In this document: positions 1-49,287 of the stretch, one piece after another
Layout of the letters: every line of letters begins with the position of its first letter
How positions within the stretch are numbered: position 1 is the stretch's first letter
Assembly (NCBI GenBank): GCA_903951445.1
Contig: CAJBBZ010000183.1
Location: forward strand, 1 to 49,287
From: an uncultured beta proteobacterium
Lineage (GTDB): Bacteria > Pseudomonadota > Gammaproteobacteria > Burkholderiales > Burkholderiaceae_C
DNA length: 49,287 nucleotides
Direction: 5' to 3'
Notes under the pieces: model-generated
The model's database searches: none
What the model was told of the DNA's origin: nothing
Seen by the model: only the letters and a program-made list of their open reading frames with translations
Made by a program: the position numbers and the translations under genes

Positions 1-346
1 CGCTATGAAACTCCACCAGATGCGCCACGTCCTGCGGAATGCGTTCACGCGCCAGATTGACCAGCGTGGGCGACAGGTCAATCGCCACCACGTGGGCGCC
101 ACGGCGCGCTGCTTCGACTGCCAATGCGCCGGTGCCACAACCGGCGTCCAGGATGCGTTTGCCGCTCAAGTCCTCGCTCAGCCAGGACAGCAAAGTGGCG
201 CGCATGCGGTCGCGCCCGGCGCGCACGGTGGCGCGGATGCGGCCCACCGGTGCATCCGAGGTCAGCTTGGCCCAGGCGGCAGCGGCGGTGCGATCGAAAT
301 AATTTTCGATCTGGCCGCGTCGTTCCTGGTAGGTCGCGTTGCTCAT
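1..346 (-). CDS. bchM: Mg-protoporphyrin IX O-methyltransferase, N-terminal part (cut by window edge)
   Basis: BchM transfers a methyl group from S-adenosylmethionine to the ring C propionate of Mg-protoporphyrin IX, directly after Mg chelation by BchH/I/D. About 115 residues are visible, starting [17 protein letters not shown], which is the usual BchM N-terminus. The SAM-binding glycine loop [15 protein letters not shown] lies near residues 66-80 and is followed by VVAIDLSP. The rest of the gene lies left of base 1. The start codon is at 344-346. A GAGG ribosome-binding sequence overlaps the bchL stop, so the gene is translated from the bchFNBHLM transcript. Identity is well supported by sequence and gene order. 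Confidence 0.93.
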
Positions 347-356
347 GGTGTTTGCC

Positions 357-5024
<4,668 letters not shown>

Positions 5025-5053
<29 letters not shown>

Positions 5054-6626
5054 AAAGTGTCTCCACCGTAATCACCGATAAGCCGTGCTCGGATGCATAG
5101 CGCTCGGTATTTCGCCGGGCTTTGCCGCGTACGAAGAACGGTATTTTTTTTAATTCTTTCTCGGCACCGGCGTCCCAGGTGCAGGCGCCGCCGGTGTTGG
5201 TTTTGTCAGCGGCCACGGTCAGCGTGACGGCTTCTTGCGTGACCTGGGATGCGGCCTCAATCGCGACCACCACTGGCTCGGGCGCGGGCTGCATGCGCGC
5301 GGCGCCACCCAGGTGCGAGGGCGCGGCGTCTTCGTGGAATTCGGAGTCGCCCCGGAACATGCCGATAAGGTGCTCTTCCAGCCCCATCATGAGCGGATGG
5401 ACCCAGGTATCAAATAGCACATTAGCGCCTTCAAAGCCCATTTGCGGCGCATAGCGCGCCGGGAAATCTTGCACATGTACCGGCGCTGAAATCACCGCGC
5501 AGGGCACGCCCAGACGCTTGGCGATATGACGCTCCATTTGCGTACCCAACACCAGCTCGGGCTGTAGCTCGGCAATGCGCGATTCGATTTCCAGGTAGTC
5601 GTCGCTGATAAGTGCCTCGACGCCATAGAGCTTGGCCGCATCGCGCACTTCGCGCGCAAATTCGCGGCTGTAAGTGCCTATGCCCACCACGGCAAAACCC
5701 ATTTCTTCGGCAGCCACTTTGGCCGCTGCGACTGCGTGCGTGGCATCACCAAATACAAACACGCGCTTGCCGGTGAGGTAGGTGGAATCGACCGAGCGGG
5801 CATACCACTGGGCGCGCGAATTGACCTTGGCCAAAGCGGCCTCAGCGTCCAGCCCTGCCAGGCCCGCCACTTCGCGGACAAAGGCGCGCGTGGCGCCCAC
5901 GCCGATGGGGATGGTTTTGCTAAAGGGCTGACCGTAGTTGCGTTCCAGCCATTGCGCGCTGAGCCTGGCGATCTCGGGATAGAGCACGACGTTGAAATCA
6001 GCCTCTGCCAAACGGGCCAAGTCCGCCGGGGTAGCGCTCTGCGGGGCGACCACGTTGATGGCGATGCCCATGTCAGTGAGCAGTTTGCGAATTTCGGTGA
6101 GGTCGTCGCGGTGGCGAAAGCCCAAGGCACTGGGGCCCAAAATATTGCAGCTGGGAACGCGCCCTTCTTGCGGCGCTTGGCTGCGGGGTTTGGATAAATG
6201 GCGCACCAGTTGGTAGAAGGTTTCGGAGGCGCCCCAGTTTTCTTTGCGTTGGTAAGAAGGCAACTCCAAAGCCACGACCGGCACCGGTAGATTTAAGGCC
6301 TTGCACAAGCCGCCGGGGTCGTCCTGGATCAGCTCGGCAGTGCAGGACGAGCCCACCAACATGGCTTGCGGCGCAAAGCGCTCGAAAGCCTGGCGCGCTG
6401 CAGTTTTAAAGAGCTCGGCGGTGTCGCCGCCCAGGTCACGCGCCTGGAAGGTGGTGTAGGTGACAGGCGGGCGCTTTTGCAAGCGCTCGATCATGGTGAA
6501 CAGCAAATCTGCGTAGGTGTCGCCTTGGGGTGCGTGCAGCACGTAATGCACGCCTTCCATGGCCGTGGCAATACGCATGGCGCCTACATGGGGCGGTCCT
6601 TCGTAAGTCCACAAGGTCAGCTGCAT
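5025..6626 (-). CDS. bchB: Light-independent protochlorophyllide reductase subunit B
   Basis: BchB pairs with BchN in the NifDK-like catalytic component that reduces ring D of protochlorophyllide. The protein is 533 residues. D36 in [10 protein letters not shown] matches the known unusual aspartate ligand of the BchN-BchB 4Fe-4S cluster. [13 protein letters not shown] and the C-terminal PCP-reductase-type segment ([15 protein letters not shown]) are also present. An AAGGAA ribosome-binding sequence precedes the ATG. The 3' end overlaps bchH by 29 bases, and bchN ends 12 bases upstream of the start. Confidence 0.98.
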
Positions 6627-6638
6627 ACTGCGCTTCCT

Positions 6639-8491
<1,853 letters not shown>

Positions 8492-8498
8492 GGGAACC

Positions 8499-8527
8499 AA
8501 TTTATCCCCACTTTGGATAAATGTCAA
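8499..8527 (-). promoter_or_regulatory. Predicted sigma-70 promoter of the bchFNBHLM operon
   Basis: On the minus strand there is a perfect -35 TTGACA (8527-8522), a 17-base spacer and a -10 TAAATT (8504-8499). Normal spacing puts transcription start at about 8492, next to the bchF ATG at 8491. The -35 box lies inside a PpsR/CrtJ-type box (8522-8539), so repressor binding should block RNA polymerase. A GGGGA stretch 13 bases before the ATG would lie upstream of the predicted RNA start. Confidence 0.65.
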
Positions 8528-8539
8528 CTTTTTGTTACG
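8522..8539. promoter_or_regulatory. PpsR/CrtJ-type operator (box A), near-consensus
   Basis: TGTCAACTTTTTGTTACG matches the PpsR/CrtJ consensus TGT-N12-ACA except for the last base (ACG instead of ACA). Read on the minus strand it is a YGTA-N8-TTGACA box that contains the bchF -35 element. It abuts box B, sharing two bases. Assignment is by motif and by the presence of ppsR nearby. Confidence 0.6.
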
Positions 8540-8555
8540 TAAATATAATTTGACA
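8538..8555. promoter_or_regulatory. PpsR/CrtJ-type operator (box B), near-consensus
   Basis: CGTAAATATAATTTGACA fits TGT-N12-ACA except for C at position 1. It is close to the perfect bchG box TGTAAATTTATCTTGACA. Boxes A and B point in opposite directions and form a 34-base imperfect palindrome centred on TTACGTAA, a likely site for cooperative binding of two PpsR oligomers between bchF and aerR. Confidence 0.6.
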
Positions 8556-8563
8556 CTTACAAT

Positions 8564-8586
8564 ATCCCGAGTGTTTTTATCGGGAT
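8564..8586. promoter_or_regulatory. Perfect 7-bp inverted repeat in the bchF-aerR intergenic region
   Basis: ATCCCGA (8564-8570) and TCGGGAT (8580-8586) form a perfect inverted repeat with a 9-base T-rich spacer. It could be an operator or an RNA hairpin in the aerR leader. It lacks a following T-run, so it does not look like a simple terminator. Confidence 0.35.
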
Positions 8587-8618
8587 TGAAAATTACTTTG
8601 ACCTGAATCGATTTGGAG

Positions 8619-8636
8619 CGTACAACGGGATTGACA
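8619..8636. promoter_or_regulatory. PpsR/CrtJ-type box C upstream of aerR
   Basis: CGTACAACGGGATTGACA again fits YGTA-N8-TTGACA (TGT-N12-ACA with C at position 1). It contains a perfect TTGACA on the plus strand, but no good -10 sits 16-18 bases downstream. It could be an operator for autoregulation of aerR-ppsR. The roughly 110-130 bases after it up to the aerR start hold short GC-rich palindromes and no gene. Confidence 0.4.
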
Positions 8637-8769
8637 CTGGAAAGAGTCAAGGGATTTCGTCATCGGTCGGCGCTGTGCGCGGCTGGGGCCATCCCGGGCT
8701 GTTTTGCCTGCCCTTCAAGGGCGATCCGAATAACGAGACGGGACAATTCCTTTAAACAGGAGAGAAAAC

Positions 8770-9696
8770 ATGAGGTCATCCAACCGGAGCACCTTGGTGA
8801 GCGACGCAGGTTTAAGCGAGGGCAGACAGGCCGAAGGCTGGCAGGGCGCGCAGGGTTCTGCCCATGGCGATTTTGTGGGTCGCAATGACGCGGAGCGCAT
8901 GCTGAACGCATCAGACCATACGGTGGCGGTGCTGGCGCAAGCCATTCAGCATGAAATCATCCCCCGCCTGATGCTCGCGCACCGCACGCCGATTGAGTGT
9001 GATGTGCCTCCGGAGGTGGCCACCGTACAGGTAAGCGCCGAGGAAGTGGCGACTTTCGGGCAGCTGATCCTGACCCGCAGCGAGGAGCAGGCCTTGGCCT
9101 GTATCACCCGCATGCGTGCCGCCGGCGCGCCGATTGAGGCAATTTATCTCGATTTGCTGGCCCCGGCCGCCCGCTACCTGGGCGAACTCTGGGAAGATGA
9201 TTTGTGTGATTTCACCGACGTCACGATCGGTTTGGGACGACTGCAAAAAATGCTGCGCGACCTCAATACCGAAGTCGAAGCGACCAGAAACCCCACGGCC
9301 AACGGACTGAGTATTTTGCTGGCCCCCACCCCGGGAGAGCAGCACACCTTCGGTCTGGCCATGGTGGCTGAACTATTTCGCAAACAAGGCTGGGAAGTAG
9401 TGGGCGGGCCCTATGAGTTGGCTGATTCACCCCAGGTACTGACGGGGCATCGCGCGTTTGATGTGGTCGGTTTTTCACTGGCGACCTCCGTCAATTTAAA
9501 CAATCTGAAAAAGACCATCGCAGAAGTTCGTAAAGCCTCTAAAAATAAAGGCGTGTGCATAATGGTTGGAGGCCCGCTGTTTACCTTGCACCCTGAATAC
9601 GGGTCTGACATTGGCGCCGACTTGGTGGCCAGCGATGCCCAACAGGCACCCTCACTGGTGCGTCTGCACCTTGCTAGCAGCGGCCCGCTGCAATAA
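8770..9696 (+). CDS. aerR: AerR/PpaA, cobalamin-binding antirepressor of PpsR
   Basis: AerR (PpaA) binds cobalamin and, in Rhodobacter, modulates DNA binding by PpsR/CrtJ in response to light. The 308-residue protein has a low-complexity N-terminus (1-45) and a helical cap of the MetH/CarH type with the WEDDLCDFTDVTIGLGRLQ motif at 141-159. A B12-binding Rossmann domain runs from about residue 180, where H192 in PGEQHTFGLAMVAELFRKQG is the expected cobalt-coordinating histidine. GAAAGA-like purines and CAGGAGAG give a strong ribosome-binding site just before the ATG. It diverges from bchF and precedes ppsR by 31 bases, so the two are probably cotranscribed. Confidence 0.9.
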   Translation: MRSSNRSTLVSDAGLSEGRQAEGWQGAQGSAHGDFVGRNDAERMLNASDHTVAVLAQAIQHEIIPRLMLAHRTPIECDVPPEVATVQVSAEEVATFGQLILTRSEEQALACITRMRAAGAPIEAIYLDLLAPAARYLGELWEDDLCDFTDVTIGLGRLQKMLRDLNTEVEATRNPTANGLSILLAPTPGEQHTFGLAMVAELFRKQGWEVVGGPYELADSPQVLTGHRAFDVVGFSLATSVNLNNLKKTIAEVRKASKNKGVCIMVGGPLFTLHPEYGSDIGADLVASDAQQAPSLVRLHLASSGPLQ

Positions 9697-9727
9697 GTTT
9701 GAATCCCCTTAAATACTTGGAAACCCT

Positions 9728-11194
9728 ATGAACCAGCTCCTCGAGACTGCCCCTACCCAGCAAGCGGGGCGTTTTGATCAAGCGCAGCGCTATTTTGATC
9801 GCCTGGATGCCGATACGGTCTCCCGGCTGATTACCGCCGCTGCGGACGTGGTGCTGGTCATGGATGTCAACGGTGTCATCCAAGATGCAGCCTTTGGCAA
9901 TGATGAATTGCTCAGCCACGGCTACTCCCATTGGATGGGCAAACCCTGGATCCAGACGGTCAGCGAGGAGAGCAAAACCAAAGTGCACTCTATGTTGCGC
10001 GACCTGGGCACAGGAAAAGGTGCCAAGTGGCGCCATTTGAACCAACAGGCCCATGACGGTACGGACATCCCGCTGTCTTATTCGCTGATCCAGGTGCCGC
10101 CCGCACCCGGCAACAACCCCGCTCATGCCATCGCATTTGGGCGTGATCTGCGGCCCCAGGCCGCTTTGCAGCAAAAATTGGTGACGGCGCAGCGCTCTAT
10201 GGAGCGCGATTACTGGCAGCTTAAGCACGTGGAAACACGCTACCGCTTGTTGTTCCAGGTCTCCTCCGAAGCCCTGCTAATTCTGGACGCCAATACCGAA
10301 AAGCTCGAAGACAGCAACCCCGCAGCACAAGCCTTGTTTGGCGAAGCGCTGGGCAAATCGGGCTGGAGCCTGGCCAACAGCCTGGACAAGCGCAGCAGCA
10401 CCGCCCTGAGCCAAGTGTTGTCGGGCTTGCGGGCCAGCGGCCAATCAGAACCCCTGGATATTCGTCTGGTGCCCAGCAACACCGAACTCAGTGTTTCTGT
10501 ATCGCTGTTTAGGCAGGAGCAATCTGCGCATTTTCTGTTGCGCATCAGCCCTAAAAACCAATTGGCGGAATCCTCGGTCAATGCCAATGCCAAACAAGTG
10601 CTCGCCGATGTCATGGAAAGCGCGCCTGACGCCTTTGTGGTCACCGACCTAGGCGGCAATGTGCTCACAGCGAACCGCGCCTTTTTACAACTGGCCCAGG
10701 TCAGCAATGAGGCCTTGGTGCGCGGTGAATCCCTGGAGCGCTGGCTCGGGCGTGCCGGTGTCGATTTGAGTGTGCTGATTTCCAATTTGCGCCAGCGCGA
10801 TGTGGTGCGCCTGTTTGCCACCCGGATGCGCGGCGACTACGGCTCCACCACGGATGTAGAAATCTCCGCGGTGGCCGTCACCACCGGCGAGCAACGCTGC
10901 CTGGGCTTTACCATCCGCGACGTCGGCCTGCGTTTGAACAACGAGGCCAAGCCGGGCCGCGAATTACCACGCTCCACTGGCCAAATGACCGAACTGGTGG
11001 GCCGCGTGCCGCTCAAAGACATTGTGCGCGAGACCACCGACCTGATCGAGCAACTGTGCATCGAAGCGGCCCTGGAGCTGACCGGCGACAACCGGGCTTC
11101 CGCCGCCGAAATGCTAGGCCTCTCGCGCCAAAGCTTGTACGTAAAGCTGCGCCGCTTTGGTATGGGCGACGCCACGGCAGAAAACGAAAGCTAA
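9728..11194 (+). CDS. ppsR: PpsR/CrtJ, redox-responsive repressor of photosynthesis genes
   Basis: PpsR/CrtJ represses bch, crt and puc genes under oxygen by binding TGT-N12-ACA. The 488 residues contain an N-terminal PAS domain (about 30-150), a coiled linker (about 145-175), two more PAS domains (about 165-275 and 290-400) and a Fis-type HTH at the C-terminus (NRASAAEMLGLSRQSLYVK). The conserved redox cysteine before the HTH is present as C444 (EQLCIEAALELT). The only other cysteine is C391 (GEQRCLGF). The second cysteine of the Rhodobacter disulfide pair, which lies between PAS domains, has no counterpart. Its likely targets are the boxes at 8522-8555 and 11247-11264. Confidence 0.95.
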   Translation: MNQLLETAPTQQAGRFDQAQRYFDRLDADTVSRLITAAADVVLVMDVNGVIQDAAFGNDELLSHGYSHWMGKPWIQTVSEESKTKVHSMLRDLGTGKGAKWRHLNQQAHDGTDIPLSYSLIQVPPAPGNNPAHAIAFGRDLRPQAALQQKLVTAQRSMERDYWQLKHVETRYRLLFQVSSEALLILDANTEKLEDSNPAAQALFGEALGKSGWSLANSLDKRSSTALSQVLSGLRASGQSEPLDIRLVPSNTELSVSVSLFRQEQSAHFLLRISPKNQLAESSVNANAKQVLADVMESAPDAFVVTDLGGNVLTANRAFLQLAQVSNEALVRGESLERWLGRAGVDLSVLISNLRQRDVVRLFATRMRGDYGSTTDVEISAVAVTTGEQRCLGFTIRDVGLRLNNEAKPGRELPRSTGQMTELVGRVPLKDIVRETTDLIEQLCIEAALELTGDNRASAAEMLGLSRQSLYVKLRRFGMGDATAENES

Positions 11195-11205
11195 GCTTTG
11201 CTGCG

Positions 11206-11226
11206 GTGCCTGCACCACGCAGGCAC
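11206..11226 (+). terminator. Stem-loop after ppsR, possible weak terminator or attenuator
   Basis: GTGCCTGC (11206-11213) and GCAGGCAC (11219-11226) form a perfect 8-bp stem with a five-base ACCAC loop, starting 11 bases after the ppsR stop. No T-run follows, so intrinsic termination would be weak. It may separate the ppsR transcript from bchG or stabilise the 3' end. Confidence 0.4.
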
Positions 11227-11246
11227 TAGGGATAAACCATAAGAAG

Positions 11247-11264
11247 TGTAAATTTATCTTGACA
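11247..11264. promoter_or_regulatory. Perfect PpsR/CrtJ operator at bchG
   Basis: TGTAAATTTATCTTGACA matches TGT-N12-ACA exactly. Its right half is the -35 hexamer of the predicted bchG promoter. A second palindrome follows directly and overlaps it: CTTGACAC (11258-11265) and GTGTCAAG (11272-11279), with a six-base spacer. The control region therefore carries two nested symmetric elements. Confidence 0.7.
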
Positions 11265-11287
11265 CTCACAAGTGTCAAGTGTAAAAC
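11259..11287 (+). promoter_or_regulatory. Predicted sigma-70 promoter of bchG
   Basis: There is a perfect -35 TTGACA (11259-11264), a 17-base spacer and a -10 TAAAAC (11282-11287). The expected transcription start is near 11294, two bases before the bchG ATG at 11296. The geometry is the same as at bchF. No Shine-Dalgarno sequence is visible before the ATG. Confidence 0.6.
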
Positions 11288-11295
11288 CTTCGGGC

Positions 11296-12165
11296 ATGGC
11301 ACTGCCCCAATTTTCCGCAATTACCGAGCTGTTCAAGCCCATCACTTGGTTTCCGCCTATGTGGGCTTTCGCCTGCGGCGTGGTGGCCTCGGGCGTACCC
11401 ATGGACGGCAAATGGCTACTGGCCATCATCGGGGTGGCGCTGGCCGGCCCCTTTGTCTGCGCCACCAGCCAGGCGGTGAACGACTGGTTTGACCGCCATG
11501 TGGACGCCATTAACGAGCCACAACGCCCTATCCCCTCAGGACGCATGCCCGGGCGCTGGGGCCTCTACATCGCCGTGATTTGGACCCTGGTGTCGCTGGC
11601 GGTGGCCAGCTTGCTCGGGCCCTGGGGCTTTGGCGCGGCGGTGCTGGGCCTGTTGCTGGCCTGGGCCTACAGCGCGCCGCCGCTGCGACTCAAAGAAAAC
11701 GGTTGGTGGGGCAATGCTGCTTGCGGCATTAGCTACGAAGGCATTGCCTGGACCACCGGCGCCGCTGTAATGGCCGGAGGCCAAATGCCCGATCTGCGCT
11801 CACTCTGGCTGGCCTTGCTTTACAGCATGGGCACCCACGGCATCATGACACTCAATGATTTCAAAGCCGTCGCCGGCGACCGCGCCATGGGCGTGCGCTC
11901 GCTGCCAGTGCAACTCGGCGAGCAGCGCGCAGCCAACGTGGCCTGCTGGTTCATGGCCTTGCCACAAGTTGTTGTCATCATTCTTTTGTTCGCCTGGGGT
12001 CAGCCTGGGCGCGGCCTGGCAGTGGCGGCGCTGCTGGGCATTCAAGTGCTGATGATGGATTATTTTTTGACGCGCGTAAGCCAAAGAGCGCTTTGGTATA
12101 GCGGCTTTGGTGTGCCGTTTTTTGTGGTTGGAATGATGGTGAGCGCATTTGCTTTGCGCGCCTAG
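11296..12165 (+). CDS. bchG: Bacteriochlorophyll synthase (chlorophyll a synthase family prenyltransferase)
   Basis: BchG attaches the geranylgeranyl (or phytyl) tail to bacteriochlorophyllide a in the membrane. The 289-residue UbiA-family protein has about eight to nine hydrophobic segments. The prenyl-diphosphate/Mg2+ site NDWFDRHVDAINEPQRPIPS follows the conserved KPITWFPPMWAFACG N-terminus. I chose ATG 11296. A GTG at 11272 would add eight residues but lies upstream of the predicted transcription start and within the operator. It sits between ppsR and bchP. The pucC-like gene often found between bchG and bchP is absent. Confidence 0.95.
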   Translation: MALPQFSAITELFKPITWFPPMWAFACGVVASGVPMDGKWLLAIIGVALAGPFVCATSQAVNDWFDRHVDAINEPQRPIPSGRMPGRWGLYIAVIWTLVSLAVASLLGPWGFGAAVLGLLLAWAYSAPPLRLKENGWWGNAACGISYEGIAWTTGAAVMAGGQMPDLRSLWLALLYSMGTHGIMTLNDFKAVAGDRAMGVRSLPVQLGEQRAANVACWFMALPQVVVIILLFAWGQPGRGLAVAALLGIQVLMMDYFLTRVSQRALWYSGFGVPFFVVGMMVSAFALRA

Positions 12166-12288
12166 ATTCAGGCAGTCGCATGAAGAGGCGGCACGCGCTA
12201 ATGGGGACGCAGGGGGCGGCGATACACCAGCACGCGCTGAACGCGCGGCACAGGCTTTTAGGCTTTGCAAAAGCAAGGAGTTCATGCA

Positions 12289-13497
12289 ATGGAAACGACA
12301 GAAACATTTGACGTAGTAGTGGTAGGTGGTGGCCCTGCAGGCGCCACGGCAGCGCACACGCTGGCGCAGCGCGGGCTTTCGGTCATGCTGCTAGACCGGG
12401 CCGGGCGCATCAAACCCTGCGGCGGCGCAATACCGCCGCGCTTGATCAAGGATTACGCTATCCCCGACCATTTGCTGGTCGCCAAGGCGAAGTCGGCGCG
12501 CATGATTGCGCCTAGCGATCACAAAGTGGATATCCCGATCGACAACGGTTTTGTCGGCATGGTAGACCGTGCGGAATTTGACGAATGGCTGCGCGAACGC
12601 GCGGCCAGCGCAGGTGCGGTGCGGCGCATCGGCACCTTTGACAAACTCAGCCGCGATGCCGATGGCGTGAGCGTGGTGCACTACCAGGCGCGCGAGCGCT
12701 CGCAGCGCGGTGAAGGTAGCCCAGCGCAGGTGCGGGCGCGCAGCATCATCGGGGCTGATGGTGCCAAGTCCCAAGTGGCGCGCCAGGCTGGCGTGGACGG
12801 GGCGAAGGACACGCAATATGTGTTCGCCTACCACGAGATCGTCAAAGCCCCCGCCATCAAGCCCGCAGGCTATGACGGCACGCGCTGTGATGTGTATTAC
12901 CAGGGCCAACTCTCGCCCGATTTTTACGGCTGGGTGTTCCCGCACGGTGATACCTTGAGCATCGGCACCGGTAGTGCGGACAAAGGCTTTTCTTTGCGCC
13001 ATGCCGTGGGCTTGTTGCGCGAGGCCTCAGGCCTAGCCCAGGCCGAGGTATTGCGCCGCGAAGGTGCACCGCTACCGATGAAGCCGCTCAAGCGCTGGGA
13101 CAACGGGCGTGATGTGGTGCTGGCCGGGGACGCAGCGGGCGTGGTGGCTCCTGCCTCGGGCGAAGGCATTTATTACGCCATGTACGGCGGCGAGCTGGCA
13201 GCCCATGCCGTAGAAAAATTGCTGCATACCGGCGAGGTGAAGAGCCTTCTCTATGCGCGTAAAGAATTTATGCGTGCGCACCGCACGGTGTTTACCGTGC
13301 TGGGCATCATGCAATGGTTTTGGTACAGCAGCGAAAAGCGGCGCGAGCGCTTTGTCAAAATTTGCGAAGACCGCGATGTGCAGCAACTCACTTTTGAGTC
13401 GTATATGAACAAGCAGTTGGTGCGCAAAAAACCGATGGCCCATGTGCGTATCTTTTTCAAGGACATGGCGCATTTGCTCGGATTGGCCAAAGTGTGA
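12289..13497 (+). CDS. bchP: Geranylgeranyl (bacterio)chlorophyll reductase
   Basis: BchP reduces the geranylgeranyl tail of bacteriochlorophyll to phytyl in three steps using NAD(P)H and FAD. The 402-residue protein has the N-terminal FAD motif VVVVGGGPAGATAAHTLA near residues 8-25, followed by GRIKPCGGAIPP and, later, the second FAD motif VVLAGDAAGVVAPASGEGI. I chose the ATG at 12289 because AAGGAG (12275-12280) sits eight bases upstream; a start eight codons earlier has no such site. The 123 bases between bchG and this gene hold only short GC-rich repeats. The stop overlaps the next start (GTGA). Confidence 0.95.
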   Translation: METTETFDVVVVGGGPAGATAAHTLAQRGLSVMLLDRAGRIKPCGGAIPPRLIKDYAIPDHLLVAKAKSARMIAPSDHKVDIPIDNGFVGMVDRAEFDEWLRERAASAGAVRRIGTFDKLSRDADGVSVVHYQARERSQRGEGSPAQVRARSIIGADGAKSQVARQAGVDGAKDTQYVFAYHEIVKAPAIKPAGYDGTRCDVYYQGQLSPDFYGWVFPHGDTLSIGTGSADKGFSLRHAVGLLREASGLAQAEVLRREGAPLPMKPLKRWDNGRDVVLAGDAAGVVAPASGEGIYYAMYGGELAAHAVEKLLHTGEVKSLLYARKEFMRAHRTVFTVLGIMQWFWYSSEKRRERFVKICEDRDVQQLTFESYMNKQLVRKKPMAHVRIFFKDMAHLLGLAKV

Positions 13498-13772
13498 ACC
13501 TGGAGCAGCTGTACCAGGGCCCGCTGGTGGTGGATATCGCCATCGGCTTCATCACCCTGGAAACCCTGCTGCTCTGGGCTTTTCACACATGGACCGGGCG
13601 CGGATTGGCTTTAGCCGACTGCGTGCTGACGATTCTTTCCGGGGTCTTTCTGATGCTGGCGCTGCGCTGCGCCCTAACGCCAGGCGGCTGGCCGGGCATG
13701 GCCCTTTTTTTGATTGCCGCAGGCATTGCCCACGGCGCGGATTTACGTATCCGCTGGCGCAATAAGGCCTGA
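13494..13772 (+). CDS. Small membrane protein downstream of bchP, function unknown
   Basis: This is a 92-residue protein starting at GTG, whose start overlaps the bchP stop (GTGA), a typical translationally coupled arrangement. It has about three hydrophobic helices: VVDIAIGFITLETLLLWAF, LADCVLTILSGVFLMLAL and GMALFLIAAGIAHGADL. It ends RIRWRNKA. I do not recognise the family. Coupling to bchP suggests a role in pigment synthesis or membrane assembly, but that is inference. Its last 30 bases overlap the convergent cbbR 3' end. Confidence 0.7.
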   Translation: MNLEQLYQGPLVVDIAIGFITLETLLLWAFHTWTGRGLALADCVLTILSGVFLMLALRCALTPGGWPGMALFLIAAGIAHGADLRIRWRNKA

Positions 13773-14711
13773 ATTAATCGGCCCCAGGTTAATGTGGCGC
13801 GCAAACTGTTGCGCCAAATAGTCTTCGCCGTTTTCGAGTACGAAATAGCGAAAGGCTTCGGCTGAGGGCGATAGCAATTTGGACAGCATGTGCACCACGT
13901 TCCAGGCACGCACCACCGGCGCGCCTTCAACATCCAACACGGCAATCAATCGGTTGTCCAACTCCAAGCCCAGGGTATGCAGCGATAAAAAACTCAGGCC
14001 CATACCGGCCATGACGGCTTGCTTAATCGTCTCATTGCTGGCCATTTCCATGCTCACACGCGGCTCGACGCGGGCTTTGTCCAAAAAGCGCTCCATGGCG
14101 GCGCGCGTACCCGAGCCGGGTTCGCGCAGGATAAAAGGCTGGGCTTGCAAGTCACGCGGGGAAATGGTTTCGCCGCGCGCCAAAGGGTGATCCACCGCGG
14201 CTACAAACACATGCGGGTGCGCGGCAAAGGGCTCGGCACGCGTTGCCATTTCGGTAGGCGGGCGGCCCATGATGGCGATGTCCACCTCGTTGGCGTAGAG
14301 CATCTTCACCAGTTGCTCGCGGTTACCCACCACCAGCTTGATGTCCACGCCTTGGTGCTCCTGGCGAAAACGGGCCAGCAAATGCGGCAAAAAATACTTG
14401 GCCGTACTGACCATGCCGATGGTGAGCAAGCCCACTTCCAGCTTTTGCAGCCTGGCTGCGGCGTCTTCGGCGTCTTTTAGGGTGGCCAGCATTTTGCGGG
14501 CATAGACCAGCATGTATTCGCCCACGGTGGTCAGCGTCACGGTACGGCCACTGCGGTCAAACAAGGGCATACCAATGTGTTTTTCCAGCTCGCGCACCTG
14601 CATGGTCACGGCCGGGGGCGTGAGATTGAGCGTTTGCGCGGCGCGGGTAAAGCTCAAATGGCGAGCCACTTCGCTAAAAACGCGCAATTGGCGGAAGGTT
14701 GCGTTTTTCAT
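13743..14711 (-). CDS. cbbR: CbbR, LysR-type regulator of the Calvin-cycle operon
   Basis: CbbR is a LysR-type activator that senses metabolites such as RuBP, PEP or NADPH and switches on cbb genes. From ATG 14711 it has 322 residues. The winged HTH is at the N-terminus (ATFRQLRVFSEVARHLSFTR, then TLNLTPPAVTMQVRELEK), followed by a periplasmic-binding-protein-like effector domain. The frame continues 48 codons upstream, but that stretch has no family likeness and lies in the divergent promoter. It diverges from sga-cbbLS, the classic CbbR arrangement. A TTAAG-N6-CTTAA palindrome overlaps its start codon, fitting autoregulation. Confidence 0.93.
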   Translation of the reverse strand: MKNATFRQLRVFSEVARHLSFTRAAQTLNLTPPAVTMQVRELEKHIGMPLFDRSGRTVTLTTVGEYMLVYARKMLATLKDAEDAAARLQKLEVGLLTIGMVSTAKYFLPHLLARFRQEHQGVDIKLVVGNREQLVKMLYANEVDIAIMGRPPTEMATRAEPFAAHPHVFVAAVDHPLARGETISPRDLQAQPFILREPGSGTRAAMERFLDKARVEPRVSMEMASNETIKQAVMAGMGLSFLSLHTLGLELDNRLIAVLDVEGAPVVRAWNVVHMLSKLLSPSAEAFRYFVLENGEDYLAQQFARHINLGPINSGLIAPADT

Positions 14712-14728
14712 TAAGTAATAGCTTAACC
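14711..14728. promoter_or_regulatory. Candidate CbbR operator between cbbR and sga
   Basis: TTAAG (14711-14715) and CTTAA (14722-14726) are an inverted repeat overlapping the cbbR start codon, 22 bases upstream of the sga -35 box. The pattern TTA-N3-AATA-N2-TTAA recurs, one base shorter, at 16172-16186 before cbbL. It loosely fits the TNA-N7/8-TNA description of CbbR sites. Confidence 0.45.
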
Positions 14729-14748
14729 GAAAACAAAAAATATATGAA

Positions 14749-14777
14749 TTTACTTTCGAATGACGGGCTTTTAGAGT
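14749..14777 (+). promoter_or_regulatory. Predicted promoter of sga, matching the cbbL promoter
   Basis: -35 TTTACT (14749-14754), 17-base spacer, -10 TAGAGT (14772-14777). The larger block AATTTACTTT-N10-GCTTTTAGA-N-TCC (14747-14779) is repeated with identical spacing before cbbL at 16207-16239. The intervening 10 bases differ, so the shared bases look functional. Confidence 0.6.
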
Positions 14778-14814
14778 CCAACTTCTTAACCCCTCCAACC
14801 GAAAGGATACCGCT

Positions 14815-16068
14815 ATGGCTGGTCGTAATTTTCTCTTTGTACCCGGTCCCACCAATGTGCCCGATCGTATTCAGCGATCCATGATGGTATCCATGGAGGA
14901 CCATCGTTCGCCGCGCTTTCCCCAACTCACCCACACCATCATGGCCGGGCTACGCGAGGTTTTCCGCACCCAGACGGGCACACCATTTGTGTTTCCGTCC
15001 TCGGGCACAGGTTGCTGGGAAGCGGCACTGACCAACACCTTGTCGCCCGGCGACAAAGTACTGGCGGCGCGCTTTGGCCAATTCAGCCACCTGTGGATTG
15101 ATATGTGTGAGCGCCTGGGCCTGGACGTGCAGATTGTGGACTGCGAATGGGGCACCGGCATACCTTTGCAGCAATTCGAAGACATTCTCAAGGCCGATAC
15201 GCACCACCAGATTAAGGCTGTCTTGGCTTGCCAAAACGAAACCGCCACCGGCGTGAGTTCAGACATTGCCGGTGTGCGCGAAGCCTTGGACGAGGCAGCA
15301 CACCCGGCCCTGCTGTTCGTGGACTGCGTTTCTTCTCTAGGCTGCCTGGAGTTCCGCTTTGATGACTGGGGCATCGACATGGCGGTTTCCGGTTCTCAAA
15401 AAGGCTTTATGTTGCCTGCGGGCCTGGGCATTCTGTGCGCTAGCCCCAAGGCCTTGGCCATGTACCCATCGTCCAAGCTCAAGCGCGCTTACTTTGATCT
15501 GCCGGACATGATCCAAAGCAATGCCACCGGCTACTTCCCCTACACCCCAGCTTTGTCACTGATGTACGGGCTGATTGAGGCGCTCAAGATGATCAGCGAA
15601 GAAGGCCTGGACAATGTCATCGCGCGCCACCATTACCTGGCCGAAGGCGTGCGCGCTGCGGTGACCCAAGGCTGGCAACTCAAGCTATGCGCCAAAGAAC
15701 AACGCTGGCACTCCGACACCGTGTCGGCGGTGATGCTGCCCGAAGGTATTGCGGGCACGGAAGTCATAGCCCGTGCTTACCAGCGCTACAACCTCTCGCT
15801 GGGCGGCGGACTGTCCAAAGTGGCAGGCAAGCTGTTCCGTATCGGCCATTTGGGCGATATGAACGAAATCCATTTGATGGCCGCCATCAACGGCGCTGAA
15901 ATGGCCATGCTCGATTGCGGCGTCAAAGTGCAGCCCGGCAGCGGTGCAGCCGCTGCTGGCCACTACTGGCGCACGCATGAGGCACCTTCGGGCCTGTGCG
16001 CCATGCCCAAGCCGCAAGAAGCGCAGAGTAATACGCCGCGCTCCAGCCCGGCACTTGCACCCCGCTAA
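14815..16068 (+). CDS. Serine-glyoxylate aminotransferase (class V, PLP)
   Basis: SGAT moves the amino group of serine to glyoxylate, giving glycine and hydroxypyruvate, a photorespiratory (C2) or serine-cycle step. The 417 residues start FLFVPGPTNVPDRIQRSM and keep EDHRSPRFPQLT, PSSGTGCWEAALTNTLSPGD, QNETATGVSSDI and the PLP lysine K196 in VSGSQKGFMLPAGLG. The pattern strongly resembles plant AGT1 and bacterial SgaA proteins. About 30 disordered residues close the protein. GAAAGGA lies eight bases before the ATG. It sits between cbbR and cbbL, and its promoter resembles that of cbbL. Alanine-glyoxylate or serine-pyruvate specificity cannot be excluded from sequence alone. Confidence 0.88.
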   Translation: MAGRNFLFVPGPTNVPDRIQRSMMVSMEDHRSPRFPQLTHTIMAGLREVFRTQTGTPFVFPSSGTGCWEAALTNTLSPGDKVLAARFGQFSHLWIDMCERLGLDVQIVDCEWGTGIPLQQFEDILKADTHHQIKAVLACQNETATGVSSDIAGVREALDEAAHPALLFVDCVSSLGCLEFRFDDWGIDMAVSGSQKGFMLPAGLGILCASPKALAMYPSSKLKRAYFDLPDMIQSNATGYFPYTPALSLMYGLIEALKMISEEGLDNVIARHHYLAEGVRAAVTQGWQLKLCAKEQRWHSDTVSAVMLPEGIAGTEVIARAYQRYNLSLGGGLSKVAGKLFRIGHLGDMNEIHLMAAINGAEMAMLDCGVKVQPGSGAAAAGHYWRTHEAPSGLCAMPKPQEAQSNTPRSSPALAPR

Positions 16069-16127
16069 AGCGCAGCACTGAGGGCGGGGAACCTTAAGCC
16101 CCCTCGAGATAAAGCGCTTGCGACATT

Positions 16128-16151
16128 TGACGCGTTCTCCAAGACGCGTCA
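16128..16151 (+). terminator. Stem-loop between sga and cbbL
   Basis: TGACGCGT (16128-16135) and ACGCGTCA (16144-16151) form a perfect 8-bp stem with an eight-base loop, flanked by GCGC on both sides. A loosely T-rich tract follows (TTTGCATTATTTTTATC). A smaller GGGG/CCCC hairpin lies at 16086-16102. The elements probably end or attenuate the sga transcript before the cbbL promoter. Confidence 0.45.
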
Positions 16152-16171
16152 GCGCCTAGTTTGCATTATTT

Positions 16172-16186
16172 TTATCAAATATTTAA
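16172..16186. promoter_or_regulatory. Candidate CbbR operator upstream of cbbL
   Basis: TTATCAAATATTTAA fits TTA-N8-TTA and shares the TTA-N3-AATA-N1/2-TTAA pattern with the site at 14711-14726. It lies 22 bases upstream of the cbbL -35 box, the same offset as at sga. Confidence 0.45.
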
Positions 16187-16190
16187 TTAA

Positions 16191-17738
<1,548 letters not shown>

Positions 17739-17767
17739 ACCAACCACGCTGCAAGGAGAAACACACC

Positions 17768-18208
17768 ATGATGACCAACCCGACCGGCCGTTTGACGCAA
17801 GGCCAATTCAGTTTTCTGCCCGACCTGACGGATGCTGAAATCACACTACAAATCGAATACGGCCTGCGCAAAGGCTATGCCTGGAGCGTGGAGTACACCG
17901 ACGACCCGCACCCGCGCAACACCTATTGGGATATGTTCGGCAACCCGATGTTTGACCTGCACGATGCTGCGGGTGTGATGCAAGAACTCAAGGCCTGCCG
18001 CGCCGCATTTCCCAATCACTACATACGCATGATGGCTTTTGACTCCACGCGCGGAGTTGAAACGATTGCCATGAGCTTTATCGTGAATCGCCCGAAGAAT
18101 GAGCCCGGCTTTATGCTGGAGCGCCAGGAGGTCAATGGCCGTTCGCTGCGTTACAGCACACGCGCTTATGCAGCCAACCAGCCCGAAGGCGAGCGTTACA
18201 AAGGCTAG
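17768..18208 (+). CDS. cbbS: RuBisCO small subunit, red-type
   Basis: CbbS caps the L8S8 RuBisCO holoenzyme. The 146 residues include the conserved core (QIEYGLRKGYAWSVEYTDDP, NTYWDMFGNPMFDL) and the C-terminal extension (FMLERQEVNGRSLRYSTRAY) that marks red-type small subunits and fills the central solvent channel. AAGGAG lies nine bases before the ATG; a second ATG follows at once and could also serve. cbbX starts 34 bases downstream. Confidence 0.97.
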   Translation: MMTNPTGRLTQGQFSFLPDLTDAEITLQIEYGLRKGYAWSVEYTDDPHPRNTYWDMFGNPMFDLHDAAGVMQELKACRAAFPNHYIRMMAFDSTRGVETIAMSFIVNRPKNEPGFMLERQEVNGRSLRYSTRAYAANQPEGERYKG

Positions 18209-18242
18209 GCCTTGCCGCACCCTATCCATGCATTAGCACCCT

Positions 18243-19208
18243 ATGAGCGCACCTTCGTATTCCATTCCCGGCAGCACACCGGCGGCTGCCGTCAGTAGCG
18301 CCGCGCCAGCGGCCACTGAAAAGCCAAGCGACAACACCTCGGGTGCGCGCTCGGTGGCCGAAGTGCTGGAAGGCTCGCAAGTAGAAGCCGTGTTGCAGGA
18401 GCTGGACCGCGACCTGGTGGGGCTGGTGCCGGTTAAAGCGCGAATACGGGATATTGCCGCTTTGCTGGTCATCGACAAGCTACGCGTGAACCTGGGCCTG
18501 ACTAGCCAAGCGCCCAGCCTGCACATGTGCTTTAGCGGCAACCCCGGGACTGGCAAGACCACGGTGGCCAGCCGTATGGCGCAAATCCTGCACCGGCTGG
18601 GCTTTGTACGCAAAGGGCATTTGGTATCGGTGACGCGTGACGATCTGGTGGGCCAGTACATCGGCCACACCGCGCCCAAGACCAAAGAAGTGCTCAAGCG
18701 CGCCATGGGCGGCGTCTTGTTTATCGACGAGGCGTATTACCTCTATCGCCCGGAAAACGAACGTGACTATGGCCAGGAGGCCATCGAGATCCTGCTGCAA
18801 GTGATGGAAAACCAGCGCGACGACTTGGTCGTTATCCTGGCGGGCTACAAAGACCGCATGGATACTTTTTTCCAATCCAACCCCGGCATGAGCTCGCGTA
18901 TTGCCCACCATCTGGACTTTCCGGACTACGCGGTGGGCGAGTTGCTGCACATCGCCGGTATGACCTTGGCACAGCAAAATTATCGCTTTGGCGAAGGCGC
19001 GCAAGCTGCGTTTGAACGCTATCTGGGCTTGCGCGTGGTGCAGCCGCACTTTGCCAACGCCCGCAGCGTGCGTAATGCGCTCGACAGGGCCCGCCTGCGC
19101 CAGGCCAGCCGCCTGTTTGCCGACCGCCAGCGTATCCTGAGCGCCGATGACTTGACGACAATCGAAGCAGCTGACATTCTTGCCAGCCGGGTCTTCCAAA
19201 CCAACTAA
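18243..19208 (+). CDS. cbbX: CbbX, red-type RuBisCO activase (AAA+)
   Basis: CbbX is a hexameric AAA+ ATPase that removes inhibitory sugar phosphates from red-type RuBisCO by pulling the CbbL C-terminus. The 321 residues show Walker [10 protein letters not shown] (99-107), pore loop [12 protein letters not shown] (138-149) with its tyrosine, and Walker [12 protein letters not shown] (158-168). The first 35 residues are Ala/Ser/Pro-rich. Its presence fits the red-type CbbL tail and CbbS extension. cbbY follows after 15 bases. Confidence 0.96.
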
Positions 19209-19223
19209 ACACCGGGACGCCAT

Positions 19224-19943
19224 ATGCTCAAAGCGCTCATTTTTGATGTAGACGGCACCTTGGCCGATACCGAGTCTACGCACCGCGCTGCCTTTAACCA
19301 TGCGTTTGCCGAAGAAGGGCTGGACTGGGTCTGGGACGAGGCGCTCTATATCGAACTGCTGGAAGTCTCCGGTGGCAAAGAACGCATCTCCCATTACTGG
19401 AAACGCACGCGCGGCGACATAGTAGGCATTGAGGCGCATTCCTTGCAAGACACGATTGCGCGCCTGCACGAGCTCAAAACCGCCGCCTATGAAGGCATGG
19501 TCAATGACGGTATGGTGAGCCTGCGCCCGGGCGTATTGCGCCTGATCGAATCAGCACACGAACAAAACCTGGCGCTGGCCATTGCCACCACCACCTCGCC
19601 CGTCAACATAGCTGCCCTCTTGCGAAAAGCCATAGGCGCGCACTGGCGCAGCTTATTTGGTGTGGTGGAAGATGCATCCACTGCACCGCGCAAAAAACCG
19701 CACCCCCAGGTGTATCTGCAAACCTTGCAGCGCATGGGTATGGCTGGTAGCGACTGCCTGGCTATTGAAGATTCAGCCAACGGTTTGCAAGCCGCGCTGG
19801 CTGCGGGCTTACCGACGGTGATTACGCCCAATAGCTTTACGGCCCACCATCGCTTTGAAGGTGCATTGCGCGTCGTGCCAGATTTGGGTGGCACCACCGT
19901 CGCAGACTTGCGCATCTGGCATTCCCAAGTACACGCAGCCTGA
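19224..19943 (+). CDS. cbbY: CbbY, HAD phosphatase (xylulose-1,5-bisphosphate phosphatase)
   Basis: CbbY degrades xylulose-1,5-bisphosphate, a misfire product that inhibits RuBisCO once released by the activase. The 239-residue HAD protein has motif [12 protein letters not shown] near residues 8-18, a helical cap, motif [10 protein letters not shown], the motif III lysine in [11 protein letters not shown] and motif [14 protein letters not shown]. The position after cbbX and the 'KKPHPQVY' signature favour CbbY over a general phosphoglucomutase-like HAD. Confidence 0.9.
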
Positions 19944-19966
19944 TTTTGATTTCCAGAGAACTTGCC

Positions 19967-21058
19967 ATGCCCTTGTCCGCCCGCTCCCAGCATTCCACCC
20001 TCACGCAATTCTTGATCGAAGAGCGGCGCAAATACCCCGGTGCCAGCGGCGACTTCAACGCCCTGATACTGGATATTGCCCTGGCATGCAAAGCGATTGC
20101 GCGCGGCGTGGCCTTCGGCGAACTTGGGCAGGTGCTGGGTGACCATAAAACGGGCGACGGCGCCTCGGTCAATGTGCAGGGCGAGGCGCAAAAAACTCTG
20201 GATGTGCTTAGCAACCAGGCCTTTATCCGACGCACCGAATGGGCGGGCAACCTGGCGGGCATGGCCTCCGAGGAGATGGAGCACCCCTACCAAATTCCGA
20301 CGCAATACCCGCGCGGTAAATACCTGCTGGTGTTTGACCCGCTAGACGGATCCAGCAATATCGATGTCAATGTATCGGTAGGCAGTATTTTTTCGGTACT
20401 GCGCGGACCGGAAGACGGGCGCGATGTGCAGGAAGCCGATTTTTTACAAGCGGGCACACGGCAGGTGGCTGCCGGATACGCTATCTATGGGCCCACCACT
20501 ATGCTGATGCTCACCTTGGGCAACGGCGTGCAGGGCTTTACCCTAGACCCCAACCTGGGTGAATTCATGCTCACCCACCGCAACATCCAGATTCCGCCTG
20601 ACACGCACGAGTTTGCGATCAACGCCTCCAACAGTCGCTTCTGGGAAGCGCCGGTGAAGCGTTATGTGGATGAATGCCTGGCCGGCAAGACCGGGACGCG
20701 CGGCAAAGATTTCAATATGCGCTGGATCGCCAGTATGGTGGCCGAGGCCCACCGCATCCTGATGCGCGGCGGCGTGTTCATGTACCCGCGCGACACCAAA
20801 GACCCCAGCAAGGCCGGGCGCCTGCGTCTGCTGTACGAGGCCAACCCCGTGGGCATGATCATGGAGCAAGCCGGGGGCCGCGCCAGCACCGGGGAGAAGC
20901 CGGTGTTAGACGTGGCGCCGTCTTCGCTCCACCAGCGCATCGGCCTGGTGTTCGGCTCGCGCAACGAGGTCGAGCGCATCGAGCGCTACCACAGCGAACC
21001 TGCACAAACCGAGGAATACAACCCCTTGTTTGCCGAGCGCAGCCTGTTTAGATTTTGA
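19967..21058 (+). CDS. cbbF: Fructose-1,6-bisphosphatase class I
   Basis: CbbF hydrolyses fructose-1,6-bisphosphate (often also sedoheptulose-1,7-bisphosphate) in the Calvin cycle. The 363 residues have the metal-binding motif [28 protein letters not shown] upstream of it, the substrate motif NASNSRFWE, and the catalytic region [19 protein letters not shown] chose ATG 19967; a TTG seven codons upstream is weaker. It follows cbbY by 23 bases. Confidence 0.95.
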
Positions 21059-21090
21059 GCTTTTGAGATTGTTCAGTTCAGGGAGTCACC

Positions 21091-21966
21091 ATGTCAGAAA
21101 AACACCCGATTATTGCCATCACCGGCTCCAGTGGCGCGGGCACCACCTCGGTAACGCGCACGTTTGAAAACATATTCCGCCGCGAAGGCGTGAACGCTGC
21201 CGTCATCGAGGGCGATAGCTTTCACCGCTATGACCGCGCTGAAATGAAACTGCGCTTGGCCGAAGCCGAGGCCAAGGGCAATAAAAACTTCAGCCATTTC
21301 GGCCCGGAAAATAATTTGTTCTCCGAACTGGAAGCCTTGTTTGCCGACTACGCGAAAACCGGCAGCGGCAAGCAGCGTAAATATTTGCATGACCACGAGG
21401 AAGCCGCGCCCTTCAAGCAAGAGCCTGGCACTTTTACGCCCTGGCAGGATGTTTCTGCTGGTACCGATTTACTGTTTTACGAAGGTCTGCACGGCGCGGT
21501 GGTAACGCCCGAGGTGAATATCGCCAAGCACCCGGATTTGTTGATCGGCGTGGTGCCCGTCATTAACCTAGAGTGGATTCAAAAACTCTGGCGCGACAAG
21601 TCCAAACGCGGCTACAGCACCGAGGCGGTGACCGACACCATCTTGCGCCGCATGCCTGACTATGTGAACTACATTTGCCCGCAATTCATGCATACCCACG
21701 TCAACTTTCAGCGCGTGCCCATGGTCGATACCAGTAACCCGTTTATCAGCCGCGACATTCCTTCTCCGGACGAAAGCATGGTGGTCATCCGCTTTGCCAA
21801 ACCCAAGGGTATCGACTTTCAATACCTGCGCAGCATGATCGACGACAGCTTTATGAGCCGCGCCAATACCATCGTCGTGCCTGGCGGAAAGATGGAGCTG
21901 GCGATGCAACTGATCTTCACCCCCTTCATCTGGCGCATGATGGAACGTAAAAAGCGCGCATCATGA
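21091..21966 (+). CDS. cbbP: Phosphoribulokinase, class I (proteobacterial)
   Basis: CbbP phosphorylates ribulose-5-phosphate to the RuBisCO substrate RuBP using ATP. The 291 residues are the size of the bacterial octameric enzyme. The P-loop variant GSSGAGTTSV is at 12-21, followed by IEGDSFHRYDR, LLFYEGLHGAVV (Walker B-like) and RGYSTEAVTDTILRRMPDY. The start is preceded by GGGAG. The stop overlaps the cbbZ start (ATGA). Confidence 0.96.
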   Translation: MSEKHPIIAITGSSGAGTTSVTRTFENIFRREGVNAAVIEGDSFHRYDRAEMKLRLAEAEAKGNKNFSHFGPENNLFSELEALFADYAKTGSGKQRKYLHDHEEAAPFKQEPGTFTPWQDVSAGTDLLFYEGLHGAVVTPEVNIAKHPDLLIGVVPVINLEWIQKLWRDKSKRGYSTEAVTDTILRRMPDYVNYICPQFMHTHVNFQRVPMVDTSNPFISRDIPSPDESMVVIRFAKPKGIDFQYLRSMIDDSFMSRANTIVVPGGKMELAMQLIFTPFIWRMMERKKRAS

Positions 21967-22625
21967 AACCCTACGACCTCATCCTCTTCGACCTGGACGG
22001 CACCCTGGTAGAGACTGCCCCTGAGATTTGCGATGCCGTGAACGACACTTTGCAACACTTTAATTTTACAAGCGTCTCGCAAGGACAAGTCAATGACTGG
22101 ATAGGGCACGGCACGCTGGAGCTGCTCATCCAGGCTTTGGCCTTTGTGCAAGGTATAAGCGACGCGACAGTCCGCAGCTCTGAGCGTTTGGCTGACATTG
22201 CCGCTGTCTTTAAAACGCATTACCGCGCGCGTTGCGGCACGCGCAGCCATTGCTACCCGCATGTGGTGGAAACCTTGCAACGGCTCAAGTCGCAAGGTGT
22301 TCGTCTGGGCGTAGTCACCAACAAAGAAGGCGCTTATACCCAAACCGTGTTGGACGCGCATGCATTGACGCCGCTGTTTGATTGCGTCATCAGTGGGGAC
22401 ACCTTGCCTACCAAGAAACCTCGGCCCGAGGGCGTGCTCAGTTGCTTAGAGCGCTTCCAAGTGCCTGCGGACAGAACGCTATTTGTAGGTGATTCCAGCA
22501 TCGACGTAGCCACTGCACGCAATGCCGGTGTGGCCGTGTGGGTAGTGCCTTACGGCTACAACATGGGGGCTGCCATTGCAGACAGCCACCCTGACCGCCT
22601 TATCGCTAACTTTGCAGAACTCTGA
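21963..22625 (+). CDS. cbbZ: Phosphoglycolate phosphatase
   Basis: CbbZ dephosphorylates 2-phosphoglycolate, the product of RuBisCO oxygenation, to glycolate. The 220-residue HAD protein has motif I LFDLDGTLVETAPEI, motif II VVTNKEG, motif III lysine in TKKPRPEGVL and motif IV FVGDSSIDVATARNAG. It is coupled to cbbP by a four-base overlap and ends the operon. Together with CbbY and SGAT it forms a salvage set for RuBisCO side products. Its stop abuts the stop of the convergent XRE gene with no spacer. Confidence 0.92.
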   Translation: MKPYDLILFDLDGTLVETAPEICDAVNDTLQHFNFTSVSQGQVNDWIGHGTLELLIQALAFVQGISDATVRSSERLADIAAVFKTHYRARCGTRSHCYPHVVETLQRLKSQGVRLGVVTNKEGAYTQTVLDAHALTPLFDCVISGDTLPTKKPRPEGVLSCLERFQVPADRTLFVGDSSIDVATARNAGVAVWVVPYGYNMGAAIADSHPDRLIANFAEL

Positions 22626-23066
22626 TTACTGCGCTTGGGCCAATTCGGCCAGGCGCTTGTGCACGGCCCGCTTACCCATTTTTCGCAACTGCACAATCGC
22701 CTCTAACTGTGCAGCGCGGGGTCTGACGCGGCCTTGCTCCCATTTGTAAATCGACTGGTCGCTCACCCCCAGCAAAGAAGCTGTCTGGGCCGCATTGATG
22801 CCCAATTTTTTACGCAGGGTGGCAAAGCCAGATGCTCTGAACCGCGCTCTCTGCGCTTCTGACGCGGCTTTTACCGAGGCTACGCTAACTGCGCCTTTGG
22901 ACAATTGCTTGAGCGCACGCTCCAATGCGGAAAGCCGTTTTTTGAGTGCGGCGTTATCGGCGCGTTGCTGCGCCCATGTTTTCTTCATCGCCATCGCGTT
23001 TTCCCGCACTTTACGGTTCGCGACACGGGTGATTTCATCTTTCAACTGTTTAGCAAATGCAGACAA
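22626..23066 (-). CDS. XRE/Cro-type helix-turn-helix protein
   Basis: This is a 146-residue probable DNA-binding protein. The first 60 residues are a basic, heptad-like helical region (KQLKDEITRVANRKVRENAM, then ADNAALKKRLSALERALKQ), and the HTH is at 84-125: LRKKLGINAAQTASLLGVSD followed by QSIYKWEQGRVRPR. The start is TTG at 23066, preceded by a strong AAGGAGG. It resembles small regulators common in Burkholderiales; its target is unknown. A GCAATTATTGC palindrome at 23107-23117 in its upstream region could be an autoregulatory operator. Confidence 0.75.
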   Translation of the reverse strand: MSAFAKQLKDEITRVANRKVRENAMAMKKTWAQQRADNAALKKRLSALERALKQLSKGAVSVASVKAASEAQRARFRASGFATLRKKLGINAAQTASLLGVSDQSIYKWEQGRVRPRAAQLEAIVQLRKMGKRAVHKRLAELAQAQ

Positions 23067-23449
23067 ATTGCCTCCTTTTTGAATCCATGTGTTAATTATT
23101 TAATACGCAATTATTGCCTATTAAGAAATTTAGGTCTATAGAGGCACTAGATCCTGCGAAGCACGCGCACACACATGACTGGTGCGTCTTTATGGTCGCG
23201 GGCGGTACATGCCACTTTGGGCTACCCGGTAGCCACACCTTGATCCCCGGTTCGGATCTTTGACACCTAGGCCACCCCATCGAATAAATCAAATTTAATG
23301 AATTTTGAATTGAAATAGTTTTTGAATTTTTCTGTTGCATTTACGCAAAAAAATGTTTTTTTAAAAAAACTTGTCAATTGCATAATTTTCATTAGAATGT
23401 TTCCAAGCCAGCGTAAATATCGCTTTTAAGAATGCGTTTAGGAGCTTGT
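23067..23449. other. 383-base intergenic region with a GC-rich structured island
   Basis: AT-rich flanks surround a GC-rich block at about 23150-23280. The block contains GGCTACC-C-GGTAGCC (23220-23234), a perfect 7-bp inverted repeat, and GATCC/GGATC arms at 23242-23258. Downstream lies a 16-base perfect palindrome of a G, seven T, seven A and a C (23355-23370). I find no convincing protein or known RNA family. The block could be a small RNA, a leader or the scar of a mobile element. Confidence 0.4.
23371..23398 (+). promoter_or_regulatory. Predicted sigma-70 promoter for the 111-residue protein gene
   Basis: -35 TTGTCA (23371-23376), 16-base AT-rich spacer and -10 TAGAAT (23393-23398), about 45 bases before the ATG at 23450. 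The oligo-T/oligo-A palindrome ends just before the -35 box and may act as a bent upstream element. Confidence 0.55.
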
Positions 23450-23785
23450 ATGTCAGTATTCGCCAAAACAGCCAAAGGCCTCGATGCTTTGAAGGATTTG
23501 AACTCCGGCATGCCGCGCCGCATGCGTACCGTACTTTGGTGTATCAATGGCCAAACCTCCACCTCTACCCTGATGCGCAGCCTCACGACCGTGGGCGATG
23601 TCAAAGAGTTGATGCGCAGCCTGATCGCGGAAGGATTGATTGAGCGCGTGCACAAAAACGCACCCAAGCCTGCCCCTTTAGAACTAGCCGTCTCCACACC
23701 ATCTGCCACGGCGGTGGACACGCGCTGGGCCAGCTCGGGATGGAATATGGGCTTTCCTAACCAGGGCGTTAGCGCGGCCCACTAA
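23450..23785 (+). CDS. Small protein with a winged-helix-like core, function unknown
   Basis: This is a 111-residue protein with an AGGAG ribosome-binding site six bases before the ATG. It starts MSVFAKTAKGLDALKDLNSG. The central part (RRMRTVLWCINGQTSTSTLM, then TTVGDVKELMRSLIAEGLIE) looks like a short winged-helix fold of the kind seen in small Burkholderiales proteins that I cannot name. The tail is low-complexity (Ala/Pro/Ser/Thr). It has its own good promoter and is monocistronic. It ends 24 bases from the convergent dadA-like gene with no visible terminator. Confidence 0.65.
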   Translation: MSVFAKTAKGLDALKDLNSGMPRRMRTVLWCINGQTSTSTLMRSLTTVGDVKELMRSLIAEGLIERVHKNAPKPAPLELAVSTPSATAVDTRWASSGWNMGFPNQGVSAAH

Positions 23786-23809
23786 AACGCAGATCCTATA
23801 GCAGCAAGA

Positions 23810-25039
23810 TCAAAACCTTTGCGCGCGTAAAGGATGTAAATCCAAGGCGCTTGGACGGCCACCTACCATGTCGGCCACCATACTCCCGGTCAGTCCGCCC
23901 AAAGTCAGCCCAATGTGCTGATGGCCAAAGGCATACACCACCCGCGCGCTATTGCGCGAACGCCCCAATACCGGCAGGCCATCGGGCAGCGTCGGTCGGA
24001 AACCCAGCCAGGGCGCCTGCGGCGCACCTAGAGCAGGTAAGGCACGGTGCGATGCAAAGTTCAGCAGATCCAGCAAACCGGGGTGCATTTCCTGCCCTAA
24101 GTCCGCCAACTCCACCGTGCCGGCCACGCGTATGCCTTGCGCCATGGGCGTCATATAAAAACCACGCTCGGCCCAACCTACAGGACGTGAAATCAAAGGG
24201 GTGCTGCCAGGGAACATCAGGTGGTAGCCGCGCTCGGCTTGCAGCGGCACATCGTCGCCACATTGGGCCGCCAAGGCTTTGGAATGCACACCCGCGCACA
24301 GGGCTAGGTAATCGTAGGCGCTGTCATGGCCTGCGCCACGCAAGCGCACTTGCTTGTCATCCGCTTGTACTTGCGTCACAGCCAGCGGATGGACCACCAG
24401 CCCCTTGTCTTGCAAATACGCCAACAAGGCATGCAGAAAGGCCGAGGGATCGCTCAGGTGCCAGGAACCTTTGAACAAGGCGCCACGATGAAAGATGGGG
24501 CTGAGCTGCGGCTCTAATTTGGCAATCGCGCCCGCATCGAGAATGTCCGACTCCACGCCCAAAGTGCGGCGCAGTTCCAGGGTGTCGCGTGCACCTTCGA
24601 AAGCGGCGGCGCTGGAATACAAATACAAGCACTCTTGCGGGCACACAAAGCGCTGTAAATCGGCCTCGGCCAGCATCGCGTCATAGCCGCTTTGCGCGCG
24701 GGCCAGCAAATGCGACAAGGCGCTTACCGTGGATGTGTAGCGCGCGGGTGTGGAGGCCCATAAAAAGCGCGCAAGCCAGGGGGCCAAGGCATGCAAGTGC
24801 GACCAGCGTACGCGCAAGGGACTTTGCGACGAGAACAAATAGCGCGGCAGATCACGAAACACCGAGGGGTTGTTGACGGGGATGCATGCGTAATTGGCGA
24901 AGGTGCCAGCATTCCCAAACGATGCGCCGCCCGCTGCGCCACGCGGCTCGTACAAGCTGACCTCGTGACCGTCGCGCATCAGCCAGTAGGCCGATGACAG
25001 CCCGACAAAACCCGCGCCTATGACAGCAACGCGTGCCAT
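23810..25039 (-). CDS. FAD-dependent D-amino acid dehydrogenase family protein (DadA-like)
   Basis: This is a DAO-family flavoprotein that probably oxidatively deaminates a D-amino acid or similar amine and feeds electrons to the respiratory chain. The 409 residues begin with the FAD motif VAVIGAGFVGLSSAYWLM. They keep CAGVHSKALAAQCGDDVPLQ, ERGYHLMFPG, and the C-terminal DGLPVLGRSRNSARVVYAFG and HQHIGLTLGG segments typical of DadA. I chose ATG 25039; a TTG three codons upstream is the alternative. It is the last gene of the minus-strand run, 84 bases after the Mpo1-like gene, so cotranscription is uncertain. Confidence 0.8.
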   Translation of the reverse strand: MARVAVIGAGFVGLSSAYWLMRDGHEVSLYEPRGAAGGASFGNAGTFANYACIPVNNPSVFRDLPRYLFSSQSPLRVRWSHLHALAPWLARFLWASTPARYTSTVSALSHLLARAQSGYDAMLAEADLQRFVCPQECLYLYSSAAAFEGARDTLELRRTLGVESDILDAGAIAKLEPQLSPIFHRGALFKGSWHLSDPSAFLHALLAYLQDKGLVVHPLAVTQVQADDKQVRLRGAGHDSAYDYLALCAGVHSKALAAQCGDDVPLQAERGYHLMFPGSTPLISRPVGWAERGFYMTPMAQGIRVAGTVELADLGQEMHPGLLDLLNFASHRALPALGAPQAPWLGFRPTLPDGLPVLGRSRNSARVVYAFGHQHIGLTLGGLTGSMVADMVGGRPSALDLHPLRAQRF

Positions 25040-25123
25040 CAGGCGCAAGCCCCAGCAGATGCAGCGGGTATCAAACTGCGCGTGGGAACAGGCAACTTGC
25101 GCGCTAAGGCCTTCACGGCCAGC

Positions 25124-25600
25124 TTACCATCGCACACCCAGACGCTCGAAGGCTTTGCTCAGGACAAACAAAGGCCCGACGAGCAGGTATTGCAGGTCCT
25201 CGAAAAAGGAAGGTTTTTTACCTTCAAGATGGTGGCCGATGAATTGAAAAATCCAGGCAACAACAAAAATTCCCACACTGGATTGCACCAGCACACCCGC
25301 GGCGTCCATAGCGTCCACCAGGGCCAGCATCAACGAGGACAAGAGGAGCATGCACAGCGTAAAAGGCCAAGACAGACGGGCGTAATAGACCAGGCTACCT
25401 GCGATCAACAAAAGAACCAGAGCCGGGTGCACGGCAAACAACAAGCCATTGAGGCTGAGCATGATGGCGGGAATCGCCACAAAGTGAATCACTTCATTGA
25501 CCGGGTGCGTATGGCTTAAGCCATAGTGCTGCAAAAGCGTATCGACTTTGCGCTGGGGAATGTCCATCCTTTCCGGCAGCGGGGTTTGCATTGAATCCAT
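25124..25600 (-). CDS. Mpo1-like (DUF962) membrane protein
   Basis: Yeast Mpo1, of the same family, is an Fe(II)-dependent dioxygenase in fatty-acid alpha-oxidation; activity of bacterial members is little studied. The 158 residues carry the conserved polar motifs SHTHPVNEVIHF (29-40; H32, N35, H39) and FIGHHLEGKKPSFFEDLQY (120-138; H123, H124). Between them are about four hydrophobic helices. GGGAGG lies six bases before the ATG. It is 28 bases downstream of the flavoprotein gene, in the same direction, and probably belongs to the operon. Confidence 0.8.
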   Translation of the reverse strand: MDSMQTPLPERMDIPQRKVDTLLQHYGLSHTHPVNEVIHFVAIPAIMLSLNGLLFAVHPALVLLLIAGSLVYYARLSWPFTLCMLLLSSLMLALVDAMDAAGVLVQSSVGIFVVAWIFQFIGHHLEGKKPSFFEDLQYLLVGPLFVLSKAFERLGVRW

Positions 25601-25628
25601 GGTGTGCCTCCCTAATGAAAAACGCGAA

Positions 25629-26750
25629 CTAGGATTTTAAGAATTTCTTCAGCCACGCGACTGCGCGGCCCTGCGTGCATTGTCCGCCCCAGGCCAGCAA
25701 GGCGTGGCTGGCGCCTGCGTACAAAAACTGCAATTTGCGTGGCTTGTTGGCACGCAATTTGGCGGGTTCGGATTGCATCATGGCGTGCACGTTATTGGCC
25801 AGCGCTTCGCTGTCTTGCCAGACATGAAACACCTCCGGGTGGCTGCTGCTGCGCTCGAAGGCGTCGGTGGCCATAGCCTCGTCTTGCACCGCCAGGCCGC
25901 TGGGGACGAGCCAGGCGGGCGCGGTGCGGGCCAAAACCAAAATCGGCACATCGCAGGCCAGACGAGCGCCACTGGCCAGCACCACGTCATCGCGCGTGAG
26001 CGAGGCCACGGTTTCATACAGCACGGTAACACGCTGCTCACGCAGCAATTGCAACATACGCTGGTGCAAGGTTTCGGGATAGGCTTTGTCACCCTCTTGC
26101 TGGGGGCCGATGATCCAGGTCACTGCCGCCGTGGGCATGCGCTGGCGCACAGCCAAAGCCAGCTCAAAGCCCTCGGTGCCTGCGCCAATGACCGCCATAC
26201 GCAGCGCGCGGGTGCGGCCCAGGCCGCAGACCTTGGGCCATAAATTAGCAAAGCCCTCCAGCGGTGGCACAAACAGACCGTGTTCGCGCGCGCCGGGGAT
26301 GGCCGCTTCGATCGCTTCGCGGTGCGGCACCGGGCCGGTGTTGATAGAGAGCAGGTCATAGCTGATGGACTGGCCATCGTCCAGCAAGATGCTGCGCGAC
26401 ACGGCATTGAGGCCACGGCCTTGACGACCGGTCCATTGCACTTTGTCCTGCTGCAAGAGCGGCTCGAAATCGACCATGCAATCGGCCAGCGGCACATCGT
26501 TGGCGACGTAGCGTGCCAGTTTGCGCGGGGCAAAAGTCTGGGTTTGCTGGGCTAAGACCGTGATCTGGACATGCGCCAAGGGTTGGCGCTTGAAGTGTTC
26601 GAGCAAGCGGATATGGGCTGGACCCATACCCCACAAGACCAAATGCTCGGGCCGCCGGTAGGGCCTGGCGGCCAACTGGGCGCCCAAGGCAATGGCTTCT
26701 TCACCCGTGACCACAGAGTCTGCGGAGGGTGTCGGTAATGCTTCCGTCAT
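25629..26750 (-). CDS. NAD(P)/FAD-dependent oxidoreductase, paralogue of the SelD-fused flavoprotein domain
   Basis: This 373-residue NDH-2-like flavoprotein follows selD by four bases. Its first nucleotide-binding motif is degenerate (LVLWGMGPAHIRLLEHF), aligning with LVLVGGGHSHVAVLKAF of the SelD fusion. The second Rossmann motif is normal (MAVIGAGTEGFELALAV). SINTGPVPHREAIEAAIPGA and the C-terminal ASHALLAWGGQCTQGRAVAW also match the fused domain in order. It therefore looks like a diverged duplicate of the N-terminal half of its neighbour. The substrate is unknown. The altered FAD motif raises the possibility of a non-catalytic partner subunit. Confidence 0.8.
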   Translation of the reverse strand: MTEALPTPSADSVVTGEEAIALGAQLAARPYRRPEHLVLWGMGPAHIRLLEHFKRQPLAHVQITVLAQQTQTFAPRKLARYVANDVPLADCMVDFEPLLQQDKVQWTGRQGRGLNAVSRSILLDDGQSISYDLLSINTGPVPHREAIEAAIPGAREHGLFVPPLEGFANLWPKVCGLGRTRALRMAVIGAGTEGFELALAVRQRMPTAAVTWIIGPQQEGDKAYPETLHQRMLQLLREQRVTVLYETVASLTRDDVVLASGARLACDVPILVLARTAPAWLVPSGLAVQDEAMATDAFERSSSHPEVFHVWQDSEALANNVHAMMQSEPAKLRANKPRKLQFLYAGASHALLAWGGQCTQGRAVAWLKKFLKS

Positions 26751-26754
26751 ACCC

Positions 26755-29403
26755 CTATTGTTCCACGAGCGTGATGGGCGCCCGGAAATCGGCCACTTCG
26801 CACACCCGCCCGATCAACGCGCTGTGCGCATAGCCCTGTGTCCGCAAGGCTTGCAAACACGCCTGCGCCTGCTCCCAGGGCACGCTGGCCAGCAAGCCGC
26901 CGGCGGTTTGCGGGTCAAACAGCAATTGGCGGCGCAAGCGCAGCGCTTGGGCGGCGGAAAGTTTCGCATCGTCTGCGTCCAGCGTAGTCGTGACCCTGGC
27001 CGCTACAGCACGCGCGGCGGCAGAACTTGCCTCAGCCTCAGCCTCAGCGCGCGCGCCCGTGCCAGCACTTGGACTTGGATGGGCGCTTTTACCCAAGCCC
27101 GCGCCAAGGCCTGCGTCGGAACCCCGGCCCGATTCTTTTCCCGGCTGCCAAGGCCAACCCGAAATCGCCGAGCCTTGCTGGGCATTGCTGCTGTGCAAGG
27201 AACTGAAAATACCAGCGTCCATAGACGCCAATGCGCCATCGAGTAGCGGCAAAGACGCCAACTCCAATTGCGCGCCCAGGCGCTCGGTTTGCAGCATTTC
27301 CACCAAATGGCCTAGCAAGCCAAAGCCGGTGACATCGGTGCACGCACGGGCGCCGAACTGCGCCAGGGTGCGGGCCGCGTCCTGGCTGGATTGGGCCATG
27401 GTGCCCAGCGCCGCCTCCACCCAGCGGCCACGCGCGCGGCCCAGGGCGTGGGCAGCAAACAAAGTGCCGGTGCCCAGGGGTTTGGTCAAAATCAAGGCGT
27501 CACCGGGCCGCGCGCCAGTCTTGCGCATCAGCTGCACCGGCTGGCCCTGCGCGTCCAGATCCACCAGACCGTTGATGGCAAAGCCTAGCGACAACTCCGG
27601 CCCCTCGCCGCTGTGGCCCCCCACCAGCGCGCAGCCTGCCGAATTGAGCACTTGCACCGCACCAGCCATGAGCTGCGACAACAGGCTTTGGGTCTGGCGG
27701 TCCAAGCCCGGCGGTACCACGGCAATGGCCGTGGCGGTGTGCGGCGTAGCGCCCATCGCAAAAATATCGCCCAGCGCATGGTTGGCGGCAATCTGGCCGA
27801 AGCGGTAGGGGTCGTCGATAAACGCGCGGAAAAAATCCACGGTTTGCACCTGCGCTTTGCCTGGGGGAATACGTATCAGCGCCGCGTCATCGGGCGCGGA
27901 TAGGCCTATCAGCACATCCGGGCTTTCCAGCGTCTGCAAACCGCCCAGCGCCCTACCCAGCACACCCGCCCCCACTTTGGCGGCGCAGCCACCGCAACGC
28001 ATGGCCTGGGCTGCTTGCGCTTGGGTGCGCTCTTGTGCATCCAGGTCTGCGAATTGGGCCAGCGCCTGCGCACCTGTATCACTTGCTGCGGGCGCCATCG
28101 CGGGTAAGCCCAGATCAGAAAAACGCTGCATAAAGCGCCGGTCAATTTGGTCTTTCCAGCGCCATACCCAGGTACCGGCAAAGCCCAGCATGCCGCGCGA
28201 GGCCACCGCATAGCGATCGCCCGTGCTGATCAGGGCCAGCCAATGCTTTTGGGGACGATAGGCTTTTAAGGGCAGTCCGCACAAGGCATGGCGCAGATTG
28301 CGCGCCAATGGCATACCCATGCGCACCGCAAATACACCGGCTTTTTCCAAAGCGCGCGGGCCGAAGGCAGCCACATCGCCGCTGGCAAAAATGCGTGCGT
28401 CGGTGTCGGACTGCAAATACGCGTTCACGCGCACACAGCCGTCGGCATCGAGCGCCAAGCCGGTGGAGGCCAGCCAACTACCCCCTGCGGCTTGCGTCAC
28501 CCAGAAAACGGCGTCGGCTTCTATGTGTTTCAGTGCAGGCGTGGGGCCGGATGTTTGGGTGGCGCTAGGATTGGAACTTGCGTTTACGTTTACGTTTGCG
28601 CTCGCGCAGGCATGCGTGTTGGCGTGAGTGCCTTCAGCATGCTGCGCCACATGGGCACGAGAGTCCATCTCCGTCGCCCGCAACACCTGCACCCCGTTGG
28701 CGCTAAGCGAGTGCACCCGCGCGCCCAGATGCACGTGCACACCACGCGCTTGCAAGGTGTGCATAAAGCGCGCACGCACGCCTGCATTGTGCGTGGGCAA
28801 AATAGTGGGCGCCGCTGAAAACAATGCAAACTGCGGCGCTTGCAGGCCTAGCGCTTGGCATTCTTTGCCTAAGCGGTATTGCATTGCCAGCAGCAACTCC
28901 ACGCCTCCAGCGCCCGCGCCCACCACCGCAATGTGGCGCGGCCCCTGCCCGGCGCGCACGCGGGCAAGGATTTGCAACCAGCGTGCATTAAAAGCGGCAA
29001 TCGGCTTGACCGGTATCGCATGTTCACTTGCGCCCTGCACCTGCGCCACTTGCGGCGTAGAGCCGGTGTTGATCGCCAGCACGTCGTAGTCCAAAGGCGG
29101 GCGCCCGTGGAGCAGCACTTGGCGTGTTTCGCGGTCTATGCCGATAACCTGCGCCCGCACAAAACGCGCACCGGCGTGGGCGCACAAGCGCACTAAATCG
29201 AGATGGACTTCGTCATAGCCATAGTGACCGGCCACATAGCCGGGCAACATGCCCGAATACGGCGTGTGCGCGTCGGTACACACCAAGGTAATGCGCAAAC
29301 CCGCCAGCGGCTGCATGCCAAAGGCTTTGAGCACGGCTACATGACTATGCCCGCCGCCGACCAGCACCAGGTCGCGCAAGATGGGGCCGGAGTGTTTTTG
29401 CAT
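26755..29403 (-). CDS. selD: FAD oxidoreductase-selenide,water dikinase fusion (SelD)
   Basis: SelD makes selenophosphate from selenide and ATP for selenocysteine, selenouridine or Se-cofactor synthesis. Residues 1-440 are an NDH-2-like flavoprotein (LVLVGGGHSHVAVLKAF at 13-29; AVVGAGAGGVELLLAM near 159-174). The SelD domain begins at RCGGCAAKVG (469-478), where C473 and K476 correspond to the catalytic Cys17 and Lys20 of E. coli SelD. It continues with APDDAA, NHALGDIFAMGATP, CALVGGHSGEGPE and LLFDPQTAGGLL. Two low-complexity inserts interrupt it (about 245-292 and 740-808). The fused form is known; the flavin domain may reduce or deliver selenium. Its neighbours form one operon. Confidence 0.93.
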   Translation of the reverse strand: MQKHSGPILRDLVLVGGGHSHVAVLKAFGMQPLAGLRITLVCTDAHTPYSGMLPGYVAGHYGYDEVHLDLVRLCAHAGARFVRAQVIGIDRETRQVLLHGRPPLDYDVLAINTGSTPQVAQVQGASEHAIPVKPIAAFNARWLQILARVRAGQGPRHIAVVGAGAGGVELLLAMQYRLGKECQALGLQAPQFALFSAAPTILPTHNAGVRARFMHTLQARGVHVHLGARVHSLSANGVQVLRATEMDSRAHVAQHAEGTHANTHACASANVNVNASSNPSATQTSGPTPALKHIEADAVFWVTQAAGGSWLASTGLALDADGCVRVNAYLQSDTDARIFASGDVAAFGPRALEKAGVFAVRMGMPLARNLRHALCGLPLKAYRPQKHWLALISTGDRYAVASRGMLGFAGTWVWRWKDQIDRRFMQRFSDLGLPAMAPAASDTGAQALAQFADLDAQERTQAQAAQAMRCGGCAAKVGAGVLGRALGGLQTLESPDVLIGLSAPDDAALIRIPPGKAQVQTVDFFRAFIDDPYRFGQIAANHALGDIFAMGATPHTATAIAVVPPGLDRQTQSLLSQLMAGAVQVLNSAGCALVGGHSGEGPELSLGFAINGLVDLDAQGQPVQLMRKTGARPGDALILTKPLGTGTLFAAHALGRARGRWVEAALGTMAQSSQDAARTLAQFGARACTDVTGFGLLGHLVEMLQTERLGAQLELASLPLLDGALASMDAGIFSSLHSSNAQQGSAISGWPWQPGKESGRGSDAGLGAGLGKSAHPSPSAGTGARAEAEAEASSAAARAVAARVTTTLDADDAKLSAAQALRLRRQLLFDPQTAGGLLASVPWEQAQACLQALRTQGYAHSALIGRVCEVADFRAPITLVEQ
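27031..27048 (-). repeat. Hexanucleotide repeat inside selD (SelD-domain insert)
   Basis: Three tandem copies of CTCAGC (plus strand) encode the alternating Ala-Glu run in the 740-808 insert. A six-base unit keeps the reading frame, so slippage would change linker length without inactivating the gene. Confidence 0.7.
28582..28599 (-). repeat. Hexanucleotide repeat inside selD (flavoprotein-domain insert)
   Basis: Two copies of GTTTAC plus a variant GTTTGC (plus strand) encode the Asn-Val-Asn-Val run of the 245-292 insert (SANVNVNASS). It is again in-frame, and parallels the repeat in the second insert. Confidence 0.6.
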
Positions 29404-29442
29404 AGCCCCCCATTGTGACTAGCCGCGTGACGAGCCGTCTGG

Positions 29443-31704
29443 CTAGCCGCGCCGCCAGCGGTGCCAGCGCGCCAGCCAAGGCATGGCTGCTGCGGGCAGA
29501 TGCGCGCGCTGCCATTGGCCCGCCACCTGCCTGGCCGACTCGCTGAGCGTCGGATAGCTGTGGATGGTGGTCAAAATCGCTTTCAAGCCCAGGCCCTGAC
29601 GCATGGCCAGCGCATAGGGCGCAAGTAATTCGGCGGCATGCTCGCCCACAATACTGACGCCCAGCAAGGTATCGCGCCCGGGCACAGTGAGCACTTTGAC
29701 AAAACCGGCAGGCGCTGCGCCATGCGCTGCATCACAAATCGCACGGTCCAGGCCTGCAAGCTCAAAACGGGTGACTTCAAAAGCTAGGCCGCGCGTCTGC
29801 GCTTGTTGTTCATTGAGGCCCACGCGTGCCACTTCCGGCGCCACATAGACAGCAGTGGGCAACACGCTGTAGTCGGGCCGCAACGCGCCCCATCCGTCGA
29901 GCAAAGCATTGACCGCCGCATACCAGGCTTGGTGCGCAGCGGCATGGGTGAACTGGTAGGGACCTACAACATCACCGGCGGCGTAAATGGATGGGATCAG
30001 GGTTTGCAAATACGCGTCGGTATGCAAAAGCGTATCGCTGGCAATGCCTAATGCTTCCAAGCCAAAACCGCGCAGCCGGGCTTGGCGTCCGGTGGCGCAG
30101 AGGAGCAAATCGTAGGGGACGGCAAATTCGTCGTCTTGCGCGGCTGGTATCGCGGGGGCCGCGTGCGAACCGGACTGTGGAATCATGTTTTGGCGCAGCA
30201 CCACCAATTTATCCGCACCCGCATGCGCTGGCAGAGTTTCGCAACGCAAGACTTGGTGCCCTGTGAATACGCGGACACCATCGGCACTTAATGCGGCTTG
30301 CACCAGCGCGCTGACATCTGCATCTTCTTTTGACAACAAAGCCGGCGCGGCCTCGACCAAGCTCACCTGCGCACCCAGACGCGCAAAGGCCTGCGCCAAC
30401 TCGCAACCGACCGGCCCGCCACCCACGATGGCGATACGCCGAGGCAGCGCGGCAGATTGTTCCAACACATCCCACAAAGTATCGCTGGTCACATAGCCGC
30501 TGTCCTGTAGGCCAGCAATCGCAGGCACGGCCGGCTGCGACCCGGTCGCCAAAATAATGCTGCGGGCGCTGATGCGCTCGGGCGCCTGGCCGCTGCGGCG
30601 CAACTCCACGGTCCAAGGATCGACGATGTAGGCATAAGCTTGCAACACGTCTACTCCCATGGCGCGGTAACGCTGCGGGCTGTCGTGCGGCGCGATGGCG
30701 GCGATGATGCTGCGCACACGTTGCATGACGGCAGCAAAGTCCACCTGCACCGGCCCGGTGTGTATGCCAAAGCCCTGGGCCTGCCGCGCTTGCTGCGCGA
30801 CGCGCGCACTTTGAATCAAGGCCTTGCTGGGCACGCAGCCACGGTTGAGGCAATCACCACCCATCTCGCCCGCCTCCACCAGCGCCACGCGGGCTTGCGC
30901 ATGCGCGGCCACATAGGCAGACACCAAACCACCCGCACCGCCGCCTATGACGATCAGGTTGTAATCAAAACGCGCCGGGCGCTTCCAGCGTGCGGCCACC
31001 GTGCGCCGACGTTGCCAAGCCAATATGCGCCGGGTTAGCCAGGGTGTGCCAGCCATGGCCAGTGCCAAAGCAATCAAGCCAGCGGCGACCTGCGGCTGCA
31101 AGATGTCGGACACCGATTGCAATTGCCCTAGCTGCGCGCCGGCTTGCAAGTAAATCACGGTGGCCGGCAACATGCCGATCTGGCTAAATAAATAAAAGCG
31201 CCAGGCCGGCATGCGCGTCAAACCCATAAGCACATTGACCGCGCCAAAGGGCACAAGCGGAATCAAGCGCAAACTGAGCAAGTAAAAAACACCTTCGCGC
31301 TCCAAGCCGCGCGTCATCTGCCCCAAGCGCCGCGTCATGCCAGCGCCCAGGTAAGCGGGCAAGCTATCGGCCAGCACATGGCGCACCACCAGCAAGCACA
31401 GCGTGGCGCCCAGGCTGGACGCAAAAGACACCAGCAGCAAACCCCAGCCAAAACCCAGCACCGCACCACCGGCCAAGGTCAGCACCACGATGCCTGGCGT
31501 AGAGGCACTGGCCAGGAGCACATACAGCACAAAAAACGCAGCGCGCACCGTCCAGGGTGCTTGTGCGTGCCAGGCTTGCAAGTCTTGGTACTGCGATTGC
31601 AATCGCGCCAGGCTGAACCAATCAGCGCCCTGCAATACACCGACTAGCGCAAGCGCGAGCAAGGCCCCTAGCGCTATACGCCAGAGCATGCGCGCGCTAA
31701 ACAT
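29443..31704 (-). CDS. VTT/TVP38-domain membrane protein fused to a flavin disulfide reductase
   Basis: This is a 753-residue fusion. Residues 1-230 form a VTT (TVP38/DedA-like) membrane domain with LREGVFYLLSLRLIPLVPFGA-type core signature (RLIPLVPFGAVNVLMGLT near 146-163). Residues 245-753 resemble mercuric reductase/dihydrolipoamide dehydrogenase: FAD motif VIGGGAGGLVSAY, redox disulfide C285/C290 in GGDCLNRGCVPSKAL, NAD motif AIVGGGPVGCELAQAF and C-terminal TTIHSYPTLSE. It should move electrons from NAD(P)H to a membrane-proximal disulfide or selenium/sulfur substrate; the substrate is unknown. I chose ATG 31704, overlapping the upstream stop by eight bases. Upstream frame is shadow of the previous gene. 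Confidence 0.88.
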   Translation of the reverse strand: MFSARMLWRIALGALLALALVGVLQGADWFSLARLQSQYQDLQAWHAQAPWTVRAAFFVLYVLLASASTPGIVVLTLAGGAVLGFGWGLLLVSFASSLGATLCLLVVRHVLADSLPAYLGAGMTRRLGQMTRGLEREGVFYLLSLRLIPLVPFGAVNVLMGLTRMPAWRFYLFSQIGMLPATVIYLQAGAQLGQLQSVSDILQPQVAAGLIALALAMAGTPWLTRRILAWQRRRTVAARWKRPARFDYNLIVIGGGAGGLVSAYVAAHAQARVALVEAGEMGGDCLNRGCVPSKALIQSARVAQQARQAQGFGIHTGPVQVDFAAVMQRVRSIIAAIAPHDSPQRYRAMGVDVLQAYAYIVDPWTVELRRSGQAPERISARSIILATGSQPAVPAIAGLQDSGYVTSDTLWDVLEQSAALPRRIAIVGGGPVGCELAQAFARLGAQVSLVEAAPALLSKEDADVSALVQAALSADGVRVFTGHQVLRCETLPAHAGADKLVVLRQNMIPQSGSHAAPAIPAAQDDEFAVPYDLLLCATGRQARLRGFGLEALGIASDTLLHTDAYLQTLIPSIYAAGDVVGPYQFTHAAAHQAWYAAVNALLDGWGALRPDYSVLPTAVYVAPEVARVGLNEQQAQTRGLAFEVTRFELAGLDRAICDAAHGAAPAGFVKVLTVPGRDTLLGVSIVGEHAAELLAPYALAMRQGLGLKAILTTIHSYPTLSESARQVAGQWQRAHLPAAAMPWLARWHRWRRG

Positions 31705-32383
31705 GGCCGTCCTGGCCGCGCTTTGCATGCGGCAAATCTTGTAGCCCAGGCGCTTGCTGTTGGTCTGTGGGCGTATCGGCCAACAAGCGCACTCCGGCGG
31801 CGATGCGGCCCAGCCAGGTGATGGCGCACAAGGCTGCAAAACCATAGGCCAGCGGCACGAAGTAGGCAGGCCAAATACACATGGCACACAAGACCGCCAG
31901 GGTCTCGGTTGCCTCGGTCAAGCCACCCACAAAGTAAAACGATTTTTCAGGATATTGCGGGTTATGCAAACCGCGCTGCGCAGCCAATGCAGCAAAGGCC
32001 AGAAAGCTACTGCCAGTGCCTACAAAAGCCGTAATCAAAACCGCTGCGGCCAGCGCATTGCGCGCCGGGTCCGCCAGGGCAAAGGCCAACACCATCAAGG
32101 CATAAAACACAAAGTCCAAAGCAATGTCTAAAAAGCCGCCTACTGCCGTGCCACCTCCGCTGCCACGGGCCACAGCGCCATCGAGCGCATCACACAAGCG
32201 CGAGCACAAGAGCAAGACCAAACCCACCATCCAGGCCTGCGCTGCTATGCAAGCGGCAGCGAGCACACCCAAGGCAAACCCGACCCAGGTGATACTGTTG
32301 GCCGAAATACCCCAATACAGCAGCGGCCGTGCCAGCGCCTGCACAGCCGGGCGTATCAGGCGGGTGGTAAAGCGGTCCAACAT
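31697..32383 (-). CDS. CDP-alcohol phosphatidyltransferase family protein (YnjF-like)
   Basis: CDP-alcohol phosphotransferases move a phosphatidyl or similar group from a CDP-linked donor to an alcohol at the membrane. The 228 residues have the full active-site motif CDALDGAVARGSGGG then GGFLDIALD, with D65, D68, G69, A72, R73, D86 and D90. About six hydrophobic helices are present. The gene position next to an ABC ATPase resembles E. coli ynjF beside ynjCD. The substrate is not predictable. The stop overlaps the start of the VTT-reductase fusion. Confidence 0.85.
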   Translation of the reverse strand: MLDRFTTRLIRPAVQALARPLLYWGISANSITWVGFALGVLAAACIAAQAWMVGLVLLLCSRLCDALDGAVARGSGGGTAVGGFLDIALDFVFYALMVLAFALADPARNALAAAVLITAFVGTGSSFLAFAALAAQRGLHNPQYPEKSFYFVGGLTEATETLAVLCAMCIWPAYFVPLAYGFAALCAITWLGRIAAGVRLLADTPTDQQQAPGLQDLPHAKRGQDGHV

Positions 32384-32423
32384 AGCGGCATTGTCGGTGC
32401 AAGTAATGACACGTTATGCGGAC

Positions 32424-33143
32424 TCATGGTGCGGCCAAATGCGTGACGCGCTGCGCGTCCAAGATGTCGGCTGGGTCGTGCGTGACCACTAGGGCGCTGA
32501 TGCCGCGCCGCGCCACTGCGCCCCCTACCAGCGCGCGCATGCGCTGGCGCAGCGCCACATCGAGTTTGGCAAAAGGCTCATCGAGCATCAAAGCTTGCGG
32601 TTGCGACAACAAGGCGCGCGCCAGTGCGGCGCGAGCGCGCTGACCGCCCGATAGCGTAGCCGGGTCGGCATGCGCAAAACCGGCCAACTCCACTTCCTCT
32701 AAGGCCTGCGCCACCTGCGCTTCGCGTGCGGCGTGCGGCCCGGCGGCAACGGCGAACAACAGGTTTTCGCGCACCGTCATGTGCGCAAACAATAAATCGT
32801 CTTGGTACAACAAAGCAATGCGCCGTGCGCGGGTGGGCAAGTGGTCCACGCGACGCCCCATGACATGTACCTCGCCAATAAATTGCATGCTTGGCGCCAG
32901 TGTGCCGCACACCGCCGCTAGCAAGCTGGACTTGCCCGAACCGCTGGCCCCCATGAGCGTGTGCACCGTGCCAGCAGGCAGTGCAATGTCTAGACCTTGC
33001 ACCAAGGTCGCACCGGGGCTGCGCAGGCGCTGCACTTGCAGGTGTAGCGCCGGGGGATCGTCAAGAGAACTGGGCACCAGCGTGTTACTGGGCTTGAGTG
33101 CCGGTCGGTGCAGCGCTGCGGGAGTGTCGGGCGAATTGGACAT
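32424..33143 (-). CDS. ABC transporter ATP-binding protein (YnjD/ThiQ-like)
   Basis: This 239-residue ABC ATPase energises the adjoining permease. Walker A GASGSGKSS (65-73), Q-loop Q114 in LLYQDDLLF, signature LSGGQRARAAL (164-174), Walker B LMLDEP (185-190) and switch H222 in VVTHDP are all present. The nearest characterised relatives are YnjD and thiamine/iron ThiQ/FbpC-type ATPases. I chose the ATG at 33143; the ATG at 33155 (four residues longer), directly after the permease stop, is an alternative. It is cotranscribed with the permease. Confidence 0.88.
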   Translation of the reverse strand: MSNSPDTPAALHRPALKPSNTLVPSSLDDPPALHLQVQRLRSPGATLVQGLDIALPAGTVHTLMGASGSGKSSLLAAVCGTLAPSMQFIGEVHVMGRRVDHLPTRARRIALLYQDDLLFAHMTVRENLLFAVAAGPHAAREAQVAQALEEVELAGFAHADPATLSGGQRARAALARALLSQPQALMLDEPFAKLDVALRQRMRALVGGAVARRGISALVVTHDPADILDAQRVTHLAAP

Positions 33144-33156
33144 AAGCCAGCGCATC

Positions 33157-34797
33157 CTAAGCCAGGCCACGCGCAAAAAAGGGCTGCGCAAAACGCCGCT
33201 TGCGGCCAAGCCACAGTGCCAGTGCGAACAGGCATGCAGGCAACAGCCATTGCAACAAGGCAAAAGCGGCCAGCAGCGAACGTTGGCCGCCCGATGACAG
33301 CGCCACCGCTTCAGTGATCACCGTCGCAAAGCGCCCGCCGCCGACAAACAAGGTAGGTAGAAACTGCGCCACGCTCACCGCAAAACCCACCGCAAACGCC
33401 GCCGCCAAGGCCGCGCGCAACAAGGGCCATTGCACCTGCCACAGATAGGCCCAATGCGAGCGGCCCAGGCTGGCCGCCAACTGCGCTCCGCGCGGGTCCA
33501 GCGCTGCATATGGGCCTTGCAAGCTGAGCAGCACATAAGGCCACACACTCAGGCTATGCGCCAGCCACAAGCCCCAGGCGCTGGCGTCCCAGCCCAAAGC
33601 GATACAAAGGCGCTGCAAGCCAATGGCCCAGAGCAAGCTCGGCAAGGCCAGCGGCAGGTAAGCGGCGCTCAACAGAGCGGCACGCCAAGGCGCAGGCAGG
33701 CATTCCAGGCAAGCCACTGCCAGCACCAATGCAGTGCCCGCGCTGGCCAGCCCCAGCCACAAGGTGGTGCCCAGCACGCTGGTGCTGCCCAGCACTTGCT
33801 GCCAGGCTTGCAGCGTCCAAGCCTGCGGCCACAGCGCAGGAAACGGCCAGGCTCCCGCCACGCTACCCCACAAAAGCGCCGCTGCAAGCAGCGCGTACAA
33901 GGCGGGCAAAGCAAGCAGCAGGCAAGGCCCGATGGTGGCCCTAAAGGCGCCGCCCTTCGCGCCCTTGGCATGCTCCAAGCGCTGCGGCCCGCGCGTCCAG
34001 CGCGCAGGGGCCAGCCAGCGCACATCCATGCGGTACAGCATCCATACAAGTCCAGCCAGCAACACGGTGCAAAGCAAAAGCAATAAAACAGCCACCAGCC
34101 CCTGCGCCCGGACACCCGGGTCCGCATCTTGCAGCCACTGCCAGGCCAGCACCGCCAGCGTCGGCGGTGCGCCCGGCCCGATGATCCAGGCCACATCTAC
34201 CACCGACAGGCTGTACGCCCACACCGCCAACAGCGGCCCAGCCATGCGCGGCAGTAACTGCGGCCAGACCACGCGCCACCAGGCCGACTGCGCGCTGTAG
34301 CCCAGCGTGGCCGCGATACGCATTTGTGCAGCCCAAGCCTGCGCCACATCGGGCCGCTGCATATGCGCCAGTGCGCCCCACAATAAAAACGGAATCTCTT
34401 TGCACACCAGCACCAGCACCAAACCCAGGGCCCAGGGGTCTTGCGTGCTTTGCCAAGGCGGCGGCGCGTCCAGCGGCCAGGGCATCACATCGGCCCAAGG
34501 GTGTAACAGTGCAAAGAAAAGCCGCACCAACCAACCCGAGGGTGCCAGCAACAACACACAACCCAGCGCAAAGGCTACATGCGGCAAGGCCAGCATGGCG
34601 GGCAAAAGCGCTGCATGCTTGCGCGCTGCGCGCAAACCCAAGCCCGTGGACAAGATGCAAGCGCTGGCGCCCAGTGCCAGCAGCGTGGCCGCCAAGCCGC
34701 TGCACAGCGACAAGGTCAAGGCCTGCGCAAACTGCGCGTGCTGTAGTAATTGCGCGCCGTCCTGAACGAAGGATGAAAAGGATAAAAAAAGGTCCAC
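33157..34797 (-). CDS. ABC transporter permease, two fused membrane domains (YnjC-like)
   Basis: This is a fused permease with two BPD-type membrane halves of about six helices each, like YnjC or ThiP. Each half should carry an EAA-type cytoplasmic loop: AATLGYSAQSAWWRVVWPQLLP in the first and AASLGRSHWAYLWQVQWPLL in the second. The start is uncertain. The open frame extends to 35064 but upstream of about 34800 it is antisense to rlmJ and does not look like protein. I chose GTG 34797 (546 residues), giving VDLFLSFSSFVQDGAQ before ALTLSLCSGLAATLLALG. The first helix expected in the family is short or missing. No substrate-binding protein gene is nearby. Confidence 0.75.
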   Translation of the reverse strand: MDLFLSFSSFVQDGAQLLQHAQFAQALTLSLCSGLAATLLALGASACILSTGLGLRAARKHAALLPAMLALPHVAFALGCVLLLAPSGWLVRLFFALLHPWADVMPWPLDAPPPWQSTQDPWALGLVLVLVCKEIPFLLWGALAHMQRPDVAQAWAAQMRIAATLGYSAQSAWWRVVWPQLLPRMAGPLLAVWAYSLSVVDVAWIIGPGAPPTLAVLAWQWLQDADPGVRAQGLVAVLLLLLCTVLLAGLVWMLYRMDVRWLAPARWTRGPQRLEHAKGAKGGAFRATIGPCLLLALPALYALLAAALLWGSVAGAWPFPALWPQAWTLQAWQQVLGSTSVLGTTLWLGLASAGTALVLAVACLECLPAPWRAALLSAAYLPLALPSLLWAIGLQRLCIALGWDASAWGLWLAHSLSVWPYVLLSLQGPYAALDPRGAQLAASLGRSHWAYLWQVQWPLLRAALAAAFAVGFAVSVAQFLPTLFVGGGRFATVITEAVALSSGGQRSLLAAFALLQWLLPACLFALALWLGRKRRFAQPFFARGLA

Positions 34798-34875
34798 GAA
34801 AACTTGTCGATGCCAAAACAGCGATTGTCCGGCCAAGCGCGTTGGTGGGGAGTAGCGGCGGTTACCATAGCCGCC

Positions 34876-35766
34876 ATGTTCAGTTATCGACACGCTTTTC
34901 ACGCGGGCAACCACGCCGACGTGCTCAAACACATGGTTTTGCTGGCGCTGCTCAAGCACATGACGCTCAAAGAAACCCCGTTTACTGTCATGGACACGCA
35001 TGCCGGGGCCGGTTTGTATCGGCTGGACGGCGACTACGCCCAGACCAGTGCCGAGGCCAGCCAAGGCTTTCTGAAGCTGGCCCAGACCAGCCCCACCCAG
35101 CCCTGGGCGCCGCTGGTGCAGGACTATCTAGACATGGTCGCCGGATTTAACGCGCCGGGCCAATGGAAGGTCTATCCGGGCTCGCCCTTTATCTGCCAAC
35201 AACCGCTGCGCGGGCGCGACAAGCTGAAGTTGTTTGAACTGCACCCCACCGATAGCAAAACCCTGACCGCCAATATCGCGCAACTGGAGGCCGGGCGGCA
35301 AGTGGCGATTGCGCGCGAAGACGGTTTTGAAGCGGTCAAAAAATTCCTGCCACCGCCTTCTCGCCGCGCCCTGCTGCTGTGCGACCCGAGCTATGAAATC
35401 AAAAGCGACTATGGCCGCGTAGCCGCCATGGTGGCCGACGCCTTAACGCGCTTTGCCACGGGCAATTACATGGTCTGGTACCCCATCATCCCGCGCCCGG
35501 AGGCGCACGACCTGCCGCGCAAACTGCGCACCTTGGCCAACAAAGCAAGTAAGAGTTGGCTGGACATCACCCTGACCGTGAAATCGAGCAAGCTGCTGCA
35601 AGACGACGCCGGCGAAACCGTGCGTCCGGGCCTGCCCGCCAGCGGCGTGTTCCTGATCAACCCGCCCTTCACGCTGAAGGCGCAACTGGCGCTGGCGCTG
35701 CCGCAATTGGTGCAGACACTCAAGCAAGACACCCATGCGCGGCATACGCTGGAGTCGGGGGGCTGA
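34876..35766 (+). CDS. rlmJ: 23S rRNA (adenine2030-N6)-methyltransferase
   Basis: RlmJ methylates A2030 of 23S rRNA using SAM. The 296 residues start MFSYRHAFHAGNHADVLKHM, the family hallmark, followed by the SAM loop DTHAGAGLY (40-48). The catalytic motif reads CDPSYEIKSDYG (169-180), with serine in place of the second proline of the usual DPPYE. I chose ATG 34876; 24 upstream in-frame codons are not family-like. It diverges from the ABC permease with a very short gap, so their promoters must overlap. Confidence 0.93.
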   Translation: MFSYRHAFHAGNHADVLKHMVLLALLKHMTLKETPFTVMDTHAGAGLYRLDGDYAQTSAEASQGFLKLAQTSPTQPWAPLVQDYLDMVAGFNAPGQWKVYPGSPFICQQPLRGRDKLKLFELHPTDSKTLTANIAQLEAGRQVAIAREDGFEAVKKFLPPPSRRALLLCDPSYEIKSDYGRVAAMVADALTRFATGNYMVWYPIIPRPEAHDLPRKLRTLANKASKSWLDITLTVKSSKLLQDDAGETVRPGLPASGVFLINPPFTLKAQLALALPQLVQTLKQDTHARHTLESGG

Positions 35767-35777
35767 AAAAGCGCGCC

Positions 35778-35930
35778 ATGCTATCGAAGCAGGCACCCTG
35801 GGAGCAGCGTGCACCCAACCCACTGGCCTGCCAGGTACCCACCGTGGAAGATGGTTTGCGCGGCATGCAGTTTATTGAGGCTGTGGTGGCCTCCAGCCGC
35901 GCGGGTGGACGCTGGACCGCCGTCACCTAA
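35778..35930 (+). pseudogene. C-terminal remnant of a Gfo/Idh/MocA-family oxidoreductase
   Basis: The frame ending at 35930 gives VPTVEDGLRGMQFIEAVVAS then SRAGGRWTAVT, which is the usual C-terminus of Gfo/Idh/MocA NAD-dependent sugar oxidoreductases. The NAD-binding and catalytic parts are gone; rlmJ begins the preceding sequence. About 50 codons remain from an ATG at 35778. It is probably a deletion scar and not an expressed protein. Confidence 0.6.
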
Positions 35931-36001
35931 GCGCGAGCCCCGCCTACAATGTTTGCAGCCATCGGCGCAGGGCCGGTTGTTCTTTTGGAGCCCCAGCATT
36001 G

Positions 36002-37651
36002 ATGACACCAGCGTCCACAGCGCGGTTTGAAAACGCAGATTGGTGGCGTGGCGGCATCATCTACCAAATCTACCCGCGTTCATTTCAAGATAGCAATGGC
36101 GACGGGGTAGGCGATTTGCCCGGTATTACCCAGCGCTTGGCCCATGTTGCAGCCCTAGGCGCAGACGCGGTGTGGCTGTCGCCAGTGTTTAAAAGCCCGA
36201 TGAAAGACTTCGGCTATGACGTCAGCGACTACCGCGACATCGACCCGCTATTCGGCACTTTGGACAACTTTCGCGAATTAGTGCGCCATGCCCATAACCT
36301 GGGCCTGAAAGTCATGATCGACCAGGTGCTGTCGCACACCTCCGATCAACATCCCTGGTTTATCGAAAGCCGTGCCAGCCAGGACAACCCCCGCGCCGAC
36401 TGGTATGTGTGGGCCGATGCCCGTGACGACGGCACGCCACCGAATAACTGGCTCTCCATCTTTGGTGGCAGCGCCTGGCAGTGGGACACCCGGCGCTTGC
36501 AGTACTACCTGCACAACTTTTTGGTCTCGCAGCCCGACCTCAATTTCCACAACCCGCAGGTGCGCGCCGCCATCCTCGACGACGTGCGTTTCTGGCTGGA
36601 ACTAGGGGTGGACGGCTACCGCTTGGACACCGCGAATTTCTACTTCCACGACCAGGCGCTGCGCAACAACCCAGGGCGCGGCCAGCCCGACCCTAAAGAC
36701 GCCTCGGTCGACCCGGTCAACCCCTACAGCCGCCAGCATCATGTGTACGACAAAAGCCGCCCCGAGAACCTCGGATTTTTGAAGGAGTTGCGCGCCCTGC
36801 TGGACCGCTACCCCGGCAGCACCATGGTCGGCGAAATCGGTGACGACGACAGCCTCGCCCGCATGGCCCAATACACCCAAGGCGGCGACAAGCTGCACAT
36901 GGCCTATTCCTTTGACTTGCTCGGGGCCAATAAAAGCGCCACGTTTTTGCATGGCTTACTCGACACCTTCATGGCCACCGTGGGTGACGGTTGGCCCTGC
37001 TGGGCGCTGTCCAACCACGATGTGATGCGGGTCGCCACACGCTGGGGCGGCCCAGAGCCCGATACGAGATTGCTGCGCCTGGCTGCCGCTTTCCAGATGA
37101 GCTTGCGCGGCAGTCCCTGTATTTACCAGGGCGATGAGCTGGGCCTGACGCAGGTGGACATCCCATTCGAGCAACTACAAGACCCCTTTGGCAAAGCCAT
37201 GTGGCCCGAGTTCAAGGGCCGCGACGGCTGCCGCACCCCCATGCCCTGGGAAGCGCAGCAGGCGCTGGGCGGTTTTAGTGGTGCCGAGCCTTGGCTGCCA
37301 CTGCCGCCAGAACACCTCGCGCTGGCGGTCGACGCGCAATGCGCCGATCCGCACAGCCTGCTTCATTTCTATACCGGCCTAATCCGCTGGCGCGCGCAGC
37401 ACCCGGTGCTGGTGCATGGCGGTATGCGGCTGCTGCCCCTGCATCCGCAGGTGCTGGCCTTTGAGCGCAGCCATGCAGGGCGGTGCGTGCTATGCGTGTT
37501 TAATTTCAGCGACACCGCGGTGGACTGGCCGCTGCCGCCCGCCCACTACGGCACACAGTCGCTGGAGGGCAGCGGTCTGCAAGGTGCTTTGCTGATCGAG
37601 GGCTATGTGGCCTTGCAGCCCTGGGGCGGCTACTTCGGTCTGGCGCACTGA
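36002..37651 (+). CDS. GH13 alpha-glucosidase family enzyme
   Basis: This is a GH13 enzyme (549 residues) that probably hydrolyses alpha-1,4- or alpha-1,6-linked short glucans or maltose. It starts with the family pattern [20 protein letters not shown]. Catalytic residues by motif are the nucleophile D209 (GYRLDTANF), acid/base E278 (VGEIGDDDS) and D340 (ALSNHDVMR); [15 protein letters not shown] is also present. I chose ATG 36002, after TTGGAG. A TACAAT -10-like hexamer lies at 35945-35950. It heads the glycogen operon, 26 bases before glgB, suggesting use of the glucans released from glycogen. Trehalose or sucrose specificity cannot be excluded. Confidence 0.85.
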
Positions 37652-37677
37652 TCTGCACCGCTTTCGCGCCGCACCCT

Positions 37678-39867
37678 ATGCTCAAAGACCACGATGTTTC
37701 CGCCCTGATGGCGGCGCAGCACGCCGACCCGTTTGGCGTGCTGGGTATGCATGTGCAGGACGGACGTTTGTGGGTTAGCGCCGTGCTAGCCCATGCCCGC
37801 ACGGTGGACGTGGTAGAGCGCAACACGCAGCGCTTGGCGGGCAGCTTGCAGCGACTGGGAAATAGCGATGTGTTCAGCAGCGCGCTGCCGGGGCGCAGCG
37901 TGCCCTTTGCCTACCAGTTGCGGGTGCACTGGCAGCCGGGCGCAGGTAACACCGCTGACCACAGGCTGCTAGATGACCCTTACGCTTTCCCTGAAATCCT
38001 TTCCGATGCAGACATTTGGTTGCTGGCCGAAGGCTCGCACCAGCGGCCCTACGAATGCCTGGGCGCGCACCCCGATATACGCGATGACGTACCGGGCACC
38101 CGCTTTGCCGTTTGGGCGCCCAATGCCAAGCGGGTATCGGTAGTCGGCAGTTTCAACCAATGGGACGGGCGGCGCCACCCTATGCGTTTGCGCCATGGCT
38201 GCGGCGTGTGGGAAATCTTTCTGCCCCAGGTGGTGCGGGGCGACACCTACCAGTTTGAAATCTTGAGCGCGCAGGGTCTGGTCGCATTGAAAGCGGACCC
38301 CTATGCCTTCCAAACCCAATTGCGGCCGGCCACGGCCAGCGTGGTGTGCGGGCTGCCGCCCCGGCGCGCAATGCAGCCATCGCGTGCCGCAGCCAATGCG
38401 CTGAATGCGCCCTTGTCGATGTACGAAGTGCACCTGGGTTCCTGGCGCAAAGCGGACGGCTGGCGCTGGCTGAACTACCGCGAACTGGCCGACACCCTGG
38501 TGCCTTATGCCCGCGACCTGGGATTCACGCACCTAGAGCTTATGCCCGTGAGTGAGCATCCGCTGGACGCGTCCTGGGGCTACCAGCCGCTGGGCATGTT
38601 CTCGCCCACGGCGCGCTTTGGCAGCCCGGAGGATTTTCAGTATTTTGTGGACGCGGCCCATGCCGCCGGATTGGGCGTTATTTTGGATTGGGTGCCCGCG
38701 CACTTCCCCAGCGACGCGCACGGTTTGGCGACTTTTGACGGCACGCATCTCTACGAATACGCCGACCCCAAAGAAGGTTTTCACCAGGACTGGAATACGC
38801 TGATCTACAACTTCGGCCGCACCGAAGTGCGTAATTTTTTGATCGGCAACGCCTTGTACTGGCTGGAGCGCTTTGGCATTGACGGCCTGCGTGTCGATGC
38901 CGTGGCCTCTATGCTGTACCGCGATTACAGCCGGGAGCCCGGCCAATGGATACCCAACGCCCATGGCGGGCGCGAAAACCTGGAGGCCATGGATTTCCTG
39001 CGCCGCCTCAACCACCAAGTCGGCGTGGAGCGGCCTGGCACGCTGATGATTGCCGAAGAATCCACCGCCTTTCCGGGCGTGAGTCGCCCGCCAGCGCCCG
39101 ACCTGGCTGGCGGTGGGCTGGGCTTTCACTTCAAGTGGAATATGGGCTGGATGCACGATGCGCTCGACTACTTTCAGCTCGACCCCGTCTACCGCCGCCA
39201 CCACCAAAATTTGCTGACTTTTGGGCTGATGTACGCGTTTAGCGAAAACTTTGTGCTCCCGCTCTCGCACGACGAAGTGGTGCACGGCAAGCGTTCGCTG
39301 CTGGGCAAGATGGCGGGCGACCCCTGGCAGCAATTGGCCAATTTGCGCGCGCTTTACGGCCTGATGTGGGCCTATCCGGGTAAAAAACTATTGTTCATGG
39401 GGGGCGAGTTCGCCCAGCCCACCGAATGGGCTGATGGCCAAAGCCTGCCCTGGCATCTGCAAGACCAGCCCGGCCACGCCGGTGTGCAGCGCTTGGTGCG
39501 TGATCTCAACCGCGTCTACCGCGACCTGCCCGCCTTGCACGCGCAGGATGTCGATTCCGCCGGGTTCAGCTGGATCGCGCACGAAGACCATGCCCAATCG
39601 GTATTGGCCTTTGCCCGGTGGTCGCGCAGCGGCCAATGCGCGGTGGTGATCTGCAATTTCACGCCCTTGCCGCGTACCGCTTACCGACTCGGTGTTGCGC
39701 AAGGGGGCGCATGGCGTGAAGTGATCAACACCGATGCAAGCGTGTACGGCGGCAGCGGTATCGGCAACAGCAGCTTGCATGCGGATGCACAGGGGGCGCA
39801 CGGGCACGAACAATCGCTGCTTCTGCAGCTGCCGCCGCTGTCCTGCCTGGTGCTGGAACCAGCGTGA
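37678..39867 (+). CDS. glgB: 1,4-alpha-glucan branching enzyme
   Basis: GlgB introduces alpha-1,6 branches into glycogen. The 729 residues comprise an N-terminal carbohydrate-binding (GBE-N) region, a CBM48 ([20 protein letters not shown]) and a GH13 catalytic barrel. The nucleophile is D407 ([12 protein letters not shown]) and the acid/base is E460 (IAEEST), equal to E. coli D405/E458. [10 protein letters not shown] carries the third acid. Length and architecture are normal. glgX begins 10 bases later. Confidence 0.96.
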
Positions 39868-39877
39868 GCGCAGTGTG

Positions 39878-41977
39878 ATGAACGCGGCCTTGCAGCGCCT
39901 GTCTGGCGTAGCGCTGCTGGGCGCAACGGTGGTGGACGGCGGCGTGCAATTCGCTTTGGCAGCGCCCCATGCGCAAGCGGTGGACTTGTGCCTGTTTGAC
40001 GCCACCGGCCAGACCGAAACGCAGCGCCTGCCCATGCCTGCTGCGGTAGGCGGTGTCTGGCAAGCCCTGCTCCCCGGCGCAACAGCCGGATTAATTTACG
40101 GTTGGCGCGTGCACGGCCCTTGGGACCCGGCGCGGGGCCAGCGTTTCAATCCGCACAAGCTTTTGCTCGACCCCAGCGCCGCGTCGGTCTTGGGTAGCTA
40201 CGAGGGGCAGGATATTCACCTAGGCCACCGCGCGGGCGCGCCCATGCTGCAAGACACGCGCGACAACGCGCAGCAGGCCATGAAAGCCGTCGTGGTGGAG
40301 CCCTTCGCGCCCGCAGCGCGGGGCTCAGTGCTTGACCCGGCGCAACGCCTGATTTGCGAATTGCACGTCAAAGGCTTTAGCGCCCTGCACCCCGATATTC
40401 CCCCGGCACTGCGCGGCAGCTATGCCGGGCTGGCGCACCCGGCAGCCATTGCGCATCTCAAAAGAATGGGGGTGACCACCGTCAGCCTCATGCCCCTGGC
40501 GACCTGCGCCGATGAGCTGCGCTTACTCACGCTAAACCTGCGCAATTACTGGGGCTACAGCCCTATTGCCTGGAGCGCACCGACCGCGCGCTATTGGAGT
40601 GGCCAGCCCGGCACTACGCCGCGCAGCGAGTTGCGCGCCATGGTCAGCGCCTTGCACGATGCAGGATTGGAAGTGCTGCTCGATGTGGTCTACAACCACA
40701 GCGGTGAGACCGACGAGCAGGGCCCGACCCTGGGCTTGCGCGGTATCGACAATGCGACCTACTACCACCTGGATTCGGAAGATCCGGCGCGCTACCGTAA
40801 CTGGACTGGCTGCGGCAACTGTTTGCGGCTAGATCATCCGCTGGTCATCCGCATGGTGCTACAAAGCCTGCGCAGCTGGGTGCTGGACTATGGAATAGAC
40901 GGTTTTCGCTTTGACCTAGCCCCGGCGCTGGGGCGCGGCACGGCAGAAGAGGACTATGCGTTTTCGGCCCGCGCGCCCCTGTTGCAGGCCCTGGCGGACG
41001 ATCCGCTCTTGTCGCGCTGCACGCTCGTGGCCGAGCCCTGGGACATCGGCGAAGGCGGTTACCAGCTCGGGCAATTTCCGGCGGCTTGGCTGGAGTGGAA
41101 CGACCGCTTTCGCGACACCCAGCGCAGTTTTTGGCTGCACCGCGATGTGGGCCTGGGCGAATGGGCTATGCGGCTGGCCGGCTCTAGCGACACCTTTGAA
41201 CCCCGCACACGGGCGGCCCACAGCAGCGTAAATTTTGTCGCGGCGCATGACGGTTTTACCTTGGCCGATTTGCTGCGCTACACCGAACGGCGCAACCAGG
41301 CCAATGGCGAAGACAACCGCGACGGGCATGGCCACAACCTGAGCATCAACTGCGGTGTCGAAGGCGATAGCGCAGACCCGCAGGTCCGCGCCCAACGCAG
41401 CCAATGGCAGCGCGTGTTGCTGGCGATCACCCTGCTGTCGCTGGGCACCCCGATGGTGCAGGCCGGTGACAGCATCGGCCACAGCCAGGGCGGCAATAAC
41501 AACGCCTACTGCCAGGACAACGCCATCAGTTGGCTGGATTGGGAAAATGCCGATACGGGCTATGCCGATTTCATCGCTTCGGTACAAGCGCTGCGCCAAA
41601 GTCGCGCCGTGTTGCGCAGTAGCGGCTGGTGGCAAGCAGAGGGCGCAGACCAGGGCGTGGTGGCGCGGTGGTTTCTCCCCGATGCAAGCTCGCCGCGTCC
41701 GCAAGATTGGAACGATCCGGCGCGCCGCACGCTGGCGGTGCAGCTCGACTGGGCCGCCGCAATGGGCAGCGCGCACCATGCCGGTGCGCTGCATGCCAGT
41801 TGCCTGCTGCTGTGTAACGGCGCGTCCGAGCCGGTGCGCTGTACTCTGCCGCCGGGGGCGTGGTTTCTTCTAATTGACACGGCTGGCGGAGACAGCCCTA
41901 ATAGACGCTTGGAACATGTTGAAATGATGCCGCCGGGGAGTTTGTGGCTTGCCAGTGCAGCACCAACATCAACGTAA
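39878..41977 (+). CDS. glgX: Glycogen debranching enzyme (isoamylase-type)
   Basis: GlgX removes alpha-1,6 branches left after phosphorylase action. The 699-residue protein has an N-terminal CBM48 and a GH13 barrel with nucleophile D346 ([11 protein letters not shown]), acid/base E386 (VAEPWDIG) and the third aspartate in [10 protein letters not shown] chose ATG 39878, 10 bases after glgB; the frame runs 48 codons further upstream inside glgB and that part is spurious. SHNDGGNNN-like [12 protein letters not shown] is the usual GlgX pattern. Confidence 0.94.
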
Positions 41978-42002
41978 TAAGAACTACCTTAGGAGCGACC
42001 CC

Positions 42003-43292
42003 ATGCCCACTAAAGATGCCCCGCACAAACCCTCCATGCAGCCCCATATGCTGGTGCGCCGCACCATCGCCTTGGTGCTGGCCGGGGGACGTGGTTCCCG
42101 TCTAAAGCAGTTGACCGATAAGCGCGCCAAGCCGGCGGTATATTTCGGCGGAAAGTTCCGTATTGTTGACTTCGCACTGTCCAACTGCGTCAACTCCGGC
42201 ATCCGGCGCATAGGCGTTATCACGCAGTACAAATCGCATTCGCTATTGCGCCATATTCAGCGTGGCTGGAGTTTTTTGCGCGCCGAGCTCAACGAGATGG
42301 TGGACCTGTTGCCAGCCCAACAACGGCTCAATGACGAGCACTGGTACCGCGGTACCGCCGATGCGATTTACCAAAATTTGGACATCATCCAAAGCAGCAA
42401 CCCGGATTACGTGGTCATCCTGGCCGGTGACCATGTGTACAAAATGGATTACTCGCTGATGCTCAAAGACCATGTGGAAAGTGGCATGGATTGCACGGTG
42501 GGCTGCATCGAAGTGCCGCTGCAAGAGGCCAGTGCATTCGGGGTCATGGCCATAGAAGCGGCACGCAACATCGTCCGCTTTGATGAAAAGCCGGCGCAGC
42601 CCCAGCCCATGCCAGGTAAACCGGATGTGGCGCTGGCCAGCATGGGGATATACATCTTCAACGCCGCTTACCTCTACCGGGTACTGGACGAAGACCTGGC
42701 CAACGCTTCTTCCAGCCACGACTTTGGCAAAGATGTAATTCCGCGCGTGGTACAGGAAGGGCGTGCAATTGCCCATCCCTTCTCTATGTCCTGTGTGTCG
42801 TCCACGCAGGAGTCTGAACCCTATTGGCGTGACGTGGGCACGATAGACGCGTTTTGGGAAGCCAATCTTGACCTCGCATCGGTGACACCAGCGCTAGATA
42901 TTTATGACACCAATTGGCCCATCTGGACGAGCCAGCGCCAGCTCCCCCCTGCTAAGTTTGTGCAGGATGCCCAAGGCAAGCATGGGCAGGCGATCAACAC
43001 CATGGTCTCAGGCGGTTGCATTGTTTCGGGCTCGATAGTGAGTAATTCCGTCTTGTTTTCCGGCGTGCGGGTGCATTCCTTTTGCGTGATTGACCAAGCG
43101 GTTTTCTTGCCCGACGTCACAGTAGGCCGGGGCTGCCGATTGCGCAAAATTGTGGTGGACCGGGGCTGCGAACTGCCCGAAGGCCTGGTCGTCGGCGAAG
43201 ACGCCGCGCTGGACGCTGCGCGTTTTGAGCGCACCGAGAATGGCGTGGTATTGATAACCCAAGCTATGCTCGACGGATTAACTTCCCCCTAA
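42003..43292 (+). CDS. glgC: Glucose-1-phosphate adenylyltransferase
   Basis: GlgC makes ADP-glucose from glucose-1-phosphate and ATP, the committed and allosterically controlled step of glycogen synthesis. The 429 residues have the nucleotide-binding motif [20 protein letters not shown] and the substrate region [22 protein letters not shown]-terminal beta-helix domain carries hexapeptide-type repeats ([19 protein letters not shown]). The true start is ATG 42003, behind AGGAG. Confidence 0.96.
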
Positions 43293-43315
43293 GCGTCCCG
43301 CCCCGGCTTGTGTGC

Positions 43316-44782
43316 ATGCGTATTCTTCAAGTTAGCTCCGAACTTTTTCCCTTGCTCAAAACCGGCGGCTTGGCCGATGTGGCAGGCGCCCTGCCCGCAG
43401 CGCTGGGCGCACAAGCTTGCGATGTGCGGCCCTTGTTACCGGGCTTCCCTGCGGTAGCGGCTGGCCTGCATGCAGCGCAGACCATCGGCAATTTCACCAC
43501 CCCCTGGGGCGAGCGCATCGAGGTGGTTTTGGGGCACTTACCCGGACTGGGTGCTGCGGGGCAGGCGCTCAAGGCGTATGTGCTGCTAGCGCCGGGACTG
43601 TATGACCGGCCTGGCAACCCCTACCATGACGCGCAGCATCACCCCTACACCGACAACCACCGGCGTTTTGCTGCACTGGGATGGGGCGCGGCGCACCTGG
43701 CCTACGCTTTGGACAGTGCTTGGAGTCCCCAATTGGTGCACTGCCATGACTGGCATGCCGCTCTGGCGCCTGCTTGCATGGCCTTGTGGGACAGCCCGCA
43801 CCGGGTTCCATCTCTATTTACGATTCACAACCTGGCCTACCAGGGCTGCTTTGACGCGGGCTGTTTTCCCGAACTGGGCTTGCCCGCCAGTGCGTTTAGC
43901 GTTGATGGGCTGGAGTTTTATGGGCAGGTTTCTTTTATGAAAGCGGGCCTTGTCTATGCGAACCACATCAGCACCGTAAGCCCTACTTATGCCCGCGAAA
44001 TCCAGACTACAGAGCAAGGCTTTGGCTTAGACGGATTGCTGCGCAACCGGGCCGCGCAGCTCAGCGGCATCTTGAACGGCGTGGACGGCAGCGTCTGGGA
44101 TCCCAAGCACGATGCCCTGCTGCCCCACCCCTTTGATCTGCGCAAACTGACCGGCAAAGCCCTCAATAAAGCGCACTTGCAAGCCGAGACCGGTTTGCAA
44201 GCGCTGCCCGATGCGCCCTTGTTCACCCTGGTGGGCCGCCTGACCGAGCAAAAAGGCCTGCCGCTGGTGCTAGGCGGGATCGAGGAAATTGTCGGCGGCG
44301 GTGGCCAGTTGCTGGTGTTGGGTAGCGGTGACGCCGCGCTCGAACATGCGCTGGCGGCGCAAGCGCAGGCCTACCCCGGACGCGTGGCGGTACGGCTGGA
44401 CTATGACGAAGCACTGGCACACCGCATTTTTGGCGGCAGTGACGTGACGCTGGTGCCCTCGCGCTTTGAGCCCTGCGGGCTGACCCAGCTCTATGGCATG
44501 AAATACGGCAGCCTGCCGCTGGTGCGCCGCGTCGGTGGCCTGGCCGATACCGTGGTGGACACCGACCTGGAAACCCTGGACGACAGCAGTGCCACCGGTT
44601 TTGTATTTGATGCTTTTGACAGCACACCCTACCGCAGCGCCCTGCGCCGCGCCTTTGCGCTGTACCGGCGACGGGCGGACTGGAACCGCGTCCGCCACAA
44701 CGGCATGCGAATTGCATCGAGCTGGGAGGACAGCGCTCGGCAATACCGCGATCTGTACGCATCACTTATTTCAACGCCCTAA
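43316..44782 (+). CDS. glgA: Glycogen synthase (ADP-glucose)
   Basis: GlgA transfers glucose from ADP-glucose to the growing alpha-1,4 chain. The 488-residue GT5 enzyme starts [20 protein letters not shown], with the ADP-glucose-binding lysine K15 in KTGGLADV. It keeps [10 protein letters not shown], the second-domain [14 protein letters not shown], and [20 protein letters not shown] chose ATG 43316; a GTG two codons earlier is possible. It lies 23 bases after glgC and is followed by glgP after 19 bases. Confidence 0.96.
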
Positions 44783-44801
44783 TTTCAAGCGTCTATTGCC
44801 C

Positions 44802-47270
44802 ATGAATTTTCCTGATTTGACCTCCCCCCAAGCCACTTTTCCCTTCGACAGCCCCAAGCGGGATCTGGAGTCGCTCAAACGTGCGATTGCCAACAAGCTG
44901 ATGTTCAGCGTGGGCAAAGACCCGCAGGCGGCGAGCGCGCAGGATTGGCTTAACGCTGCAGCCTATGCGGTGCGTGACCAGTTGATCGAGCGCTGGATGA
45001 AAACCACCCGGGCCCAGTACGCCCAGGATTCCAAGCGGGTGTACTACCTGTCCATGGAATTTTTGGTGGGGCGCACCTTTGGTAACGCACTGTTGGCGCT
45101 GGGTTTGCGCGCGCGTATGCAGCAGGCCTTGCTCGATTTTGGCGTGGACATGGCCGCGATCAGTGAGCTCGAGCCCGATGCGGCCTTGGGCAATGGCGGT
45201 TTGGGTCGTTTAGCAGCCTGCTTTCTGGATGCGATGGCCACCCTCAATATCGCCGGTTATGGCTACGGCATAAGGTATGACTACGGCATGTTCCGCCAGA
45301 CCATTGTGGATGGCCGCCAGGTGGAAGTGCCCGACTATTGGCTGACCCAGGGCAACCCCTGGGAATTTGCCCGGCCCGAGGTGGTGTACCGGGTGCAGTT
45401 CGGTGGCCAGGTGCTGGAAGAACAGGGCAAGTGCCAATGGGTGAGCGCGCATGAAGTGCAAGCCATGGCCTACGACACCATCATCCCCGGCTACGATACG
45501 CAGGCCACCAACACGCTGCGTTTGTGGTCTGCCAAGGCCACCCACGAAATCGACCTTGGGGCTTTCAACCGGGGGAATTATTTCGCTGCGGTGGAGAGCA
45601 AAAACCACTCGGAAAACGTCAGCCGGGTGCTCTATCCAGATGACTCCACGCCCGCCGGGCGGGAGTTGCGTTTGCACCAAGAATATTTCTTTGTCAGCGC
45701 CAGCGTACAGGACTTGCTGCGCCGCTACCTCCAGACGCACACCGATTTCAATCAACTGCCCGCCAAGGTCAGTATTCACCTCAACGACACCCACCCAGTG
45801 CTGGCCATCCCCGAGCTCATGCGCTTGCTGCTCGATGAACATGCGCTGCCGTGGGACCAAGCTTGGACGCTATGCCAAGGGGTTTTCTCGTACACCAACC
45901 ACACGCTCATGCACGAGGCCCTGGAGACCTGGCCGGTGGACATGTTTGGGCGCATCCTGCCGCGCCATTTGCAAATCATTTTTGATATCAACGCGCGCTT
46001 TCTGGAAGATCTGACTGCGCAGGGGGCTGAGCCTGAACTCTTGCAACGTGTCTCTTTGGTGGACGAGCAAGGCGAGCGCAGGGTGCGTATGGCCTATCTG
46101 GCGGTGGTGGCCAGCCACTCGATCAACGGGGTTTCGGCCCTGCATTCGGCGCTGATGCAGCAATCGATATTTGCCGATTTTGCGCAGTTGTGGCCGGCGC
46201 GCTTTAACAATAAAACCAATGGCATCACACCGCGCCGATGGCTGGCGCAGGCCAATCCCGCCCTGGCGGCGGTGCTTGACAAATACATCGGCACCGGCTG
46301 GCGGCGCGACCTCACCCAGCTCGGGGCTTTGGCGCCGCTGGCCAACCAGCCAGCGCTGATCAAAGCGCTGCAAGATGCCAAACGCGCCAACAAGCAGCGG
46401 CTGGCAGATTGGGTGCAGACGAACATGGGGCTTACGCTGCCGGTGGACGCCATGTTTGACGTACAAGTCAAGCGCATCCATGAATACAAGCGCCAGTTGC
46501 TCAATGTGCTGCATGTAATTGCGCGCTACCAGCGCATCTTGCGCGATCCAAAGGCCGATGTGCTGCCGCGTGTAGTCGTGTTTGCCGGTAAAGCGGCCTC
46601 GGCTTACCACATGGCCAAGCTCATCATTCAACTCATCAACGACCTGGCCACCACAGTTAACAATGACCCGCGCGTAGGTGACAAACTCAAGATCGTCTTC
46701 ATTCCCAATTACAGCGTCAGCCTGGCCGAGCGCATCATCCCGGCGGCCGACCTGTCCGAGCAGATTTCTACCGCCGGTACAGAGGCATCGGGAACCGGCA
46801 ATATGAAGCTCGCGCTCAACGGCGCGCTAACCATCGGAACGCTGGACGGAGCGAATGTGGAAATTCTTGATGGCGTAGGTGAAGACAATATTTTTATCTT
46901 TGGCTTGACCACGCCCGAGGTCGCTGCCACCCGCGCTGCGGGCTACCAGCCGCGCCAGGCTTTGGATGCCTGCCCGGAGCTAGAGCAGGTGCTGCTGGCC
47001 CTGCGCGACGGTGCCTTCAGCCCCACCGAGCCCCAGCGCTACCAAAATATTTATGACGCGCTGGTGAACTGGGGCGACCACTACCTTTTGCTGGCCGATT
47101 ACCCCAGCTATGCCGCCGCCCAAGACGCTGCCGACGCCGCCTACCGCAAGCCCGATGCCTGGGCGCTCAAGACCCTGCACAACATCGCCGCCATGGGCCC
47201 GTTTTCAGCGGACCGCACGATTGAACAGTACGCCCGCGAGATCTGGAAAACCAAACCGGTAACGGTTTGA
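44802..47270 (+). CDS. glgP: Glycogen phosphorylase
   Basis: GlgP releases glucose-1-phosphate from glycogen by phosphorolysis with PLP. The 822 residues include [34 protein letters not shown] and the PLP lysine K669 in [20 protein letters not shown]. The start is ATG 44802; upstream frame is a shadow of glgA. It ends the operon. Only 16 bases separate its stop from the convergent metF stop, with no hairpin. Confidence 0.97.
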
Positions 47271-47286
47271 GCTTACATACCCCCGC

Positions 47287-48144
47287 TTAGCGCTGCGGTG
47301 CGCCCTGGAGCATCCCCAGTTCATTGCAAATCGCCAGCGTAGGCGCACTCTGGTTGAGCGTGTAGAAATGCAAGCCCGGCGCACCACCGGCGAGCAAACG
47401 CTCGCACAAGCGCGTCACCACTTCCAGCCCAAAGGCTTGCACCGAGGCCATGTCCTGGCCAAAGCTTTCCAGGCGCTGGCGTATCCAGCGCGGGATCTCT
47501 GCGCCGCAGGCCGATGAGAAACGCAGCAACTGGCCGGTATTGGCAATCGGCAAAATGCCCGGCACCACGTCGATATCCAGCCCAAGGGCCGCCGTCTCTT
47601 CTACAAAACGGAAGTAGGCATCGGCGTTGTAAAAGTACTGGGTGATGGCCGAGTCCGCTCCAGCGTGCACTTTGGCGGCAAAGGCGCGCACATCGTCTTG
47701 CGGGGACGCGGCCTGCGGATGCGTTTCGGGATAGCAGGCCACTTCGATATGAAAGTCCTTGCCGGTTTCCCGGCGCACAAAGGCGACCAAATCGCTGGCA
47801 TACGGAAAAGCGCCCGGCACATAGTCCTCTGGCAAGTCGCCGCGCAATGCCACCAAATGGCGCACGCCCATGGACTGCAAGGTGTGCAAATGGGCGCGCA
47901 CCGAGTCTTGCGTCGCATGGATGCAGGTGAAGTGCGCCGCAGCGCATTCGCCTTCTTTAGCCAGCTCGGCCACGGTGCGCAGGCTGCCCTCTTGGGTGGA
48001 GCCTCCGGCCCCGTAGGTCACGGAGCAAAAACGGGCATGTAAAACAGAAAGTTGCTGGCGCACTAAGCGCAGTTTGTCAGCGCCTTCCACGGTCTTGGGA
48101 GGAAAGAATTCCAGACTGACTGGAACCCGAGGGGTAGAAAACAT
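47287..48144 (-). CDS. metF: 5,10-Methylenetetrahydrofolate reductase
   Basis: MetF reduces 5,10-methylene-THF to 5-methyl-THF, the methyl donor for methionine synthesis, using FAD. The 285 residues begin with the family pattern VPVSLEFFPPKTVEGADKL. They include CSVTYGAGGSTQEGS, HFTCIHATQDSVRAHL, LVALRGDLPEDY and the FAD/folate region AITQYFYNADAYFRFV. I chose ATG 48144. Upstream in-frame codons to 48360 overlap tlyA and are spurious. Seven bases separate it from the tlyA stop. Confidence 0.96.
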   Translation of the reverse strand: MFSTPRVPVSLEFFPPKTVEGADKLRLVRQQLSVLHARFCSVTYGAGGSTQEGSLRTVAELAKEGECAAAHFTCIHATQDSVRAHLHTLQSMGVRHLVALRGDLPEDYVPGAFPYASDLVAFVRRETGKDFHIEVACYPETHPQAASPQDDVRAFAAKVHAGADSAITQYFYNADAYFRFVEETAALGLDIDVVPGILPIANTGQLLRFSSACGAEIPRWIRQRLESFGQDMASVQAFGLEVVTRLCERLLAGGAPGLHFYTLNQSAPTLAICNELGMLQGAPQR

Positions 48145-48151
48145 GGCGTTC

Positions 48152-49000
48152 TCATTTGGAAGAAGGGTCAAGGCCCGGATACCGGGCGCAGATAAAAAAC
48201 TCGCGGTTGCCATCCCCGCCGGCAATGGGGGAATCGAACCACGCAGTGACCTCCAGGCCAAGGGCGGCGCATGCATCACGCAAGCGCTGCTCAACAAATA
48301 GATACAGAGATGCGTCTTTGACGATGCCGCCTTTGCCAACCTGGCCGGGCTGCAGTTCAAACTGCGGCTTGACCAGGGTGAGCAAGCTGCCGCCCGGCTT
48401 GAGCAGGGCGACCACCGCAGGCAAAACCAAGGTTTGCGAGATAAAGGACAAGTCCGCGACGATCAGGTCAAAGGCCGGTGCAAAGCTGGGCACCGCTGCT
48501 TCGTCATCGTCAGGCTCCTCGCCATTATCAAACACCCCTTGCTCGCTGATGCTGTCTTCGTAGGCTTGCAGCAAATCGTCGGCTGTCAAAGCACGCGCAT
48601 TGACTTTTTCCACGCAGAGCACGCGCGGGTCGGTACGCAATTGCGGATGCAACTGCGCGCTACCCACATCGACGCCCACCACGGATGCTGCACCGCGCTG
48701 CAACAAGCAGTCGGTAAAGCCTCCGGTGGACTGGCCCACATCCAGGCATGCCATGCCACGTACGTCCAATTGCACATGCGCCAAGGCGGCCTCAAGTTTG
48801 AGGCCACCGCGCGACACATAGCGCGCCTCTTGGGCATTGAGCAGCTTAAGCGGCGCGTCCTCGGGGACTTCGTCGCCGTTTTTGAGGATGCGTTTCCACG
48901 CGTCCCCTTGCTGCCACAACACCCCATCGGCAATCAGGCGCTGCGCCTGCGAACGGGTGCTGGCATGCTGGCGGTGCACCAGCAATTGGTCAATGCGCAT
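48152..49000 (-). CDS. tlyA: TlyA-family rRNA (cytidine-2'-O)-methyltransferase
   Basis: TlyA proteins 2'-O-methylate cytidines in 16S and/or 23S rRNA with SAM; they were once called hemolysins. The 282 residues have an S4 RNA-binding domain at the N-terminus (MRIDQLLVHRQHASTRSQAQ, YVSRGGLKLEAAL) and an FtsJ/RrmJ fold. The SAM loop is LDVGQSTGGFTDCLLQRGA; FDLIVADLSFIS and LLTLVKPQFEL follow. An acidic insert (GEEPDDDEAA, near 157-166) sits in the middle. It lies between ahcY and metF, a combination often seen in betaproteobacteria. Confidence 0.93.
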   Translation of the reverse strand: MRIDQLLVHRQHASTRSQAQRLIADGVLWQQGDAWKRILKNGDEVPEDAPLKLLNAQEARYVSRGGLKLEAALAHVQLDVRGMACLDVGQSTGGFTDCLLQRGAASVVGVDVGSAQLHPQLRTDPRVLCVEKVNARALTADDLLQAYEDSISEQGVFDNGEEPDDDEAAVPSFAPAFDLIVADLSFISQTLVLPAVVALLKPGGSLLTLVKPQFELQPGQVGKGGIVKDASLYLFVEQRLRDACAALGLEVTAWFDSPIAGGDGNREFFICARYPGLDPSSK

Positions 49001-49011
49001 TCAGTGGCGCA

Positions 49012-49287
<276 letters not shown>

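What the first reader, a model, noticed from the sequence alone, without database searches (positions are those of the whole stretch)
23810..34797. Operon joining an ABC transporter, CDP-alcohol transferase, VTT-flavin reductase fusion and SelD fusion
Six genes are tightly packed on the minus strand: a YnjC-like permease, a YnjD-like ATPase, a YnjF-like CDP-alcohol transferase, a VTT membrane domain fused to a mercuric-reductase-like enzyme with a CxxxxC disulfide, an NDH-2-SelD fusion, and a flavoprotein related to the SelD partner. The first parts resemble the E. coli ydjXYZ-ynjABCDEF locus, whose function is unsettled and which lies in the same general chromosomal region as selD. The combination suggests import, reduction and activation of a selenium or sulfur species, possibly linked to a membrane lipid. 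This is the best candidate for an undescribed system here. Functional coupling is inferred from gene order and overlaps.
Basis: partly seen in the sequence, partly recalled or inferred. Interest (0 to 1): 0.85.

Follow-up and report, generated by a model that had tools for sequence, protein, structure and literature searches.

The report
Selenium enzyme inside a mystery operon
In some relatives of the bacterium Comamonas, an enzyme that prepares selenium for use, fused to a flavin enzyme, sits inside a poorly understood transporter, lipid and redox operon related to the E. coli ynj genes, and gene-replacement patterns suggest that its flavin half really works with that operon.

Summary
Ten MAG loci of other species show the same order as far as their contigs reach.

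Selenium is involved but does not explain the whole. The fusion is the only SelD found; its catalytic residues are intact and SelU is present. SelB, SenB and ArsS were not found. In 150 family genomes the flavoprotein accompanies VTT-MerA in 44 of 45, standalone or fused to SelD, both at full strength only once: the fusion seems to fill the operon's flavoprotein slot. In 234 phylum genomes VTT-MerA is independent of SelD (11 of 36 have it), and in SelD-negative genomes it also occurs with ynjBCD or arsenosugar-type genes.

Best reading: a membrane redox/lipid module of unknown cargo, tied to selenium through a shared flavoprotein. A dedicated selenium importer is possible, unproven. New variant of a known kind.

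The parts
33157..34797 (-). YnjC-like double-length ABC permease (start codon GTG inferred)
   Evidence: 34% identical to E. coli YnjC over 471 aligned positions; weak BPD_transp_1; conserved in relatives
32424..33155 (-). YnjD-like ABC ATPase
   Evidence: ABC_tran 103 bits; 48% identical to E. coli YnjD
31697..32383 (-). YnjF-like CDP-alcohol phosphatidyltransferase; the motif D(x)2DG(x)2AR(x)nG(x)3D(x)3D can be read in the sequence (motif recalled)
   Evidence: PF01066 39.5 bits; 49% identical to E. coli YnjF
29443..31728 (-). VTT (DedA/TVP38-type) membrane domain fused to a MerA/E3-like flavin disulphide oxidoreductase
   Evidence: PF09335 73.9 bits, PF07992 180 bits; C293, C298, H723 and Y725 in all 62 rows, E730 in 98%; nearest solved relatives E3 and MerA
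26755..29403 (-). TIGR03169 flavoprotein (NDH-2-like) fused to SelD; the only SelD found in this genome
   Evidence: C473, K476, D506, D523 and D546 in 46 of 46 fusion SelDs aligned, D690 in 45 of 46
25629..26750 (-). second TIGR03169 paralogue (NDH2b): groups with the operons' own flavoproteins; YSGMxPG and AxGD motifs lost
   Evidence: 127.5 bits to TIGR03169, cut-off 310; tree placement; lost motifs in 11 copies
25124..25600 (-). Mpo1-like (PF06127) protein, co-directional and close; co-transcription inferred
   Evidence: 59.7 bits; follows NDH2b in relatives and in L068
23810..25048 (-). DAO-family FAD oxidase, last gene of the run (ORF opens at TTG 25048; an in-frame ATG lies at 25039)
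   Evidence: PF01266 184.5 bits; in the same place, whole or cut by the contig end, in L145-L151, L153 and L164

Best explanation
The operon is a ynj-type membrane module (YnjCD transporter, YnjF CDP-alcohol transferase, VTT-MerA flavoenzyme, TIGR03169 flavoprotein) whose flavoprotein slot has been taken over by an old TIGR03169-SelD fusion. Shown by computation: gene content, conserved order, intact SelD residues, replacement pattern. Inferred mechanism: YnjCD moves a small chalcogen- or metalloid-type compound across the membrane. The membrane-anchored VTT-MerA uses NAD(P)H and its CxxxxC pair to reduce it. The TIGR03169 flavoprotein takes the reduced selenium species to selenide for the SelD domain on the same chain. 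The selenophosphate feeds SelU (2-selenouridine tRNA), the only selenium user confirmed in this genome. The CDP-alcohol transferase would put a polar head group on a membrane lipid used or modified in the process; this step is the least certain.
For: Family sample, 150 genomes: TIGR03169 (>=250 bits) in 44 of 45 VTT-MerA genomes against 3 of 105 others. At the curated cut-off it is 40 of 45 against 2 of 105 (my count). Among the 45, at >=250 bits, 20 have it fused to SelD, 25 standalone, both only in G042, neither in G017 (expected overlap 11; P 1.6e-10 if genomes were independent). On the VTT-MerA tree fused/standalone changes at least 5 times (28 labelled rows). The tree puts NDH2b among standalone operon flavoproteins (set of 18 rows, SH-aLRT 98). 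Phylum sample, 234 genomes, TIGR03169 at E<=1e-45: 9 of 11 with both SelD and VTT-MerA, 12 of 50 with SelD only, 2 of 25 with VTT-MerA only, 0 of 148 with neither. By taxonomic families: 5 of 6, 3 of 22, 2 of 15 (some families fall in more than one class). SelU present. Fusion within 25 kb of VTT-MerA in 10 of 19 fusion genomes other than G000.
Against: VTT-MerA is independent of SelD in the phylum (11 of 36 against 50 of 198; p 0.54). The YnjB-C-D-F set occurs with VTT-MerA without a SelD match (L107, L115, L116). The core also goes with ArsS/ArsM, so the cargo need not contain selenium. In the family sample the fusion sits beside SenB in 11 of the 18 other close fusion genomes, a sufficient reason for its existence there. 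'Both' is rare only at >=250 bits: weaker TIGR03169 copies (111-194 bits) accompany the fusion in G000, G064, G040, G001 and G110. With the curated TIGR03169 cut-off the phylum counts are 8 of 11, 11 of 50, 1 of 25 (my count). No YnjB in the window or in the six relatives' loci that reach beyond the permease. The E. coli locus has ynjBCD/F without MerA-like or TIGR03169 genes. P values ignore shared ancestry. No expression or biochemical data.
Confidence: 0.4

Rival explanations
1. SelD is a passenger. The ynj/VTT-MerA module makes or handles another compound (for example an arsenic- or sugar-containing lipid precursor) and needs only the flavoprotein half; SelD is needed separately for SelU, and the two functions share a chain for historical reasons.
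For: VTT-MerA is shared with ArsS, ArsM, MTAP-like, TIGR04282 and TIGR04283 genes; all 15 ArsS genomes of the family sample have VTT-MerA, often adjacent. TIGR04282/4283 genes also adjoin ynj genes (L130, L062). 25 of 36 VTT-MerA genomes in the phylum have no SelD match.
Against: Without SelD the VTT-MerA module mostly does without the flavoprotein (2 of 25 against 9 of 11), so its need appears together with SelD. Ten window-like loci keep SelD in this operon.
Confidence: 0.33
2. The module moves sulfane sulfur rather than selenium; SelD benefits because selenium travels the same path.
For: The same-genus genome G125 has two rhodaneses and a free VTT protein where VTT-MerA would be, then TIGR03169 and divergent SelD (L054); E. 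coli has the sulfurtransferase YnjE beside ynjD.
Against: No homologue of G125's long rhodanese was found in the other fetched loci searched, and its match to YnjE is weak (23% over 217 positions). TIGR03169 tracks SelD in the phylum (21 of 23); no sulfur trait was tested.
Confidence: 0.15
3. Neighbourhood accident: unrelated genes that lie side by side in one small clade.
For: The exact order was seen only in one group of Comamonadaceae MAGs, though the scan could find close relatives only; promoter- and terminator-like sites are at shuffle level.
Against: Core order kept at 54-78% identity in L152 and L164; dN/dS well below 1; 44 of 45 co-occurrence and near-exclusive replacement across the family.
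Confidence: 0.08

Closest known systems
COG1252/TIGR03169-SelD fusion (Zhang et al. 2008, PMC2432076; Mariotti et al. 2015, PMC4561486; passages read)
   Same: Same two-domain protein; Zhang et al. already proposed that the flavoprotein generates the SelD substrate
   Different: Mariotti et al. report Sec machinery in all their fusion genomes; here 1 of 19 close fusion genomes has a SelB match, and all 19 have a SelU match (18 over the cut-off, G009 in two pieces). In the window the fusion lies inside a ynj-type operon, next to what looks like the decayed flavoprotein of that operon
E. coli ydjXYZ-ynjABCD, ynjE, ynjF locus (FNR-activated, PMC3688515 passages; function unknown)
   Same: YnjC, YnjD, YnjF and VTT homologues; selD nearby
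   Different: E. coli has the YnjB binding protein, ferredoxin-type YdjY, AhpD-like YnjA and rhodanese YnjE; its locus has no MerA-like part and no TIGR03169 protein as annotated
Selenoneine cluster SenA-SenB-SelD
   Same: SenB is in 12 of 19 close fusion genomes, beside the fusion in 11
   Different: SenB not found in G000 (best 7.1e-6); SenA does not appear in the window or in the ten window-like loci; SenA was not searched in the rest of the genome
Arsenosugar module (ArsM, ArsS, MTAP-like, TIGR04282, TIGR04283; NCBI names)
   Same: Shares VTT-MerA, DUF547, DUF3047 and TIGR03169 genes with the ynj-type module
   Different: ArsS not found in G000; ynjD and ArsS are nearly exclusive among VTT-MerA genomes (1 of 45 has both)
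Mercuric reductase MerA
   Same: Fold and CxxxxC; Tyr where E3 enzymes have the catalytic His (comparison recalled)
   Different: Below the MerA cut-off, VTT domain in front, no C-terminal Cys pair

Membership tests
TIGR03169-SelD fusion | TIGR03169 over curated cut-off | tested here: met
   464.6 bits, cut-off 310
TIGR03169-SelD fusion | TIGR00476 SelD over cut-off, with catalytic Cys/Lys and metal-binding Asp | tested here: met
   285 bits, cut-off 125; residues present (roles of the E. coli residues recalled)
TIGR03169-SelD fusion | selenophosphate synthesis | not testable with these tools
   needs an enzyme assay or selD complementation
TIGR04369 oxidoreductase/SelD-related fusion (not SelD) | score over curated cut-off | tested here: not met
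   432.8 bits, cut-off 700
E. coli-type ynj locus | YnjC, YnjD and YnjF homologues together | tested here: met
   34, 48 and 49% identity
E. coli-type ynj locus | YnjB substrate-binding protein | tested here: not met
   no match in the 49-kb window or in L145-L153 and L164, of which six reach beyond the permease; elsewhere in the genome not tested
Mercuric reductase (TIGR02053) | score over curated cut-off | tested here: not met
   314.9 bits, cut-off 454.45
Mercuric reductase (TIGR02053) | active-site CxxxxC | tested here: met
   C293/C298 in 62 of 62
Mercuric reductase (TIGR02053) | C-terminal vicinal Cys pair (recalled) | tested here: not met
   no window Cys after C544 is shared by half the rows, and the C-terminal stretch of the window protein has no Cys
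Selenoneine biosynthesis | SenB in the genome | tested here: not met
   best match 7.1e-6, below cut-off; assembly 99% complete
Selenocysteine (Sec) trait | SelB in the genome | tested here: not met
   no match at E<=1e-60 in G000 (8 of 11 candidates scored); 38 of 150 family genomes match. SelA and tRNA-Sec not tested
2-selenouridine (SeU) trait | SelU/YbbB in the genome | tested here: met
   350.8 bits, cut-off 219.75
Selenium-dependent molybdenum hydroxylase trait | YqeB/YqeC | not tested
Arsenosugar module | ArsS (TIGR04167) over cut-off in the genome | tested here: not met
   best match 5.3e-4

The most novel reading that the evidence does not exclude
The ynj transporter, CDP-alcohol transferase and VTT-MerA enzyme form a dedicated selenium-acquisition module: it brings in an organic selenium compound (for example a selenosugar or lipid-linked selenium), reduces it at the membrane, and hands selenide to a SelD fused to the last reductase. 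This would supply the high-affinity selenium uptake route that a 2022 review (PMC9312934, passage) says has not been identified, and would give the E. coli ynj genes a function.
Probability: 0.18. Interest if true: 0.85.

Novelty: new variant of a known kind. Interest (0 to 1): 0.6.

Why it matters
The ynj genes are present in E. coli and in the Proteobacteria sampled here, yet my searches found no assigned function, and a review states that no high-affinity selenium transport system is known (PMC9312934 passage). The replacement pattern gives a testable statement: the TIGR03169 flavoprotein is the shared piece between SelD and the VTT-MerA/ynj (or ArsS) module. Either the module handles selenium, or selenium and arsenic/sulfur metabolism share a redox step. 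I found neither in print in the searches.

Tried and rejected
Considered and rejected: (1) the second flavoprotein as a plain duplicate of the fusion's first half: the tree puts it with operon flavoproteins. (2) Mercury reduction: MerA cut-off and Cys pair not met. (3) A second SelD elsewhere: the SelD model has one match in G000; the two other AIRS genes read as ThiL and PurM, which is my reading of translations and neighbours, not a family scan. (4) Selenoneine as the purpose here: SenB not found. (5) Sec as the purpose: SelB not found. (6) A general VTT-MerA/SelD link: absent in the phylum. (7) Promoter/terminator scan: at shuffle level.

Literature. Listings only: SelD fusions (21 papers), ynj names (2 papers, 11 papers), arsenosugar/TVP38/DUF547, selenoneine with SelD and transporter, TVP38/SelD/selenium, SenA/SenB. 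Passages by term: PMC5322559, PMC2432076, PMC4561486, PMC3688515, PMC3836016, PMC9068703, PMC7818093, PMC2276186, PMC9312934. No paper was read whole. None of these described this gene set in what I saw.

Not run: structure prediction, fold search, protein-database search, and searches of the genome for YqeB/YqeC, SelA, SenA, YnjB.

Rows dropped before counts. Family VTT-MerA: G032, G039, G070 (MerA part only). Phylum VTT-MerA: G167 (MerA part only, E 1e-145), G275, G370, G165, G371, G153 (35-40% identity, match runs over a stop), and the weaker matches to the MerA part only; G167 and G371 have SelD, so adding these six gives 13 of 42. G269 and G233 were kept although their match runs over one stop. 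YnjD orthologues cut at E 2.3e-44 (next row 9e-40). TIGR03169 cut at 250 bits in the family (lowest kept 257.7, next 221.7) and at E 1e-45 in the phylum (lowest kept 203.7 bits). In one search Mpo1, DAO and RlmJ against L152 are spurious and unused. Trees: L066 (under 120 bits) and L147, L149, L151 left out of the flavoprotein tree; L041/L069 and, by identical sequence, L039/L154 are one gene fetched twice there. In the VTT-MerA tree four rows (L035, L038, L043, L061) bear the ynj label because YnjD is elsewhere in the genome, and three (L104, L108, L129) bear the arsenosugar label for ArsM without ArsS in the stretch. Proximity count: G101, G109, G112, G083 (split VTT-MerA) and G076 (SelD place not listed) left out.
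Full report
WHAT IS THERE. On the minus strand of 34797-23810 eight genes follow each other closely: YnjC-like permease (34797-33157), YnjD-like ATPase (33155-32424), YnjF-like CDP-alcohol phosphatidyltransferase (32383-31697), VTT-MerA-like fusion (31728-29443), TIGR03169-SelD fusion (29403-26755), a second TIGR03169 relative called NDH2b here (26750-25629), an Mpo1-like protein (25600-25124) and a DAO-family oxidase (to 23810). RlmJ runs the other way upstream. E. coli MG1655 has homologues in ydjXYZ-ynjABCD, ynjE, ynjF, with selD 7.6 kb from ynjD. Identities to E. coli are 34% (YnjC), 48% (YnjD), 49% (YnjF) and 30-32% (VTT part with YdjX and YdjZ). The E. coli operon is FNR-activated (PMC3688515, passages); I found no paper that gives it a function.

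IS IT REAL. One scan of the species-genome collection with peptide patterns from the window's fusion, which finds close relatives only, returned 33 loci. Ten of them (L145-L153, L164; MAGs titled Comamonadaceae, Comamonas sp. and Rhodoferax sp.) have the window's order as far as their contigs reach. Three begin inside MerA (L147, L149, L151), one inside the permease (L153), and L152 lacks Mpo1 and DAO. L152 and L164 keep the core set at 54-78% identity. Pairwise dN/dS is 0.05-0.39 for the eight genes against L145, L148, L150 and L164, and 0.18-0.33 for the six core genes against L152. Of the other 23 loci, six have the fusion beside SenB (L154, L155, L156, L159, L162, L163). In L157 it is followed by ArsS, TIGR04283, TIGR04282 and MTAP-like genes, with VTT-MerA converging on them. 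Several of the rest hold a flavoprotein without a SelD match or are short. In the family sample SenB adjoins the fusion in 11 of 18 close fusion genomes other than G000.

THE SELENIUM SIDE. The fusion is the only SelD found in the genome: the SelD model gave one match, the protein search one, and the two other AIRS genes read as ThiL and PurM. E. coli C17, K20, D51, D68 and D91 are matched in 46 of 46 aligned fusion SelDs and D227 in 45 of 46. SelU is present. SelB, SenB and ArsS were not found. So the only selenium user confirmed here is tRNA 2-selenouridine. Of the 19 close fusion genomes, all have a SelU match (18 over the cut-off) and one has a SelB match. SenA, SelA and YqeB/YqeC were not searched in the genome.

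THE FAMILY SURVEY. The same 150 genomes were searched for each gene. VTT-MerA fusion: 45. TIGR03169 at 250 bits or more: 47. Both: 44; VTT-MerA alone: G017; TIGR03169 alone: G098, G121, G125. YnjD orthologues: 29, of which 28 have VTT-MerA (the exception is G125). ArsS: 15, all with VTT-MerA. YnjD and ArsS together: one genome (G041). VTT-MerA with neither: G019, G029, G093. The VTT-MerA core thus travels mostly with one of two partner modules, ynj or ArsS. On the VTT-MerA tree these labels change at least 9 times (41 labelled of 62 rows, quick tree), so partners seem to have been exchanged repeatedly. Gene maps agree: YnjB-YnjC-YnjD-YnjF-VTT-MerA-(DUF547)-(DUF3047)-TIGR03169 in L055-L060 and L065, with some genes missing or contigs cut. 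ArsS, TIGR04282 and TIGR04283 lie beside the same core in L070-L073, with ArsM in L070 and L071 (domains).

THE REPLACEMENT PATTERN. Among the 45 VTT-MerA genomes, TIGR03169 is fused to SelD in 20 (19 close relatives of the window's fusion, itself included, plus the distant G093) and standalone at 250 bits or more in 25; both only in G042, neither in G017. An overlap of 11 would be expected; P(at most 1) is 1.6e-10 if genomes were independent. Weaker copies (111-194 bits) do accompany the fusion in G000, G064, G040, G001 and G110; I read them as the decayed operon copies. On the VTT-MerA tree fused/standalone changes at least 5 times (28 labelled rows). In the TIGR03169 tree NDH2b lies in a set of 18 rows with standalone operon proteins (SH-aLRT 98), while the window's fusion lies in a set of 41 rows, all fusions but one (98). 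The deepest fork between the two sides has almost no support (8), and the program warns that long branches meet at NDH2b and L068. Operon copies in some genomes that also have the fusion are on long branches (NDH2b, L065, L067, L068), but G042's copy is not, and some copies without a fusion are long too (L126, L130, L057, L058). NDH2b has lost the YSGMxPG and AxGD motifs of its family in 11 copies but keeps GxG motifs and is under purifying selection (dN/dS 0.05-0.29). The simplest reading: the flavoprotein half of the fusion does the operon flavoprotein's job, and in the window's clade the fusion gene has come to lie inside the operon beside the decayed original.

THE PHYLUM SURVEY CUTS AGAINST A PURE SELENIUM READING. 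In 234 genomes SelD is in 61, VTT-MerA in 36, TIGR03169 (E<=1e-45) in 23. VTT-MerA and SelD are independent (11 of 36 against 50 of 198, p 0.54). TIGR03169 is tied to SelD (21 of 23) and is commonest where both are present: 9 of 11, against 12 of 50 (SelD only), 2 of 25 (VTT-MerA only) and 0 of 148 (neither). At the curated cut-off it is 8 of 11, 11 of 50 and 1 of 25 (my count). By taxonomic family it is 5 of 6, 3 of 22 and 2 of 15, some families being in more than one class. In genomes without a SelD match VTT-MerA often sits with DUF547, with ArsM/ArsS genes, or with a full YnjB-C-D-F set (L107, L115, L116). P values ignore common descent.

PROXIMITY. Among 19 fusion genomes other than G000, fusion and VTT-MerA are on one contig in 11, within 25 kb in 10; eight have them on different contigs. 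Among 20 genomes with standalone SelD placed, 4 are within 25 kb, 5 are on the same contig but further (56 kb to 4.5 Mb), and 11 are on different contigs.

MECHANISM. The MerA-like part keeps CxxxxC (C293/C298), H723 and Y725 in all 62 homologues and E730 in 98%. A Tyr stands where lipoamide dehydrogenases have the catalytic His, as in MerA (recalled). It scores below the MerA cut-off and has no C-terminal Cys pair. Its nearest solved relatives are E3 (2eq6) and MerA (5x1y). The SelD part is nearest 3u0o and the flavoprotein part nearest NDH-2 (4nwz). A relative's YnjB (L060) has only a weak match to spermidine/putrescine-binding proteins (E 0.008), so its cargo cannot be guessed. The literature already proposed that the fused flavoprotein makes the SelD substrate (PMC2432076, passages), and the fusion is known (PMC4561486, passages). 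I add that this flavoprotein also belongs with the VTT-MerA module. I therefore propose membrane reduction by VTT-MerA, final reduction by TIGR03169 and activation by SelD; all these steps, and transport and lipid steps above all, are inferred.

A TELLING RELATIVE. G125, the same genus as the window, has permease-ATPase-CDP-alcohol transferase, then a 349-aa rhodanese, a free VTT protein 53% identical to YdjZ, an LPG_synthase_TM membrane protein, a second rhodanese, TIGR03169 and divergent SelD (L054). It has no VTT-MerA match at E<=1e-60. This hints at a sulfur/selenium transfer theme, but it is a single case.

VERDICT. Observation confirmed with two added genes; interpretation partly supported. 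The statistical coupling of the flavoprotein to both SelD and the VTT-MerA module is the firmest new result. That the operon imports and activates selenium is one of several open readings.

Noticed in passing
window 357-17738: Genes resembling bacteriochlorophyll synthesis enzymes (NifH/frxC-like, CobN/Mg-chelatase, two nitrogenase-like subunits, UbiA-type prenyltransferase), a PAS-Fis regulator, a B12-binding protein, and RuBisCO large chain: probably a photosynthetic, CO2-fixing Comamonadaceae bacterium.
   Followed up: partly
window 26755-29403: The fusion carries low-complexity inserts, an Asn/Ala/Thr-rich one in the flavoprotein half and an Ala/Glu/Ser-rich one late in SelD; matches in most relatives skip the latter.
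   Followed up: no
L054:4855-12825: Same-genus genome G125 has rhodaneses, a free VTT protein and an LPG_synthase_TM protein in place of VTT-MerA, ending in TIGR03169 with SelD divergent.
   Followed up: partly
L157:10001-18470: SelD fusion directly followed by ArsS, TIGR04283, TIGR04282, MTAP-like and DUF3047 genes, with VTT-MerA on the other strand.
   Followed up: partly
L070, L071, L073: Arsenosugar-type genes, DUF3047 (and DUF547 in two), TIGR03169 and VTT-MerA lie together, and in the same genomes (G050, G123, G063) SenB and SelD lie about 11-17 kb from VTT-MerA: a possible selenium-arsenic metabolism island.
   Followed up: partly
L055-L057, L059, L070, L071, L073: A DoxX/HvfX-like gene recurs near either YnjB or the ArsM/TIGR04282 end, another piece shared by the two modules.
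   Followed up: no
window 22626-23066: A short helix-turn-helix gene downstream of the operon on the same strand, present at 74% and 48% identity in L145 and L150; its role is unknown.
   Followed up: no
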